Origin: Kiritimatiellia bacterium
GTDB lineage: Bacteria; Verrucomicrobiota; Kiritimatiellia; RFP12; UBA1067
NCBI GenBank assembly: GCA_027858965.1
Contig: JAQIBS010000175.1
Span: 1 to 64,000 of the forward strand
Reading direction: 5' to 3'
DNA length: 64,000 bases
Under the pieces are notes generated by a model. The model saw nothing but the letters and a program-made list of their open reading frames with translations, did not search any database and had not been told where the DNA came from. A program made the position numbers and the translations under genes. Numbering within the stretch: the first letter of the stretch is position 1; each line of letters starts with the position of its first letter. Below, piece after piece: positions 1 through 64,000 of this stretch.

Positions 1-45
1 TCATACATTTAGTGTTTGAGTGATAGTCATCACTGGTTTAGACAA

Positions 46-60
46 CAACACTTCGTGTTG
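46..60. repeat. Short palindrome CAACAC-ttc-GTGTTG (copy 1 of 3)
   Basis: A 6-bp stem with a TTC loop, flanked by TTTAG on the left and CAT on the right. Related copies lie at 9768-9782 and 60211-60225, where the stem is CAACGC/GCGTTG. The A-T to G-C change is compensated on both arms, so pairing is conserved. Next to it, 101-133 carries an ATCCTGT-type microsatellite ending in TCAAAAAAA, a family that recurs (reverse strand) at 40142-40172. Confidence 0.7.
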
Positions 61-210
61 CATAGAAGAGATGGGAAAATGCAATACAACAAAGCAAAAT
101 AATCCTGTAGATCCTGTTATCCTGTCAAAAAAATCTTTCGCAAACATGATAGGATTTGAATAGAGAGGTACCAAATTTAAGACATCGGAACAATCAAAAG
201 GAACCAATTA

Positions 211-987
211 ATGAAACTGATATCATGGAATGTGAATGGGATTCGGGCGGTTGCAAAGAAGGGCTTCGAGGACTTTCTTCTGGAGCACAAACCGGACGTA
301 ATATGTCTGCAGGAAATCAAAGTGCACAATGACGATCTTCCGGAGGCAATTGCGCAGATCGGTGCGGAGGAGGGCTATCGCGGATACTGGAATGGTGCCG
401 ACAGGAAGGGCTACAGCGGTACCGCCACACTGACCCGCATACCCCCTATCGCCTGCGAAACAAAGATCGGTGACGAGCGTTTTGACTGCGAGGGCCGTTT
501 CCAGTTTCTGGAGTTCCCGGATTTCTTCCTGATCAATACCTATGTCCCGAATGTAAAACATGATTTATCGCGCCTCAATGAGCGACAGGAATTCGACCAG
601 CTACTGCTGGAAAAAATCAAAGAGCTGGAAACAACCAAGCCGGTTATTCTCTGCGGCGATATGAACGTGGCCCACAACCCCATTGATCTGGCCCGCCCTA
701 AACCAAACGAAGGAAATGCCGGCTATACACTCGAAGAGCGTCAGGGAATGACGAATTATATCAGCGCCGATCTGATTGATACCTTCCGCACCCTGCATCC
801 CGAGAAGGAGCAGTATTCCTGGTGGAGCTATCGGGGTGGGGCGCGGGCTAACAATGTCGGTTGGAGACTTGACTATTTTCTGACCTCTCAATCCCTGCTG
901 CCGACTGTTCACTCCGCCACCATTCACGATCAGGTCACTGGTTCTGACCACTGTCCGATTGAGCTGGTTATGAAAGCATTGCGGTAA
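211..987 (+). CDS. xth: Exodeoxyribonuclease III (ExoA/Xth type)
   Basis: A 258-residue cytoplasmic AP endonuclease / 3'-5' exonuclease of base excision repair. The family motifs appear in order: SWNVNGIRA at the N-terminus, a metal-binding LQEIK, the central YSGTATLTR segment, the GDMNVAHNPIDLARP active-site block, WRLDYFL, and the terminal GSDHCPI with the catalytic Asp-His. Length is normal for the family. The AAAGGAA sequence before the ATG is a good ribosome site. The gene stands alone as a housekeeping gene and converges with the AraC regulator downstream. The product family is not in doubt; only the preference for exonuclease versus AP-endonuclease activity cannot be read from sequence. 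Confidence 0.95.
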   Translation: MKLISWNVNGIRAVAKKGFEDFLLEHKPDVICLQEIKVHNDDLPEAIAQIGAEEGYRGYWNGADRKGYSGTATLTRIPPIACETKIGDERFDCEGRFQFLEFPDFFLINTYVPNVKHDLSRLNERQEFDQLLLEKIKELETTKPVILCGDMNVAHNPIDLARPKPNEGNAGYTLEERQGMTNYISADLIDTFRTLHPEKEQYSWWSYRGGARANNVGWRLDYFLTSQSLLPTVHSATIHDQVTGSDHCPIELVMKALR

Positions 988-1007
988 TTATCAACGGGCT
1001 TCAACTT

Positions 1008-1048
1008 CTTGTTTTCTTGACGGCCATAGCCGGAGGCGACGGCTGTTT
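1008..1048. repeat. 41-bp dispersed repeat, copy 1
   Basis: This segment between two convergent genes recurs at 27220-27260 with one mismatch in 41 bases. It contains an internal hairpin, AGCCG-gaggcga-CGGCT. No open frame is shared between the two sites, so it behaves as an intergenic element. Confidence 0.85.
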
Positions 1049-1064
1049 GTTGCAGCTTCTGAGC

Positions 1065-1982
1065 TTACTTATTCCGAAATTGTTTTTCCGCTGCACGGCG
1101 GTAGCCCGTGGCTGTTTGACCAACTCGTTTGGAAAACATCTTCGAGAAGTAAAACACATTGGCAAACCCTACCTGCTGGGCAATTTCAGAGACGGAGAGA
1201 TCCGTCTGTTCCAACAGCACACGGGCACGGCTGATACGGATGTTGATCTGATAGGCCAGCGGGGTGTGACCGATCTCTTTTTTAAACATCCTCCGAAAGA
1301 CGGAATAACTCAACCCTAGATCAGCAGCCAATATACGAAAGTCTACAGACTCAAAAGCCTTTTCAATAATTCGTTCTCGGGCATCACTGATTTTTTGCCG
1401 TATCTTGCGACACTCACTTGAAGCATGAACCCGGGTGAAAAGAACAAGGCGAGTGATAAGAGTTATTATGTCGGCAAAGATCAGCGGTGTGGCATCCGGT
1501 GAGCTGTCGTTCAGCATGACGGCGATTTTGCGAATAAGCTCCAGCGTTTCCGGGGTTGCGGCACCCCGCAGAACCGGCGCACCCGGAGTGAAGAACGACT
1601 GCATAAGATGATGAGCATAATCACCATCGAACCCCAGAAAATTCTCATCCCAGCCGGTTTCTAGATCAGGCCGGAAACGATGCCACTCACCGGGAAACAG
1701 AATGAAAATATCACCCGCCTCTATCTTCAGATTAGGGCAGGTTGCCGTTTCCAGAATGCCGCTTCCACGGGTGATTGCAAGAATTTGATACTCCGAAAAA
1801 ACACGCCCCTGATCCCATTTATAGAGATAAGCCGCAGGATGATGGTCGAGTGAAGGATAGGCCTTTCCAGGAGGGAACGGCTCAAATCCTGCATCCAACA
1901 CACGCACTCCCCATGTGAGTGCATCGCGCTCCGGTGGATTGTAAGCCGTTAAAGACTCGCGAGGGCTTTTTCGATTCGTCAT
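1065..1982 (-). CDS. AraC-family transcriptional regulator
   Basis: An N-terminal cupin-like sensor domain (region GSGILETATCPNLKIEAGDIF, shown in part) is followed by a C-terminal double helix-turn-helix with the AraC signature: ADLGLSYSVFRRMFKKEIG, then SVSEIAQQVGFANVFYFSK. The protein probably senses a sugar and controls neighbouring carbohydrate genes; the GH36-like gene is the next gene on the same strand. The open frame continues upstream to 2066, but that extension is largely encoded by a tandem repeat (2051-2114). I therefore take the internal ATG (MTNRKSPRES) giving 305 residues. Neither start has a clear ribosome site, so the start is uncertain while the family is secure. Confidence 0.85.
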   Translation of the reverse strand: MTNRKSPRESLTAYNPPERDALTWGVRVLDAGFEPFPPGKAYPSLDHHPAAYLYKWDQGRVFSEYQILAITRGSGILETATCPNLKIEAGDIFILFPGEWHRFRPDLETGWDENFLGFDGDYAHHLMQSFFTPGAPVLRGAATPETLELIRKIAVMLNDSSPDATPLIFADIITLITRLVLFTRVHASSECRKIRQKISDARERIIEKAFESVDFRILAADLGLSYSVFRRMFKKEIGHTPLAYQINIRISRARVLLEQTDLSVSEIAQQVGFANVFYFSKMFSKRVGQTATGYRRAAEKQFRNK

Positions 1983-2050
1983 GATTGGATGAGAATACAC
2001 CAGACCGCGCTTTAAGTAAAGAAAGGAAGAATCCTGAGAGTTTGCGATAT

Positions 2051-2114
2051 AGCGTTTATCGTTCATCTTTTAGCGCTTATCATTTATCTCTTAGCGTTTA
2101 TCGTTTATCGTTTC
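2051..2114. repeat. AGCGTTTATC-type tandem microsatellite
   Basis: Degenerate head-to-tail copies of a roughly 8-9-bp unit, (T)AGCGTTTATC/GTTTATC, lie between the GH36-like gene and the AraC gene and run into the 5' part of the longest AraC frame. No function is visible. Confidence 0.7.
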
Positions 2115-2118
2115 CCCC

Positions 2119-4266
2119 TTATTTCCACTTCAAGCTGAAAGGCACAGTCTGAGAGCTGGAACTTGTGATCGTAAGATTCAGAACCCCCTTCTCATCTGTT
2201 TTTGTCTGGCAGGTCGCACCGCTTTCAGCTTTAGCTGAATCAAAGGTGAATCCGGGTGGTGTCAGGAAACGCAGTGTTAAAGGAAAGCCCTTAACTGCTT
2301 TAACTCCACCGGAAAGGGTCCTGGAGGCGGCATCCCATGCCAGATCTGTCAATTCCACAGCCCCTTGTGTGACATGGCGATCGCTGCTCATAAACTGAGG
2401 ATGAGGCAAAGCGCGATGCACAGCAAGCAACCGCACACCGTGTGCAGGCACCGGCATTTCGAAACGGGTTTTCTGTGTGCCCTGGAATGTGCGGGTCCAG
2501 AATTCGTCAACCACATACGCTGCCAACGGATCAAGCCCGATCTCCGCAAAGTCAAAACCGACGCCAGCCTCCTGCTCCGACCAGTTGAAAAGGGCGACCA
2601 CATCCCATTCGCCGAAAGAACGGTGCACCTTCAGATCCCAGATCGGCAGCATCGAGAAGGTGGGATATAGATCAAGCGGTCGCACATCGCAGACCGGCAG
2701 GGCCTGCTGAAGTAAGCGCATACGCTCCGGTTTAAGTTCAGCCAGCTTATCTCCTGAAAACATCATCTGCCCCGGCAATGCCACAACGGTTGTCGCCAGC
2801 CGGGCCTGCTCCAGACCTATATAATCGCCGACCATTAATGTGTCAGGATCAATGAAAAATACAATATTGTTGGCAAACACCTGATTAAGTGTGCAGCGTG
2901 CCTGACTGAGCAGGTTCTTCCACTTGGGCGGCTTATTAGGATGAACAATATCCGCTCCCGTACGGGCGGCATCAGCAAACGCGGCCTCAGGACCGGAAGC
3001 GTGCCCCTGACAGGCCAGAAAAACGCGGTCCTCCCCTATTCCTTCGCGGAATGTTTTTACACATTGTTCAAACGGGTTCGGACATTCAGGATTTTTGAAT
3101 ACAGCGCGTATCTCCGGACGTTCAAAAAAATGGGCGCAATAACCGGAACTGCGTCCCGACATGCCATCGATTTTGAAATACTCATATCCCCACTCGTGGG
3201 ATGCTTTTGAAAAGATTTTTTTCAGATGATCCTGCACAGCCTGCTGAGAGGGATCAATGGTATACACCCCGTTCCAGGTGCGAAGAGCTTTGCCGTTTTT
3301 ATCATGCAGAAACCACTCTTTATGAGCCTCGTAAAATTCGGCATTGCCGGTTCCGAATGGAGCCATCCAGATACCGGGACGAAATCCGAGAGCGCGGATA
3401 TCATCCGCCAGCTTCTTCATGCCCAGCGGAAACTGACGGGGATTGGGTTTCAGGTTAAGGTTGGAAAATTTACTCACCGGCAACGTGTCGGAGTTGTCCT
3501 GCCACGATTCAATCGACCAGAACTCCATGCCAAAAGGCTGGAGCTGTTCTTTGCCGATCCGCGCTTCGTCAAGGTTGTCTTCAGCGGTGGCCTTATCGAA
3601 ATAGATGTTCCATGACATCCACCCGGTCGGTGGTGAGGGACAACGTTTGCGGTTGATGGGCGTATAATAGGGAACATAACGGGTGCGGTAGTAGTCCTTC
3701 TCGACAGAGAACGACCAGGCGCATTCCGATGACTCTCTGATCTGTGCGGATAATTCTAAGTCAAACAGGCCCTTTTCCCTGGAGGTGATACGTTTGTTGA
3801 CTGCGTCAACGTGCAGGACACTGTCATGTTGCGGAGAAAACAGAGCATCAGTAAGAGAGGAGTCGGCGGAACCGCTTGCCAACTGGAGAACGCGTCCCTC
3901 TCTGGGTGGTTGTGTGCGACATGCAAAACTGTCGGGCAGAAAGTGGATGTTGCCATTAAAACGGAGGATACCCGCATAGCTCTGGGCTGTGCGATGGTAT
4001 ACAAGCATTGAAAGCCTGTCGCCATTAACCTGAAAATTTATGTATCCCTGCACATCGCCACGTTGGTTAACCAGAGCGAGACGGGGTTTCACCGCATCAC
4101 GGGACGAAACAACCTTCCACTCCTTTTTGCCAGAGACAAAACTGAGATGTCCATCCACAGCTACCTCTGCACTTTCATTAACAAGATTCAACTGCGCATC
4201 GGTCTCATTGAATGACACCTGCCAGGAACCCATTACCAAACTCATTAACGCTAAAACTGCCTGCAT
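2119..4266 (-). CDS. Exported clan GH-D (GH36/GH27-like) glycoside hydrolase
   Basis: 715 residues, probably an alpha-galactosidase-like exo-enzyme acting outside the cytoplasm. A short N-terminal hydrophobic segment (MQAVLALMSLVMGS) suggests export. A beta-sandwich region precedes the catalytic barrel, which starts near GWMSWNIYFDKATAEDN. Candidate nucleophile Asp lies in YEYFKIDGM and candidate acid/base Asp in AARTGADIVH, in the clan GH-D order. The last ~80 residues form a beta-rich domain (from MSSDRHVTQGAVELTDLAWD) that also occurs at the end of the 34939-37392 protein, so the two are related. Substrate is not readable; alpha-galactosidase or alpha-N-acetylgalactosaminidase are possible. 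The upstream gap holds repeats rather than an obvious promoter. Confidence 0.8.
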   Translation of the reverse strand: MQAVLALMSLVMGSWQVSFNETDAQLNLVNESAEVAVDGHLSFVSGKKEWKVVSSRDAVKPRLALVNQRGDVQGYINFQVNGDRLSMLVYHRTAQSYAGILRFNGNIHFLPDSFACRTQPPREGRVLQLASGSADSSLTDALFSPQHDSVLHVDAVNKRITSREKGLFDLELSAQIRESSECAWSFSVEKDYYRTRYVPYYTPINRKRCPSPPTGWMSWNIYFDKATAEDNLDEARIGKEQLQPFGMEFWSIESWQDNSDTLPVSKFSNLNLKPNPRQFPLGMKKLADDIRALGFRPGIWMAPFGTGNAEFYEAHKEWFLHDKNGKALRTWNGVYTIDPSQQAVQDHLKKIFSKASHEWGYEYFKIDGMSGRSSGYCAHFFERPEIRAVFKNPECPNPFEQCVKTFREGIGEDRVFLACQGHASGPEAAFADAARTGADIVHPNKPPKWKNLLSQARCTLNQVFANNIVFFIDPDTLMVGDYIGLEQARLATTVVALPGQMMFSGDKLAELKPERMRLLQQALPVCDVRPLDLYPTFSMLPIWDLKVHRSFGEWDVVALFNWSEQEAGVGFDFAEIGLDPLAAYVVDEFWTRTFQGTQKTRFEMPVPAHGVRLLAVHRALPHPQFMSSDRHVTQGAVELTDLAWDAASRTLSGGVKAVKGFPLTLRFLTPPGFTFDSAKAESGATCQTKTDEKGVLNLTITSSSSQTVPFSLKWK

Positions 4267-4319
4267 CTGCGGTCACATCCTTCCAATTACGGTTAAGTCA
4301 AAATCGTGCTTCTGTCGCG

Positions 4320-4380
4320 TCCAACATCCAACTTCCAACTTCCAACTTCCAACGTCGAACATCGAACATCGAACTTCCTA
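4320..4380. repeat. 7-bp minisatellite, locus 1 (units like TCCAACT)
   Basis: About eight consecutive 7-bp units (TCCAACA, TCCAACT, TCGAACA and variants) stand just upstream of the GH36-like gene. The same heptamer family occurs on the opposite strand at 6191-6277 and again at 14762-14803. The rest of the 4267-4731 gap holds the hairpin at 4492-4508 and no gene I can support. Confidence 0.85.
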
Positions 4381-4491
4381 CGAATAGTAATGTTCATTAT
4401 AGGAGGTCAGCATATAATCAACAATAGATATTTTGACCTAAAATTTATACAAAATGAACAAAGTGAGAGACAAAGAAGAATATTAAAGAAT

Positions 4492-4508
4492 CCGCCCCGT
4501 TGGGGCGG
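4492..4508. repeat. Palindrome CCGCCCC-gtt-GGGGCGG
   Basis: A perfect 7-bp stem with a GTT loop, in the non-coding gap before the MFS gene. It has the same design (GC-rich stem, 3-nt loop) as palindromes at 9872-9890, 58793-58811 and 59064-59080. It lacks a following T-run, so it is unlikely to be an intrinsic terminator. Confidence 0.7.
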
Positions 4509-4731
4509 TGACCATAACGACAACTTTTCATTCTGCTCCATAAAACAGCTCATTTTGGGTCAGGCTATGCCGAGTTAGATATTTAGTGTTCAGGTCAAAA
4601 CATATAAAAATTCGGGCAAAACGCATATGGCAATTTTTACAGTATAAGGCTATCATTGTGAAAATTGTGTGGATGTTCCGGTAGACAATCCACTATTTAA
4701 AAAGATTTTGGAATATTTTCAGGAGTTTTTT

Positions 4732-6159
4732 ATGTCAAATGAACCTTTGCATACGGAAAAAAGAAGTATGCGTCCGCTGTTATACATCGTCATCGTTTCG
4801 GCATTGGGCGGTTTTCTTTTCGGGTTCGATTCTGGTGTTATTTCCGGTTGCGAGAGGGCCATCCAGGCTGAATTTCAACTGAGCGGTTTCTGGCACGGAT
4901 TCACAGTATCCGGCGCGCTGATCGGAACCATTATCGGCGCTTTAAGTGTGGGTTGGCCGTCTGACAAGTTTGGCCGCAAACCGACTCTTATGTTCATGGC
5001 TCTGCTTTTCCTGATCTCAGCCACCGGCTGTGCCTTTGCAGGAACACAGCCGGTTCTGGCGTGGATGCGATTCATCGGCGGTCTGGCTATCGGTGGCGCA
5101 TCGGTTGTTGTGCCGCTATATATTGTGGAAGTTTCACCCGGTCCAATGCGCGGCCGGCTGGTTGCCATGAATCAACTGAACATCGTCTTCGGAATCCTGG
5201 TTTCCTATATTTCCAATTATTATGTCGCCAGAGCGATAATAGCGGAAGGCTGGCTCTATACCGCATGTGAGAATATCGCAACGTTCTTTACCTCGTCACC
5301 TATGGAGGTTGGAGAAGTTATGTGGCGTGTCATGCTGGGCATAGAGTGTATCCCGGCCATCGCTTTTCTGATCCTGCTTTTCACCATTCCTGAGTCACCT
5401 CGGTGGCTGGTACGTGTGGGACGGCATCAGGACGCACGCAAGGTTCTTGATTTTATAGGCGATCTCACACCAGCCAAAACCCTGTCGGAAATTAAAGAAA
5501 CTCTTGCTGAGGCGGCCCGTTTAGGTCATGTTAACCTGTTCCAGAAACGCTATTTAAAACCCATTATGCTCGCCTTTTTCATAGCTTTCTTCAATCAGGT
5601 ATCAGGAATCAACGCGATCAATTATTATGCGCCGCGCATATTCGAAAATTTTGTCGGACCCCAGTCCGCTCTGGCTGCGACAGTCGGTGTCGGCACGGTC
5701 AACCTTATCTTCACAATGCTGGCATTCCTGCTAATCGACAAATTCGGGCGGCGTGTGATGATCATCGGCGGTTCCATTGCCATGATGTTCATGCATTTCC
5801 TTGTGGCGTGGCAGCTATCGTTGGGAGCAGAGGCAAGCCCTATTCTGGCCATTGGCGGTATTTTGGGATTCATTGCGTTCTTCGCCATCTCCTCCGGTGC
5901 CGTAATCTGGGTGTTCATATCTGAAATCTTTCCAAACGCGGTCCGTGCCAAAGGCCAGGCGTTCGGTTGTTTCATACATTGGTTCATGTGCACTCTCATA
6001 TCATGGTCCTTCCCGGCCGTGGCCGAGAAGGCCGGAACTTATGCCTTCGGCTTCTTCGGTCTGATGATGATATGTCAGATTGTCTTCGCAATTCGCTGGA
6101 TGCCCGAGACCAAAGGCGGAACCATCGAGAATATAGAACATCGATTGGGTATTAGCTGA
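4732..6159 (+). CDS. Sugar porter family MFS transporter
   Basis: A 475-residue inner-membrane sugar:cation symporter or facilitator of the XylE/GLUT-type sugar porter family. Diagnostic motifs appear in order: GGFLFGFDSGVISG in helix 1, DKFGRKPT after helix 2, PESPRWLVRVGR at the end of helix 6, QVSGINAINYYAPRIFE in helix 7, DKFGRR between helices 8 and 9, and PETKGGTIE after helix 12. The longest frame begins at a GTG at 4669, but I prefer the ATG at 4732 because an AGGAG site lies 6 nt upstream. It is the only sugar importer in the window and is followed on the same strand by the glycyl-radical enzyme pair. It may import a monosaccharide released by the surrounding hydrolases. Substrate is unknown. 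Confidence 0.92.
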   Translation: MSNEPLHTEKRSMRPLLYIVIVSALGGFLFGFDSGVISGCERAIQAEFQLSGFWHGFTVSGALIGTIIGALSVGWPSDKFGRKPTLMFMALLFLISATGCAFAGTQPVLAWMRFIGGLAIGGASVVVPLYIVEVSPGPMRGRLVAMNQLNIVFGILVSYISNYYVARAIIAEGWLYTACENIATFFTSSPMEVGEVMWRVMLGIECIPAIAFLILLFTIPESPRWLVRVGRHQDARKVLDFIGDLTPAKTLSEIKETLAEAARLGHVNLFQKRYLKPIMLAFFIAFFNQVSGINAINYYAPRIFENFVGPQSALAATVGVGTVNLIFTMLAFLLIDKFGRRVMIIGGSIAMMFMHFLVAWQLSLGAEASPILAIGGILGFIAFFAISSGAVIWVFISEIFPNAVRAKGQAFGCFIHWFMCTLISWSFPAVAEKAGTYAFGFFGLMMICQIVFAIRWMPETKGGTIENIEHRLGIS

Positions 6160-6190
6160 GGGATAGCATAGCGTGGGAAATCCGCAAACT

Positions 6191-6277
6191 CGAACGTTGG
6201 ATGTTAAACGTTGAACGTTGAATGTGGAATGTGGAATGTTGGATGTTGAACGTTGGATGTGGAATGTAGAATGTAGG
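6191..6277. repeat. 7-bp minisatellite, locus 2 (units like AACGTTG/AATGTGG)
   Basis: Twelve or so consecutive heptamers of the form RAYGTTG/RAYGTGG with little interruption. It is the clearest array of this family in the window. The rest of the 6160-6485 gap contains a tandem GGTGCGAGACAA duplication near 6335-6360, a GCCCTTC-gcg-GAAGGGC palindrome at 6389-6405 and CCTAAA-type repeats at 6418-6460. I see no gene in the gap. Confidence 0.9.
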
Positions 6278-6388
6278 ACACGACAGAGGTCAGCTGATGT
6301 CCAGCTAGACTCGAACTTTGTCTGATTTGATTTTGGTGCGAGACAAGGTGCGAGACAAGGATTGAACCACCGACAACATGTTTTTATT

Positions 6389-6460
6389 GCCCTTCGCGGA
6401 AGGGCCTAATTGCTGCAAACCTAAACTCCTACAGCCTAAAAACCTAAGATCCTGCATCCT
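6389..6460. repeat. Palindrome plus CCTAAA-type repeats
   Basis: Positions 6389-6405 form a perfect 7-bp stem with a 3-nt loop (GCCCTTC-gcg-GAAGGGC). They are followed by degenerate copies of a (CAG)CCTAAA(CACC) unit. The same unit occurs at 40378-40445, 43505-43550 and 43667-43700. It is read in frame as the N-terminal extension of the longest glycyl-radical-enzyme frame, which argues against that extension being protein. Confidence 0.7.
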
Positions 6461-6485
6461 ATGGGATGCTAACAAAGGTGATATT

Positions 6486-8546
6486 ATGACTGATAGAATA
6501 AAAAAACTGAGAGATTATATTCTCGCCAAAAAACATGTATCACTGCGACACGATGTAATCTGGACCCTGGCCAAATCTTTTCAGAGGGAAGGCCTCTCAC
6601 AGGAGTGCCGTGCCGCTGAAGGACTGTGCGCAGTGCTGAATGCGGAACAACCAGTCTTTCTGCCGGACGAGACAATCTGTTTCACACGGACAATTAAAGA
6701 AATCCCCGACCTGTACACAGAGGAAGAGATGGAGACCCTGCGCACGTCGGCGTACTACCATGAAAAAGGCACCGTATTCAACATCTCTCCCGATTATGCC
6801 AGCACCATCAGAACCGGATTGGATGAACGCCGCAGCGAGATTGAAACCCGTCTGACACGAGCCATATCCGAAGATGACAAAAGCGCTGTCGATTTCCTGT
6901 CCAGCGCTCTGAAAGCAATTGATGCCGTGTTAGATCTGGCAGAACGTTACCGGATCGAGGCGCAACAAAAGGGACTCACACTTATTGCTGACACTCTTAC
7001 CCGTGTGCCGCGCCAGGGCGCGCGCACACTGCATGAAGCCCTGCAGTTTCTGCGCATTCTGCACTACACACTCTGGGGCGAAGGCGAATACCACAATGGA
7101 CTCGGTCGATTTGACCAGTATATGTACCCTTATTTCAAAGCTGACATCGAATCGGGCATTCTGACGGAAGAAAAGGCTCTGGAACTGGTTGAAGAGTTTT
7201 TCCTGACGTGTAACCGCGATAGCGATCTTTATATCGGCGTGCAGCAAGGCGATAACGGACAGAGCATGATGCTGGGCGGCCTTGACCCCGAAGGCCGGGA
7301 CGCATTCAATGAGCTCTCTCGCATATGTCTGCAAGCCTCGTGCGAACTCAGAGTGATAGACCCTAAGATCAATCTGCGAGTGTCCTCCACAACTCCGTCT
7401 TCTGTTCTGGAAGAAGCCACTAAACTGACCAGCCAGGGGCTGGGATTTCCCCAATACGCCAATGATGACATAATCATACCGGCACTGGAACGCTTTGGAT
7501 ACAGTACCAGGGATGCCCGCAATTATACAGTGGCCGCCTGTTGGGAATTCATCATACCGGGTTGCGGCATGGACATTCCAAATATTGGAGCTGTTTCATT
7601 CCCTGCAGTTATCGACCACGTCATTCGCTGCAGCCAGGCCACAAGCTTCAAAGCTTTCTTTGAAGAGGTGACCGAAGAGCTGAAGCGCGAGGCCGACCGC
7701 ATTGAGGCCACCTTGCGGAATGTCAAAATACTCCCGGGTCCTTTTGTGTCTATCCTTTGTGAAGGCCGCATCGAGGCAGGCCGCGATGTCTGTGAAGGCA
7801 ACCGCTACAACAATTTCGGCATACACGGCACAGGCCTATCCACCGCCGCTGACTCGCTGGCCGCAATCCGTCAACTGGTCTTCGACGAAGACCAGGTGTC
7901 ACTGAATAATTTTGCCGAAGTTCTCGACAACGATTTTGAAGGACACAACGAGTTGTTGGCCAGCGCACGTTTCAGCGTACCGAAAATGGGCAATGCCGAA
8001 CCCGCTGTGGACTCACTGGCCGCCGCCCTGCTGAATGCCTTTGCCGACTCGTGGGAAGGCCGTACGAACAACCGCAGCGGAATCTACCGTTGCGGCACAG
8101 GTTCGGCAATGTATTATATCTGGCATGCAAATGAACTACACGCCACACCCGACGGACGTCTGACCGGACAGCCTTTTGCAGCAAATTATGCGCCATCGCT
8201 GAATGTGCCCGTTAAAGGTCCCATTTCGGTGATTGAGTCTTTCACAACACCGGATCTCAGCCGCGTGGCCAACGGCGGCCCGCTCACTATAGAGATACAC
8301 GACAGTGCTTTCCGCAATTCGGACGGCATAACAAAAGTGGCGCAGCTCGTGAAGTTCTTCATAGATTCAGGAGGCCATCAGTTGCAGATAAACTCGATCA
8401 ACCGTGACCGTCTGCAGGAGGCCCAGAAGAATCCCGAAGCATACCGCAACCTGATTGTCAGAGTCTGGGGCTGGAGCGGTTATTTCGTCGAACTGGACAA
8501 AGCCTATCAGGATCAAATAATCCAGCGAGTCGAGATGGCGATGTGA
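6486..8546 (+). CDS. Glycyl-radical enzyme (PFL/dehydratase-like), substrate unassigned
   Basis: 686 residues, a cytoplasmic oxygen-sensitive radical enzyme. The PFL-like domain is followed by the C-terminal glycyl-radical domain: RVWGWSGYF near the end carries the radical-bearing Gly662. The active-site loop reads VAACWEFIIPGCG, with candidate thiyl-radical Cys352 and general base Glu354. The spacing C-x-E resembles the dehydratase/lyase/decarboxylase branch (usually GCVE), not the CC pair of pyruvate formate-lyase. Ala before Cys and Trp between Cys and Glu are not the usual residues, so I do not assign a known subfamily. The start at ATG 6486 follows AAAGGTG; the longer frame from 6378 is encoded by repeats. 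The activase lies 267 bp downstream, and the MFS transporter upstream suggests anaerobic sugar catabolism. Confidence 0.88.
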   Translation: MTDRIKKLRDYILAKKHVSLRHDVIWTLAKSFQREGLSQECRAAEGLCAVLNAEQPVFLPDETICFTRTIKEIPDLYTEEEMETLRTSAYYHEKGTVFNISPDYASTIRTGLDERRSEIETRLTRAISEDDKSAVDFLSSALKAIDAVLDLAERYRIEAQQKGLTLIADTLTRVPRQGARTLHEALQFLRILHYTLWGEGEYHNGLGRFDQYMYPYFKADIESGILTEEKALELVEEFFLTCNRDSDLYIGVQQGDNGQSMMLGGLDPEGRDAFNELSRICLQASCELRVIDPKINLRVSSTTPSSVLEEATKLTSQGLGFPQYANDDIIIPALERFGYSTRDARNYTVAACWEFIIPGCGMDIPNIGAVSFPAVIDHVIRCSQATSFKAFFEEVTEELKREADRIEATLRNVKILPGPFVSILCEGRIEAGRDVCEGNRYNNFGIHGTGLSTAADSLAAIRQLVFDEDQVSLNNFAEVLDNDFEGHNELLASARFSVPKMGNAEPAVDSLAAALLNAFADSWEGRTNNRSGIYRCGTGSAMYYIWHANELHATPDGRLTGQPFAANYAPSLNVPVKGPISVIESFTTPDLSRVANGGPLTIEIHDSAFRNSDGITKVAQLVKFFIDSGGHQLQINSINRDRLQEAQKNPEAYRNLIVRVWGWSGYFVELDKAYQDQIIQRVEMAM

Positions 8547-8555
8547 GCTTGAAAG

Positions 8556-8768
8556 AAGTGCGGGAGTGCGGGAGTGCGGGAGTGCTAAAGTGCGGGAGTT
8601 AAAGAGGGAGGCGAAGCTCCTGCCGACGGGCTGAGCCGTGAACCTTGAGTAACGAAAAGATCGGTGCCTTTATTTTCGGTATCGCAATCGGTATCGGCAT
8701 CGGCATCGAATTACAACCGCAGATTACTCGCCCGATAGCGATACCGAGTAGCGATACCGAGTAGCGAT
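8556..8768. repeat. Tandem GTGCGGGA repeats and inverted ATCGGT/ACCGAT-type repeats
   Basis: 8556-8601 holds about five copies of an 8-bp AGTGCGGG unit. 8682-8768 holds hexamer-rich sequence (GGTATCGC, ATCGGC) whose right half (GCGATACCGAGTA repeated) is roughly the reverse complement of the left half, so the transcript between the enzyme and its activase could fold into a long imperfect hairpin. No gene is visible. Confidence 0.7.
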
Positions 8769-8813
8769 GATTCACCCACTAAAATATGCGAAAAAGGCGA
8801 TAAGAGTTACAAG

Positions 8814-9665
8814 ATGAGTTTAGATGGCATCATATTTGAAGTCAGAGAATTCTGTCTGCATGACGGGCCGGGTATCCGTACGCTTGTATTCTTCAAGGGG
8901 TGTCCTCTGCGGTGTGTCTGGTGTCACAATCCTGAAGGATTTTCGGACAAACCTCAACTGTTAGTGAACACGGCAACATGCATTCACTGTGACGCATGCC
9001 GCAACGTCTGCCAGCATCCTGACGAATGTATCCTGTGCGGTGAATGTGTGACGGTGTGTCCGCAGGGCTGCCGCCATATATGCGGTCGGCGGGTCTCCGC
9101 TGAAACGCTGGCATCGGAACTGAATACAAAACGCGATTTTTTTCAGAAATACGGAGGAGGGATAACCTTCTCCGGGGGTGAGCCTTTGGCTCAGGCCGAC
9201 TTTCTGGTAGATCTGGCTGAACGGTTGCGCCCCATTCATCTGGCAATTGAAACGTCGGGGTTTGCACCATTGGCAACGTATCAGCGTGCGGTTCAATCGG
9301 TGGATCTTGTGTTTCAAGATCTGAAACACCCTGATGCGGTTCAGCACAAGAAATATACAGGAGTCGATCCCCAGCCGATTTTTGATAACCTCGCATGGCT
9401 GAAAACAAGCGGAAAGCCCTTTATTGCCCGCATACCGCTGATTCCGGGAGTGAATGACGCACCCGAAACCCTTGAGCGTTTTGCGGACATGCTGACTGGC
9501 ACATCGGGATTGAAAGAGATTGAGCTGTTGCCTTACCACAAAATGGCCGGAGCCAAATACTCCTCAGTAGGCCTGACTTATGCGCCACCGTTCGATACTG
9601 ATCGTCCATGCGCACCCGATCTAACCGCCTTCACAGCGCGCGGGCTCCCCTGCCGCGTAATGTAG
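8814..9665 (+). CDS. Glycyl-radical enzyme activating enzyme (radical SAM)
   Basis: 283 residues. It would generate the glycyl radical on the 6486-8546 product by reductive cleavage of S-adenosylmethionine. The radical-SAM cluster motif is CPLRCVWC (Cys30, Cys34, Cys37). It is followed by a ferredoxin-like insert with two CX2CX2CX3C sets (Cys56/59/62/66 and Cys72/75/78/82), typical of activases for dehydratase-type glycyl-radical enzymes; the PFL activase lacks this insert. The SAM-binding GGGITFSGGEPL follows. Length and order fit the family well. The gene is co-directional with its presumed partner, separated by repeat-rich sequence. The ribosome site is weak. Confidence 0.93.
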   Translation: MSLDGIIFEVREFCLHDGPGIRTLVFFKGCPLRCVWCHNPEGFSDKPQLLVNTATCIHCDACRNVCQHPDECILCGECVTVCPQGCRHICGRRVSAETLASELNTKRDFFQKYGGGITFSGGEPLAQADFLVDLAERLRPIHLAIETSGFAPLATYQRAVQSVDLVFQDLKHPDAVQHKKYTGVDPQPIFDNLAWLKTSGKPFIARIPLIPGVNDAPETLERFADMLTGTSGLKEIELLPYHKMAGAKYSSVGLTYAPPFDTDRPCAPDLTAFTARGLPCRVM

Positions 9666-9767
9666 ATCTAAAGCTGCTTCATCCGTAAGTCAATTAAGCT
9701 CTTGTGTTTTGCTAAGCTATTTTATTTCAATATTTACTTGTGTGTTAAACGTCGCAGCTTTAGTCAA

Positions 9768-9945
9768 CAACGCTACGCGTTGCATAAATAATCACCCGTG
9801 TCCTAAAGGGACACTGCAAAACATTGTTGAGGTGCTCTTTCAGAGCACATCTCTGTATATAACACAGAGTTCCCAGGGCGATGCCCTGGGCTATGTTGAA
9901 TAGCCCTTTCAGGGCAATTTACGTGGCGGGGTCAAGGCCCCCGCC
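9768..9945. repeat. Array of short hairpins
   Basis: Seven palindromes occur within 180 bp: 9768-9782 (CAACGC-tac-GCGTTG), 9798-9814 (GTGTCC/GGACAC), 9832-9848 (GTGCTCT-ttc-AGAGCAC), 9851-9869 (CTCTGT/ACAGAG), 9872-9890 (CCCAGGGC-gat-GCCCTGGG), 9903-9915 (GCCCT-ttc-AGGGC) and 9925-9945 (GGCGGGG/CCCCGCC). They fill the 9666-9971 gap, which has no gene. Similar stems recur at 14914-14933 and 58755-59147, so this is a composite REP/BIME-like element rather than a single terminator. Confidence 0.85.
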
Positions 9946-9971
9946 CTACAGTTCACAGTTATATAAATGCC

Positions 9972-10884
9972 CTATTTGAATTTAATCAAAGTTCGATCAG
10001 CAATCAGAACGGGTGAGTCGTATACAGGAATGTTCTCGAACTTATACGATGTCCCGTTTACACTCCAGTCCTTCTTCGATATATCAAAGACCTTCCCGTT
10101 TCTCAAATCCACCAACACGGGGTTCTTAAAACAACCTGCCGGAAATTCAAAGGTCATGGGTGTTTTCGTGTTGGTATTGGTCGGAGTTTCTCCATCAGCT
10201 TTTCGTGATCATGGGTGTAGACAATATCTGCCAGAAGAAAGTAACTGGAAGGAATATCTCTTCCAAGGTCACCCATCATCTTCCGCATAACCCATTTAGC
10301 CTGAGAAAGCTCCGTCCACTCATACTTACTCAATGCATAAATTTTCTGGAATTCGGAGGGACAACCCAGCTCGCCCTGCCTAAGCTGTATTGAGCGACTG
10401 TATTTACTGACGACACGTTGGAATGCGACATAACCCGGATAGACCTTCGATGGATTGAAGGTATAGCCATGAAGTGTGATATCGTTGACAAGTCCGAGTT
10501 TTTCCTGTTCCTTAAAAATTCTCAGAAATGTATCGGCGTATTGCTGACCTTTCTTGCCTGTACTTGCTAACGCGAGAGCATAGAGAGTCGCATTGGGATT
10601 AATGCTCCGGATAATCTCCGCAGTCCGGATGTAAAAACTGGCATAATCCTCCGGCGTGACCTTACTTTTATTATCGGGTTCATTCCAGATCTCCCAGATA
10701 CCGACCTTTCCCTTGTACCGCTTGGCCATGGCAGTCACCCAATTATCCCAGGCCTTCAAGGCCTCTTCCGAGGATGGCAGACCAGCGCTGAGATGGATAG
10801 GTAGCTTATCTTGTCAACGGTCTGCCCTGAAACAAAGCTGGTTAAAAGAATCAGTGGCATAAAATACCAAGCGGCTGGTTTCAT
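9972..10884 (-). pseudogene. Decayed exported clan GH-A glycoside hydrolase
   Basis: The remnant starts with a good GGGAGGA ribosome site and a signal peptide (MKPAAWYFMPLILLTSFVSG), but the frame then runs out after about 42 codons. Coding resumes in another frame near 10760 in the second half of a clan GH-A barrel: VGIWEIWNEPDNKSK contains the acid/base Glu, and RQGELGCPSEF is a candidate nucleophile strand. A further frameshift near 10150-10210 separates the C-terminal beta domain, whose last 61 residues end at 9972. The front half of the barrel is missing. The intact relative in this window is the 37410-40139 product. Confidence 0.8.
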
Positions 10885-10973
10885 TAAAGTTCCTCCCTTT
10901 TAAACATTGCGCCAAAACCACATGCGAGACGATAATTTTTCTCCCTGAATGTGACACTTAGAATTGTATTTTA

Positions 10974-10985
10974 GCACAATTGTGC
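10974..10985. promoter_or_regulatory. Palindromic operator-like site GCACAATTGTGC
   Basis: A perfect 12-bp palindrome about 90 bp upstream of the decayed GH-A gene. On the minus strand it lies in the spacer of a possible promoter (TTACGG, 18 nt, TACAAT), the usual place for a repressor operator. It is a single copy in this window, and the reading rests on position and symmetry only. Confidence 0.35.
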
Positions 10986-11057
10986 GCCGTAACCATTGGA
11001 TTTTGTCGCATTTAGAGTTGCAATCCGGCTCTCCCTGAGAACTCTCGCACTGTATTC

Positions 11058-13007
11058 CTACTTATCGGTCCGGAAGGGGACAGCCGGCAATCCTGCGGCA
11101 TTGTAAAAAGTACACTCAGGATTGTTGGCCCAGGCATAGCGGACATAAGCTGGTTTCGGAATTGTTTCGTTCCAGACAACAACGCTCTCTCCCTCAATCT
11201 TTGCCTTGCCCCAGACAAATTTCTTATCCTCACCGGCAATGGCAAAACTCTTCAACTCGTCTCCCTTGACTATGAGCCCCCCACCTACATGCGTGAATTT
11301 AATTCGGATACGGTCGCCCTCCACTGCACTTGACTTATAGATCGGCCCGGAGACAACTATATCCTTATCGCCATAACAGTCGCGTTTGGCCCACAGGGCC
11401 AGGCGTTTGCCTACATCCTGTTTATTCTTCGGATGCACATTGGTGGCATCACCGATATCAATCGCTATTGCCATGCCGGTATGGGCAAGACTCAGGGTCT
11501 TTGTCTGTGATTCGCGGAATGCCGACCACCCACCATTACCAGGCTCTTTCATCCGTGCCTGATAAGCAGCCAGCTGAACAAAGTAGAAGGGTAGTGTTAG
11601 ATCACCCCAGAGTTTGCGCCAGGAAGTGATCATTGCAGGAAAGAGGACATCGTGCTGCTTAGAGCGTCCAGCATTGGACTCCCCCTGATACCAGAGAAAA
11701 CCACGAAGAGGATAGTTCGTAAAAGGAGCAATCATCGCATTATAGAGAGCGCACGGTACTTTGTAACCATAGGGGAGAATGCGGCTCAGCTTGGCCGGCT
11801 CCAGAGAGAGTTCCACCTTACACTTCCATTTCCTGGAAAGCATAACCTCGCCGCTTCCTTTCTGAGAGACCTTGAGTGGTGCTGGATAGCCAGGATGAAA
11901 ACCACCTTGATTTATCTCGTTGAAAATACGAACTGCCACGACATTGCGTCCAGCCTTAAGCAGCTCTGCCGGGATTGTATGTGTGCGGAAAACCCACTGA
12001 CTCTGATTGTTCTTTTCACGGCCGATCTCCTTGCCATTAAAGTAGGCAATGCTGTTCTGAGTGATAGGTCCGAGATACAGTCTGGCAGCTCTGCCAACCC
12101 AGCCAGCAGGAATATCCACCTCGGTACGGAACCAGACGGCACCATCGATATTCATGCCGCGCGACTCTATACTCCCCGGAACCGCAACCTCTTTCCAATC
12201 GGCTGCATCGTAATCAGGTGAGGCCCACTTCAAAGAGTCAGATTTAATGCCCGGATCTTTGTGTGCCGCTGCATCATACACACTCTGTTGCACAGCACTG
12301 TATGTCTTCCAATCCGGATACTCCTCCGCAGGGATATCCGCCGGTTGCGGCAGAAATTTGTCGGCCAGCAGAATCTCTTTCGGAACCCAGGCTTCGCATG
12401 CACTGGCACCTACAGCGCTGTTGATTACACCCATCGGAATGCGGTAGGTTGTATGCAGTTCACGGGCAAAGAAAAAGGCGGCAGCGGAAAACTGCTTAAC
12501 ATTTTCAGGCGTACAGACCAGCCATTTGCCTGCGGTATCTTTACGCGGTGCTGATGCCATATCACGAGTGACCATATAAAAGCGAATCTCAGGATAATCA
12601 GCGGCCTTCATCTCATCAGCAGCGTTATTAACATCCCGGACACGCATCTCCATATTCGACTGCCCCGAAGCCAGCCAGATATCGCCGATCAGAACGTTTT
12701 TGATTACAATTGTATTCTTTCCGATTACACGCATCTCTGTCGGCTTAGCGAGCTTCTTTAAAGGTTCAATCGTCACCTTCCAGTTGCCAGCTGCATCAGC
12801 AGTGGTCGCTTTGCTTTGACCGCAGAACTTCACCGTGACTTTCTCTGAAGGATCGGCCGTTCCATAAACCGGAACCGGCTTGCCCTGCTGCAGCAACATG
12901 TTATCTGAAAAAATGGCCGGCATTTTAATGTCGGCGTGTACGCCGCAGGCAACAAGGAATATAAAAACGGTTATTATGCGTTTTATTGAAAAAGGCTTTA
13001 TTTTCAT
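11058..13007 (-). CDS. Exported sialate O-acetylesterase-like protein (SASA, split by a lectin-like insert)
   Basis: 649 residues with a signal peptide ending near CGVHA. The SASA/SGNH esterase domain starts with the catalytic Ser117 in SGQSNME, and the catalytic His is likely in NVHPKNKQDVGKRLA. Between the esterase halves (about residues 235-400) sits a galactose-binding-like beta-sandwich of the GH2 type (WKEVAVPGSIESRG ... VVAVRIF), an arrangement common in this family. After the insert the core resumes (PLRGFLWYQGESNAGR). It removes acetyl groups from sugars, and in polysaccharide-degrading bacteria the targets are often hemicellulose or pectin decorations rather than sialic acid. The ATG has only a weak ribosome site. 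Confidence 0.88.
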   Translation of the reverse strand: MKIKPFSIKRIITVFIFLVACGVHADIKMPAIFSDNMLLQQGKPVPVYGTADPSEKVTVKFCGQSKATTADAAGNWKVTIEPLKKLAKPTEMRVIGKNTIVIKNVLIGDIWLASGQSNMEMRVRDVNNAADEMKAADYPEIRFYMVTRDMASAPRKDTAGKWLVCTPENVKQFSAAAFFFARELHTTYRIPMGVINSAVGASACEAWVPKEILLADKFLPQPADIPAEEYPDWKTYSAVQQSVYDAAAHKDPGIKSDSLKWASPDYDAADWKEVAVPGSIESRGMNIDGAVWFRTEVDIPAGWVGRAARLYLGPITQNSIAYFNGKEIGREKNNQSQWVFRTHTIPAELLKAGRNVVAVRIFNEINQGGFHPGYPAPLKVSQKGSGEVMLSRKWKCKVELSLEPAKLSRILPYGYKVPCALYNAMIAPFTNYPLRGFLWYQGESNAGRSKQHDVLFPAMITSWRKLWGDLTLPFYFVQLAAYQARMKEPGNGGWSAFRESQTKTLSLAHTGMAIAIDIGDATNVHPKNKQDVGKRLALWAKRDCYGDKDIVVSGPIYKSSAVEGDRIRIKFTHVGGGLIVKGDELKSFAIAGEDKKFVWGKAKIEGESVVVWNETIPKPAYVRYAWANNPECTFYNAAGLPAVPFRTDK

Positions 13008-13053
13008 CTGACGGCATCCTCTTTTTTAGTTACTTACATCTTTGCTTTTCATA

Positions 13054-13139
13054 CGCGCCCTCCCGCAGTCGCGGGAGAGGCACGTCCTACAACATTTAGC
13101 AAACCTTCGGTGTAGGGCGTGCCTCTCGCAGAGGGCGCG
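13054..13139. repeat. Long imperfect inverted repeat
   Basis: The left arm 13054-13090 (starting CGCGCCCTC, with its own CCGC/GCGG hairpin) pairs with the right arm 13112-13139 (ending GAGGGCGCG). A related, weaker arrangement of GCCCTCCC-type arms occurs at 43569-43648. It lies between two minus-strand genes and has no open frame. Confidence 0.7.
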
Positions 13140-13203
13140 CAAATATAACAAGATTCCAATTTCGCTGGGTTAATTGCTAACAAACAAAGTATCCTTTTGG
13201 ATG

Positions 13204-14847
13204 CTATTTAGAAATCACCTTCACATTCTTGAACATAAACTTATTATCGCTGACCCTAAGGGGTTTACCGCTAGCGGTGGTCACATTCTTCAGGATGACC
13301 TCCTTAGTCTTGACTGACGGAAACTTTTCCTTGTAGGAATCGTCCTTGAACTTCGAATTGAAATTAGAAAAAATGGCCGGACCCTTATAGTTCTTTCCAT
13401 GGTTTGTATCGTCAATGCGAAGATTCTCGATCTCGATCCGTTCCGGCATGAAACAGGTATACCCGAAATCATGCTGTCCCGAATAATGGCCACTGATCAG
13501 ACTGGCATTGGCCGATCTGCCGCACGAGGGCACAAAAACACAGTTACGGATGATAAACCTGCCTTGCCATGTACTGCCGTAATCGGAGCGAAGGTTGATG
13601 AAAGACCTTCCGTATACAGTGCTGTTTTCCACAAGAAAGGTGCCGAATCCTATGGCATTGATTCCCATATAGCCTAGTGTTGAATTGCGGATCGTGGCAT
13701 TAACGACGCCCTGATGGGCATCGAAGCGCGAGAAAGAACAGGTATCGAGAAGAAGGTTCTTGCAGAAGTTCGAGCCCATGATTCCCCAGCGGCTGCGGTC
13801 CTTGATGTCATTCGTCTGTTTACAGTTCACAAAAGAGAGATTCAGCGCCCGATTGAGGGAGATGTCGTAGGTGCCCATGCTGACAGGCTTGCCTGCGGAG
13901 CCGATTGTCCTGTAGGTCTTGTGACCTGTCAGGATTGTATTGCGCACCGTAACATAAGCGCAGGAGCTGATATTGATGAATCCGCCGTAGGGAGCTCCAT
14001 GGTCTCCTTCGTCAGTAATATGGTGCTCCAACCCATCGATCATCACATTGGAACGTTTTATTGCAATGCCCCTGCCGTAATAGGAATATTTCGAATCAGC
14101 GGCGTTAGCCTTGGTGGTGAAAATTCCCCCGGTGATGGTCAACTGCTTCCTGTCAATCGGCTGGGCGGTGATCTTTGTAATCTGATCGAAATCCCAGATG
14201 ATCGGCGCATCCATAACTACATTACCCTTTTTATCCACGATGAACACATCGGTCTGAGCAGAGCCTTTGTTCTGATTCAAGCCATATCGGATATAACGTT
14301 TGGTCTTGGAGTCGGTAACACTAATGAAGCAGGGGCAGGGCAGGGAAACATCGATCTTTGACTGGTTTTTTTTGAGTGATGAAATCCCCTCTGGTTTAAA
14401 TGACTTCAGGGTTGATCGGACCTCAAAGATATTTGATCGGTTATTAGTGACAGCGATATCATCAATGATAAACTTGGCCGTTCCCCAGTCGGTATCGGTC
14501 TGAATGACAGCCGTCTTGTTTTTGCCGCCGATATAGTATGTTGCCCCCCCATCAGCTTTCACGGGAAGCTTATGCTCATTAGCAAATTTATGTGCCTTGA
14601 CAATGGCCTCGATATCATCGGTCACGCCGTCGCCGACAGCCCCGAATTTTTCATAGCGGACCACATCCGTAGTTTTTGTAGCTTCGCCATCTACGTGTTC
14701 TGCGGACAAAACAAATGGGCATACTCCAAAGAAAGATAACGCGGCAATGCCGCAACCAAAATTAAACATTGAACATCGAACGCTGAACTTCCAACGTCGA
14801 ATGCGTGGTAGCGCCGTTGGCGCAATTAATACATCATATTTTTTCAT
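13204..14847 (-). CDS. Pectate-lyase-superfamily right-handed beta-helix protein
   Basis: 547 residues. After the leader comes the pectate-lyase-3 entry motif YEKFGAVGDGVTDDIEAI, then strand-turn repeats of a parallel beta-helix rich in Asn and Gly (ISSCAYVTVRNTIL, RNCVFVPS). A role in binding or cleaving a pectin-like or other acidic polysaccharide is inferred from fold only; no catalytic set is evident. I chose the second ATG because GGAAG lies 9 nt upstream of it. The leader is odd: between MKKYDVLI and the hydrophobic core (CGIAALSFFGVCPFVLSA) lie about 20 residues (APTALPRIRRWKFSVRCSMF) encoded by a GTT-loop palindrome and the 7-bp minisatellite. Export may be affected. Confidence 0.75.
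   Translation of the reverse strand: MKKYDVLIAPTALPRIRRWKFSVRCSMFNFGCGIAALSFFGVCPFVLSAEHVDGEATKTTDVVRYEKFGAVGDGVTDDIEAIVKAHKFANEHKLPVKADGGATYYIGGKNKTAVIQTDTDWGTAKFIIDDIAVTNNRSNIFEVRSTLKSFKPEGISSLKKNQSKIDVSLPCPCFISVTDSKTKRYIRYGLNQNKGSAQTDVFIVDKKGNVVMDAPIIWDFDQITKITAQPIDRKQLTITGGIFTTKANAADSKYSYYGRGIAIKRSNVMIDGLEHHITDEGDHGAPYGGFINISSCAYVTVRNTILTGHKTYRTIGSAGKPVSMGTYDISLNRALNLSFVNCKQTNDIKDRSRWGIMGSNFCKNLLLDTCSFSRFDAHQGVVNATIRNSTLGYMGINAIGFGTFLVENSTVYGRSFINLRSDYGSTWQGRFIIRNCVFVPSCGRSANASLISGHYSGQHDFGYTCFMPERIEIENLRIDDTNHGKNYKGPAIFSNFNSKFKDDSYKEKFPSVKTKEVILKNVTTASGKPLRVSDNKFMFKNVKVISK
14762..14823. repeat. 7-bp minisatellite locus 3 plus palindrome, inside a coding sequence
   Basis: 14762-14803 holds six heptamers (TTAAACA, TTGAACA, TCGAACG and variants). 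14811-14823 is GCGCC-gtt-GGCGC. Both families otherwise occur between genes, but here they are in frame within the signal-peptide region of the beta-helix gene. Confidence 0.8.
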
Positions 14848-14913
14848 GGATAACATCTTCCTTCAAATCTTCCGAATTCTTATTGGGCAAAAGAAATATC
14901 GCACAGCTTGCGA

Positions 14914-15037
14914 GGCGGGGTCACGGCCCCCGCCCTACAGAAATGCGCCGGGTGAGGGCACCCAGCCTACAGCATCTCTTACCATTTCAACCTTTTAAAC
15001 GGCTTCAACCTTTTCAACGACTTCAACCTTTTTAACA
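14914..15037. repeat. Hairpins and an 18-bp tandem repeat
   Basis: 14914-14933 is GGCGGGG/CCCCGCC, followed by CTACAG; it matches 9925-9945. 14950-14963 is GGGTG-aggg-CACCC, also followed by a CTACAG-type end. 14985-15037 carries three copies of an ~18-bp unit (TTCAACCTTTTMAACGRC type). No gene is seen. Confidence 0.75.
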
Positions 15038-15040
15038 ATT

Positions 15041-16465
15041 TCACAGCTCACTCATATCATAAAGATAAAATCTATCCGCAATAGCGGACTGAACGCACCT
15101 CTGAACTATCGGTGCCGTGATATCGGTTACAGGTACATAATTGGGGGCTGTCTTCTGATTCGGCGAACGATAGCTGTTTCCCGCTACCCCCTCTCCGAAT
15201 ACCGGGGTCAGAATGGTACCGAAGAAGGACAATGCCGCCGTGTACCGCCCCACACCAAGATCCAGATGCAATGCATCTCTTGTCAGGTATTCATCATTGT
15301 TCACGCTGGTTGTCCGCAATGAATGAAAAGCCGTTCCTGTCGGAATCAGCAGATCGATGCCGGACTCAAAAACGGCTTTTTGAATAGTCTGTATCTGAGC
15401 TGACATCATTGCTTCCACGGTGTCGTATCCATATGCTTTCAGATACTTACCGTTGGGACTCGGCGTCCATCCCATATAGGTCGCCAGGACCATATTCGGA
15501 TTCGTGGCGTGCATCTTAATGGTTCTGATCCACTGACGCATATGAGGCTGATATGTTGACCAGCGCGGACTGTTGGCAGCGGAGTTGCCGATAACAATAA
15601 CGTCCCACTCTCTCGATTCAACAATCTCCTTCAGAGTCGGTGTGGTTTTGACTACAGGATTTCCGTCCGAATCCCAGAACTGATATGAATGTGTAGGGGT
15701 ATTCTCCGCCCAGAACTTATTCAGGTTCACATATGGGACCCCCGAATAGTATGCGCTTCCGACGTTCAAATGGATACCGGATGCCAAGGCTACATCCCTG
15801 ATAAGCGAAGCCTGATCGACCGACCATGAACTTCCCATAACGAGAACATCCAATACATCCTTTGTTTTATCCAGTTGAGGAAGCGGAGGATTTTTAATCT
15901 GACGCCAGAGCGAAGCGTTGGGTCCCTGCATCGCATCGACTCTGTCGAAAAGCCGCCTTGCAATCTCCATATCCTCAGGAACCACAAAATCCTTCAGTCC
16001 AACCCCGGCAACCGAATTTTCATAGACCGTATAGGAGTTGAACCTATAATAGACATCGTCATCCTTGTAGACAGAAGCATCAACCACCACATTGGTGTAG
16101 TGGATACCCTTCTTCTCAGGGAGCACGCCATGCGTAAACCGCACATCCTTATCGTAGAATGCGATGATAGGGTACTTCAACTGCCCCAGAGATTGTATGT
16201 GCCTTATAACATGCTTGCTATCTCTGTTCACTCTAATATACGGAGAGGCGCAGCGACCGGCAACCACACTACTGTATGTCAACTTCCCGGAATCATTCAC
16301 ATAGTGTATGTGGTTGCAATAGTCATTGAGCGGAGCTTCACGTAGTTTCTCGGATGGCTGCGCTACATCGACAGTCTCGGCACTCCATGAGACTAATCCC
16401 ATGAAAAGAATCAATACAATATTATAGAAATACACGCCACATCGATGCAGACAACCAAACCCCAT
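15041..16465 (-). CDS. Exported SGNH-type protein, DUF4886-like
   Basis: 474 residues with an N-terminal hydrophobic signal (YNIVLILFMGLVSWSA) and a GGGGGAA ribosome site before the ATG. The second half matches the DUF4886 pattern: VLVMGSSWSVDQAS as the nucleophile block (GSSWS in place of the common GNSFS), VIVIGNSAANS as the Gly/Asn block, and RDALHLDLGVGRYTAA with the distal Asp-x-x-His set. It probably hydrolyses an ester on a carbohydrate outside the cytoplasm. The first ~190 residues contain GRCASPYIRVNRDSK and resemble no domain I can name. Members often sit in polysaccharide-degradation clusters, as here. Confidence 0.75.
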   Translation of the reverse strand: MGFGCLHRCGVYFYNIVLILFMGLVSWSAETVDVAQPSEKLREAPLNDYCNHIHYVNDSGKLTYSSVVAGRCASPYIRVNRDSKHVIRHIQSLGQLKYPIIAFYDKDVRFTHGVLPEKKGIHYTNVVVDASVYKDDDVYYRFNSYTVYENSVAGVGLKDFVVPEDMEIARRLFDRVDAMQGPNASLWRQIKNPPLPQLDKTKDVLDVLVMGSSWSVDQASLIRDVALASGIHLNVGSAYYSGVPYVNLNKFWAENTPTHSYQFWDSDGNPVVKTTPTLKEIVESREWDVIVIGNSAANSPRWSTYQPHMRQWIRTIKMHATNPNMVLATYMGWTPSPNGKYLKAYGYDTVEAMMSAQIQTIQKAVFESGIDLLIPTGTAFHSLRTTSVNNDEYLTRDALHLDLGVGRYTAALSFFGTILTPVFGEGVAGNSYRSPNQKTAPNYVPVTDITAPIVQRCVQSAIADRFYLYDMSEL

Positions 16466-16765
16466 GATAATTCCCCCATATAAAAAAGACTGTTTATCTT
16501 TATATACCTCATAATGTAATGGTAATCAGAGTGTGTGTCAAGCAGAGGCGCATTGAACATTTCACAAGGGGCGCATTTCTGAGACCGAGCGCCGAGGCCG
16601 GCACCCCTCCCTGCATAACACATAGAGACGCATTCTGAAACGGGAGGGGCTTCGTCCTCGCCTGTTCTGAGCCTGTCGAAGGAAAGCCCATTGTTGGAAA
16701 CAGCAGATCTGTCATTACTGACTCAGAAGAACTGAAATCTAACGATCGACATATGTCGCGCCGAA
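16466..16765. other. Non-coding 300-bp gap with an inverted repeat
   Basis: An imperfect inverted repeat (CGAGGCCGGCACCCCTCCC near 16585-16606 against GGGAGGGGCTTCGTCCTCG near 16640-16662) is followed by a TTCTGAGCCTGTCGAAGGAA segment. I recall the latter as common dispersed sequence in many bacteria, but it is single-copy here. I see no gene. Confidence 0.6.
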
Positions 16766-18835
16766 TCAATGAATCAGGATAAGAGTTCCCTCATCTCTGG
16801 TCCGCCCCACCATAATCAGGTCAATTTCGTCATAAGGATCTTCAATGCGGATACCCCAGATCTGTTCAATCACATTTGTGCCGCCGGCAAAATCGGAGAT
16901 CCCGAATGCAACCCCGCCAATCTGACGTCCGGTATCTGTCATACCCCAATGGTTATAAGAAATCGAATGCGGAGTCAGGAAACCGCCCCAGTCACTGGAA
17001 GATATGTAAAGGGAGTGAGTCGAAATCGGAAAACGGTCAGCATCCAGAGGACGTACCGTAATCGGATCACTATCAAGGGTATTGTCCTCAATAATAAAAA
17101 TCCTGTCACCCGGATTTTCAACAGGGCTGGCAAACATCAATTCAATAGAAGAGCCTGTGATCAGCACACCATTCACAGCCAACCCCTCCAACGCGGCTTC
17201 CTTATTGGCTGGAGGTGTGCCATTCAGGGGATATACCAGATAAGAAGTTCCAGCCATATATATATTCGCTGCTGCCGATCCTTCAACAGAGTTCCAGTCA
17301 CGCTCCGCAGTTGATATGCCGGTGATCTTAAAATCATTAGTGATAGGATTATCGATAAAAACGCGATTGAATCTTGCCGCAGTCACAAGCTGGGCTGTCG
17401 ATCCGATAGACAGTTCTTCCGTAGGTCCCTGGTAGATACCCACCATTACAGGATCAAAAGAGGGGCTGGAATCCACAAATTGCAAGCCGCAGACATCGGT
17501 AAGCACACCGCTACCGCCAGTAAAATCACCCAAGTTGAAAGCCAGTCCATTGATTGTGCCTATGGTGCCGCTGTTAAATTGTATATCGAAAGCAACGTTT
17601 TTTTCACCAGTCAGATTCGCACTCCAGGCCGTACTGTTAGATATTATCAGCGACCAGTTGCCGATCGGATTTCTGAGCTCATCAAGAGGTCTTATAACAA
17701 AATCATAATCATCTCCATTGAATTCCAGCAGAAAAAAACCTCCTGGAGAACTGCTGGTCACAGTTGAAGCAAACATGACTTCAGCCGTGGAGATATTAAC
17801 AGGGAAATTTATATTGAGGCCGATGAGTGATTCGTCTGCCGTTACAGAATCGCCATTTGCCGGATATCGGACACCTTCAGCTGCTACCCATGCGTTGGTG
17901 GGCCCCTCGATATTTGTATAGCGCCCGTTTCCCAGAATAACGGAATCTATTTCAAAATCATGTGAGATGTAGTTTGCAAAACTGCCGCTGTTATCAGGAC
18001 GAGGCATGGGGTTGAATGTGGCACTCTGAATCTTCTGAATAGACAGATTCAGATCATTGACATCTGTTGTATAAAGGACTTCATCAATATAAGCCGTACG
18101 GTTAGCAAGGCCCGCTGTTGTAATTACAGTCCTATTGTGATCATACCCAGGCGATATGAACGAAATATCTGAATAGTTTGTAACTGCATTATTTGCATTT
18201 AGAATATCATTGAGTGTGGGGTTAACCCAGAACGTGGCATCTTCAGCAGAGTGATTGGACTCAGTAGCTGCTCCTGTGATTACAGTTTTAGCAACCAGGT
18301 GATAGGCTTTGCCAGGGGTAACCGAACCAAGATTAAAGGTAGCGTTATCATCTTCTCGCAATCTCGCTGTAAGGTGCCCCTCCATAATTCCGAGATCAAT
18401 AGCCATAAAAGTGGCAATATCGGTATCACGCCATGTAACATAAGCACTGCCATCTGCATCCGCAGACGTCAGCATGACAATCATACTCCAGTAATTGGTA
18501 TCACCGTGACTACATGGAAGCTCTGTAAACTCACGTGAGAGGGACCTTTTCGTATCGGCTCCCATACCTGCAAATTTATAACTCCCCCCTGATTCAATAA
18601 CAACTGGTGCATCAATAACGGTTGAACTCGATTCGGCATATTCAGTACCCGTCCACACACCCGTATAACCAAATATTGGTGCATTAGTCGGGCCCTGATC
18701 CTTAAAATCAAAATCGTTCGTGTAAGCACCATCACCGACAGGAAACGGATCGAATGCGATTGTTCCGGCAGACGCATTGCCAGCTCCCAGCAGAACAATG
18801 AACCCAGACATAACAACTACTAACCGCACACTCAT
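16766..18835 (-). CDS. Exported paralogue family protein 1, C-terminus GTLILIH
   Basis: 689 residues from the ATG (MSVRLVVVMSG) preceded by AGAGGAAG; the longer frame to 18934 is leader sequence. A signal peptide ends near GNASA. A ~270-residue N-terminal beta-rich domain (TIAFDPFPVGDGAYTNDF ...) resembles the 'DPF-GAYTN' exported proteins of PVC bacteria. Two tandem ~170-residue modules follow, sharing the pattern (RPLD-x5-PI-x3-SL; GLAF/GVAF-x2-DF-GG; VMVG). The protein ends in MVGRTRDEGTLILIH. No catalytic motif is visible; it may be a structural or carbohydrate-binding surface protein. It has two close paralogues, at 20418-22514 and 24772-26832. The C-terminal heptapeptide is shared with an unrelated protein at 31417-34482. 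Confidence 0.8.
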   Translation of the reverse strand: MSVRLVVVMSGFIVLLGAGNASAGTIAFDPFPVGDGAYTNDFDFKDQGPTNAPIFGYTGVWTGTEYAESSSTVIDAPVVIESGGSYKFAGMGADTKRSLSREFTELPCSHGDTNYWSMIVMLTSADADGSAYVTWRDTDIATFMAIDLGIMEGHLTARLREDDNATFNLGSVTPGKAYHLVAKTVITGAATESNHSAEDATFWVNPTLNDILNANNAVTNYSDISFISPGYDHNRTVITTAGLANRTAYIDEVLYTTDVNDLNLSIQKIQSATFNPMPRPDNSGSFANYISHDFEIDSVILGNGRYTNIEGPTNAWVAAEGVRYPANGDSVTADESLIGLNINFPVNISTAEVMFASTVTSSSPGGFFLLEFNGDDYDFVIRPLDELRNPIGNWSLIISNSTAWSANLTGEKNVAFDIQFNSGTIGTINGLAFNLGDFTGGSGVLTDVCGLQFVDSSPSFDPVMVGIYQGPTEELSIGSTAQLVTAARFNRVFIDNPITNDFKITGISTAERDWNSVEGSAAANIYMAGTSYLVYPLNGTPPANKEAALEGLAVNGVLITGSSIELMFASPVENPGDRIFIIEDNTLDSDPITVRPLDADRFPISTHSLYISSSDWGGFLTPHSISYNHWGMTDTGRQIGGVAFGISDFAGGTNVIEQIWGIRIEDPYDEIDLIMVGRTRDEGTLILIH

Positions 18836-18955
18836 TAGAGACTTCCTCTCTTTAATAACTTCCAACATATGAAGGTCCTGTTCACTCATTGCAATGCAGA
18901 AGAGCAAACAAAGACCACCAGGAACAAAAGACATACCCCTCTGTTCTTAATAGAA

Positions 18956-18983
18956 TATATAATAGGACCTGTATTAATTGCAA
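18956..18983 (-). promoter_or_regulatory. Promoter of paralogue 1
   Basis: Minus strand: -35 TTGCAA (18983-18978), 16-nt spacer, -10 TATATA (18961-18956), about 120 nt before the ATG. Paralogue 2 has the same elements at the same distance, and paralogue 3 has TTGCAA-16 nt-TATAAT. The conservation across three genes supports the call. Confidence 0.65.
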
Positions 18984-19048
18984 GAATTTTAACAGCGTTT
19001 TGGGAAAATGGGGCGCATATCAGTTCTTTTGAAATTCTTGAAAACTAA

Positions 19049-20389
19049 TCAATTAGCCAGAGTGGAATCATGGTCATTCCCCGTTGCTGCACGATAGGCG
19101 TCAAAGGACACCCCTTCCTTTTCCGCGCCATACCAGCGGAAAAGTTTAGCCTCCTTTGGGGCCGCACATCTCTGGATGTAGGTGTTGTGATTGACAGAAA
19201 TCTCATTCAGACGCGGATTGTGGAACCAGATCTGAGCATCACGGGCATTATTGAAAATATTGTGCTCGTAATGAATATCCTTGATCTTGCACTTCAGCGA
19301 GTAGGCCAGCAAATGACAGCCAGCGGCAGTGGGCCGCTGGACATGCCCCCATCCATAGCCGGAGTCGATACACTCATTGCCGGCAAAGAAAAGTCCATCG
19401 ACCTGCATCTCCGGGTTGGAGAACCAGATTTCGTAGGACTGTTCACAGCGGACGATCTTGTTGTTGCGCCAGATCATGTTACGAACCAGTCCATCACCTC
19501 TGCCCTGATTGGTCATGGCTGTGTCATAGATGTTCTCGAAGTAGTTGTTTTCAACGGTCATATCCTCGCAGCCGTTCCAGAACTCAACGCCGTTGCCATA
19601 GCGCGTCGGATTTCCGTTACGGGTATAAAGAAGGCTGCCTCCTATCCAGAGAAAATTGCAATTGCGAATCGTGCCATGCCTACAGTTACTCCCGTTAGCA
19701 CCGTGTGCACCGGTGTAGGCAATGGTCAAGCCATCAACAACAACATGGGTCGTATTTTGAAAACGCACGATGCCCCGCTTGAGAGCGGCCTCAATCTGCG
19801 AATAGGTGTTGGCCGGATTTCCATCGGAATAAAAGCATAGTCTGTTATCAGCGGGATCATGAAAAAAATCCCCCTGCTGCGTCAGGCTATTGATGCTCCA
19901 GCGTTTCCAGCCGGCGATCTTTTCTCTCTGACCTTTCTTAATCAGAATGATATTTCCAACATCGGCATTCAACCCCAGTGATTCATATTCCACCAGCTCA
20001 GCCCCGATGATACTGTCCTTACGGGTTTTCCAGATATTTTCTCCCTCGGAAACCCAGCAGTCAGGTGAACTCAGGTCAACACTGGCCTGGAGAGCCGGTT
20101 TGGCTCCCTCTCCGTAGCCGGTGTAAGTGACAGGCTGCCCTTCGGCGCCACTCTGGCAGATAAGAGATTCCCGCCAGATGTTGCCAGCCTTGAAGCGGAC
20201 AGTATCATCAGGCTTCAGATCAGCACGATTGACCTGCCCGATTGATTGCCATGCCTTTGCGGGGGCCAATCCCGAGTTGCTGTCGTTTCCGGACACTGCA
20301 TCGACAAAATATTCCGCTGCCTGCCCGGAGATGATCGTCATAATCATCACTCCCGTTGCCGTCAGATTGCACATCCACTTAACCATCAT
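19049..20389 (-). CDS. Exported right-handed beta-helix protein
   Basis: 446 residues with a signal peptide ending near GQAAEYFVDAVSG and an AAGGA ribosome site. The N-terminal EYFVDAVSGNDSNSGLAPAKAWQSI is the typical entry to DUF1565/Beta_helix polysaccharide-lyase-like proteins. It is followed by Asn-rich strand repeats (VDGLTIAYTGAHGANGSN, NYFENIYDTAMTNQGRGDG). Likely a cell-surface or periplasmic carbohydrate-active protein; no catalytic residues are assignable. It lies between two members of the GTLILIH paralogue family on the same strand. It could be co-transcribed with paralogue 1, although that gene has its own promoter. Confidence 0.75.
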   Translation of the reverse strand: MMVKWMCNLTATGVMIMTIISGQAAEYFVDAVSGNDSNSGLAPAKAWQSIGQVNRADLKPDDTVRFKAGNIWRESLICQSGAEGQPVTYTGYGEGAKPALQASVDLSSPDCWVSEGENIWKTRKDSIIGAELVEYESLGLNADVGNIILIKKGQREKIAGWKRWSINSLTQQGDFFHDPADNRLCFYSDGNPANTYSQIEAALKRGIVRFQNTTHVVVDGLTIAYTGAHGANGSNCRHGTIRNCNFLWIGGSLLYTRNGNPTRYGNGVEFWNGCEDMTVENNYFENIYDTAMTNQGRGDGLVRNMIWRNNKIVRCEQSYEIWFSNPEMQVDGLFFAGNECIDSGYGWGHVQRPTAAGCHLLAYSLKCKIKDIHYEHNIFNNARDAQIWFHNPRLNEISVNHNTYIQRCAAPKEAKLFRWYGAEKEGVSFDAYRAATGNDHDSTLAN

Positions 20390-20417
20390 TATCCTTCTTT
20401 AGTAGTTCAAACAATTT

Positions 20418-22514
20418 TTAATGAATAAGAATAAGAGTTCCACCGGCCTTGGTTCTTCCAACCATCATCATGTCAATCTTCTCGCGGTCAAAATAACTGC
20501 TCTCAACACGAATACCCCAGACATTTTCAACAGGAGCCGTACCGCCAGCAAAATCGGAGATTCCGAATGTCACACCTGCGATACTACGACCGGTATTTGA
20601 TCCGCCCCAGGCATTGTATGTAATCGTATACGGAGTAAGAGAACTGCCCCAGTCGCCGGGGCCAAGTTCCAAAGAGTGGGTTGAGATCGGGAACCGGTCT
20701 GCATCCAGCGGACGGACCTTAATGTAATTCCTATTGTTATCAAAGGTAATATCATCAATGATGAAAATCCTGTCATTCAGATCTTCAACAGGATTTGCAA
20801 ACATGAACTCCACATAGTAGCCTGTGTTCAGCACGCCATTCACAGCCGGACCTTCCAGCGCAGCATCCTTATTCGCAGGCGCAATTCCATTTATCGGATA
20901 TACAATCAGCGAGTCGCTATAAACATGTATATTGGCTGTTGCCGTCCCTTCAACACTGTTCCAGTCACGGGAGGCAGTTGATATTCCGGTGATTGCGAAA
21001 TCGTTGGTAATCGGATTGTCAGGAAAAGAGCGGTTGAATGTTGCAGCTGTCATCGGAGAGGATGTCGATCCACTGACAAGAGGCTCTGCCGCAGATCCGC
21101 TGTAGATACCCACCATTATCGGGTCAAATGTTGAGCTGGAATCCACAAACTGCAAGCCCTTGACATTGGTAAGCACACCGTTGCCTCCAGTGAAATCGCC
21201 CAGTGTGAAAGCCAGCCCATTAATTTTTGCATTGCCAGTGTTGAAGCGCACATCGAGAGCTGTAATATTTTCCTCCCCGGTAAGATTACCACTCCAGGGA
21301 GCACTGCCGGATAGCGTCAGAGACCAGTCATCGATTGGATTTCCGTCGGCATCCAGAGGCCTGACAACAATGCCCTCATCGTCGCCATTGGATTCAATCA
21401 CAAAGAATCCTCCCGGAAAATCGCTTGTCACTGTTGTGGCAAACGCAACTTCAGCAGTTGTGATATTACCTGCCGCATTCACATGAAGTCCGGTGAGAGC
21501 TTCATCGGCCGTGACTGTTTCTCCATTTGCCGGTTCGGTACCATTGACAGCGTTACCCGTCACCCATGCGTTGGTGGGACCCTCTAAATCTGTATAACGA
21601 CCAGCCTCCAAAGTGATGGAGTCCAGATCAAAATCATGCGTGATTTTGTGGTCATAACTACCACCGGCATCAGGTCGGGGCATAGGATCGAATGTCGCAC
21701 TCTGGAGCTTCTGGATAGAGAGATTAAGGTCATCAATATCTGTTGTATAAAGGATTTCATCGAAGTAAGCTACCCTACTTCCTATTTCGAGTGTGGAAAT
21801 TTCGACCCTGTCATGATCATAAGTGGGTGATATAAATGAAGTATTAATATGGTGAACTACCGCATTGTTGCCGGATCTGATGTCGCTGTACGTGGGATTT
21901 ACCCAGGCGGTGGTATCTTCAGTCGCTGGATCGAGAGGATTCCCTCTGCTTATTATGGCTCGGGCCACTAAATGATAGGCTTTGCCAGATATATATGAAC
22001 CCAGGTCCAAAGAAACAGCTCTGGAGTCTCCTGTTCTCAGCCCCGCGACAAGGCGACCATTCTTAATACCGAGATCAATACACATAAAACCGGATGCGAC
22101 GTTACGCCACGTAACATAAGCATCATCATTTGAATCCTGTCCGTTCAGTGAAATGATCACACTCCAGTAGTTCGTATCGCCGTGAGAACAGGGCACTTCT
22201 GTGAAATCCCTATAGACAGTTCTCTCTGTGACGTCGGCATGTCCGGTAAATCTGCAGCTCCCTCCCGACTCCAGAACAAGGGGTGCATCAACAGTGTTTG
22301 TAGTCGACTCAGCAAGCGAAGTGGTTCCCACCCATTTACCAGTGAAACCCACAATCGTTGCATTTGTCGGGCCCTGATCCTTGAAAACGGCATTGTTCGT
22401 GTAACCACCAGTACCGACAAAGAAAGGATCGAATGCAATTGTGCCAGCAGAAGCATTGCCAGCTCCCAGCAGAAAAAACAATCCAGACATAACAACTACT
22501 AATCGCACACTCAT
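20418..22514 (-). CDS. Exported paralogue family protein 2, C-terminus GTLILIH
   Basis: 698 residues from the MSVRLVVVMSG start with the same ribosome site and leader as paralogue 1. The architecture is identical: signal peptide (to GNASA), TIAFDPFFVGTGGYTN domain, two tandem modules (from SIQKLQSATFDPMPRPD and from AATFNRSFPDNPITNDF), and a terminal MVGRTKAGGTLILIH. About 130 bp upstream of the ATG is nearly identical to that of paralogue 1, so the copies arose by a duplication that included the promoter. No enzyme motif is seen. The conserved features suggest a secreted structural or adhesive role, which is inference. Confidence 0.8.
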   Translation of the reverse strand: MSVRLVVVMSGLFFLLGAGNASAGTIAFDPFFVGTGGYTNNAVFKDQGPTNATIVGFTGKWVGTTSLAESTTNTVDAPLVLESGGSCRFTGHADVTERTVYRDFTEVPCSHGDTNYWSVIISLNGQDSNDDAYVTWRNVASGFMCIDLGIKNGRLVAGLRTGDSRAVSLDLGSYISGKAYHLVARAIISRGNPLDPATEDTTAWVNPTYSDIRSGNNAVVHHINTSFISPTYDHDRVEISTLEIGSRVAYFDEILYTTDIDDLNLSIQKLQSATFDPMPRPDAGGSYDHKITHDFDLDSITLEAGRYTDLEGPTNAWVTGNAVNGTEPANGETVTADEALTGLHVNAAGNITTAEVAFATTVTSDFPGGFFVIESNGDDEGIVVRPLDADGNPIDDWSLTLSGSAPWSGNLTGEENITALDVRFNTGNAKINGLAFTLGDFTGGNGVLTNVKGLQFVDSSSTFDPIMVGIYSGSAAEPLVSGSTSSPMTAATFNRSFPDNPITNDFAITGISTASRDWNSVEGTATANIHVYSDSLIVYPINGIAPANKDAALEGPAVNGVLNTGYYVEFMFANPVEDLNDRIFIIDDITFDNNRNYIKVRPLDADRFPISTHSLELGPGDWGSSLTPYTITYNAWGGSNTGRSIAGVTFGISDFAGGTAPVENVWGIRVESSYFDREKIDMMMVGRTKAGGTLILIH

Positions 22515-22634
22515 TATTGACTTCCTCTCTTTAATAACTTCCAACACATGAAGGTCCTGTTCAATTATTGCAATGCAAAGCAGCAAACAAATACCACCAG
22601 AAATGCGAGACATACTCCACTGTTCTTATTAGAA

Positions 22635-22662
22635 TGTATAATAGGTGCTGTATTTATTGCAA
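22635..22662 (-). promoter_or_regulatory. Promoter of paralogue 2
   Basis: Minus strand: TTGCAA (22662-22657), 16-nt spacer, TATACA (22640-22635), about 121 nt before the ATG; the arrangement matches the paralogue 1 promoter. Confidence 0.65.
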
Positions 22663-22780
22663 GTAATAAAACCAGGGTGTATCCCCTGCGAGGAACCTCT
22701 GCAAAATGCGCTGGCTTTAATATAGTAAAATCCTTATAATTCAAAAACCATTTATTGGAACTCAGAAAAAATGGAATATT

Positions 22781-24742
22781 ATGAGATTTGTTGCATTACT
22801 TTGTTTATTTGGTTTTGTCTCCGTTCTACCGACATGGAGTGAGGCAGGCAATGTTTACGTAAATAACCAGACAGGGAATGATGCCCAGGATGGAACTTCT
22901 GCAGAACAGGCAGTGCAGACCCTGAAACAGGCTGTCGAACTATGCACTGCCGGTGATACGCTTCATCTGGCCAACACCGGCAGGGAATATCGCGAGAGCC
23001 TGATTCTGGGATCGCGCAGTGGCACCCCCTCCACGCCGATCATTGTGGAGGGCAATGGTGCCGTTTTGAGTGGTCTGATGACACTTCCCGTAGAGCAATG
23101 GCAGGATCGTGGTAACAGCCTGTACTTCTTTCCCTGCACAGTGCGGAAACAGATGTCCGCGGCGCGACCCTATGTTCTTTGGAACGGAAAGCTTGTGCCA
23201 CAGAAAAAGTCCCCTGCGGATCTCGCAGCTGAAGAGTGTTGCTGGAATAACAAAGGCATTCATTTTAGAGTCGCCAAAGGCAAGGGCATCTCTGACTACA
23301 AACTGGAAGGAACAGGACGTATATCCGGACTCATCCTCTCAGGCGGAAACTACATCGAAGTCCGAAATCTCATCTGCGAACGATTTGCCAATGATGGATT
23401 CAATGTCCATGGTAGCTGCCAGGGGCTGGTCTTCCGCAACATCACGGGACGCTGGAATGGCGACGATGGATTCAGCATACATGAAGATGTCGGGGCGGTT
23501 GTCCTCGGTGGCCACTTTCATCATAACGACTATGGCATTCAGGATATCAACATCTCGCGCTCCTCCTTCTATGGAGTGCTGGTTGAGAACAACAGGCGAG
23601 CTGGTGCTGATTTTCATGGAGGTGTACACACGCTTATTGATTCCGTAATCAGGAACAATGCCGGGCCTCAGGTCCAACTGAGTCAGGACCGCACAAAACA
23701 CATGCGACTTGCAATGGGGCCGCTCACAGATGGCATGCTAATCATGAAGAATACCCTGACCATCGGTGGGGAGTATGGAGTTGCCGTGCAGGCGGGAAAG
23801 GCCGACATCTCCAACTGCAGCTTTGTCGGAGCTAAAGTCGGTGCTCTGATTGGCCCTGAAACAGAAGTAGAGATGATCGGGAATGCCATCTACGGCTGCA
23901 AAAATCAGGAGCTGGAAGCCCGCTCGCCATCATGCATCCTTGACGCAAATCTGTATGCGCCCGGCCGCATAAGCTGGATGGATCAGAGATACAAACCCAT
24001 TGCTTTTGATACATACCAGAAAACATCTGAACAGGATGCCGATTCCGTTATGATCAATGCCCCGAGTCTGGCAGAATCCGAGGGATTCAGTCTCTTTGGT
24101 CACGGGCTTTCATACGGCAGGCATCTTATCCAACCGGGAATCAAAAAGGATCTCACATTCCCATTCGGGGCCCCCGTTCGCAACACAATAAAGGGACTCC
24201 CTGTTGCCTCAAAAAGCCATCTGAAGTTCAATTTCGCAACCAGCAATCCCTGGAGCCGCATTTATCCATCGCCCGAAAAGAATAAAGCAGGACAGGCGGT
24301 AGTCGGCACAGCCACTCTCTCTGAAGAACAAAGCCATTCCGGGGAAAAATCTGTTAAGCTGGTTATAAGCTTCCCGGCGGGGCAACCAGGTCCATGGCTG
24401 GTAAAACTGTTCAGCGTAAAGTTACCCACAGCCAAGCCCATAACCGAGATAAAATTTGTCCTATTCGGCGATGGTTCAGATCTATTCTACCAACCTCGAA
24501 TCCGCGATGCTTCAGGCGAGTGCTTCTACGGTCCTTCCGGCAAGATGAATTGGCAAGGGTGGCGCGAAATCACATGGGATTTATCCAGAACCGCACCCGT
24601 CAGCATCTACTCAGGCGACGGCAACAAAAAACAGGACGGACCGACTATGGAGCTGGTGCTGGAGCTCAAACCCGAGATCTCCTCCGAGGGCGGCCATCTC
24701 ATCCTCTATCTGGACGATCTTAGCGTCAGTATGGAAGAGTAA
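22781..24742 (+). CDS. Exported right-handed beta-helix protein with C-terminal sugar-binding-like domain
   Basis: 653 residues with a signal peptide (MRFVALLCLFGFVSVLPTWSEA). The N-terminal NVYVNNQTGNDAQDGTSAEQ is the usual DUF1565-type entry. Beta-helix coils run to about residue 420 (YIEVRNLICERFANDGFNVHG and similar, given in part). A C-terminal jelly-roll of ~150 residues follows (NPWSRIYPSPEKN ... HLILYLDDLSVSMEE), of a carbohydrate-binding-module type. It is the only plus-strand gene between about 10 and 47 kb, sitting between paralogues 2 and 3. Likely secreted and polysaccharide-directed; catalysis cannot be read. Confidence 0.78.
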   Translation: MRFVALLCLFGFVSVLPTWSEAGNVYVNNQTGNDAQDGTSAEQAVQTLKQAVELCTAGDTLHLANTGREYRESLILGSRSGTPSTPIIVEGNGAVLSGLMTLPVEQWQDRGNSLYFFPCTVRKQMSAARPYVLWNGKLVPQKKSPADLAAEECCWNNKGIHFRVAKGKGISDYKLEGTGRISGLILSGGNYIEVRNLICERFANDGFNVHGSCQGLVFRNITGRWNGDDGFSIHEDVGAVVLGGHFHHNDYGIQDINISRSSFYGVLVENNRRAGADFHGGVHTLIDSVIRNNAGPQVQLSQDRTKHMRLAMGPLTDGMLIMKNTLTIGGEYGVAVQAGKADISNCSFVGAKVGALIGPETEVEMIGNAIYGCKNQELEARSPSCILDANLYAPGRISWMDQRYKPIAFDTYQKTSEQDADSVMINAPSLAESEGFSLFGHGLSYGRHLIQPGIKKDLTFPFGAPVRNTIKGLPVASKSHLKFNFATSNPWSRIYPSPEKNKAGQAVVGTATLSEEQSHSGEKSVKLVISFPAGQPGPWLVKLFSVKLPTAKPITEIKFVLFGDGSDLFYQPRIRDASGECFYGPSGKMNWQGWREITWDLSRTAPVSIYSGDGNKKQDGPTMELVLELKPEISSEGGHLILYLDDLSVSMEE

Positions 24743-24771
24743 GCTCTATCAGATTCTGCACAAGAAAGCAC

Positions 24772-26832
24772 TTAATGGATCAGGATAAGAGTTCCGGTTT
24801 CCCTGGTTCTTCCGACAACCATCAGATCAACGTCGCCATCAGAGTTTTCAATACGAATACCCCATACGCTGTCGACCGTCCCCGTTCCACCGGAGAAATC
24901 CGAAAGACCGAACAAGACACCTGCGACCTTACGACCGATTCGCGTACCACCCCAGTTCTGGTAAGTGATTGTATACGGGGTAAGAGAGCCGCCCCAATCA
25001 CCCGTGCTGACTTCAATCGAGTGGGTTGAAATCGGAAAACGGTTTTCATCCAGCGGGCGGATCGTAATCTGATCATTGTCCATAGTGCTGTCCTCGATGA
25101 TGAAGATTCTATCGCCCTGATCTGTAACAGGGGTCGCAAACATCAACTCCATGTAGTAACCCGTTCCTAAAATACCGTTCACTGCCAACCCCTCCAGGGC
25201 AGCGCTTCGGCTTGCAGGTTCGCTTCCATTTTCAGGATATACCAGTTTATCCGCACCCGGCAGATGTATGTTAGCCTTCGAGGCCCCGACAAGCGAGGTC
25301 CAACTGCGGGTTGCCGTGGATATGTCGATAAAAGCAAAATCGTTGGTAATCGGATTGTCAGGAAAAGTCCGGTTGAATGTGGCAGAGGTCATAGGAAAGG
25401 CCGATCCACTTGGCAAGGGATCTTCTGTAGGCCGCTTGTAGATACCCACCATTACAGGATCAAATGAGGGACTGGAATCCACAAATCGCAGGCCGCAGAC
25501 ATCGGTAAGCACGCCGCTGCCGCCAGTAAAGTCGTCAAGAGTGAAAGCCATCCCGTTGACGGTGACTAAATGGATATGAAGCTGGACTCGAAGAGCTGTA
25601 GCCCCCTCTCCGGTCAGATTATCACCCCAGAGAGTGTCGGATGAAAGCGTCAGAGACCAGTCGCCAATGGGATCACTATTTTCATCTAGCGGCGTGACAA
25701 TAATATCGTAATCATCGCCGTTTGCCTCAAGCACAAAAAAACCGCCGGGGAAGCCGTTTGTCACGGTTGTCGCAAAAGCGACCTCAGCTGTTGAGGCATC
25801 CGTTATCGCATTCACGCGAAGTCCGGCAAGCGCCTGATTCATCGTAACTGTTTCACCGTTAACAGGCCAGGTGGCATTACTGCCCGTAACCGCTGCGTTC
25901 GTTGGCCCCTCGACATCGATGTATAGGCCACTCTCAAGCGTTATGGAATTAAGATCAAAATCATGCGTGATATAGTGATTATACACACCGCTGTCATCAG
26001 GGCGGGGCATAGGACCGAATGTTGCGCTCTTGATTTTCTGGATAGACAGGTTAAGATCATTGATCTCCGTTGTGTAAAGCAGCTCATCAAAACAGGCCGT
26101 ACGTCCGCTGATAGCCAGTGTTGTCATCTCAACCTTGTCGGGAACCCATCCTGGCGAAATAAACGAAATAGAGGTATTGTTGGCTGCTATATTGGTATCG
26201 TGAATTATATCGCTGCGTGTGGGATTAACCCAGGCAGTTGTGTCTTCATACCCCAAACCACCACCGCTGATTATAGCCCTGACAACAATATGGCAGGCCG
26301 TGCCGGGAGTATATGCCCCAAGATCCAGAGAGAGTTGCTCTCTCAATCGCACGAAGAGGCGACCATTCGAAATGCCAAAATCAACAGCCATATAAAGAAC
26401 ACCGGAATCACGCCATGTAACATAGACTTTACCATCGGAATCAGCTATATTCAGATATACGATAGCACTCCAATAGTTAGTATCGCCCTCCTGACACACA
26501 CCTAAATACTCAGGATCCGGAAAACTTCGGATGACAGTCCTCGTCGCGTCGTCAGTGAAACCTGAAAACTTGCATATTCCACCCGATTCCAGAACACAGG
26601 GAGCGTCAAGAGTCGTGGAACTTAAATCGGCAAGTATAGTGTTGCCAGACCAAGCCCCTGTAAAACCCAAAATCGGGATATTCGTCGGACCTTGATTTGC
26701 AATATCAGCGTCATTCGTATAAGCACCCGCTCCGATAGGAAAAGGGTCAAATGCGATTGTGACGGCAGACACAGTGCCCGCTCCCAGCAGAACAACCAAT
26801 CCTGATATAACAACAACTAACCGCACACTCAT
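24772..26832 (-). CDS. Exported paralogue family protein 3, C-terminus GTLILIH
   Basis: 686 residues from MSVRLVVVISG with an AGAGGAAG ribosome site. The signal peptide ends near GTVSA. Layout matches the other two: TIAFDPFPIGAGAYTN domain, two modules (SIQKIKSATFGPMPRPD; SATFNRTFPDNPITNDF), end VVGRTRETGTLILIH. It is the most diverged copy: the upstream leader is shorter and only the ~35 bp around the ATG and the promoter elements are conserved. Its 3' end converges with the 22781-24742 gene, only 29 bp apart. Confidence 0.8.
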   Translation of the reverse strand: MSVRLVVVISGLVVLLGAGTVSAVTIAFDPFPIGAGAYTNDADIANQGPTNIPILGFTGAWSGNTILADLSSTTLDAPCVLESGGICKFSGFTDDATRTVIRSFPDPEYLGVCQEGDTNYWSAIVYLNIADSDGKVYVTWRDSGVLYMAVDFGISNGRLFVRLREQLSLDLGAYTPGTACHIVVRAIISGGGLGYEDTTAWVNPTRSDIIHDTNIAANNTSISFISPGWVPDKVEMTTLAISGRTACFDELLYTTEINDLNLSIQKIKSATFGPMPRPDDSGVYNHYITHDFDLNSITLESGLYIDVEGPTNAAVTGSNATWPVNGETVTMNQALAGLRVNAITDASTAEVAFATTVTNGFPGGFFVLEANGDDYDIIVTPLDENSDPIGDWSLTLSSDTLWGDNLTGEGATALRVQLHIHLVTVNGMAFTLDDFTGGSGVLTDVCGLRFVDSSPSFDPVMVGIYKRPTEDPLPSGSAFPMTSATFNRTFPDNPITNDFAFIDISTATRSWTSLVGASKANIHLPGADKLVYPENGSEPASRSAALEGLAVNGILGTGYYMELMFATPVTDQGDRIFIIEDSTMDNDQITIRPLDENRFPISTHSIEVSTGDWGGSLTPYTITYQNWGGTRIGRKVAGVLFGLSDFSGGTGTVDSVWGIRIENSDGDVDLMVVGRTRETGTLILIH

Positions 26833-26910
26833 TACAGACTTCCTCTCTTTCAGAAATTCCAACATACCAGCAACACAAACTACGAAGATAAACTTATCAA
26901 TGTATATAAA

Positions 26911-26938
26911 ATTATACCGCATGCTAAATTAATTGCAA
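26911..26938 (-). promoter_or_regulatory. Promoter of paralogue 3
   Basis: Minus strand: TTGCAA (26938-26933), 16-nt spacer, perfect TATAAT (26916-26911), about 79 nt before the ATG. Same spacing and -35 as the other two paralogues. Confidence 0.7.
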
Positions 26939-27498
26939 GCCTTCAGATTTCAGCTGTCTGAGAAACCGCATAGATCTCACCTGTCAACGCCAGAAATACT
27001 TTTTGTAGTGAGGACTCGTACGGCTTCAAAGGCGGCCGGAGCGCCGAGTCGAATCAGTCAGTTTGATGCTATATGTTTTGGCGCACGAGGATTACATGAT
27101 TAACATGATTAAAGAAGGCTGTGGGATCACAGAAGCCTCACAGTAGTAATTCCTCTTGTTACCAGCTCCACTGGACCAGCCTTCTTTCTCCGTGCCTCTG
27201 TACTACTATCCTGTCGCGACTTGTTTTCTTGACTGCCATAGCCGGAGGCGACGGCTGTTTATGCACGTTTTTTAAACCACGGAGCCCACGGAGATGCTTG
27301 CCGGACCCACGCCGCGTTGCGGCTGAGTTCCGGCACTACTGAATGCCTATCAGTATTGCCTGAAATTAGGGCGGAACGCCCGTAGGTCGGGCAGATAAAT
27401 GCGATTCTTTTCTTCTTTGCGCCTCTGCGCCTTGGCGGGAGAAAATCTAACACGCTACAATTTTTCGTGGTAAAAAACTTTGCTCCTTAGAGGTAAAT
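26939..27498. repeat. Repeat-rich 560-bp gap
   Basis: No gene is supported here. It contains a GATTACATGATTAACATG microsatellite (27089-27112, related to those at 101-133 and 40142-40172) and the second copy of the 41-bp repeat (27220-27260). It also contains an AACCACGGAGCCCACGGAG segment near 27276 and a TTTGCGCCTCTGCGCCTTGG segment at about 27415-27434. The last two resemble dispersed families I recall from PVC and planctomycete genomes. Confidence 0.75.
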
Positions 27499-29673
27499 TT
27501 ATTTACTCCACAAATAAAAACGAACGCTTTCTGCAGGAACAGATTCTGTTACTTTCACCGGCTCGGTATTCCCTGGAGCATACACACCAAAAAGATTGCG
27601 TCCAGCAGCTGAAATTTTCACTGCCTGCGCTTTATCGCTGTAATTCCACACCACAACACCAAGCCGACCGTCTTCAGCGCGAAAAGCGTGTGCGACACAA
27701 TTATCACCCTTAAAGGTAAAGCCTTCTATATCGACAAAGCGACCACGCTTCAGGAAGTCAGCAAACTGGTTGCGCATCGCGATCACCTCTCGCATATACT
27801 TAGCCACCGGTTTCGGAGGCGTTGAGCAGACCATGCGTACATCCGGTGGCGAGTTGCAATCGGAGTAATCTTTCGGCACCGGCATCGTGTGTTTCAGGTA
27901 CTTCACGTCTCCGGTATAGCGGGACTCATTCTCATGCCGGAACCCGTAAAAGCAGGCAAAGTTTGCGATATTGCGTGTCGACATCGGATTAGGGTTACGT
28001 TGGGTTACGATAAGTTCGGGATATGTATATCGAAACAGCTCGGGGAAGGTCTTTTGCCCCGGTGTCGGAATAAAAGTTCTAAGCCCCACACCGCAGCCAT
28101 GAAAGTATGGGAAATCCTCCGCGAGACCATCAATAACCCACTCGGTCATGACAACGAATCCCGGCTTGCGCGCCCGCAATGCATCGGTAAGCCGCTTGGT
28201 AAGCCTGAAACGGTCCTCAGCCCATGCCTGAACCGGATTTGCGTGACCGTGCGCCTCATTATAGCAGAAACCCGTCCCCCCTATTCCGAACTGGTCATAA
28301 ATAAAGCCATCGGCACCAAGGTCCTGAGCTTCGGAGCCAAGTTTAAACATCCGTTGATACCACACCTCTGAGCCGAAACATCCCCTAGCAAAGGTCGGAT
28401 CGGGAGTCGATTTGAATTTGTTATACCGATCCGAGTAGGGCGTCCCATCGGATCGCATCGAAGTGCATTCAGCGCCATGTTTCTTGTAGAAATCCGAAGC
28501 GGTGTCAATCAGCTGTCCATTGGCATAAAGGATCACCTTCTTGCCGCGTTTCTGCACTCTTTTTATCGCCTTTTTAAGCACCTCAGGACCACCCATCTTC
28601 GGGTCGGGATAGTTGTCAGGATAGAGACGATCATGTCCACCATGAGCCCAACCGAAGAGGCCCAGCACATCGAGTCCCCACTCATCGGAGATATCAGCAA
28701 CCTTGTCGAGTTCGTCATAGCGGAACATAAGATCTCCGTTCTGCTGTTTGAGAATACAGAGAAACCAGCCGTTGTTTTCGTCTCGGACCCAATCGGGCGT
28801 CGGTGCCCACTTCATCCATGTATCGACCCATGCACGATAGTGCCGTGATGCCGCATGCCAGCTCCCTTTATACGGCATCACAACTGCCGGAGCCGACACC
28901 CAACTCCCACCAGCCATGCAGTACGGTTCATTTTCGAGCGAGTAATCATATCCGGATTTCCGATTGGCGATATTAAAACTCTTTCGTTTCCTTGCTTCAT
29001 CATGACACGCCAGATACAGCCCTGCCTTGCCACCGTCGAGAACAAAGTACTGCATTGAGCAACCTTGGCCCGATGGATAGGTTAAGCGGCGACTCTTTCC
29101 TAATTGCTTGGGTGTCAAGCGCTGACCAAGAACGTTCGGCAGAAGCGCGGCAATCTCCTGATGATCGCCACCCTCCTTGCGGATATCAAAGAGGATCGGG
29201 AATTTCAGGCTCTTTACGCAGCAACCGTCCGTACGATTATCAACCTTGGCAACAAATTCGAACTCATCACCTTTCTGAAGCACCTGGAGGGTCAGACCGA
29301 TCTTCCAGCTAGCCTGACCATGTTGAATCATGTCGTAGCTAAACTCGACACCCTTTTTAATCTTCGTAAACTTCGGCAGATTCTGATTGCTTGGTGTAAA
29401 GCTGATCGCATCGCTCAGTTTAAAGGAGCTTTCGCCCTTGGCAATCGTCATTTTCCACATTTCGCCGGGACGAACACTCCAGACCGGACAATCCGCACTC
29501 TTTGTCGTAAATTGCATCGCACCGTCAGGCGAAACACTCAGATTTCCAACTGAATTTTTCAGCACAACCTTCTTATCCGCAGACTTTTCAGCAAAAGATT
29601 CGATTGCTGAAAAAGCGACCAGCCCTGCCGTTACCGCAAAGATACAGGTATTTTTTACCAATGTTTGTTTCAT
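27499..29673 (-). CDS. Exported DUF6259-type glycoside hydrolase-like protein
   Basis: 724 residues from the ATG at 29673 (MKQTLVKNT), chosen because GGAGAA lies just upstream within the longer frame. A signal peptide ends near IESFA. A beta-sandwich N-terminus (to ~residue 290) contains YPSGQGCSMQYFVLDGG and YKGSWHAASRHYRAWVD, then a TIM-barrel-like region (GLDVLGLFGWAHGGHD, GADGFIYDQFGIGG, FVVMTEWVIDGLAEDF), where Asp in DQF and Glu in TEW are candidate catalytic residues. This is the DUF6259 layout, distantly like clan GH-D enzymes. It shares this layout with the 53845-56463 product. It follows the GH99-like gene by 40 bp and is probably co-transcribed. Substrate unknown. Confidence 0.75.
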   Translation of the reverse strand: MKQTLVKNTCIFAVTAGLVAFSAIESFAEKSADKKVVLKNSVGNLSVSPDGAMQFTTKSADCPVWSVRPGEMWKMTIAKGESSFKLSDAISFTPSNQNLPKFTKIKKGVEFSYDMIQHGQASWKIGLTLQVLQKGDEFEFVAKVDNRTDGCCVKSLKFPILFDIRKEGGDHQEIAALLPNVLGQRLTPKQLGKSRRLTYPSGQGCSMQYFVLDGGKAGLYLACHDEARKRKSFNIANRKSGYDYSLENEPYCMAGGSWVSAPAVVMPYKGSWHAASRHYRAWVDTWMKWAPTPDWVRDENNGWFLCILKQQNGDLMFRYDELDKVADISDEWGLDVLGLFGWAHGGHDRLYPDNYPDPKMGGPEVLKKAIKRVQKRGKKVILYANGQLIDTASDFYKKHGAECTSMRSDGTPYSDRYNKFKSTPDPTFARGCFGSEVWYQRMFKLGSEAQDLGADGFIYDQFGIGGTGFCYNEAHGHANPVQAWAEDRFRLTKRLTDALRARKPGFVVMTEWVIDGLAEDFPYFHGCGVGLRTFIPTPGQKTFPELFRYTYPELIVTQRNPNPMSTRNIANFACFYGFRHENESRYTGDVKYLKHTMPVPKDYSDCNSPPDVRMVCSTPPKPVAKYMREVIAMRNQFADFLKRGRFVDIEGFTFKGDNCVAHAFRAEDGRLGVVVWNYSDKAQAVKISAAGRNLFGVYAPGNTEPVKVTESVPAESVRFYLWSK

Positions 29674-29713
29674 ATTATTCTCCATTTTTTTGTCCTCAAA
29701 ACTACTTTAAAAT

Positions 29714-30934
29714 TCAACGACCCTTAGCGGGCACCAGCACCTTCCGCAATGCATCCAGGCGTGCAGCACCTTCTCCATGCGGTGGATACAGCGCAGGCAC
29801 GAGCCAACCTCCTTCATCCATCTCATTCCAAGCATAGATCAAGACCAGCTCCGAACCACTTTTTCCCGGGTGCTTTTTATACCATGACACCCCCCTACCA
29901 ACGTGAGCCGCAATCTCCTCTGGAGTTCCCCGCTCGTAGTAATACTTATTGGCATCTTTTTTAAGCTGGTAGGATTCCCAGGAAACAGGGTTCAGCACAC
30001 GTGGTCGATGGTCCCACCCGGTCATGCAGATCGGCACAGCCGGTTTTCCGGTAGCTTCGAAATATTCCCAGTACTTCTCGGCATTAGAGGCCAGCTCAGA
30101 GAACGAAGCACCCTTCGCCTTGCCGTTTGCTTTGGCATACGCACTCAGTGCGTCACCACCGAACATATCACAGTAACGTTTGGCTCTTGCAGGAGAGCCT
30201 TCACAAAAGACAAGGTATGGTTTGCCCAACCCACACTTGGCCAGTTCATTCGTAAAGGTCGGCCACTGTTCATCGAGAACTTTCTTTGCCAGAACATTAT
30301 TGAAAAATCCCACAAAAAGGACAGGACGGGTTTTCTGAACTTTCAGGTAGTTCGGCTCCTTAACCAATCTCAACATATATTTCCAATACGCCTTCTCCGC
30401 AGCAGCATCCGGAATGCGTCCGTAAGCTGGCCACATCGGAAGAAACAGGCTGAACTTGATCTTGTCACGATTCCGGCAGGAGAGAAAGGTCTTCAGTGTA
30501 TAGCTGAGCGGGGAGGGCTCAGGATACCCCGTAAAGGCCCAGTAGTCCAGACCACCATGAACAGCGTACTCTATCTCCTTCTCAATCACTTCAACCCGAT
30601 TCTCATTGAACTCCAAAGCTTTGCCGTCCGGATCAAGTGTCGTAAAAAATGGCCAGCGGTAGCGCCATGGCTCTGCCGCCAGACACCTCTGCGTCTCTTT
30701 GCCAGGATCCTGACTCACAAGCCGATTGCGATTGGTATCAAAACCGGGATACTGCACTGAGAGAGGCGGTTTAGCCGATGCAGGCAGCTTGCCATACCAG
30801 GCATCCCAGCGGATGGCCCCCACCAGCGGTCTCGGTTCTTCTGCAACGTTCTCCTCGGCTCTCGTCAGAACCGGACATAATAATATGCCGGTCAGAGAGA
30901 GATAAATAAACATAGAGTAAATAGTATGACGCAT
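29714..30934 (-). CDS. Exported GH99-like protein
   Basis: 406 residues with a signal peptide ending near VLTRA and an AAGGAAG ribosome site. The barrel begins GAIRWDAWYGKL and includes a His-Gly-Gly-Leu-Asp-Tyr-Trp strand and ICMTGWDHRP. The terminal IYAWNEMDEGGWLVPALY is the hallmark of GH99-like and WbsX-type domains, whose WNE Glu is catalytic in GH99 endo-mannanases. The exact family and substrate cannot be settled from sequence; endo-alpha-mannanase-like or another retaining/inverting activity is possible. It is first of a probable two-gene operon with the DUF6259 gene. Confidence 0.75.
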   Translation of the reverse strand: MRHTIYSMFIYLSLTGILLCPVLTRAEENVAEEPRPLVGAIRWDAWYGKLPASAKPPLSVQYPGFDTNRNRLVSQDPGKETQRCLAAEPWRYRWPFFTTLDPDGKALEFNENRVEVIEKEIEYAVHGGLDYWAFTGYPEPSPLSYTLKTFLSCRNRDKIKFSLFLPMWPAYGRIPDAAAEKAYWKYMLRLVKEPNYLKVQKTRPVLFVGFFNNVLAKKVLDEQWPTFTNELAKCGLGKPYLVFCEGSPARAKRYCDMFGGDALSAYAKANGKAKGASFSELASNAEKYWEYFEATGKPAVPICMTGWDHRPRVLNPVSWESYQLKKDANKYYYERGTPEEIAAHVGRGVSWYKKHPGKSGSELVLIYAWNEMDEGGWLVPALYPPHGEGAARLDALRKVLVPAKGR

Positions 30935-31142
30935 TAAGAACTTCCTTTCGGTTGGTTTAATAATAATGCACGATCGTTAGCGGGAGAGCCCCTCTCGCAT
31001 GCGTTTGAACTGACGTGGAAAATGATAAACAGAGTCAAATCCTGCTAAACACCATATCTCTCCACACGAAAGCAATCATACAACTGCTGATACAGAAATA
31101 TCTTTAATTTCCTCAATTGAATCGATTTGTTCGAATCAGCAT

Positions 31143-31343
31143 TTATTGTATCATGATAAGGGTGCCTTCGATCTGATTGAACCACTGACCGACCACGGCC
31201 GGGTCGAAGTACTCGAGGGAGGGATCCTCGATCCGGACGCGGTAGACATTACCCAGCACCCCTGTGCCACCGGCGAAATCGGACTTTCGTATCATGACAC
31301 CTTTCATCCATGACGACGTCTCATTGCTCAAATCATAGGGCAA
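31143..31343 (-). pseudogene. C-terminal fragment of a fourth GTLILIH-type paralogue
   Basis: Only the last ~66 residues remain (from a TTG codon, no ribosome site). They align with the end of the three paralogues: SDFAGGTGVLGNVYRVRIED corresponds to their SDFAGGTNVIEQIWGIRIED, and the C-terminus is IEGTLIMIQ. Upstream, the frame is closed by stops, so the N-terminal ~620 residues are lost. It lies immediately downstream of the beta-strand-repeat gene that has the same terminal motif. Confidence 0.7.
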
Positions 31344-31416
31344 TGCGCAAGTTCTAAAGTGAAGTCAGGTGTGATGTATTAGTCACTAAAATGTGAACTT
31401 ATTTCAGCGTGGGCCC

Positions 31417-34400
31417 TTAACGTACCAGTATCAATGTCCCGTCCAGAGGCGGAGTAATCAGGATGCCGGTGCCACTGAAGTACTCGTCGAATTTATGATC
31501 GGCTGCACTCGCGCTGCTGCCGAAGGATCCTGAACCATCACCGTAGGTGACACCGCCAAGTATAAGTGTCCCTACCCGCTCTTCCATGCCGGCGGCCAAA
31601 GTCATACCGGTAGCGTTGTCGGCATCATTGGCGACAATGATGGTCGCCTCTTCGCTCAGGGAGTCTCCGGTGTTTTGAATTTCGACAATGGCGCCGGAGA
31701 ATATTTCGATCTCCGTGCAGTTGGTGATGGAGCCGGTTCCCGAGACGAGAAGCGTGCCGCGCTCGATCTGAATTGCACCACTGAAGGTGTTGGCAGCATT
31801 GAGCGTAATTGTACGATCTGCCGCTATGATGCGCCCCGTTGCAGTGTCGTTGATGATCATTGTTCCCGTGCCGGAAATGATGCTGTTCACAATCATGTCG
31901 CCCCCATTGACACCGGCCGATCCGCTGTACCCTGTGTACAGATAAGTGGTGCCGGAACAGGCGATTGTGCCGGCAAACGTGCTCGTGCCCGCCGGATTCT
32001 GGCCCGCTGCCCAGAGTTTTCCGCCGTCGTTGAGCGTAATCGGCATGGTAAAAGTCCTGGAATCACCTATTACGACGTAGGTGCCGAGTGTGCCGCCGGA
32101 GTTGATAACTACCGGTCCTGCAATCGTGAAGTTTGCATTCTCCAGATACATGTGTCCCTGGTTGATGATGACACCGCCGGTGCTATCCTGGATGTTCGCA
32201 GTGCGGAAAGGAACGGAGTTGTAACCTGTCTTGGTCAGCACGTAACCGTTGAAGTCGATGTAGCCGCCGAGATCAAAGCGGGAGCTTCCCCCGATTGTTG
32301 CATCCGCGCTAAGGTTCAGGCCGTTTACACCATTGGCAGACATAATACTTGCCGATCCGGTCTTGATCAGTGCACCCTGGCCAGCCGTTCCTGCGCCTTC
32401 AATGGTATAGGTTCGCGCGTTCGCGCTGAGGTCCGTCAGGGCACCAAGGTCCACTGTGGCACCGTCCTCAATCGTGACAGATCCGCTGGGCAATGCATCT
32501 TTGGCACCCCAGTACAGAATGCCTTCTTCGACGAGCGTATTGCCTGTCGAGGGACTGTCGGCACCTGAGAGTTTAAGGGTGCCGTTGCCTTGCTTGGTCA
32601 AGCCGCCAGTACCTTCGATGATTTTGGTTATAGCAGCACTCTCACCGGTGTTCGCCACTGACACCACGCTGGGTGCCCCGGATAGCGTTAGACTGCCGTT
32701 CTCGTTGGTGTCCGCAATCGTATAGCCGTCTGCATTGAAGGTCATGTTGCCCACCATGACGGGGTCGTCGAGTTCAATTTCTTCGCCCGTACCGGTGAAA
32801 ATTGCATTAGCGTTCTGGAACCAGGCAACACCGGCGTCCCAGTTGGGTTCGCTTATGTTCCAGTCATTATTGGCGTTGACGTCGATCCATGTCATATCGG
32901 ACGGCACCGTAGTGATCCTGATCACACCGGTGCCGCTAAAGTATTCGTCGTTCTGCACGAGCGCCCCGCTTGTCGAGCTGCCGTACGTGCCGATTGTGGT
33001 CTGGAGCACGCCACCCAGCAGGATAGATCCGACCGCGTCGTCCACACCCGCAGCCAGAGTGAGTCCGCTTCCTGTATTGCCATCGTTGGAGATTACAATG
33101 GCAGCGACGTCACAAAGAGCATTGACGGTGTTGGACACGACCAGCGTTGTTCCGGCTGCCACATCAACCAGAGGGCTGTTGGTCACGGAACCACTGGGTG
33201 CGAGAATCAGCGTGCCCTTTTCGAGAGCTACGCTTCCTGTAAACGTGTTGGTGGCATGGAGAATGACAGGATAGGTGATCGTGCCACTCAGCGCCATATT
33301 GGCGGGATTAATTTTCAAATTGCCGTCGCCGCCGATTTCACTGTACACATCTGTCTGAGTGTCACGTTTAGTTTCATCATTGATGAGAGTCTCGCCCGTG
33401 CTGCCCCAGGCGATCTGGATTGCACAGTCACCGTTGAGGGTCAACGTGCCGTAGTAGGCGACTTGTGGAATCCCGGTGGTGCCGGATGCGTTGTAACTTG
33501 TGCCGACGATCCCGGCGTCATTCAGGACAATGTCGGCATCAACGTTGCACGATCTACTAGGCCCATTATAGGAAAGCAGCGAAAAATATGCGCTGGCATT
33601 GACGATAATGCCGCCATCCACACTCTGGATGGCCCCGTTGCTAATCTCGAGCTGCACTAATCCCTCATCGACGGTAATCGCCCCGCCTGTGCCACTGACA
33701 AAAGACCCGCGCATGTTCCAACTTCCCATGCCGATCTTCGTTAGACGGTGTCCTTGTAGACGCACTGTGTAGGGGTCGGTCCGGCGCAAGTTGGCCACCT
33801 TGGCATCGTCTGCCAGATACAGGGGATTCATATTGTTGCCGCCGCCCATGTATGTTGAATTGTTGATTATCGCGCCGCTACCGTCGACTCCCGTGCCTTG
33901 AATCGTGAAGCTACGCACGTTGTAATCGTTTTTGATCGGAGTTGTATACTGCAGCGTTGCGCCGTCTTTAACGGTGACACTCCCACTGGGCAGCACATCC
34001 GTATCTCCCCACTGAATGGTTCCGGCATTGATGATCGTGTTGCCGGTTGAGGGGCTGCTCGCCCCCGTCAGCACGAGGATGCCATCGCCCTCTTTTGTCA
34101 GACCGCCCGAACCGGCGAGCACCTCGCTGATCGTGTTCGTTGTGTCTGCCGCCACTGTGATCACACTGGGTGCTCCCATGAGCGTTAACGTACCGTCTAT
34201 CGTGGCGTCACCGATATCGTAGTCCGTGGCATTGAAGGTTATGTTGCTTACAGACACAGAGCCGTTGATATCCAGGACTTCACCCACGCCACCAAAGATG
34301 GCGTTGTTGCCGTTGGCCCAAACAACGCCCGTGTCCCAGTTGAGGTCTGTCGTGTTCCAATCGTTGTTGGCATTGGTATCGATCCATGTCTGATCCGCCG

Positions 34401-34482
34401 CATGGAGTACGCAGACAAGACTCAGAGTTGCTAGAAAAACTGACCGCTTGCAGATACCGTCGAACATTTTTTTAATTCTCAT
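31417..34482 (-). CDS. Exported autotransporter-type beta-strand repeat protein, C-terminus GTLILVR
   Basis: 1021 residues with a signal peptide (FLATLSLVCVLHAA) and a GGAGTGG ribosome site. Two tandem ~490-residue halves begin TWIDTNANNDWNTTDLNWD and TWIDVNANNDWNISEPNWD. Each contains autotransporter-associated beta-strand repeats (GTGGLTKQGNGTLKLSGA; NTFSGAIQIERGTLLV) and ends with EYFSGTG. The repeats should form a long parallel beta-helix displayed outside the cell. No autotransporter translocator barrel, PEP-CTERM or sortase tail is present. The protein ends ITPPLDGTLILVR, matching the paralogue family elsewhere in the window, so export or anchoring may use that tail. A role in surface adhesion is inference. 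Confidence 0.85.
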   Translation of the reverse strand: MRIKKMFDGICKRSVFLATLSLVCVLHAADQTWIDTNANNDWNTTDLNWDTGVVWANGNNAIFGGVGEVLDINGSVSVSNITFNATDYDIGDATIDGTLTLMGAPSVITVAADTTNTISEVLAGSGGLTKEGDGILVLTGASSPSTGNTIINAGTIQWGDTDVLPSGSVTVKDGATLQYTTPIKNDYNVRSFTIQGTGVDGSGAIINNSTYMGGGNNMNPLYLADDAKVANLRRTDPYTVRLQGHRLTKIGMGSWNMRGSFVSGTGGAITVDEGLVQLEISNGAIQSVDGGIIVNASAYFSLLSYNGPSRSCNVDADIVLNDAGIVGTSYNASGTTGIPQVAYYGTLTLNGDCAIQIAWGSTGETLINDETKRDTQTDVYSEIGGDGNLKINPANMALSGTITYPVILHATNTFTGSVALEKGTLILAPSGSVTNSPLVDVAAGTTLVVSNTVNALCDVAAIVISNDGNTGSGLTLAAGVDDAVGSILLGGVLQTTIGTYGSSTSGALVQNDEYFSGTGVIRITTVPSDMTWIDVNANNDWNISEPNWDAGVAWFQNANAIFTGTGEEIELDDPVMVGNMTFNADGYTIADTNENGSLTLSGAPSVVSVANTGESAAITKIIEGTGGLTKQGNGTLKLSGADSPSTGNTLVEEGILYWGAKDALPSGSVTIEDGATVDLGALTDLSANARTYTIEGAGTAGQGALIKTGSASIMSANGVNGLNLSADATIGGSSRFDLGGYIDFNGYVLTKTGYNSVPFRTANIQDSTGGVIINQGHMYLENANFTIAGPVVINSGGTLGTYVVIGDSRTFTMPITLNDGGKLWAAGQNPAGTSTFAGTIACSGTTYLYTGYSGSAGVNGGDMIVNSIISGTGTMIINDTATGRIIAADRTITLNAANTFSGAIQIERGTLLVSGTGSITNCTEIEIFSGAIVEIQNTGDSLSEEATIIVANDADNATGMTLAAGMEERVGTLILGGVTYGDGSGSFGSSASAADHKFDEYFSGTGILITPPLDGTLILVR

Positions 34483-34726
34483 TTTACCACTCCTTTTATT
34501 ACTCTTTTAACACTGCCATGCATTATCATCAGATTATACTACCTACTAATCAAAAACTTTTAGTTTATTATGAAGAAGGAGTGGAAAACAGTCAACGTAA
34601 AAATAACACGTAAAAATATATGCAAAGATCACCTTGTTGAGGGATGTCGGATATGGGAAGGTCTACGATGCTGCGCTGGCAAACATCTCCACATTCCACA
34701 TCCATCTTCTCTTATTTCACTGTCAT
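34483..34726. other. Gap with no recognisable gene
   Basis: This is the 5' flank of the beta-strand-repeat gene. A minus-strand TATAAT (34538-34533) about 50 nt before its ATG could be a -10, but no matching -35 is convincing. A short plus-strand frame from 34570 shows no family features. I see nothing else. Confidence 0.4.
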
Positions 34727-34939
34727 CTATCTCAGGCGCACCCAGTCATTATCCAGCTGCTTGTAGAACTTAGGAAAGACACGATGCGTCATACCAAGGC
34801 CATGGACAATGGCCTTGTCCTTTACCGATATGGCATTAAACGCTGAATAGACAGCGCAAGGCGGGCAGGTGGTATCAATAAAACCGACCGACGCACGAAC
34901 GGGACAGGTGATGCGTGGAGCAAAGGAAAGTAATGCATT
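34727..34939 (-). pseudogene. Remnant of an acetyl xylan esterase (AXE1/CE7-type) C-terminus
   Basis: Directly after the stop of the 34939-37392 gene, about 70 codons are open on the minus strand and end at TAG (34729-34727). They read like the end of the AXE1/cephalosporin-C deacetylase family: ITCPVRASVGFIDTTCPP carries the family's catalytic Asp strand, and VHGLGMTH lies where the catalytic His is expected. No start codon, ribosome site, nucleophile Ser region or N-terminal two-thirds is present. It is a truncated relic and shows the locus once also carried a deacetylase of this type. Confidence 0.7.
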
Positions 34940-37392
34940 TAATCCGCGAAACGAAGTGCAGCACGACCAGATACAAACGTGCGTGTTTTATATTGCGACG
35001 GCAAGCCCGAGAAGGTAAGTTCAAACGGCACTGGTTCAGATAGCGAGGGAGCATCTAAAGCTATTACCTGATCTTCCAATCGACGAATATCTATTGCACC
35101 GCCGCAGAGAGTGGCGTTGTTGAGTTGCATGCCAGCGGGCAGATGGAAGAAGAGAGTTGAGGGATCTCCGCCATTACCCTGTACTTTTCCTTGAAGCTGC
35201 TTCTTAGCATTGTTCCAGATTATATCGCTGGTTTCGATTACTCCCTGACTGAAGTGGCCGCTTGTCCCAAGTAGCTGAGGGCGGGCGAGTTTCGGACGCA
35301 AGGCAAAGATATAGCACGATTTAGCCCTGAGTGGCAGTTCGATCTTCTCACGCTCTGACCTGATCAGCTTCTGCTCCCAGAAATCCCAAAGCAGATAGTC
35401 CTGCGGCACGATTTTCGGTTTTTCCCAGCCACGACTGCGAGCAGCTATCTCATCCAGGTTAAGCCGCACATGACGCAGGCCATCCCCCTGAACATCAAAA
35501 ACTCCAAAAAGGACATACGGGCCATCGGCTTCGCCGGGATTTATGCCCCAAAGCAGGTAAGGTGAGTTCTCCCAGATATCCAGAGGGCGTCCTGCCGCAG
35601 GTAGCGGGGGAAAGAGATGTTTGTACATATTAATATACTTTTCCGGCAGTTCTTCGAGCACTTCGCCATAGGTCATGACTGTGCCGGAGAGCGCAATCCA
35701 CGAAAGCCACATCCGGTTCCACTCAATCGGCTTTAACTCACCATAGCGAGCACAGACTACGGCGCTCGGGTCGTTGAGCCACAGCCGGCGATGATAGAAC
35801 CAGACTTGGGCTGTGCGGTAATAGGCCGCCGGATTGTCGCCATGGGAGTCTCCACTGATACGAAGGTCATCGGCTATTCCCATACGAGGACCGATGGGGC
35901 CGGAGATCGTACGATAAAAAACATCATCGCCCAACCCGCGACGCACGGCCTCCAGACCAGCACGAAACACCTCCACCTTGGTCATGGTCGCATCATGAAA
36001 TCTAGGAGGATACATGGCAAAGCCCAGATAATCATTAGTGATGTATTTGAAACCGCGTTTGCGCCAGGCCCTGGCGGAGTCTTCGAAATATTGCTGAACA
36101 TCGGGACGGGATGTATCGAAGATAGCAAGCGATGGTGCATTGTAAAGCGCCATTAATGTTCTTGGGGTACCTGATGATTCCGGAGACGTTGTCACCTTCT
36201 TTTTGTTATCACCAGGTTTAGGCTTGGCTGGTTTTCCGGGTGAACTGCCCCAAGGATTCTTTGTATAAGTTGAGCCGTCTTTGTTCATTGCAAACCATTC
36301 CGGGTGATCCTTGAAAGCTTTTGATTCTGTCGAAGCCCAATAAGGAGGATACCACACGCCAGGTATGATGCCTGCGTCAGAGATGAGTTGCGCCAGATGG
36401 TCGAAACCTTTCGGAATAGTCTGGGTCTTATTGGGCCAGTCGCCGTGCGGCAGATAATCATCGCAAACCCGCATTGTGTGTTGACCGCCGCGCTTAGCAA
36501 AATATTTCTTTACGTAAGGGATGTTCTCTTCCACGCCCTTTTCCAGACCGTTCCTGTAGTCAGCCATTTTAGAGTGCATCCAGCCCGCATACCAGGAGCA
36601 CCAGGCAACACGCGGCGGCCAGATCCTAGCTCCATTGATCTTTCCAGCAAGATCAGCGTAGCGTTCAAGTTGCGCTAAAGGATTGTCGTGAAAAGAAAGA
36701 AACAAGGTGTCGGTCTGACGTGAACCACCGGGCATTAGAAGACAGCCGTTACAGTCACCGAATGCGCGCAGAATCGGCTGCCCCTTCAGATTACTTACCT
36801 CAAATTTATTCAGGTTGTGTTTACCAGTGAGATAGCCGGTAGCCAATGCCGGCGATTGCAGAGCGAGAGTTTCTCTGCTTTTGATCGTATCACTTTTCCC
36901 ATCATAAACCGTGGGTAGCGGTTTGCTCATGCTATCACCATTGAGCAGAATATACGGTTTAGCAGGATTATGTTTCTCTGCAAACTGACCGTCAATCGGA
37001 CAAATCTCCTTTAGGGAAAGCGGCTTGTCTCCGATGTTTGTAATGGTCAAAACCAATGTGAAACAGTGATCATCCAGAGCAGTAATAACCCATGACTGAT
37101 CGAGTTGTTTTTGAGTGTCGGTCAATTGCAGCTTGGTCTGACGATTCTCTTTTTTAATCACTTCCTGATAGCGAGCATCTGTACCTAACAGGGCTGTTCC
37201 ATCAATAAGTTGCACACCAAAACTGATGTTGTTTAATACAGGCTCACTCTGTCCATCAAAGAGCTGCCAACCCTGCCGCGAATCCGATTCGCGGACAACA
37301 GAAGCCGATGCCCCTCGCCCCGTATTAACCACTGCCTGAGCAACAACGGAAATCACTAAAGACAAACTGCATAATATCAAAACTTTTTTCAT
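34939..37392 (-). CDS. Exported clan GH-D (GH36-like) glycoside hydrolase
   Basis: 817 residues with a signal peptide (MKKVLILCSLSLVISVVAQA) and an AGGGGGA ribosome site. The N-terminal beta-sandwich is followed by a barrel from PPRVAWCSWYAGWMHSK. Candidate nucleophile Asp is in FKYITNDYLGF and acid/base Asp in DLRISGDSHGDNP. The C-terminal beta domain (GTSGHFSQGVIETSDIIWN) matches that of the 2119-4266 protein. A Lys/Pro-rich insert (PGKPAKPKPGDNKKK) interrupts the barrel, probably a surface loop. The gene starts 17 bp after the GH-A gene upstream, so they are likely one operon. Likely an exo-acting alpha-galactosidase-type enzyme; substrate unproven. Confidence 0.8.
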   Translation of the reverse strand: MKKVLILCSLSLVISVVAQAVVNTGRGASASVVRESDSRQGWQLFDGQSEPVLNNISFGVQLIDGTALLGTDARYQEVIKKENRQTKLQLTDTQKQLDQSWVITALDDHCFTLVLTITNIGDKPLSLKEICPIDGQFAEKHNPAKPYILLNGDSMSKPLPTVYDGKSDTIKSRETLALQSPALATGYLTGKHNLNKFEVSNLKGQPILRAFGDCNGCLLMPGGSRQTDTLFLSFHDNPLAQLERYADLAGKINGARIWPPRVAWCSWYAGWMHSKMADYRNGLEKGVEENIPYVKKYFAKRGGQHTMRVCDDYLPHGDWPNKTQTIPKGFDHLAQLISDAGIIPGVWYPPYWASTESKAFKDHPEWFAMNKDGSTYTKNPWGSSPGKPAKPKPGDNKKKVTTSPESSGTPRTLMALYNAPSLAIFDTSRPDVQQYFEDSARAWRKRGFKYITNDYLGFAMYPPRFHDATMTKVEVFRAGLEAVRRGLGDDVFYRTISGPIGPRMGIADDLRISGDSHGDNPAAYYRTAQVWFYHRRLWLNDPSAVVCARYGELKPIEWNRMWLSWIALSGTVMTYGEVLEELPEKYINMYKHLFPPLPAAGRPLDIWENSPYLLWGINPGEADGPYVLFGVFDVQGDGLRHVRLNLDEIAARSRGWEKPKIVPQDYLLWDFWEQKLIRSEREKIELPLRAKSCYIFALRPKLARPQLLGTSGHFSQGVIETSDIIWNNAKKQLQGKVQGNGGDPSTLFFHLPAGMQLNNATLCGGAIDIRRLEDQVIALDAPSLSEPVPFELTFSGLPSQYKTRTFVSGRAALRFAD

Positions 37393-37409
37393 TAATCCCC
37401 CTGTTAAAA

Positions 37410-40139
37410 TTATTCACAAATAGTATATAAAAATAAAGAATTTATCAGCTCTGATGATTTACAACCGGAGAGCTGAATATAGAGAGGGTGTGAATTAACA
37501 GACACAGTGCCCTCTTTTAACCTGAGCGAATTTCCCATTAAGTCAAACACCTGTAGAAGTGTGCCTGATTTACCAAGCAGAGAGGAGAGCGAAATGGATG
37601 ACTGTTTATCATCCTCTCTCCACAATACGGCCACAACTTTATCTCCTTGTTCGAAAAGACACACCACAAGCTTATCGTCAATAACCATGCGTTCAACAGG
37701 TTGCGAGCCATCGAGAAAATGAGCGGCAACTGCGTATGCGGCAGCATGAGGTTTCAGTTGTCCATCATATTCAAACCAGGAGTAACGATCCGGTCGGATG
37801 CTGCTGGCCGATTCCCATGGAGACCAATACCAGAATGTCTTTTCGGCACCTGCCACAAGAATATTGGCAATAGCGCGAACGCCGGTGATGGCCGCATTCT
37901 CGGCTGAAAAACCCGGAGCCCCGGGTTTGCGTGAATATTGATCATTCACCGCATCAACCAGCATTGAGTGCCACGAATATGTGTAGCCCCCCATCCCCTC
38001 AGACATCCATAACTTTTTATCAGTATTCGGCAATCCAAGTACGTCGCGCACTGCCATCTCCCTTTCGTATGCATCAGTTCCATCGCGGGTATAGCAATGA
38101 TAGCTGACTACATCACAGGCATCCATGGTTCCGCCAGCCAGAGCATCACGGTTAAACGCCGTTGCTGCCGCATGAGTGCAGAAGCCAAGTATTTCACAAT
38201 CAGGATTACCGCGTTTGGCAGCTGCATATGCGGTTTTGGCCAAAGCTGAGTATTTTGTGCCATCGTAAACACCAAAGCTGTATGGCTCGTTCCAGATCTC
38301 CCAGATGTCGACCTTGCCTCTGTAATGCCGGGTGACATTCTCCACGTAGTTTGTCCATGCCTTCAGATCCGGAGGATAAATCCACCCCCCTCTGGCAGGT
38401 TTGCCGTTGTCATCCGGTTCAAGCAGCCATCCGGGTGTGCGCCCCAGAACCCCCAGCACTTCAACCCCGTTCTTACGGGCAAAATCTATTTTGCTATCCG
38501 CCCAGACCCACTTGCCTTTTTCAGGTTCGGTCTGGTCCCATGAAAGACAGAAATCAACATCATGCATACGCACCCAGCAAGCCCCCAGCTGTCTGGCAAT
38601 GCCGAGTTCCCACGGCCTGAGCTTCACATGCTGTCCAAAGCGCGATGCTATATTGCCAGCTGGATATCGAGCCGGAGGCACGACGGTAAGTGTAATCTCA
38701 TCTTCGGCTTCCTCCTGCTCATCGATGTAGAGACGAAGGCGTTGTGCTCCTCTTGTTTTTGAATCTTCACTGCGTTCGATTACTGTTACACCCGCAGAAA
38801 AAGAGCGCGACTTAAGCTCAACACTGTTCACCAGGCGCTCTTCAAAATCGGAAGTCTGAATCTTAAGCTTTGCGCTGATTGCTTCCGTTGTATGATTGAC
38901 CACACGTATTTTGTATTGTGCAGACTGATCCCAGAGAGATATGCCGGAAGTTTTATATGGGAGAAGTGCCGCTTCCAGCGGACGCCGGGGCGCATAAAGC
39001 CGGGCCGGCCCCTCTTCAAACTGCACGCTGTCTACCAGAACACTTCCGGCTATGGCACCGCTCGCAGTGATGGTTACTCCATATGCATTTTCAGGTCCGG
39101 CTCTGGTTACACCGCTGACTTGAATACGCTGCCACTTGCCGGGATTGATCTTTTTGCGAGTTGCAAAACTATGTGGTCCACTGCCCTGCGGCACAAACCC
39201 ATTTTCAAATCCAATCGTAACCATTGCGTTGGAAACCGATGAACGCACCCAGGCCGAGAGTGTATGCGTCTGATGGATGCGGACAGGACAAAACTTACCG
39301 GTCAGTCGTAACTTCTCACCAGCGGCAAAGTCCAACCGGAGAGATAATACTCCATGATATGCCGCAGACGAATCAATCATACGCATTTGTTCAGGCGGTG
39401 TTGGTCCGGGAATACTCCAACCGCAGGAGAGCCCCAGTTCAAAGCTGCTGTTTTGAAGCAAGTTCCCTTTTCGATATGGGATTTTATCGATTACAGCGAC
39501 TGAGACTGAATCCTGCTCGCGCTTCATCAATGCACTGACAGCCTGCTTTGGCCAATCAGTTACATCGTAACAGGCAACATCATCAATCAGGATAGAATCA
39601 CCGATATTTCGAGCATTAACAAGAAATCGAAAATGCTCAAGTGAGGTATCAGGCAGCTGTTGCAACAGCAAGGCGGTCTTACCCCATGTACCGGCGTATG
39701 GATCAGGATCAATGGCCCGTAGCAGCTTGCAGGCCCCATACCATTTGGGATTGAAACTCTGCCATGTTAAATATGCGCCGCTAAGCTGGCCTACTGTGCT
39801 AGGTGACTTTACCCGACATACAAACGCAATTTTCCTTGGAGGCATTGTTGTTTTTATCGATGGGATTTTCAACCACAGCGCATAACCGCTATTCTTATTG
39901 CTGCGCTTGATGAGCAGTGCATATTTACCGCTATAGGCATCCGTTGACAGCTCAAATGTCCCCGCTGCCTTGGTTCGCGAATCTATGGGCGCGCAACGAA
40001 AACCCAGTGGCTGGCCCTGGACAAATTTTTGTTCAAAACTGCCGTTAGTCAGCAGGTTAGGTGTTGGAGTACTCTGTTCCGCAGTAGCTGCTCCAGTCAT
40101 AGCGACAACAGTCATTATCATAAAGCAGAACAGCCGCAA
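37410..40139 (-). CDS. Exported clan GH-A hydrolase with two N-terminal carbohydrate-binding-like domains
   Basis: About 909 residues. Two CBM4/9-like jelly-rolls (NLLTNGSFEQKFVQGQ; NLLQNSSFELGLSCGW) precede a Greek-key linker and a TIM barrel. The barrel carries VDIWEIWNEPYSFG with the acid/base Glu and KKLWMSEGMGGYTYS with the nucleophile Glu, the GH39/GH5-like layout. A beta domain closes the protein. The start is unclear: the frame runs to 40376, but everything before ~40140 is dispersed-repeat DNA without a ribosome site. A TTG at 40139 gives a normal signal peptide (LRLFCFMIMTVVAMTGAATA), and the first ATG is at 40121. The microsatellite at 40142-40172 may have replaced the original start region. 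It heads the operon with the next GH36-like gene. Confidence 0.8.
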   Translation of the reverse strand: MRLFCFMIMTVVAMTGAATAEQSTPTPNLLTNGSFEQKFVQGQPLGFRCAPIDSRTKAAGTFELSTDAYSGKYALLIKRSNKNSGYALWLKIPSIKTTMPPRKIAFVCRVKSPSTVGQLSGAYLTWQSFNPKWYGACKLLRAIDPDPYAGTWGKTALLLQQLPDTSLEHFRFLVNARNIGDSILIDDVACYDVTDWPKQAVSALMKREQDSVSVAVIDKIPYRKGNLLQNSSFELGLSCGWSIPGPTPPEQMRMIDSSAAYHGVLSLRLDFAAGEKLRLTGKFCPVRIHQTHTLSAWVRSSVSNAMVTIGFENGFVPQGSGPHSFATRKKINPGKWQRIQVSGVTRAGPENAYGVTITASGAIAGSVLVDSVQFEEGPARLYAPRRPLEAALLPYKTSGISLWDQSAQYKIRVVNHTTEAISAKLKIQTSDFEERLVNSVELKSRSFSAGVTVIERSEDSKTRGAQRLRLYIDEQEEAEDEITLTVVPPARYPAGNIASRFGQHVKLRPWELGIARQLGACWVRMHDVDFCLSWDQTEPEKGKWVWADSKIDFARKNGVEVLGVLGRTPGWLLEPDDNGKPARGGWIYPPDLKAWTNYVENVTRHYRGKVDIWEIWNEPYSFGVYDGTKYSALAKTAYAAAKRGNPDCEILGFCTHAAATAFNRDALAGGTMDACDVVSYHCYTRDGTDAYEREMAVRDVLGLPNTDKKLWMSEGMGGYTYSWHSMLVDAVNDQYSRKPGAPGFSAENAAITGVRAIANILVAGAEKTFWYWSPWESASSIRPDRYSWFEYDGQLKPHAAAYAVAAHFLDGSQPVERMVIDDKLVVCLFEQGDKVVAVLWREDDKQSSISLSSLLGKSGTLLQVFDLMGNSLRLKEGTVSVNSHPLYIQLSGCKSSELINSLFLYTICE

Positions 40140-40141
40140 CC

Positions 40142-40440
40142 ATTTTTTTGACAGGATTACAGGATTAACATGATTTGAATTCTGCCGCTTTCGCCGAGGC
40201 TCTACAGCGTAACGTGTCGCAGATTTAACCACAGACAACAGAGTGACACAGAGGACGAAGGCTGGTTCAGCCTTCTTAAATCCCGTTAATCCTGGAAAAC
40301 GCAGTAAGGCCACCCTTGTGGTGGCAGTGATCCCGCTTTGCGGGAGAGCGGCAATCCTGTCTGAAGATCGAATCATATAACTCCTAACAGCCTAAACACC
40401 TAACAGCCTAAACACCTAACAACCTAAACACCTAACAGCC
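40142..40440. repeat. Repeat-rich gap: microsatellite, hairpins and CCTAAACA repeats
   Basis: 40142-40172 is the reverse-strand ACAGGATTAACATG microsatellite ending in TTTTTTT. 40258-40274 is AAGGCTG-gtt-CAGCCTT, 40309-40325 is GCCACC/GGTGGC and 40331-40345 is TCCCGC-ttt-GCGGGA. 40378-40445 holds seven or so alternating CACCTAACA/GCCTAAA units that run into the last codons of the SGNH gene. No gene is supported, although the GH-A frame stays open across it. Confidence 0.8.
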
Positions 40441-41222
40441 TAAACAAAATTCCAGCGTGCACTCACAGCCTGAACCCAGTTACGGGCGATGAGTTCATGG
40501 CCCTGTGGCAGAGGATGAATACCATCCCATATCCACTGTTCAGGTGAAACCGCTGCAGCTGCGGCATCAAAGATATCCTGAGTTCTGATAAACACGGCAT
40601 CATAATCCTTTGCCAAATGCGCAACAACAACGCGCATCTTGTCAATGGCGGCACGGCGTGACTTCCATGCGCTTTCACTGGTCAATCCCCCTGACTGCAG
40701 AACAAATGGCTCCAGAAGAACGAGCCTCAGTTCCGTATTAGCCCTCCGGCTGGCATCCAGAATATAGCGATAGTCAGATTCAAACGCATCCGGTTTCACA
40801 CCCCGGCCGACATCATTGGTGCCGATCAGAATACTGAGCAGGTCGGGTTGCATATCAATGGCATCTTTCTGCCAGCGAGCACGCAGATCTGCAACTGTAT
40901 TACCGCTGACACCGCGGGTGTATACATCGAGTTGTGCCTCTGGCATATCGACACCGAGCCGGGAGGCAATAAGATAGACATAGCTGTGACCGAGATAGTG
41001 ATTACGATCTTTCTGATTCCGTCCCCATTTCATATCCGTAATGGAATCCCCCTGAAAAAGAATACGACTGCCCTTTTTAAATTCCGGCAGGCGGTAGTTA
41101 TAACCCGCAACGCCGGAAATATTTCCGGCAGGTTTCTTAGTTTCAGAGTTCGCCTTTGAACAGAGTGCCGCAACACCTGCGGCAACAGCACTTCCTTTAA
41201 TAAAATTACGTCTATCCAACAT
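40440..41222 (-). CDS. Exported SGNH/GDSL hydrolase with Tat-like signal
   Basis: 260 residues. The N-terminus MLDRRNFIKGSAVAAGVAAL has the twin-arginine pattern R-R-x-F-[IL]-K, so folded export through Tat is likely. SGNH blocks are complete: FQGDSIT with nucleophile Ser60, the Gly of TRGVSGNT, IGTNDVG with the oxyanion Asn, and DGIHPLPQGH with the catalytic Asp/His. It resembles rhamnogalacturonan acetylesterase-type and other carbohydrate esterases, so deacetylation of a polysaccharide is the best guess. A GGAAGGAG ribosome site precedes the ATG. The 3' end is abutted by the CCTAAACA repeat array, and the stop codon itself lies in repeat-like sequence. Confidence 0.87.
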   Translation of the reverse strand: MLDRRNFIKGSAVAAGVAALCSKANSETKKPAGNISGVAGYNYRLPEFKKGSRILFQGDSITDMKWGRNQKDRNHYLGHSYVYLIASRLGVDMPEAQLDVYTRGVSGNTVADLRARWQKDAIDMQPDLLSILIGTNDVGRGVKPDAFESDYRYILDASRRANTELRLVLLEPFVLQSGGLTSESAWKSRRAAIDKMRVVVAHLAKDYDAVFIRTQDIFDAAAAAVSPEQWIWDGIHPLPQGHELIARNWVQAVSARWNFV

Positions 41223-41382
41223 CTTCTTCTCCTTCCTTTTTTAGTGCAAAATCATCCACCGCATAGCGGCGGATATACTATGTAGCATCCAGAATTCTCA
41301 CCGCAACAAACTATCTTAATACACTTGCAGTGCTTTGCTTATCACATTATATTCGTTTGATTGCGGCTGAAAGCAGCTCTGG

Positions 41383-43482
41383 TTAATTATCCTTTTCGTG
41401 CGGCAGCTTGACTTCTTCAATCTCACGGACAAACGGCCATGATGCCCGTCGAGGATCTTTATATAGTCCCATCTTCTGCACAGGAATCGGCTCAAAACCT
41501 ATCTTCTTCACAGCATCCGGATCCTTGAAACTCAGTTCAACAGGACGACCCTGTTCATCTTTAGTCAAAGTGACCCATGCCTTGTCATCATTAAAAACAA
41601 TGTTGTTCGTAACTGTCTGAAGATGAACTATCTTCTTGCTGATGGCATCCCACTGTCCACCGCAGCTGACATTACGGGCAAAGACATTACGTTTTGGCAC
41701 ACCTGGATCATCATCCAGAACATTGACCAACTCAGGATAGGCCTTTGCCCACAGCTTGCTACTGTATGGCATTGAATGAAGCTGCTTATGAATAGAGCTG
41801 TTGGTATTGTCCGTAAACGCCTTCTGCCACCCCATGCCACGATTGTCCAGATGGGCTGATTTGTACGAATCGATGAACACATTATTGAGAACCTTGTTAT
41901 CATCTCCACCACCGATAAAAACCGATTGGTTGCAGCGCTCGAAAACATTGCCGAAGATCGTATGTCCGCAGTGCTGGTCATCCAGATAAATGGTCATACC
42001 GCCATAACTGCTGGAACCCTTGATATGGTGCCAATAGTTGTAGCGAAGAATGTTTCCCCGCTGAGTCCAGTCACGTCCAACATAATAGGCACCGGCATCA
42101 CCGCTTTCATGCACAGCATTATGGATCTCGTTAAATTCAACAATATGATTATTACCCGGAGCCGAGAGAGCCATGTGCGGACCATGGTGCACCAGGTTAT
42201 GCGCCATACGGTTACCACACCCCGAAATGGTTATTCCTGTCTTATAGGTACGGGCCCGACGGGAGTAGTGGTGTACATGGTTATTTTCAACATTGCAATG
42301 CCCTGATATCAGCTTCTTACGATCTCCCCCGCTGACGTTGATGCCACCCGCGCCGGTGTCAAAAATGTCACATCCATAAACTTCATTTCGCATACCACTC
42401 ATTGATATAGCATTAAAGGCGGCTGTACGGATGGTACAGCCGACTATGCCGCAATTGGTCACATTAGAAAGATGCAATGCGCGCCCCCGTACACCTTCAA
42501 AGGTGATTCCTTCAAATCTCATGTAGGAACAATCGCTTGCTTTAATCAGACCGCTTGCCATGGTCAGCTCTGCATCCCCATCAACACACGGAGGAATGAA
42601 GTAGATCTTACCATCTGCACGATCAAGATAATACTCACAGGGCAGCTCCAGCTCTGAGAACAGATTGAGCGCATACCAACGAACATTTTTCGGAGTAATC
42701 TTATCTGAATAGGGCGTGCATTTCACATCACGCTTCAGACGTTCACCTGCAACGTCAACTCCGGCAAGGGGCTCATAGGCCTCAGCCCAGTCCACATGCC
42801 AGTAGGCAAACAGCCAGGGATCCTTCTCTCCAACCCAGCGGGAAAGGCGTCCATCTGTACTCACCTTTACATACTCTTTTTTTTCATCCACAGCGCTGAT
42901 TTTCATCCAGCCTGTTTTAGGCCAGCGCGAGAGCGACATCGGCACACGGTCGTAAAGAAGTTCCGCCTCGGCCAACTGACTACTTTTTCCGAATCCTCGT
43001 GGCGTAAGCTTGCCGTAATCCGTAATCCCCTGCTTACGCAGATCAGCAACCATGACCTTGCTGCGGGAAACCTCCGGCAGACGTGCCAGCATATCCTTAT
43101 CCGTAACCGGCTGCCAGTTCTTAACAGGCACTGCCCCGCTGAAGCGAACCTCCGCCCCCTCAGCCGCACGGTAGACAACCTGCTGATCCGCAGTCCCGCC
43201 ATCATCCTTCCCGAATACCACAGGCTCTTTAAAACGATAGATACCACCAGCAAATTCAACCACAATCGCTCCTTGCAGCTCCGCACGGTGCTTTCGAAGA
43301 TAGTTGCGCGCTCCCTGCAATGTAGCCAACGGCTGTTTCCTTGAACCGTCCCTCTGGTCATTTCCATCCGGTGCAACATACAATGTCGGTTGCAACGCCA
43401 TAGACGGTGTTTCCACATGCCAGGATCTGCAACCACAGATCACTGCCATAACCAATCCAACAATCATCATTCTCTTCATCAT
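41383..43482 (-). CDS. Lipoprotein right-handed beta-helix hydrolase, GH141-like
   Basis: 699 residues. The N-terminus MMKRMMIVGLVMAVICGC has a lipobox-like VICGC, suggesting a membrane-anchored lipoprotein. TLYVAPDGNDQRDGSRKQPL and TLQGARNYLRK are the usual entry of GH141-like proteins (a family including alpha-L-fucosidase and xylanase activities). They are followed by a beta-sandwich insert, beta-helix repeats (MRFEGITFEGVRGRALHLSN; NEIHNAVHESGDAGAYYVGR) and the conserved end IGFEPIPVQKMGLYKDPRRA-SWP. The paralogue at 56511-58643 shares this full layout. A fucose- or xylose-containing polymer is a plausible target; family membership is by pattern, not by search. Confidence 0.75.
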   Translation of the reverse strand: MMKRMMIVGLVMAVICGCRSWHVETPSMALQPTLYVAPDGNDQRDGSRKQPLATLQGARNYLRKHRAELQGAIVVEFAGGIYRFKEPVVFGKDDGGTADQQVVYRAAEGAEVRFSGAVPVKNWQPVTDKDMLARLPEVSRSKVMVADLRKQGITDYGKLTPRGFGKSSQLAEAELLYDRVPMSLSRWPKTGWMKISAVDEKKEYVKVSTDGRLSRWVGEKDPWLFAYWHVDWAEAYEPLAGVDVAGERLKRDVKCTPYSDKITPKNVRWYALNLFSELELPCEYYLDRADGKIYFIPPCVDGDAELTMASGLIKASDCSYMRFEGITFEGVRGRALHLSNVTNCGIVGCTIRTAAFNAISMSGMRNEVYGCDIFDTGAGGINVSGGDRKKLISGHCNVENNHVHHYSRRARTYKTGITISGCGNRMAHNLVHHGPHMALSAPGNNHIVEFNEIHNAVHESGDAGAYYVGRDWTQRGNILRYNYWHHIKGSSSYGGMTIYLDDQHCGHTIFGNVFERCNQSVFIGGGDDNKVLNNVFIDSYKSAHLDNRGMGWQKAFTDNTNSSIHKQLHSMPYSSKLWAKAYPELVNVLDDDPGVPKRNVFARNVSCGGQWDAISKKIVHLQTVTNNIVFNDDKAWVTLTKDEQGRPVELSFKDPDAVKKIGFEPIPVQKMGLYKDPRRASWPFVREIEEVKLPHEKDN

Positions 43483-43705
43483 TTTCTCCCTTTTTTTTAT
43501 AAATCCACTGGATGCAGGTGTTTAGTTTTTTAGGCTGTAGGTGTTTAGGGCTTATTTTCTCTAGCTACAATTAGAGGAACGCCCTCCCCGGTGTCCACAG
43601 ACTAATTGTACAAGCATCAATAAAGGACCGGGAGGACGCGGTCCCTCCAGCACTGAGTATCAACAACCTACAGCCTAAACCCCTATAGCCTAAAACCCTC
43701 ACGCC
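43483..43705. repeat. CCTAAA repeats flanking an imperfect inverted repeat
   Basis: 43505-43550 (minus orientation) and 43667-43700 (plus orientation) carry the TAGGCTGTAGGTGTTTAGG / CCTACAGCCTAAACC family. Between them, 43569-43588 (ACGCCCTCCCCGGTGTCC) and 43625-43648 form an imperfect inverted repeat. The inverted CCTAAA copies make the whole segment roughly mirror-symmetric. Confidence 0.7.
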
Positions 43706-46700
43706 CTATTGGGCGTTTAACGCATTCGCCGCAGCACTCTGAAATGCCATCCGCACAGGCGAAGCATCTCCATTTTTAAAGCCCCGGCGCTGAATCATCA
43801 TAATATAGATTGTCTGGTTCACAGGATCTGCCCAGCTCTGCGTGGCATAGGCTCCGCCATGACCGAAGGTCCCGGGATTCAGCATCGCCGTAACCCCCTG
43901 CGGCTCCTTGACAACCTGGAACTTAATACCCCAACTCATTCCATCAGTAAAGCCGGTCTTGATATCACCGGACTGAGTGCGAGTCAATTCCTTCACTGCA
44001 TTTTCGGAAAGTATACGTTTACCGTTCCAAACCCCTTTATTCAGCATCATCTGATAGAAACGCCGCAGATCCTCGGCTGTTGAAAAGAGTCCGCCACCCG
44101 GTTTAACCGTCCGTTTTGTATCCCATAGATCGCCCTTCACAAAATAGATGTCCGTCTCGGTTAGTTCTTTAACCTTGTCGTTTTTCATATACGACTTGGC
44201 AACACGTCCGACCTTTTCTTTCGGCGGAAAAAAGGTCGTGTCTTTCATCCCAAGCGGATCAAGTATACGCTCCTTAAGAAACACATCAAAACTCTTGCCA
44301 GAGACGACCTCCACCACGCGACCGATCACGTGCGTGCCCATAGAGCTGTATTTCCAGCGACTGCCCGGTTCAAATTCCAACGGACGCTGAGAGGCCATTG
44401 CCACCAGTTCCGCAAGTGTGGTGTGAGAAAGCGGTTCGTTCACTCCGCCAATACCCGCCGTGTGGGTTGCCACATCCAAAAGCGTTATCTTGCGGGATGG
44501 GCGTTTGAGAGTCATTGCATCGCCAGACTTCTCATCCACCATCCAGAGATCCTTGAATTCAGGCAGATACTTTTCAAGCTCATCATGGATATCCAGTTTA
44601 CCTTCATCCGCCAGAATCATAGCGCATGCACCGACCAGGGGTTTGGTCATGGAGGCAATCCAGAACATATCATCCTTCTTCATTGCACGTCCGGTTTTCA
44701 GATCAGACACACCCATTGCCTGATGGCTGATCACCTTTCCATTTCGGGCCACCAGAGTCACCGCGCCGGAGATCTCTCCATTGTCTATATATGGCTCAAT
44801 GGCTTTGTAAATGGAGGTGGAGACCTTATCGGGAAAAACAGATCCGGCACGCTGCCGCTGGATCTCCACAACACGATCAACATCCTCCTCCAGCAGGTAT
44901 CCTGAACTCACATATTTACGACACAGCGCAGTGAGTTTTTCAAGATAGAGCTCAAGAGAACCGTAACGCTCCTCCAGAGAGAGTCTCGGATCACCCTTTC
45001 TTTCGCGTTCGCTCTTATAAACAGGAAACGGAATATAGGAACCATTGAGACTCAGCAACTCATTTTCCGCCCCCGCATCCCTGTTTCTCAGTCGCCAGCT
45101 TGTGTATGTTGCATACGGCACTGCCACCTCGGGAGCCGGAAGGCAACCGACATCATTTCCATCCGCATCGGATTTTGGAACAAGCACCTTATAATCACCA
45201 CTCGGCACAGGCGGCTGGTTATCAACTATACGCTCCTTCTGCCAATGCGAACCGAAGTCGAGATAACAAGGCTGCTGAATCACTTTAGGAAAACGCACAC
45301 CAGGGATCTGAGGAAAACCGGTAGCTTCCTGAGTCCAGTCAACCAGCTCTCCAGTCTTGATCTTAGGATAAGCACTCGGTGGCGGTAGCTTTCCCTCGGC
45401 ATTCCAGCCATGCAGGGCAACCAGCAGCGCACGCAGAAACGGCTTATAATCAGCGGGATTGCCCATTGTCTGTCCACCACCGAATGTCGGAGGAAACCCG
45501 CAAGGCCCATGCTGTGTACCGCCGAAGAAGTAGATGCGCACATTCTCGGGAACATCGGCATCACGTTTGCCCAGCGGATCGGTATGCACCAGCGAACCGC
45601 TGCGATTCCAGTACTCGGAACTTGACTGTGTGTGGAAAACAAGTGGGGCTGTTCCGTTTTCAAGTGAACGACGCAGAATGCCGTCGGTCTGACCTGAGAC
45701 CGGATCTTTCTGTATTTCATAAGCGAAGGGAAATCCGTCAGCCGGATAATCGTGGTGATCATGCTGTGCCGCATGTCGTGTCGGCTGGGCAAAACGGTGA
45801 TTGAACGAACCCATCCCCGATCCGGAGACATGCGGCATGATTCCATCAAAGACCTTCCGCCCCGATTCATCCGCATTGAATCCCCAGTAGGTCAACTCAC
45901 GCAGGAAGCGACCGCTCTGCGAAACGCCGAAACCATAGGTATATTTGGCCCACGGCTTGCCGTCCACCAGCAGAGGATTGTCAGTGCCGCCTCCATAACG
46001 CAGAGCGGAAATAAGATCACGTACCGCGGTAAAACCAGCACCCATCACAACAGGGTCCTGCGCTTCATAGATCAGTTCATAAATATGTCCTTTCTTAAGG
46101 CCATCAGGATACTCCAGTTCTACCTTCGGCAGCTGTGACGGATTATCACTCTCAACCTCAGTTACTATCAACTTCCATTTATCACGCGCAATCGGAACAC
46201 GCGGATCTCCGGGCAGCAGACGCTGAGTCAGGGTGGCAGCCTTCAATCCCGCTTCTGTCGGCCGATACGAACCATGGCCGCCCCAGTTAACAACGGTCTT
46301 CGTCATCTCTTTACTCGGATCAATTTCGCAGCGAACCATTCCGGTGATCGGTTTCTTTGATTCACTGGCGCGGGGAGCAAAGAGACGCAGCTTTGATTTA
46401 TTCGGCAGAAGTTCGCCATCCCAGCCACTCCACACAATGGTGAAGCCTTCACGCAAAAGAAAACCGTTACCAGCATGTTCTTTGGTTTTCGGATCGCTTG
46501 ACCCCTTGCCTCTGTTGAAAAATCCAAGAGCCAGCTTTCCGCCCCGATTATTGACATCATAAAGCAGGGCGCTGTTACCCTTCTTCGGATCAACCGGAGC
46601 TAGAATAAACAGATCTGCCGAATACTCAACGCGTCCACGCTCATTCCGCGGTGCCAGATCCAGGTCAACCACATTCTCATTACAGGCCTTAGCAGGATCG

Positions 46701-46891
46701 ACCTCATAATAAACGCGTCCCTTAATCCGCTCATATGAACCGGAATCGCCGAATGTCATCCCATCCGCAAATGCATCACGTTGCACAATCTCAAAACGCG
46801 TGAGCTCAGCCTGAACCGGCAGAGGCAGGAACCATAATCCCGCTGCAATAACACAAACTGTTAACGACAAAAGTGATTTCATAGATCTCAT
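43706..46891 (-). CDS. Exported two-domain hydrolase: alpha/beta-hydrolase domain fused to a beta-lactamase-like serine esterase
   Basis: 1061 residues with a signal peptide (LWFLPLPVQA). Residues ~30-620 form an alpha/beta-hydrolase-10-type domain with the nucleophile elbow YGFGVSQSGRF (Ser324) and DGIMPHVSGSGMGSFNHRF. Residues ~690-1061 form a serine beta-lactamase/DD-peptidase-fold domain with the SxxK motif FWIASMTK and a YSSMGTHV second motif (Tyr present, Asn replaced by Ser), as in family VIII-type esterases. Both domains are normally separate proteins, so the fusion is unusual. It probably cleaves esters outside the cytoplasm. Two ATGs (MRSM) are possible. It heads the long minus-strand block. 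Confidence 0.82.
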   Translation of the reverse strand: MRSMKSLLSLTVCVIAAGLWFLPLPVQAELTRFEIVQRDAFADGMTFGDSGSYERIKGRVYYEVDPAKACNENVVDLDLAPRNERGRVEYSADLFILAPVDPKKGNSALLYDVNNRGGKLALGFFNRGKGSSDPKTKEHAGNGFLLREGFTIVWSGWDGELLPNKSKLRLFAPRASESKKPITGMVRCEIDPSKEMTKTVVNWGGHGSYRPTEAGLKAATLTQRLLPGDPRVPIARDKWKLIVTEVESDNPSQLPKVELEYPDGLKKGHIYELIYEAQDPVVMGAGFTAVRDLISALRYGGGTDNPLLVDGKPWAKYTYGFGVSQSGRFLRELTYWGFNADESGRKVFDGIMPHVSGSGMGSFNHRFAQPTRHAAQHDHHDYPADGFPFAYEIQKDPVSGQTDGILRRSLENGTAPLVFHTQSSSEYWNRSGSLVHTDPLGKRDADVPENVRIYFFGGTQHGPCGFPPTFGGGQTMGNPADYKPFLRALLVALHGWNAEGKLPPPSAYPKIKTGELVDWTQEATGFPQIPGVRFPKVIQQPCYLDFGSHWQKERIVDNQPPVPSGDYKVLVPKSDADGNDVGCLPAPEVAVPYATYTSWRLRNRDAGAENELLSLNGSYIPFPVYKSERERKGDPRLSLEERYGSLELYLEKLTALCRKYVSSGYLLEEDVDRVVEIQRQRAGSVFPDKVSTSIYKAIEPYIDNGEISGAVTLVARNGKVISHQAMGVSDLKTGRAMKKDDMFWIASMTKPLVGACAMILADEGKLDIHDELEKYLPEFKDLWMVDEKSGDAMTLKRPSRKITLLDVATHTAGIGGVNEPLSHTTLAELVAMASQRPLEFEPGSRWKYSSMGTHVIGRVVEVVSGKSFDVFLKERILDPLGMKDTTFFPPKEKVGRVAKSYMKNDKVKELTETDIYFVKGDLWDTKRTVKPGGGLFSTAEDLRRFYQMMLNKGVWNGKRILSENAVKELTRTQSGDIKTGFTDGMSWGIKFQVVKEPQGVTAMLNPGTFGHGGAYATQSWADPVNQTIYIMMIQRRGFKNGDASPVRMAFQSAAANALNAQ

Positions 46892-47107
46892 AACCTGTTA
46901 TTCCCCTGTGATATTCTTTAACCAAACAAACCCATCTAAGAGTATTGCAATACATCATATTATTTTTGGCCGCTAATAACAATCTTTTGATATTTGCATC
47001 GCAGATTTTAACCACCCAGTGTCATACCGCAAGCTGTACTATGCCGGGACACGGCGAAAAATACTAACCCCACGAAAAGGAAGGCCGTTCGTAATCAATA
47101 TTCTGAC

Positions 47108-47174
47108 TTGCAAGAAATGGAGAAATATTGAATAATGTGAACTGTAAGTAATAAAAAATTTAACTTACAGTTCA
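47108..47174 (+). promoter_or_regulatory. AbiE promoter and inverted-repeat operator
   Basis: The promoter is TTGCAA (47108-47113), 17-nt spacer, AATAAT (47131-47136). A perfect 12-bp inverted repeat TGAACTGTAAGT/ACTTACAGTTCA (47138-47149 and 47163-47174) covers the expected transcription start and stops 4 nt before the antitoxin ATG. This is where AbiEi-type antitoxins autoregulate. There is no room for a ribosome site between the right arm and the ATG, so translation may be leaderless or SD-independent. Confidence 0.75.
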
Positions 47175-47178
47175 TATT

Positions 47179-47745
47179 ATGGATAAAAGATTTATAGAAG
47201 CGATTTACAAATCAGATAGAACCGTGTTCAGGATTAAGGACATCGGAATGCTGACAGGCATCCGGGATGCCGATAATCTTAAGGCATCTGTAAATTACTA
47301 TGCATCAAAAGGAGTTATTCGCAGGATACGTAAGGGTATTTACGTGAAAAATCCATACCAGATTGAAGAGCTGGCCGGGAGAATTTATTCTCCCTCCTAC
47401 ATCTCCCTTGAAACAGTTTTATTGAAGGCTGGTGTAATTTTCCAGTTTTCACCGGTAATAACCGCAATTAGCTATCTTTCCAGAACAATAGATGTTGATG
47501 GAACAACAATCCGCTACAACAAGATAAAAGACCCTGTACTGGTCGAAAGCAAAGGTATTGTAAGGGAAGACAATGTAAACATTGCTACGCCTGAACGGGC
47601 TTTCCTTGATCGACTGTATCTTAGCAAAGAGTACTATTTCGATAACATCTCGGGTCTCGATATAAAAACAATCAACATAATGATGAAAATCTATAATTGC
47701 AAAGAGCTGGAAAAACGGGTGAGAAAGGTCTTGAGAAATGTTTGA
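47179..47745 (+). CDS. AbiEi-type antitoxin / transcriptional autoregulator
   Basis: 188 residues. The N-terminal winged helix-turn-helix (RIKDIGMLTGIRDADNLKAS, KGVIRRIRKGIYVKNPY) and the C-terminal antitoxin domain (YISLETVLLKAGVIFQFSP, ATPERAFLDRLYLS) match the AbiEi family of type IV toxin-antitoxin systems. It neutralises the partner nucleotidyltransferase without stable binding and represses its own promoter. The 12-bp inverted repeat just upstream is the likely operator. Its last 8 bases overlap the toxin gene, typical of the pair. Base composition is more AT-rich than the neighbouring hydrolase genes, compatible with transfer. Confidence 0.88.
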   Translation: MDKRFIEAIYKSDRTVFRIKDIGMLTGIRDADNLKASVNYYASKGVIRRIRKGIYVKNPYQIEELAGRIYSPSYISLETVLLKAGVIFQFSPVITAISYLSRTIDVDGTTIRYNKIKDPVLVESKGIVREDNVNIATPERAFLDRLYLSKEYYFDNISGLDIKTINIMMKIYNCKELEKRVRKVLRNV

Positions 47746-48436
47746 CATCAATCTTCACAAATTTTTTCTTCTACAGGTTTTAAAAGAGATATATGCTGAT
47801 CCTGAACTGGCATCATCACTGGGCTTCAAAGGGGGCACAGCTTTAATGATGTTTCATAACCTACCGCGCTTCTCTGTTGACCTTGATTTCAACCTGACGG
47901 GAGAATTTGATGAACCGGAAGTTTACTCAAAGATACGATCAATACTGAAAGAGTTCGGGAATATCAGGGATGAAGCCTGCAAGCATTACGGCATTCTTCT
48001 GGTTATGAACTATGAAAAGGATAACCGCAACCTTAAGGTGGAGATATCAAATAGAGTCTATCCCGACGAATATGAGCTTCGTGATTATCTGGGAATTTCA
48101 ATGAAGGTAATGAAACTTGAACACATGTTCACCCACAAACTGATGGCTATTCTTGATAGGCCTATGCTGACCAACAGAGACATCTTTGATTGCTGGTACT
48201 GCATGAAAAAAAGAACACCCCTGGTAAAAGCGATAATGGACATCCGTCTTAAGTGCGGTTTCACAGAATACATGGACAACTGTATATCCGTAGTTTCTAA
48301 GATTAACAAAAACCGGATTCTGGATGGAATGGGAGAGCTTCTGGATCAGGAAACAAAAACACGGGTAAAGAATAATCTTATCGAAGATTTTATATCACTG
48401 GCCAGAATGTATAAAGAGATACCTCTTCTGAATTAA
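47738..48436 (+). CDS. AbiEii-type nucleotidyltransferase toxin
   Basis: 232 residues. The polymerase-beta-like nucleotidyltransferase core is clear: GFKGGTALMMFH, then RFSVDLDFNL with the catalytic Asp pair, then LKVEISNR. The helical C-terminal part includes KLEHMFTHKLMAILDR and RDIFDCWY, conserved in AbiEii. Family members transfer nucleotides to tRNA or similar targets and arrest growth; the system can abort phage infection. It overlaps the antitoxin gene by 8 bp, so translation is coupled. Length is at the short end of the family but all core motifs are present. Confidence 0.88.
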   Translation: MFDINLHKFFLLQVLKEIYADPELASSLGFKGGTALMMFHNLPRFSVDLDFNLTGEFDEPEVYSKIRSILKEFGNIRDEACKHYGILLVMNYEKDNRNLKVEISNRVYPDEYELRDYLGISMKVMKLEHMFTHKLMAILDRPMLTNRDIFDCWYCMKKRTPLVKAIMDIRLKCGFTEYMDNCISVVSKINKNRILDGMGELLDQETKTRVKNNLIEDFISLARMYKEIPLLN

Positions 48437-48510
48437 TACTGACTTGACTACTCTGACCAAAATCATGCATTCTTCTAATAGAAAACAGTTAAGAGGAACA
48501 TGAACACACC

Positions 48511-49407
48511 ATGACAGATTATAAAACTATCAGCGGCATAACAATTCTATCTTTGATCATAATAGCTGGTTGCAGGAGCACGCATAAAACGGCACAGGAA
48601 TCATTTGTGAGCTCCGGTTACAAACTCATGTGGAGCGACGAGTTTGACGGATCTTCTCTGGATACCGGCAAATGGAATCTACGCAGAGATATGGGCGGCA
48701 CTGATGATCTGTCACTGGCGGGGCTGGAGCGTCCGGATGTAATCAGTGTGACTGAGGGCGAATTGCGGCTTAATGCGGTGCGGAACAAAGATACAGACCA
48801 GAGCAAGCATCCTTATACAACCTGCAGCTCAGTAACGACCTTTGACAGGATGCACTTTCAATATGGATATCTTGAAATGCGTGCTAAAGTGCCATATGGT
48901 CAGGGCTCATGGCCTTCCTTCTGGATGAAAGCAGCGCCAGGTAAGATCTCACCGCCCCGATTCAAAGATTACATGGTTGAAGTGGATATCTTTGAGGTGT
49001 TCTCAAATACAAACACCGCAGTACCCAATCTTCATAAATGGTACGGAGGCAAGAAACATACGCAGAGCGGTCGCCCCAGCAGCTATGTATTTGCAGATGC
49101 GACCAACCTGCGCGAAGAGTATCACACCTATGGTTTCGAGTGGACACCACAGCAAATGGCCATGTATGTGGATGGAAAGAAATACTGCGTTTATGACCTG
49201 TCGGTTGATTTCGACAAAGGTGGTAGCATGCAGGGATTCCACAACCCACTTTACATCATCTTCAACAACCACATTTTTACTGAAAAAAGCCGTTGGAAAC
49301 CCAAGGGCTGCCTGGTGGACAAGCGTTCACAATTCCCCATGCCGTACTGGATCGACTGGATACGCCTGTACCAGAAACCCGGCACAGGGGCTATATATAC
49401 GGAGTAA
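48511..49407 (+). CDS. GH16 family lipoprotein endo-glycanase
   Basis: 298 residues. The N-terminus ends in a lipobox (IIIAGC), so the enzyme is likely a surface or periplasmic lipoprotein. The GH16 jelly-roll has YKLMWSDEFDGSSLDTGKWN, QYGYLEMRAKVPYGQGSWPSF (given in two parts: QYGYLEMRAKV, GSWPSFWM), and the catalytic E-x-D-x-x-E in VEVDIFEVF (Glu157 nucleophile, Asp159, Glu162 acid/base). The beta-bulged active-site form is that of laminarinases, agarases, porphyranases and carrageenases rather than lichenases. Substrate is therefore a beta-1,3-glucan or a galactan. The gene may be transcribed from a promoter after the AbiE pair. Confidence 0.9.
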   Translation: MTDYKTISGITILSLIIIAGCRSTHKTAQESFVSSGYKLMWSDEFDGSSLDTGKWNLRRDMGGTDDLSLAGLERPDVISVTEGELRLNAVRNKDTDQSKHPYTTCSSVTTFDRMHFQYGYLEMRAKVPYGQGSWPSFWMKAAPGKISPPRFKDYMVEVDIFEVFSNTNTAVPNLHKWYGGKKHTQSGRPSSYVFADATNLREEYHTYGFEWTPQQMAMYVDGKKYCVYDLSVDFDKGGSMQGFHNPLYIIFNNHIFTEKSRWKPKGCLVDKRSQFPMPYWIDWIRLYQKPGTGAIYTE

Positions 49408-49526
49408 TGCACTGCCGTTTGGTGATGGAGACTCAGATGTACTGACGCAGGGTAATTGGAGAACTGAATGTTCAATGTCGAAACACAACCCTGATGACGA
49501 CACAGAAGAATTAGGAGAAAATTCCT

Positions 49527-49742
49527 ATGATTAACGATCCTATAGTTGAAGAAATTCGTAAATGCCGAAAAGAACATGCGAAGAAATATGGAAATGATTT
49601 AGGTCGCATAGTTGAAGATTTCCGTGAAAAAGAGCGTTTATCTAAACGACCAATCGTTAATTTTGGTCCAACGCCGCTTATGAAACACGGCAGAGCTAAG
49701 CAGGTTGCAGAAACTGGCTCTTCATATTCTGTGGAACAGTAG
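49527..49742 (+). CDS. Small uncharacterised protein, 71 residues
   Basis: A GGAG ribosome site stands 9 nt before the ATG. MINDPIVEEIRKCRKEHAKK and GNDLGRIVEDFREKERLSKR are charged and probably helical. I recall similar short 'NDPIVEEVR..REEHA' proteins as common hypotheticals, sometimes beside toxin genes, but no partner is present here. No function is proposed. It follows the GH16 gene on the same strand. Confidence 0.6.
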   Translation: MINDPIVEEIRKCRKEHAKKYGNDLGRIVEDFREKERLSKRPIVNFGPTPLMKHGRAKQVAETGSSYSVEQ

Positions 49743-49931
49743 TCTTTTTGTAATATTGAATGGATGTTCACAATTCACACAAGCAACAACAAATCAATCT
49801 GTCTTGCCATATCTAATAGGGCCCACATCAGGCACATTAGAAATCCCTAAAGCCATTAACTTGTTAGCTTCGTTTAACCAAACGTGACTACGTGACAAAA
49901 GGCGTTTAGCAGAGCAGAATCTAAATATTGA

Positions 49932-50816
49932 TTATATTGATTTTAAAAGAAAGCAGTTGTCTTGATTCATTTTGAATAAGATCTGCTCCATTTCTTTAAA
50001 TCCTTCATCACGAACATCTTTTAAATCGATTTCAAAAGTTCTTTTAGGAGAGGTAATTATCGCTTGAGTTTTATTCCACTCAAAGGAAGTTATGATTTCT
50101 TCATAGAAATCTTCTTCGGTATCATCTTCCCAACTGATACTGACACCTCGTTCATTCTCGCATTTGAACTTTTCATATTCTTTAGTGCGCACAAGGATAA
50201 GACTCTTACAATCAGCAGGAGAATAACCTAATTCCGCAAAAGACAGAATCAGATCAGGTGGTTCATCTTCAGCTGTCACAAATGCCGCTTTTATCTTTAT
50301 CTTTCCCTGACCCTGCCAGAGTTCTGCTTTCAAGCGCTCATAAACATGAAAGACGATGGGACAGATAGAGCAGTTACAGACAACCCCAAGTAACCTGAAA
50401 ACAAAATCGCTTTTATGCAGGTGTGGAAATGAGCGGCAGTCAGCAGGGCGGCAGTCGTTTACTTTGCATTGATTACCCTCAAGCATCGGGCATGGCTGAT
50501 CCCGGAAAAAGAATGTACTCTCATCCTCACCCTGTTTAAGGTATTTACTCTGAAATTCCTCTTCCGTAAGATTAAAAACGGATGCCATACTTTTTATATC
50601 ATCAAGTGACAGCTCAGGGGAAAGTTTCTTGCAACAATTGCGACACTCCTCACAATTTATCTGAGCTGACACCTCTTTGTAAATTTTATGAACAATGGCA
50701 TCAAGTTCCTCAACCTCAATATCCAGTCCCTTGAGAAAGGTTCTGAAACGTAGGTTTTCATCCTCGCGTTGTTCTGCGAGTATTGCAATTACCTCGGGGT
50801 CATTTTCAAGTTTCAT
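49932..50816 (-). CDS. YkgJ-type zinc/iron-cysteine-cluster protein
   Basis: 294 residues, no signal peptide. The YkgJ/CxxCxxCC domain is at about residues 50-150: INCEECRNCCKKL, then DQPCPMLEGNQCKVNDCRPADCRSFPH, which supplies a conserved set of Cys ligands for a metal site. The C-terminal half has additional cysteines (VVCNCSICP) and no domain I can name. Function of the family is unknown, with metal binding expected. The same frame stays open for about 45 codons beyond the stop, probably by chance. The region upstream shares a ~50-bp repeat with the region upstream of 53231. Confidence 0.8.
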   Translation of the reverse strand: MKLENDPEVIAILAEQREDENLRFRTFLKGLDIEVEELDAIVHKIYKEVSAQINCEECRNCCKKLSPELSLDDIKSMASVFNLTEEEFQSKYLKQGEDESTFFFRDQPCPMLEGNQCKVNDCRPADCRSFPHLHKSDFVFRLLGVVCNCSICPIVFHVYERLKAELWQGQGKIKIKAAFVTAEDEPPDLILSFAELGYSPADCKSLILVRTKEYEKFKCENERGVSISWEDDTEEDFYEEIITSFEWNKTQAIITSPKRTFEIDLKDVRDEGFKEMEQILFKMNQDNCFLLKSI

Positions 50817-50832
50817 CTCAGGTCTCCATTAA

Positions 50833-50881
50833 TTCTTAAGGAAGAGTTAAAGCAATTATTATGGTCTTCTGCTTTATCTCA
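50833..50881. repeat. ~50-bp direct repeat, copy 1 (copy 2 at 53241-53288)
   Basis: Both copies begin TTCTTAAGGA, share AAAGCAATTATTATG and end GCTTTATCTCAC/GCTTTCTCTAAC. Each lies just upstream of a minus-strand gene start (50816 and 53231). Copy 2 also contains the 3' end of the small frame at 53266-53397, and copy 1 reads like a stop-interrupted version of the same peptide end, so the repeat may be a gene-end relic. Confidence 0.7.
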
Positions 50882-50930
50882 CAAATCCAGTTGTCTTGTC
50901 AAAAAAAATAAATATGAGCAAGCAGGATGC

Positions 50931-52544
50931 TCATTTTTCTATTTTGATATTATCCACAAATTTTCCAACCGTAATATTTGCCTCTTTAAAATCGGTGATA
51001 ACTCTATCATTGAACTGAAGGTTTTTTATCAGGACATTATTGACTCTATGTTCTGAATCCATCCCTTTAAATGATGATAGGGTATTGGTATTTCCAAACA
51101 CTTTAATATTCCGGTAAGTTACATTTTCGACAATACCGGAAGGAGCAGTTATATAAACTCGAATAAGGCTGGGACAATAATCGTCCTCCAGGTTGGGTAC
51201 GTATAACTCTTCTTTATTCTCTGCTTTCTGCATTTTCTGGCGTGGAACCCAATCATCAATCTCCATATTAATATTAGCATATTCTATATTCCTGATATCT
51301 GCCCCATTGTAATTTGCCAACCTCAATGCACAGGATGATGCTCGGATTATGTCGATGTTTTTAAAAGTTACATCCTCAATTTTTTTGACCCCATGACGAG
51401 CCGATATCACAGAACTCTGTCCCCAGTCATTCCACAGCACGCAATTACTGAAGTGGATGCCATTCATGCTGTTGTCTGTCGCTCTGACAACAAAGGAGTC
51501 ATCATAAGCGCGTATAAAACAATCTTTCACAGAGACATTACTTGAATTCCAGATATCAATTCCATCTGCGTTATACCTCCAGAACCCAATGAATTTGAGA
51601 CCGGAAAGTTCAACATTCTGACACTCCCTGATATTACAGCCCCAGGAATTCGGGTCACGAAGAATAATTCCTTTGATTGATATTTTACTGCTGTTCCTGA
51701 TATGAAGACATCCAAAGCCGGCTCTTGCCCTCATATCCGCACGACGTATATGCCCTCCATCCAGTATTCCCCGGCCCCATATACGGATATTCTCGGCATT
51801 ATCTGAGATAAAGCTGCCATAGACCACCGCACCTCCGGCAATATATACAGAGTCGTTACTCTTAAGCCGCAATGTGCCGATATCATGTAACCCCGCAGCA
51901 AAATAATAGAAATGGACATCCTTACTATCAGGAAAATTTGTTAAGCGTGGAGAGCAGTAGCTGCACTGAGGGCAACATACATTTGCATTTCCAACACCAT
52001 TATGGCTTTTGGTATACGCATCTACCTCTGCAGAATAAGGTGATTTCGGAATATCATTTTTAGCCTGTATCCGGTTAGGGAATAAATGCAATGCATTATG
52101 GTATCCGTCCATCTCAACAACTATCGGCGTTATGCTATTCAGTTTAAAACTGATTCTATTACTGTCTACTTCAGCGGTGATTCCAAGGGAAAGCGGTCGT
52201 ATAACTACATTTTTAACAGCTTTTTCAGTTTTTATTTCAACCTCTACGCGGCCTTTCATATCCCAGTAGGCAAAACCTGCTATTTCAGTCTGTTCAATTG
52301 GCCGCTGATAACCGGGCCACCATTGATTAATGGGATATTTTGAAACACGACAGGCATAAATATCAACCGGATTACCATTAACCTGCAATTGGCATGCGTC
52401 AAATTTCTGTTCATTTGAAGGTACTGGATAAGTGACAACTTGTCCAATTCCTGAACACGGCATGCATAAACATGACATTATTACACAGATGAAGTTGACA
52501 CTACTGATTCTCAGAATGCCTTTTCTTGTTATTTTCTTAATCAT
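50931..52544 (-). CDS. Exported GH28-like right-handed beta-helix glycosidase
   Basis: 537 residues with a signal peptide (VNFICVIMSCLCMPCSGIG) and an AAAGGATC ribosome site. An N-terminal beta-sandwich precedes a parallel beta-helix. GH28 hallmarks are YNADGIDIWNSSNV (for NTDG) and RAYDDSFVVR (for DD); the GHG strand is replaced by SVISARHG, and the RIK motif is not evident. So it belongs to the GH28/GH49-like beta-helix group, but substrate and even activity are uncertain; a pectin- or dextran-type polymer is plausible. A local CCPQCSYCSP cluster near residue 200 is unusual for an exported protein of this fold and could hold a disulfide or metal. Confidence 0.75.
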   Translation of the reverse strand: MIKKITRKGILRISSVNFICVIMSCLCMPCSGIGQVVTYPVPSNEQKFDACQLQVNGNPVDIYACRVSKYPINQWWPGYQRPIEQTEIAGFAYWDMKGRVEVEIKTEKAVKNVVIRPLSLGITAEVDSNRISFKLNSITPIVVEMDGYHNALHLFPNRIQAKNDIPKSPYSAEVDAYTKSHNGVGNANVCCPQCSYCSPRLTNFPDSKDVHFYYFAAGLHDIGTLRLKSNDSVYIAGGAVVYGSFISDNAENIRIWGRGILDGGHIRRADMRARAGFGCLHIRNSSKISIKGIILRDPNSWGCNIRECQNVELSGLKFIGFWRYNADGIDIWNSSNVSVKDCFIRAYDDSFVVRATDNSMNGIHFSNCVLWNDWGQSSVISARHGVKKIEDVTFKNIDIIRASSCALRLANYNGADIRNIEYANINMEIDDWVPRQKMQKAENKEELYVPNLEDDYCPSLIRVYITAPSGIVENVTYRNIKVFGNTNTLSSFKGMDSEHRVNNVLIKNLQFNDRVITDFKEANITVGKFVDNIKIEK

Positions 52545-52598
52545 TAATTGATCCTTTCCTACATTTTAGCGAGGCTGCAATACCTCCCTTTCAAAAAT

Positions 52599-53231
52599 TC
52601 AGACAGCGTTAAAAGAAGACTGGGCATTGAACACAAGCGCAGCTCTCTGTTTCAATTCAACATCCAGCTTCCCGTCAAAATACAATCGGACAGTATCCCC
52701 ATCTGAGGTGGCAGCCAAAAACGTCCACCGGTTCAGCGGCAGCACAGACTTGGTCTCAACCAGCACTTTCCTTGTCCGGTGATCACCGTATTGACCATAG
52801 ATAATGTGCCCGCCTGAGACGTACATACCAAAAACCGGCGTAGTCCAATTCGGATTGGCGTTAGGAATGCCGAAAAGCACGGTGTTGTTGCGTAGCTTTG
52901 TTGGTTTAACCCATAAGACAGTTGTGATATTCGTGCGCAGGTTGAAGTTCTCTTTCGGCTCGATCCGCACGTGACCGTCGAGTCCATCCAGTTCCAACGA
53001 GGTCGTGCCCTTTTCCTTACGTGGCTCGCCCCAAGTAATGACGCCATCGTTGCCCACGCAGGAAAGGTCTTTCACAATCTTGCCGTCACAGTCTCCGAAT
53101 GTCCAGTGCCCGACTAAATCAGGAGATCGCACAGGGACACGTGTCAGGCAGGACGACAACATCACGGAGGCCAACAGGATTGCAATAACCGAGATACATA
53201 AATACGCGCGTGTGTTTTTATTTCTAATCAT
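52599..53231 (-). CDS. LamG-domain lipoprotein, probably C-terminally truncated
   Basis: 210 residues. A lipobox (LSSC) ends the signal peptide. The LamG/concanavalin-like lectin domain starts LVGHWTFGDCDGKIVKDLSC and continues through GNDGVITWG, SLELDGLDGHVRI, TVLWVKPTK and LYFDGKLDVE. LamG-3 domains normally close with an IDEVRIYNRAL-type strand after the DG hairpin, but here the protein ends in FNAQSSFNAV. The 3' part is likely lost. It may bind carbohydrate at the cell surface. It is followed by the GH28-like gene on the same strand, 54 bp further on. Confidence 0.7.
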   Translation of the reverse strand: MIRNKNTRAYLCISVIAILLASVMLSSCLTRVPVRSPDLVGHWTFGDCDGKIVKDLSCVGNDGVITWGEPRKEKGTTSLELDGLDGHVRIEPKENFNLRTNITTVLWVKPTKLRNNTVLFGIPNANPNWTTPVFGMYVSGGHIIYGQYGDHRTRKVLVETKSVLPLNRWTFLAATSDGDTVRLYFDGKLDVELKQRAALVFNAQSSFNAV

Positions 53232-53265
53232 GGTTTTTATTTCTTAAGGAAAATAAAAGCAATTA

Positions 53266-53397
53266 TTATGCTCTTCTGCTTTCTCTAACAAAAGAAACAA
53301 TCTCTTTTGTTGAAATGTCAGAGTTGATGCCTTTGACATCAAGAGGTGATCGACCTTGAGTTTCCTGATATTCCCGTATCTTTAACTGTGCATTCAT
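53266..53397 (-). CDS. Possible 43-residue protein or toxin-antitoxin relic
   Basis: An ATG-to-TAA frame of 43 codons, MNAQLKIREYQETQGRSPLD followed by VKGINSDISTKEIVSFVRES. The first half recalls the REY-x4-GRSP start of HigB/Gp49-like toxins, and the second half the GINSxxSTxEI tail seen in some antitoxins. The join of both types in one short frame suggests a collapsed toxin-antitoxin locus. The ribosome site is poor. Treat it as tentative. Confidence 0.3.
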   Translation of the reverse strand: MNAQLKIREYQETQGRSPLDVKGINSDISTKEIVSFVRESRRA

Positions 53398-53503
53398 ATG
53401 TGGGAATTGTATTCTTATTGCTGCATTCTTCACAAGGAAAATGAGTTTTTATAAATTTTGTTGCGACTGAAAGCAACTTTTTTTAGGCTCTTCGTTAATT
53501 TTT

Positions 53504-53845
53504 TCAGAAACGCACAACCTCGTAGTGGTGTCGTTTTGGCTTGTTGATTTTGTAGATCTGCTCGAGCAATCTGGAGCACTCTTCTTCTACAGCAGCTTTG
53601 CCACCTGCAGTTGCCAGGTAGCTCTCAATCATTTTACAGCGATAGTTATTCCACATCTGCAGGTTAATATCTGGATAACGTGTTGCGTAAAAAAGAAGAA
53701 TCTGGGCGTGGTACCCCCCCTGTTTGGTAATGCTGTCACCTACAAAACAGACCCTGTCTCCATCCCGGAACGGCTCTGCTACAACGACGGCATTAACACC
53801 AATCAGAATGCCCAAACATAAAAATGCGCTGATTTTCAACTTCAT
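53504..53845 (-). pseudogene. SGNH hydrolase gene with a large in-frame internal deletion
   Basis: 113 residues where ~350-400 are expected. The N-terminus is intact: signal peptide (LCLGILIGVNAVVVA), then FRDGDRVCFVGDSITKQGG with the nucleophile block and HAQILLFYATRYPD. After INLQMWNNYRCKM the sequence is already the extreme C-terminus of this family (CSRLLEQIYKINKPKRHHYE). Blocks II, III and V, with the oxyanion Gly/Asn and catalytic Asp/His, are missing, so it cannot be an active hydrolase. Its ATG overlaps the stop of the upstream GH gene (TAATG), so it was translationally coupled. The deletion kept the frame. Confidence 0.8.
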
Positions 53846-56463
53846 TATTTTAACTCACACAGCTTGCAATCCTGCGGTTCAATGGTCACGGTGCGACCAT
53901 CGGGCAGACGTACGGTGTACGCAGTTTCCTCAGGATTAAAAAAGACTACTGCGCGGCGGCCGTCCGGTGCCTGCCAGACACTGTGATAAAAAGCAGGAAC
54001 AGAGAGAGACTGCGTTGTCTTGCTGTTCTTGCGCTTAACCTGGATCACCCGGACCGGCACATCAATGTCCAGCGGTTTCATCATCCGGCCATAGAGCAGG
54101 AAAGGAAGTCCCTCTTCCCGATAAAGACGACAGCACTTGAAATACATCTCCCGGCAGGCTGGCGCCCAGCCGATGCTCGGGTGGTAGAGAATCAGGTGCA
54201 GCATGCCGGGCATGCAGCCAGCTGCAAAACCTTTGGCAACTGTCCGCACAGGATGGTCTCCAGTGCTGCTTGCGGGTAAGTGCGACGCCCAGCCAGCCTG
54301 ATAATCGTGGTAGAGATACATAAACAGCGGAACAGCTTCAGTCAGAGGAGGCCGCATCGGAAAATCTGCAGTAATCACATACGGTCGACTCTGTATGAGC
54401 TGAAGGTACGGGATGTAAAGCTCATTAGGTTCTTCCATAGATAGAGCAAAGTCGGGACTCATTCCGCCGCACTCCTTGCGCAGCTGTTCGTACAACTCGA
54501 CGAGCGAAGTATGAATCCAGCGACCATACCCGGGCGGGTGCCCATGGTCGGGCGAGAGACAGAAGGCCTGACTCGCTCCGCCGCTGGTGCACTGATCCCA
54601 GTGGATAATCGTGTAACCCGCTTTCACACAACGTTGACAAATTTCAGAAATGGTCTCATTGCTGAAGCGCGTAGCCCGGCATAGCGTCGCGTACTTGCTT
54701 CCCTGGTAGCTCTTTTTTTCACTCTTCACGATGGTTGGCGTTCCGGGAGAATCCCGGCAGGTAACCCAGGGCTTTACCTCCCGATTGAAAATTTCTGTCC
54801 CGTCGTATGCACCCCGCGGTGCCCACGGTTTCTCAAAGGTCCAGCGGAAACCGGAGAGCATAACCATGCCAGTGCCGTATTTATCGAACAGATCACCCCT
54901 GGCTGCAAAATCTTCGTCGCTGGGAAATGCAGGAAAGTACTCCTGGGAACACCACATTCCATGCTGCTCCCAACCCCACGAGATCGTGATCATCGGCAGA
55001 CCGGAGCGGGCTTTAAGTTCCGGCATGATTGTTTTCAGATTCTCCAGAGAATACTTGTATTTTTTATTCTTATCCAGACGTTCCGGGCTGAAGTAGTTCA
55101 CCATTGCGCCATTGCGGAACTTTTTGGGCCAGAGAGGATTACTATGCAGCGGCGTTGCACAGAAGCTCTGTTGATGCGCCCACTTGCGGTAGACCTCGGC
55201 TGCATCATGCCAACTACCCTTGAAAGCGCCGATTACAACCGGCTGATCCACCACCACATCGGCCCCTGGTGTCACGGGACGTAGCTGCGTCACACCCATG
55301 CTCATGTTCAGATCGCCCTTGGCCCACAGTCTCTTGACTTCACCAGTCGGATCCAGGCTTGCCATAACCACACCGCCAGCAGGATCGTAGAAGGCCATCA
55401 CCTGGCATGACAGCGGTCCGGGGTAAGTTGAATCAAGCGATTTACCCATCATCTTTTCGTATGGATCGACCACAATCCCGCCGTCGAAAAGCGGATAGAG
55501 TAAACGATCGTCCTCAGACGATTCGCCCAATTTTCCGGGGCAGAATATGCGAGGATAATCCACTTCCGTCACAGCCCACTCGCTACGGTTTTCCACAGCA
55601 ATGCGACAGGCAAGAAGTCCGTCGCGACCATAGGGTTCATAGGAGTAACGTACCGTCATGTCCGGGAACTTCGCAGTGAAGTTCACACGCTGACCTTTGC
55701 GTTCGTGTGTTATGCTGTCGGACTGCCCCGATGTTCGCTCAAGAATATTCTGTCCCTGACGCAGAGTGAGCCGAAAAGCGGGGTGTTTATCCAGAGGGAA
55801 TATGAGGTTATTTTTGGTGTACTGATTATTCAATGCAATGATACATCCGCGTTCATTAATGAAGAATGTGCTGCTCTGCGCAGATATCTGAATATCACCC
55901 GCACTCTTCTGCCGTGCAGACAGCTTCTTTATATCCACATGAACAATGGACACGTTGTCGATCCACACATCGCCTGAGGTACCACCGAGAAAGAAGTTCA
56001 GCTTAACCTTAGGACACGGCACCGCCTTGGCGCGGAAGCAGGCCTGGTGAGTCTGCCACTGCTGTGTCATAGAGAAATCTCTGCCCATGCCGGCATTTTC
56101 CCACGGTTTTCCCTGTTCCATGAGCGACACTCTCGTATTGCGCGGCAGGGGGGACTTACAGTGAAAGCTGACGCGATAGATCTCGCCCGATTTGAGTGTA
56201 CTCTGCGGAAAGCTGCAGGTAAACTGAACAAAACTGCCGCGCGGACCAGCCTCTGTCACTTCCACATATCCCGCTGGATTGCCATTGACCGGTTCAACCC
56301 TGAACGCAGCCTTGGCGCCCTTCTCGGCATGAAGAGACCAATGCGCCTTGCCTCTATCAAACGCACCGTTCAGCAACAGGTTTTCGGCAGCAGGCTCTGC
56401 GGCAGAGCAGAGCCCGACTGAGATGAATGCAAACACAACACAAGACCATTTTGTAAACAACAT
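53845..56463 (-). CDS. Exported DUF6259-type glycoside hydrolase-like protein with CBM4/9-like domain
   Basis: 872 residues from the ATG at 56463 (MLFTKWSCVV), which has an AAGGAGATT site; the longer frame to 56514 is leader. The signal peptide ends near GLCSA. Residues ~25-175 are a CBM4/9-like jelly-roll (NLLLNGAFDRGKAHWSL). A beta-sandwich (DGLLACRIAVENRSEW; YPGPLSCQVMAFYDPAGG) and a barrel (MITISWGWEQHGMW, TIIHWDQCTSGGA, DFALSMEEPNEL) follow the DUF6259 plan, sharing FKGSWHDAAEVYRKW with the 27499-29673 protein. Candidate acidic residues are Asp in HWDQC and Glu in SMEEPNE. It lies 47 bp after the GH141-like gene and overlaps the SGNH relic, forming an operon. Confidence 0.75.
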   Translation of the reverse strand: MLFTKWSCVVFAFISVGLCSAAEPAAENLLLNGAFDRGKAHWSLHAEKGAKAAFRVEPVNGNPAGYVEVTEAGPRGSFVQFTCSFPQSTLKSGEIYRVSFHCKSPLPRNTRVSLMEQGKPWENAGMGRDFSMTQQWQTHQACFRAKAVPCPKVKLNFFLGGTSGDVWIDNVSIVHVDIKKLSARQKSAGDIQISAQSSTFFINERGCIIALNNQYTKNNLIFPLDKHPAFRLTLRQGQNILERTSGQSDSITHERKGQRVNFTAKFPDMTVRYSYEPYGRDGLLACRIAVENRSEWAVTEVDYPRIFCPGKLGESSEDDRLLYPLFDGGIVVDPYEKMMGKSLDSTYPGPLSCQVMAFYDPAGGVVMASLDPTGEVKRLWAKGDLNMSMGVTQLRPVTPGADVVVDQPVVIGAFKGSWHDAAEVYRKWAHQQSFCATPLHSNPLWPKKFRNGAMVNYFSPERLDKNKKYKYSLENLKTIMPELKARSGLPMITISWGWEQHGMWCSQEYFPAFPSDEDFAARGDLFDKYGTGMVMLSGFRWTFEKPWAPRGAYDGTEIFNREVKPWVTCRDSPGTPTIVKSEKKSYQGSKYATLCRATRFSNETISEICQRCVKAGYTIIHWDQCTSGGASQAFCLSPDHGHPPGYGRWIHTSLVELYEQLRKECGGMSPDFALSMEEPNELYIPYLQLIQSRPYVITADFPMRPPLTEAVPLFMYLYHDYQAGWASHLPASSTGDHPVRTVAKGFAAGCMPGMLHLILYHPSIGWAPACREMYFKCCRLYREEGLPFLLYGRMMKPLDIDVPVRVIQVKRKNSKTTQSLSVPAFYHSVWQAPDGRRAVVFFNPEETAYTVRLPDGRTVTIEPQDCKLCELK

Positions 56464-56510
56464 CTCAATCTCCTTAATCATCATACTCACATTCACCAAT
56501 CTTAAATATA

Positions 56511-58643
56511 TCAACTACCGGATTTGAGTTCCTTGCAGATGATGCGTACGCTGTGTTTGACAGGCCAGATTGCCCGTTCAGGTGATTCATACAGTCCCAT
56601 CTTAGCTATCGGAAGTTGCTTGAAACCCATTTTAAATGCAGGTGATTCAGCCTTAAGCCGATAATCATCTTTTTCAGGATTTTCAAAAAGCGGATCAACC
56701 CCGGCCAGATTATTATCTCCGATCATCCAGTTTTGGTCAGTGCGCGGATATTTTTTATAATGCACCATCCAATCCTTCTCGCCGCCGGCAATCACATTGT
56801 GTTCAACCCGGGTGCGTGTGGATGGATCGCGCATCTTGACTTTCCCGTCAACAGCATCGCGCATACAAGCCAGCCAGGGATAACGTTCCTTCCAGGGAGA
56901 GTCATCCACCGGCACCTTTGCCAGTATTTCAGGAAGCTGCTTATGGGTATAACCATGCGTATTGTGATAATCCTCGGGTTTATCCCATGTCTGCCAGCCG
57001 GAAATCGCTGGATAGCATTCCACAAAAATATTGTTTTCAATCACATTACCAACTGCGGAAAGAGAAATACCCTCAGCAACTCTCACAATCAGGTTACCTG
57101 AAACCTCAATTCCGGCCGCGCCGTCATCAAGCATCACGGCACGGTTGCGCTGCCGGCGTGGATTGTAAATATCATGAATATAATTGCAGGTAATCTTATT
57201 CCCCACCAGAGTCCAGTTCCTACCGGCATAAAAAGCGCCCATTTCACCGGACAGAAGACAGATGCTGTGCACCTCATTATACTTGAAGATATTTTCACGC
57301 CCTGAGAACAGAATGGCCACATGGGGTCCATCATGAATAAGATTGTGAGTCACACGATGGCCGCATCCGTATATATGCACGGCAGCGCCATAGGTGAAGC
57401 TGAAGCGTGAATAATCATAAATATGATTATTGTCGAAATGATGATTACAGTGTTCCAATGTCTTGTCATTCCCAGCCCGGGAAACAATACCACCATCATT
57501 CAAGTGATACATCTCACATCCGGCAATACGATGATTCTGGCCGTCACGGATTGTAACCGCTTTATGTCCGATATTTCGCAGAGTGCAACCGACGACTGTC
57601 AGATTCTCTCCTCCTTTGATTTTGATCGCCTCGCCCCGGCAGTTCTCAAAAACAAGACCGCTGAACTTTATGTTGCTTGCATTATCCAGTTCAAGCAGAC
57701 GCACCCCAACCGAGACCTCAGCTATTTTATTCGCGGATTTTTCAGGCGGCCAGAAGTAAAGTTTTCCATCCAGACGGTTGATATAATACTCACCAGGCTG
57801 ATCCAGTTCACAGAGCAGATTGTATCCGAACCAAATACCCCCCTTGCGAAATCCATAGTTACTGCCGGGAACTTTCTGGGTGATTGTTTTTGTTGCAGGG
57901 TCAATCTTATCAAAAGCGATAGCACAGGCAGCCCAGTCATGCGCCCAGAAGCCCTGTCCTCGCGGATCAACCTCATCAACCCAACGTGAGGGTCTATCAC
58001 CCTCATAAGCAAACCGGTTGCCATCACGACCATCCGGAGTATCTGCAACATTAACGAAGCCCTCATTCGGCCAGCGGGCAAGCGTCATAAGCTTATCGCC
58101 ATAGGTTAACTGGATCCCCGATGCGGGAGAGGCGGAAGAACCTACCGGCTCAATGCCGTAATCAGAGAGTCCCTGTCGGGGGAGTGAAACACACTTGACC
58201 TTTCCTTTCGCGTTAACAGGCAGACGACTCAACAGATTTGTATCAGTAACATCGTGCATCTGCCACAGCTTCACCCCACCGCTGATGCGGACCTCAGTAG
58301 CCGGTGCAGCCCTGAAAATAACTGGTGACTCTGCTGTCCCGGAGTCCTCTTCCTTAAAGATCACAGAATTGGTCTGTTCATAACGCCCCCGTTGAAACTC
58401 GACAATGATTTCACTGTTTTTCGGCAATGTGCCGGCATTGCGCATACGGCGCAGGGTATCACGTGCTCCCTGCAATGAAGCCAGCGGACCATCAGATTTA
58501 GTTGCATTGGGAGAGGACAAAGAACCGCTCCAGGCATCACGCCCCGCTGTCGAAACGTACAACATCGGCTTTGCATTATCGGCAAATGAGCCCAATGTCA
58601 TTGAAACAGCTAATATCATCAAACATAGTTTACTATTTTTCAT
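56511..58643 (-). CDS. Exported right-handed beta-helix hydrolase, GH141-like
   Basis: 710 residues with a signal peptide (MILAVSMTLGSFA) and an AAAAGGAAA ribosome site. MLYVSTAGRDAWSGSLSSPN and ASLQGARDTLRRMR are the family entry, then a beta-sandwich insert (RISGGVKLWQMHDVTDTNLL) and beta-helix coils (IKFSGLVFENCRGEAIKIKG; YNEVHSICLLSGEMGAFYAG). The end FKMGFKQLPIAKMGLYESPE matches the paralogue at 41383-43482. Unlike that paralogue it has no lipobox, so one would be soluble and one anchored. GH141 members include alpha-L-fucosidases of pectin breakdown; the substrate here is not proven. It is first in the operon with the DUF6259 gene. Confidence 0.75.
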   Translation of the reverse strand: MKNSKLCLMILAVSMTLGSFADNAKPMLYVSTAGRDAWSGSLSSPNATKSDGPLASLQGARDTLRRMRNAGTLPKNSEIIVEFQRGRYEQTNSVIFKEEDSGTAESPVIFRAAPATEVRISGGVKLWQMHDVTDTNLLSRLPVNAKGKVKCVSLPRQGLSDYGIEPVGSSASPASGIQLTYGDKLMTLARWPNEGFVNVADTPDGRDGNRFAYEGDRPSRWVDEVDPRGQGFWAHDWAACAIAFDKIDPATKTITQKVPGSNYGFRKGGIWFGYNLLCELDQPGEYYINRLDGKLYFWPPEKSANKIAEVSVGVRLLELDNASNIKFSGLVFENCRGEAIKIKGGENLTVVGCTLRNIGHKAVTIRDGQNHRIAGCEMYHLNDGGIVSRAGNDKTLEHCNHHFDNNHIYDYSRFSFTYGAAVHIYGCGHRVTHNLIHDGPHVAILFSGRENIFKYNEVHSICLLSGEMGAFYAGRNWTLVGNKITCNYIHDIYNPRRQRNRAVMLDDGAAGIEVSGNLIVRVAEGISLSAVGNVIENNIFVECYPAISGWQTWDKPEDYHNTHGYTHKQLPEILAKVPVDDSPWKERYPWLACMRDAVDGKVKMRDPSTRTRVEHNVIAGGEKDWMVHYKKYPRTDQNWMIGDNNLAGVDPLFENPEKDDYRLKAESPAFKMGFKQLPIAKMGLYESPERAIWPVKHSVRIICKELKSGS

Positions 58644-58754
58644 AATTTCCTTTTTTAAGTATTTATATAGTACCTTCCATATTCATCGCATACAACAAAC
58701 TTTTGATGAAAGCAGCGATATTTGCAATCAAAAGGCAATGCCATATCGTTTGAA

Positions 58755-59147
58755 GTGCCCCTTCAGGGCACATTGTTTATCATTTCTCATTACCCAGGGC
58801 GTTGCCCTGGGCTAACCTTGCATAGCCCCGTTGGGGCAAATAAACGCACCACACCGTTGTCAAACATCCATTGCCATGCTTGAACGCACCACACCGTTGT
58901 CAAACATCCATTGCCATGCTTGAACGCACCGCGCCGTTATCAAACATCCATTGTCATACGTGAACGCACCACGCCGAAGGAATGATGCATGCATCCTCAA
59001 AATCGATGAGACGGACTTACCTCCAACACGCAGTCCTCTCCCAACACACAGACGTTCCTTAGCCCGCCTCAACGAGGCGGATTCACCTTAGCCCGGGGCA
59101 ACGCCCTGGGTACACCGCATAGCAAAAAATGTGGCCTGAAGGGTCAC
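58755..59147. repeat. Composite element: 40-bp tandem repeat between mirrored sets of hairpins
   Basis: 58841-58976 is a 40-bp unit repeated 3.4 times (copies 1 and 2 nearly identical, copy 3 with scattered changes). On the left are GTGCCC/GGGCAC (58755-58771), CCCAGGGC-gtt-GCCCTGGG (58793-58811) and GCCCC-gtt-GGGGC (58825-58837). On the right, in reverse order and complementary loop sense, are CCGCCTC-aac-GAGGCGG (59064-59080), CCCGGGGC-aac-GCCCTGGG (59092-59110) and GTGGCC/GGTCAC (59131-59147). No gene lies in the 58644-59223 gap. Confidence 0.85.
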
Positions 59148-59223
59148 CTTAATATCAATTGAAGTCTCCTACAACATCTGATAATCTTACATTGAAAATT
59201 AAACAGAAAAACGAGATTATTGC

Positions 59224-60105
59224 ATGAAAAAAATATTCGCCAAAACAGCCATCGCTCTATTATTTTTAGCCAGCTGGCTCATCACCCAACCTCTCATTGC
59301 GCAAGCGCAGAAAGCTCACTCAGCAACAACTGAATCCATCGACTGGCAGGCAGATAAAACCGACATCTGGCTTGGATATACTCGACATCACTTCAAAGTA
59401 GATGGATGCAGTTGCTGGGTAACAGTTCCTGAAAATCCGCTTCTAGGTAATCAGTGGGTCTGGGGCACAGAGTGGCCGGAGGCCTTTACCAGACGCACCG
59501 GCACAGAAATGCTTCTTAAAGCAGGCTTTTATTACGTACATGCCAAAGTCGGTACACTCTCAATTGGAGGACCACCTGCTCTGGCTGATATGGATGCATT
59601 CTATAAATATTTTGTAGCAAAGGGGCTGGCTTCCAAAGGAACGTTGAGCGGTGTGAGTCGGGGCGGGCTGTACGCCTACCGTTTTGCAGCACAGCATCCA
59701 GAGCGTGTGGTCTGCATCTATGGAGATGCCCCTGTTGCCGACTTAAAGAGCTGGCCGCTGGGAATACTGCCGGGTTGCAAGCGCAAGGAAGCGGGCATTA
59801 AACCCATGATGGAGTTTTACGGATTTAAAGATGAAGCTGAAGCCGCCGCATATAAAGGCAATCCTGTTGATGTTCTGGAACCTATATTCAAAGCCGGCAT
59901 TCCCTTGATTCATGTCATTGGTGAAGTTGATGAGAATGTCCCCCCGGGCCCCAACACTAATGAAATTGAGAAACGCTACAAAGCACTGGGTGGCACAATT
60001 ACCGTATTTCGCAAACCAAAGTGCGGCCATCACCCACACGGACTGGAAGACCCGACCCCGGTGGTGGAACTGATAAAAAAATATACAAAAGTTGCAAACC
60101 AGTAA
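59224..60105 (+). CDS. Exported alpha/beta hydrolase
   Basis: 293 residues with a signal peptide (ALLFLASWLITQPLIAQAQ). The nucleophile elbow is GTLSGVSRGGLYAYRFA (Ser in GVSRGG), the acid is likely Asp in VIGEVDENVPPGPN, and the catalytic His lies in KCGHHPHGLEDP, so the triad is complete. It resembles exported carbohydrate or aryl esterases of the prolyl-oligopeptidase-like fold. A Cys pair (DGCSCW) near the N-terminus may matter for folding. The ribosome site is weak (ACGAGA). It lies between two repeat-rich gaps on the plus strand, followed by the GH36 gene. Confidence 0.82.
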   Translation: MKKIFAKTAIALLFLASWLITQPLIAQAQKAHSATTESIDWQADKTDIWLGYTRHHFKVDGCSCWVTVPENPLLGNQWVWGTEWPEAFTRRTGTEMLLKAGFYYVHAKVGTLSIGGPPALADMDAFYKYFVAKGLASKGTLSGVSRGGLYAYRFAAQHPERVVCIYGDAPVADLKSWPLGILPGCKRKEAGIKPMMEFYGFKDEAEAAAYKGNPVDVLEPIFKAGIPLIHVIGEVDENVPPGPNTNEIEKRYKALGGTITVFRKPKCGHHPHGLEDPTPVVELIKKYTKVANQ

Positions 60106-60210
60106 TCAAGCTAAACCAGCGAAGCCGGAACCAAACTGAGCCTATGTGATATGCGAAATCTTTTCGCTCTTATTGAAAAGTTGTGTGATATGCACCGCTG
60201 GTTTAGTCAA

Positions 60211-60328
60211 CAACGCTTCGCGTTGCATCTCTAAAACTAAAGCCAAAATCTGTTAGAGTATTTCTTTGTAGAGTTGGCTCTCAGAGCCAATTTTGAGTTC
60301 CGATTTTGGCTCTAAGAGCCAACTCTAC
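60211..60328. repeat. Palindrome copy 3 and a 61-bp nested palindrome
   Basis: 60211-60225 is CAACGC-ttc-GCGTTG, related to 46-60 and 9768-9782. 60268-60281 (GTAGAGTTGGCTCT) is perfectly complementary to 60315-60328, and each arm is also part of its own small hairpin (60274-60290 and 60306-60322). The remaining 60106-60453 gap has a direct TGTGATATGC repeat and no gene. Confidence 0.8.
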
Positions 60329-60453
60329 AGTAAAAACTAATCACTCACCAAGCATGAAAATAAAAGCGCAGAGGCCCAAGAAAAACACATACTTACTATG
60401 CTCTGGACAAACAGCCGACATAAAGTTTAATATCTGAGGCTAAAGGACATCAT

Positions 60454-62661
60454 ATGAAAAATCTAGTAAAAATCTTCGCAACTCTCTTTTTTATTCATGC
60501 CGCCGGCATTGCTGGCGGTAACACGACAGCAGCATTGAAAACGGCAGGTGACAGAAATATGAATATTGAGTTTGTCGCCCAAAAGAAGCTGTTTGTATTA
60601 ACCACCGAAAACAGCACCTACGCAATGGGAGTCAATAAATCTGGGGCTCTGGGACACATCTACTGGGGAAAACGGATCGGAACACCCGGCGACCTATCAG
60701 ATCCCATCTCCGGTCTCTTCCATGTCAACACACAGGAGTACCCTGGCTGGGGAGAGTACTTCTTTGATGAGCCTGCACTCAAGATGACCTATTCCGACGG
60801 AGTACGGGATACTCGGCTGCGTTACAAGGAATACAAAATTACCGAAAACGCTGGCAACTGCGAACTGCGCATCACTCTCAAGGACTCTTTCTATCCGCTG
60901 AAGGTTGATCTGGTCTACAAAATTTATTCCGACTGTGATGTCATCGAACGGCACACCATCGTTACGAATCAGGGCAAGTCCCCCATGACCATCGAGAGCA
61001 TCCAGTCAGCGGCGTGGTATCTGCCCCGTGACAAGAGCTACCGGCTGAGCTATCAGACAGGACGCTGGGGAAAAGAGTACCACCCGCAGGAATGGCTCAT
61101 GAAGCAGGGCAAGGCGGTGCTGGAATCACGTCGCGGCGTATCCGGCCCTGACTACACACCCTTTTTCTGGATCGATCCTGAAGGACTGGCCACCGAGGAC
61201 CATGGAGATATGTGGATCGGAGCACTCCACTGGGCTGGAAACTGGAAGATCATTGTTGAGAACAATCGTGACAACCAGACCCGCATCACCGGCGGCATCA
61301 ATGACTTTGATTTCGACTATGTGCTTCAGCCAGCCGAGGAGTTCGTCACGCCACTATTCTCCTGTGCCTTCATCGAAGGAGGATTCGGCGGAGCCAGCAG
61401 AACATGGCACGACTACCAGCGCAATCACCTGATGCGTCCTGAAAAAGCGAATGCATTGATGCCCCTGATCTACAACTCGTGGGGCGCATTCACATTTGAT
61501 ATTGATGAAAAACGCGTGTTCAAGCTGGCAGAGATTGCAGCGGGAATCGGAGTTGAGCTGTTTGTCATTGATGACGGCTGGTTTGCTAAGCGGGATAACG
61601 ACAAGTGTTCCCTCGGAGATTGGTATCCCAGTCCCACCAAATTTCCGAACGGGCTTGACCCCATGATAAAGAAGATCAATGATCTCGGCATGGACTTCGG
61701 AATATGGCTGGAGCCCGAGATGGTCAGTCCGGACAGCGAACTTTACAGGGCTCACCCGGAGTGGGTCTTCCAATTCGAGAACCGGACGGGCTCCCAGTAT
61801 CGCCACCAGCTCGTACTGAATCTGGCCAGGGACGATGTCAAAGAGTTCGTCTATAAGACAATGCACGACCTGCTGAAGAATCACAATATCAAATACTTCA
61901 AGCTCGACAATAACCGCTATATTTCCGAACCGGGATGGACATCTGCCGACCTCAAAGATCAGAAATCGGTTCTCGTTCATTACTACCGCAATTTCTACGC
62001 TATATTCGACCGTCTCACCAAGGAGTTCCCGGATGTTCTCTTTGAAAACTGTGCTTCGGGAAGCGGCCGTGTGGATTTCAGCATGCATCGCAACTTCGAC
62101 CGCATTAACCGCAGCGACAATCAGGATCCTCTGGATATGCTTTATCTGCACGAGGGGTTTGCGCGGGTCAACCTGCCCAAGCTGGCCGGTGGAGCCTGCC
62201 ATATCAGCACCAGCATGGCTCACATCAATGGACGTCATGCACCGATGCGATATCAGGCCCACATCGGGATGCTCGGTTCTCTGGCCATCGGACAGAACTT
62301 ATTTAATTGCACACCGGAACAGCTTAAAGAGATGAAGGGCTATGTGGATACCTATAAGGATATCCGCCATATCACACAACGAGGAGATTACTACCAGCTA
62401 CTGTCACCGCGCACTGATAAACGGGCCGTCTATCAGTATGTCAGCAAAGATAAATCTGAAGCTGTGCTGTTTGTCCTTGGACAATCCATGCAGTTCCGCG
62501 ACAAGCTACCGAACATCCGGCTGCAGGGGCTGAATCCCGACACGCTCTATACAGCGGACGGATACAAGCCCATGTCCGGTGCCGGATTGATGAACATCGG
62601 AATTCCCGTCAACCTTCGCGGTGATTTCGACAGCAAACTGATCCAGATCCGGAAAAAGTAA
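60454..62661 (+). CDS. Exported alpha-galactosidase, GH36
   Basis: 735 residues with a signal peptide (IFATLFFIHAAGIAGG) and an AAAGGAC ribosome site. The layout is canonical GH36: N-terminal beta-supersandwich, barrel from YNSWGAFTFDIDEKRV, ELFVIDDGWFAKRDND, DFGIWLEPEMVSPDSEL. The nucleophile is Asp485 in KYFKLDNNRYI, and the acid/base is Asp555 in NRSDNQDP, after the conserved ENCASGSGRVD. The 70-residue spacing between the two Asp is typical. It hydrolyses terminal alpha-galactosides such as raffinose-type sugars or galactomannan side chains, outside the cytoplasm. It is the best-defined glycosidase in the window. The repeat-rich gap upstream carries no clear promoter. Confidence 0.92.
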   Translation: MKNLVKIFATLFFIHAAGIAGGNTTAALKTAGDRNMNIEFVAQKKLFVLTTENSTYAMGVNKSGALGHIYWGKRIGTPGDLSDPISGLFHVNTQEYPGWGEYFFDEPALKMTYSDGVRDTRLRYKEYKITENAGNCELRITLKDSFYPLKVDLVYKIYSDCDVIERHTIVTNQGKSPMTIESIQSAAWYLPRDKSYRLSYQTGRWGKEYHPQEWLMKQGKAVLESRRGVSGPDYTPFFWIDPEGLATEDHGDMWIGALHWAGNWKIIVENNRDNQTRITGGINDFDFDYVLQPAEEFVTPLFSCAFIEGGFGGASRTWHDYQRNHLMRPEKANALMPLIYNSWGAFTFDIDEKRVFKLAEIAAGIGVELFVIDDGWFAKRDNDKCSLGDWYPSPTKFPNGLDPMIKKINDLGMDFGIWLEPEMVSPDSELYRAHPEWVFQFENRTGSQYRHQLVLNLARDDVKEFVYKTMHDLLKNHNIKYFKLDNNRYISEPGWTSADLKDQKSVLVHYYRNFYAIFDRLTKEFPDVLFENCASGSGRVDFSMHRNFDRINRSDNQDPLDMLYLHEGFARVNLPKLAGGACHISTSMAHINGRHAPMRYQAHIGMLGSLAIGQNLFNCTPEQLKEMKGYVDTYKDIRHITQRGDYYQLLSPRTDKRAVYQYVSKDKSEAVLFVLGQSMQFRDKLPNIRLQGLNPDTLYTADGYKPMSGAGLMNIGIPVNLRGDFDSKLIQIRKK

Positions 62662-62675
62662 GATTATTTAAAAAG

Positions 62676-63605
62676 TTAAAGTTGCTCATTCTGCTCCCTT
62701 AGTAGCTCATGCTCGCCATGGCGAGAGAAATCAACGCAAAAATCCTCCACCCACTCATTTGCCTTCCGGCAATTCGCGCGGGTCGCTTCAAGCTCTTCAA
62801 AAGCCGAGAGCCATAACGCCCGGCCCGCTAGAAACGTATCAGTCCACGCCACCGGAATCTTCTCCGGCAACGCCATCGGGAGCACCCAGACAATCTTTGC
62901 ACTCTCCATCAGCAGCGTATCCAGACACGCCCGCTCCCCTGGCGAAAAAAACGTACTGCACACCACGCCATCAAATCCTGTCAGCTCTGCTTTCAACACC
63001 TCAATCTCCGCCTCCGATGCCTTTCGTGAAACCCGCAAAGCCCGCCGCGTGGCGGTCTGAAGCAGCTTCACGTTGCCCTTGAATAGGCTCCGCTTAATAC
63101 GACCGTGAGCCACATCCTTTAATGCCCAACGGCGCGGATTTGCCCGGATATACTTTTCCCGAACCTCCAGCTGTTCGGGCTCAAAACAGATCACATCCCA
63201 GTAATTAGGTGCCCAGACCCGTGCCTGCTCATTCTCGCCATGGCGAGATCCTGCAACCACTAACCCCTCCTTGCGTGCCAACCGCGTTACACTCCCCTTG
63301 AACATATTCAGCACTTCACCCAGCCCCGCACCACCCGCATGGACAATCCGAACCAGCCCGTGAAAATGATTCGGCATCAGCTGCCATGCCCCCAGCACAA
63401 TATTCCCATAATGCTCCGGAATTTCAGCCCAGCACCGTTCCACCATAGCCCCCAACGCATTCGGAACCATTTCAACACCCCGCACAGCACCGAACAAGTA
63501 CTTATGGTAATCCGCGCACATTGACACAAAACACCACCCAGGACGCGAGTAATCCCGCCCCTCCATCCGTAGCTTCTGTGACAGACTTTTCTTCGGTTCA
63601 AACAT
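62676..63605 (-). CDS. REP-associated tyrosine transposase (RAYT) with a C-terminal extension
   Basis: 309 residues. The Y1 single-strand nuclease domain spans ~1-160: HUH motif MPNHFHG (His80, His82) and the helix REKYIRANP with candidate catalytic Tyr152. RAYTs nick hairpin (REP) DNA and usually occur as a single non-mobile copy. Residues ~185-290 are an added domain: GFDGVVCSTFFSPGERACLD, then AKIVWVLPMALPEKIPVAW, GRALWLSAFEE and NCRKANEWV. The pattern (SPGE helix, VLP strand, LS strand, N-W end) recalls DprA/SLOG-type Rossmann folds, which is inference. Two identical palindromes lie inside the gene. The window's many hairpins are possible substrates. Confidence 0.82.
   Translation of the reverse strand: MFEPKKSLSQKLRMEGRDYSRPGWCFVSMCADYHKYLFGAVRGVEMVPNALGAMVERCWAEIPEHYGNIVLGAWQLMPNHFHGLVRIVHAGGAGLGEVLNMFKGSVTRLARKEGLVVAGSRHGENEQARVWAPNYWDVICFEPEQLEVREKYIRANPRRWALKDVAHGRIKRSLFKGNVKLLQTATRRALRVSRKASEAEIEVLKAELTGFDGVVCSTFFSPGERACLDTLLMESAKIVWVLPMALPEKIPVAWTDTFLAGRALWLSAFEELEATRANCRKANEWVEDFCVDFSRHGEHELLREQNEQL
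62713..62726. repeat. Palindrome CTCGCCATGGCGAG inside the RAYT gene (also at 63234-63247)
   Basis: A perfect 14-bp palindrome, repeated identically 521 bp away in the same gene. The shared block is GCTCAT-n-CTCGCCATGGCGAGA, and both copies encode SRHGE-[HN]-E on the minus strand. I did not notice it elsewhere in the window. Confidence 0.75.
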
Positions 63606-63627
63606 CCTGCCTAACCTTCAAGATAAC

Positions 63628-64000
63628 TTACTCAACCGGAACCAACTCATAGTTATGCGGAATCGGTTTACGGCCGGAATAGATCTCATTTTCGCACTTT
63701 TCAGCTGTAGCAACATACTCTTTGAATTTAGGCCATCCAGCAATGTACTGTTTGGTCTTTAAAGCAGTGTAGCTCTTCTTATCCTTGAAGTGATCGTAAT
63801 GGGCCTGAATTACAGCCGGATCATCAGCATCCAGCTTGTAATGGTTAATCATCCATCGGCGGGAGTTGAGCAGATCGCGCCATTTCAGATCTGCGTTGCG
63901 AGCCTTGTCAACCTTCTTAGCAATCTCCTGAGCCTGCTTATACTGCGGTGTCAGTTTGTTGAAAGCCAGATTAATCCCCTTCGCCAGATCATCAGATTTG
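63628..64000 (-). CDS. C-terminal part of a probable SGNH hydrolase (runs off the window)
   Basis: The minus-strand frame is open from the window edge to the stop at 63628, about 123 codons; no start is needed because the gene continues beyond 64000. The C-terminus CENEIYSGRKPIPHNYELVP follows the E-x2-IY-x-(L)-(N/K)-KP-x-PH-x-(Y/F)-E-(L/V) ending found in exported SGNH hydrolases, and resembles the end of the 53504-53845 relic. The catalytic blocks lie outside the window, so the assignment rests on the tail and the helical DLLNSRRWMINHYKLD region. Confidence 0.5.
   Translation of the reverse strand, partial: KSDDLAKGINLAFNKLTPQYKQAQEIAKKVDKARNADLKWRDLLNSRRWMINHYKLDADDPAVIQAHYDHFKDKKSYTALKTKQYIAGWPKFKEYVATAEKCENEIYSGRKPIPHNYELVPVE

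Follow-up and report, generated by a model that had tools for sequence, protein, structure and literature searches.

A heptapeptide tail with the consensus G-T-[LVIM]-I-[LIMV]-[VI]-[RQHYK] directly before the stop codon was found on about 100 large, otherwise different exported proteins, mostly with an N-terminal signal peptide, in a draft genome of the class Kiritimatiellae (5.93 Mb, 256 contigs). The window, i.e., the whole stretch of 64,000 nucleotides that was analysed, is part of contig C210 of this genome. The tail was revealed to be a modular suffix, which keeps a fixed register to the stop, follows unrelated bodies via variable, often Pro-containing linkers, and is present on none of the internal copies of the same domains. 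We interpret it, with a probability of roughly 70%, as a lineage-specific C-terminal sorting or anchoring signal on large Sec-exported surface proteins. This reading had been put forward in a first-pass annotation of the window and is supported by the terminal excess, the diversity of the bodies and the tail-less internal copies, from which we infer the sorting or anchoring itself.

All five coding ends of the window for which a shared terminal G-T-L-I-[LM]-[IV]-[HQR] had been reported were confirmed. The features are given below; the coordinates of the tails (24 nt each) take in the stop codon.

16766..18934, minus strand: exported paralogue 1, ORF of 722 aa ending in GTLILIH; the likely start is a downstream ATG near 18889
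16766..16789, minus strand: tail GTLILIH and stop of paralogue 1 (GGA ACT CTT ATC CTG ATT CAT TGA)
20418..22613, minus strand: exported paralogue 2, ORF of 731 aa ending in GTLILIH
20418..20441, minus strand: tail GTLILIH and stop of paralogue 2
24772..26922, minus strand: exported paralogue 3, ORF of 716 aa ending in GTLILIH; its domain is repeated internally without the tail
24772..24795, minus strand: tail GTLILIH and stop of paralogue 3
31143..31364, minus strand: 3' remnant (73 aa) of a fourth copy, ending in GTLIMIQ and resembling the 883-aa carrier L112
31143..31166, minus strand: tail GTLIMIQ and stop of the remnant
31417..34482, minus strand: PATR/autotransporter-type beta-strand repeat protein of 1021 aa with a signal peptide, ending in GTLILVR
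31417..31440, minus strand: tail GTLILVR and stop of the 1021-aa PATR protein (GGG ACA TTG ATA CTG GTA CGT TAA)

The identity of paralogue 1 with the two other window paralogues is 62% and 57%. None of the three matched a Pfam or NCBIfam family, and a search of the named genomes with the paralogue revealed no relative. The relative of the remnant, L112, lies elsewhere in the same genome, and the 1021-aa protein was assigned to the PATR/autotransporter repeats via TIGR02601 and PF12951. Between positions 11058 and 43482 of the window, the carriers are interleaved with tail-less carbohydrate-active and beta-helix exported proteins in an arrangement like that of a polysaccharide-utilisation locus; these neighbours comprise sialate esterase/GH2-like, melibiase-like and GH10-like proteins, DUF6259 and beta-helix proteins. 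Beside the decayed fourth carrier copy, at 30960-31060 on the minus strand, there is a remnant (AGFDSVYHFPRQFKRMREGLSR) that looks like the terminal part of an AraC-type regulator, an intact-looking relative of which is present in L133 near another carrier.

In a DNA-level search of the own genome, the strict pattern G-T-L-I-x-[IV]-x-stop gave 36 matches versus 0 for the reversed pattern; with G-T-[LIVMF]-I-x-[IV]-x-stop, 95 matches versus 0 were obtained, and the loosest form of the pattern gave 111 versus 5. A scan for G-T-x-I-x-[IV] in six frames over the whole genome revealed 95 of 119 matches to be located exactly one codon upstream of a stop (binomial p ~1e-90), which is the fixed position expected of a generic C-terminal sorting signal. 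The 21 non-terminal matches that were read were mostly short non-coding frames, and none was found at 0, 2 or 3 residues from a stop. Thus, the peptide is almost absent from the interior of proteins and its register to the C-terminus is fixed; the comparison of terminal with internal occurrences, as proposed in the first-pass annotation, came out with a huge terminal excess. Near-miss tails were also seen, namely GTIILLQ (L164, 3710-6085), GTKFLIR (L282, 8116-11853), GTLLLLH (L279, about 13853-15001), GTAVLVQ (L288, 5630-8305) and ATLILVK (L291, 3-6284), so that the pattern counts, above all in other genomes, are lower bounds.

The logo of 97 tails of the own genome showed G in 97/97, T in 94/97, I in 87/97 and V or I in 95/97, with L, V, I or M between T and I, and L, I, M or V between I and V/I. 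The last residue was R (26 tails), Q (23), H (13), Y (11) or K (11), with few L, N, F and W; among the 97 tails, none had D, E, G, A, S, T or P in this position. Pro was enriched two and three residues before G (two before: 28/97 in the own genome, 16/56 in other genomes), and beyond this mild excess, no conserved column was found upstream of G in the 97 tails. The 56 tails from other genomes yielded the same logo, the last residue being mostly R or K.

The tail is conserved as a peptide, not as DNA: the coding 21-mers of the 93 carriers were all distinct (93/93), they encode 66 distinct heptapeptides, and every synonymous codon of G, T and I occurs, which rules out recent copying of DNA. The first-pass annotation had reached the same conclusion from codon differences within the window. 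Its argument holds because of the genome-wide diversity of the 21-mers; the three window paralogues and the remnant constitute one family and have their codons in common. All three stop codons follow the tail (48/23/22) with a median in-frame extension of 12 codons; a read-through stop hiding a transmembrane tail was ruled out by this usage, the short extensions and the lack of a hydrophobic stretch in them.

Among the 92 carriers scanned, LamG (PF13385) was found in 28 and PATR in 27, the two superfamilies together making up about half of the carriers; the other bodies included CBM96, G8, DUF2341, DUF642 and PA14. With the tail removed, BLAST of the carrier ends gave between 24 and 47 homology clusters, the number varying with the threshold. 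A confinement of the hits to one homologous family, which had been looked for, is thus not what was found. A signal-peptide-like N-terminus, as called by a simple home-made rule and not by SignalP, was present in 71 of 82 gene-called carriers versus 96 of 210 other genes of the same stretches (p = 5e-11). The carriers therefore combine a suffix on unrelated bodies with, by this heuristic rule, N-terminal signal peptides, as is general for sorting signals and as the first-pass annotation had anticipated. The tails in other genomes were again located at the ends of large proteins of diverse types. On contig C11 of genome G443 (L220), tandem genes about 13 kb apart all end in GTVIIVR, with tails at 6988, 20002, 32925, 46226 and 59244; in the part that was read, a 4,212-aa frame follows the first tail-ending gene.

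Strict matches of the tail were obtained in 44 of 144 related genomes; those relatives that bear a name are Kiritimatiellae MAGs. In a phylum sample of 388 genomes, clear counts were confined to the class of the window, where the same register was found in several families; examples are genomes G028 with 13 tails, G240 and G443 with 9 each, and G020, G032 and G014 with 8 each. The terminal excess was replicated within the class: a further 14 genomes had 88 terminal matches out of 235 (expected about 6%, p ~1e-44), while ten tail-less genomes gave 0 of 35.

It was considered, as the first-pass annotation had allowed, whether the carriers share a terminal fold whose last strand is the heptapeptide, its likeness to a signal being superficial. 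The alternating hydrophobic pattern of the tail is indeed that of a beta-strand. However, the terminal domain is often duplicated within the same carrier, which provides a built-in control, and in such carriers the internal copies, up to 77% identical, align as far as the linker and then stop without the heptapeptide. In L110, TMEEKAS comes after the internal copy (77% identical) and AGTLVLIQ after the terminal one; the tail is also missing from internal copies in L177 (67%), L163 (59%), L175 (55%) and the window paralogues, as well as from the internal repeat copy (EYFSGTGVIRI...) of the protein at 31417. Sixteen LamG carriers were found to be aligned through the domain, divergent in the linker and alike again at the tail, the distance between the LamG end and the tail ranging from a few to more than 50 residues. 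Against a closing strand, there is further the lack of a conserved column before G apart from Pro, and solved homologous LamG domains stop before the position of the tail. AlphaFold analysis of one LamG carrier (mean pLDDT 67.7; most domain blocks 60-87) yielded the LamG sandwich and a terminal helix, whereas the last 11 residues (230-240) had a pLDDT below 50 and no secondary structure; the model of a window paralogue (pLDDT 39.3) was too poor to be weighed. The missing heptapeptide of the internal copies and the disorder in the LamG model imply that the tail does not close a fold common to the carriers, and we regard this explanation as most improbable.

The first-pass annotation had further stated that the carriers of the window possess neither a barrel nor a PEP-CTERM helix or LPXTG-like tail. 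Over the whole genome, an 18-residue hydrophobic stretch within the last 60 residues was found in only 3 of 93 carriers, leaving 90 without a transmembrane-like segment. The logo contains neither a PEP motif nor a basic cluster, TIGR02595 was absent from the matches of the carriers, and the tripartite features of LPXTG and GlyGly-CTERM (motif, transmembrane helix, basic tail) were not seen in the tail. As in PEP-CTERM/exosortase (TIGR02595/PF09721), a single suffix is carried by many signal-peptide proteins whose bodies differ, but the tail is a heptapeptide without PEP motif, transmembrane helix and basic cluster. The suffix logic is also that of LPXTG/sortase and GlyGly-CTERM/rhombosortase; carriers of GlyGly-CTERM are homologous only at the C-terminus, they combine the suffix with a signal peptide, and anchors are swapped within families (PMC3237569), a pattern which the tail fits, apart from the transmembrane helix of those tripartite signals. 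In L217, an NCBIfam choice-of-anchor Q domain immediately precedes the tail (39.7 bits, cut-off 25). Domains of this type are named for variable C-terminal anchors, directly upstream of which the choice-of-anchor domains (e.g., NF041518) stand, as in L217; for the tail itself, unlike these domains, neither NCBIfam nor Pfam contains a family model. As far as can be judged from these comparisons, the candidate signal fits no known family among those tested.

PEP-CTERM matches numbered 7 in the own genome and 16-39 in several tail-less genomes, and no genome with at least 12 PEP-CTERM proteins had more than one strict tail match; the inverse relation over 144 genomes was not significant (rho -0.14, p = 0.09). 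In the tail-less genome G137, the PATR protein L199 ends in a PEP-CTERM (VPEPST..RRRQR), whereas PATR carriers of the own genome, to which it aligns weakly (25% identity), end in the tail. The tail thus appears to take the place held by PEP-CTERM on similar proteins of sister lineages. Exosortase was detected in 135 of 144 genomes, irrespective of the tail, a near-ubiquity in the class that makes it an unlikely dedicated partner. Two exosortases are encoded in the own genome (G000:C221:8570-9331 and C91:53586-54374; frames of 298 aa and 569 aa) despite its 7 PEP-CTERM matches.

The strictest residues of the tail alternate: one face carries T (position -6), I (-4) and V/I (-2), the other the looser L/V/I, L/I/M and R/Q/H/Y/K, and Gly stands before them. 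This strict alternation and the exact register to the carboxylate suggest that the tail docks as an additional beta-strand whose C-terminus is recognised. A carrier would be exported to the periplasm, where a dedicated receptor, translocon or transpeptidase would recognise its free C-terminus; the tail may dock in this reader, located in the periplasm or outer membrane, as an added strand with the carboxylate in a pocket, whereupon the carrier would be brought to the cell surface or attached to it. In its most specific form, for which we see about even chances, this would be a sorting code of new architecture, in which seven residues without a transmembrane helix or domain are read as a strand plus free carboxylate by a putative receptor or transpeptidase, on about 100 giant surface proteins per genome of an uncultured Kiritimatiellae clade, in place of PEP-CTERM. 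A sorting signal of only seven residues would be unusually short, which speaks against the sorting or anchoring reading as a whole.

Alternatively, the tail could be a stripped-down type-IX-like signal, corresponding to the PxGxYVV strand of the T9SS C-terminal domain (CTD) and recognised or cleaved by a C25 peptidase with a different translocon. C25 is the gingipain/PorU family, and PorU is the T9SS sortase, itself bearing a CTD; likewise, one C25 protein of genome G095 ends in GTIILIR. C25 genes were found in 29 of 44 tail genomes versus 33 of 100 others (odds ratio 3.9, p = 4e-4) and in 19 of 22 tail genera; phylogeny and genome size are confounders of this association over the 144 genomes. 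Two C25 genes are encoded in the own genome, but no C25 match was obtained in G028 with its 13 tails or in genus g30, several C25 genomes lack the tail, and a C25 family of 1650 aa is common in tail-less phyla; C25 as the sortase is a weakly associated lead only. The beta-strand pattern, the Gly and the Pro two residues before it recall PxGxYVV, and in both cases the extreme C-terminus matters, the last 22 residues of the CTD, with this motif, being sufficient for export (PMC5445135, PMC4804311). Yet the CTD is a beta-sandwich domain (PMC4804311, PMC5445135), while the tail consists of seven residues placed after a complete domain of unrelated type. No CTD match (TIGR04183 or TIGR04131 type) was obtained among 92 carriers, and no SprA match in 26 genomes, although no control genome gave one either; T9SS itself is improbable on these results, and a stripped-down relative of it is unlikely.

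A detached outer-membrane beta-signal, read by BamA or a related Omp85 insertase that tethers non-barrel proteins, is improbable in our view. The spacing of this signal near the C-terminus, G-x-x-phi-x-phi, is similar to that of the tail, G-x-x-I-x-V plus one residue, and BamA was present in every genome tested. However, the carriers are not barrels, as seen from their LamG, PATR and CBM bodies and the LamG model, and their last residue is polar or basic, whereas that of the beta-signal is usually aromatic. Normally one Omp85 is encoded per genome, with or without the tail, so that no dedicated insertase is visible. A role in assembly or turnover instead of sorting, either as a donor strand for a common polymer or as a C-terminal degron for a periplasmic protease, would agree with the strand-like pattern, the strict C-terminal register and the large, repetitive, adhesin-like carriers. 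Such a role is unlikely as well: a degron on about 100 native exported proteins is hard to explain, and a donor strand needs an acceptor groove, none of which is common to the carrier bodies.

Regarding the machinery behind the preferred sorting or anchoring signal, no receptor, protease or secretion component for the tail was found among the SprA, secretin, Omp85, exosortase and C25 candidates. Secretin and Omp85 families were present with and without the tail, and an expansion of either was rejected because tail and tail-less genomes are alike. When the surroundings of 20 tail genes from other genomes were inspected by eye, no recurrent partner was noticed.

To our knowledge, bacterial anchoring signals are either tripartite (motif, transmembrane helix, basic end) or whole domains. 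In the literature searched, nothing relevant was found on the motif or on sorting signals in Kiritimatiellae; the tail would thus behave like a C-terminal sorting signal whose architecture is not described in the family libraries or literature searched. A seven-residue, stop-anchored tag on about 100 large lectin-like and beta-strand repeat proteins would imply an undescribed surface receptor or enzyme in Kiritimatiellae, those with the tail probably being polysaccharide degraders. The tail makes otherwise unannotated surface proteins of the class recognisable by sequence alone, and, if its reader is found, it could serve as a very small portable tag.

Several further observations were made on C25 genes. 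A Peptidase_C25 gene of about 800-900 aa repeatedly adjoins a gene of about 90-130 aa (L273, 7096-9760; L274, L277, L279, L281); in L273, the small neighbour is PqqD (PF05402, E 2e-14), and the pairing is possibly an unrelated peptide-modification or export pair. In L272 (7757-14022), the gene after that of a C25 protein of about 1650 aa encodes an ApbE flavin transferase (PF02424, verified for this locus), and gene ends like it were also found alongside large C25 relatives in L276, L280 and L287. The large C25 proteins (L272, L276, L278, L280, L282, L284) end in ...F[FY]R[VLI]... instead of the tail, and this C-terminus may represent another terminal domain common to proteins of the clade.
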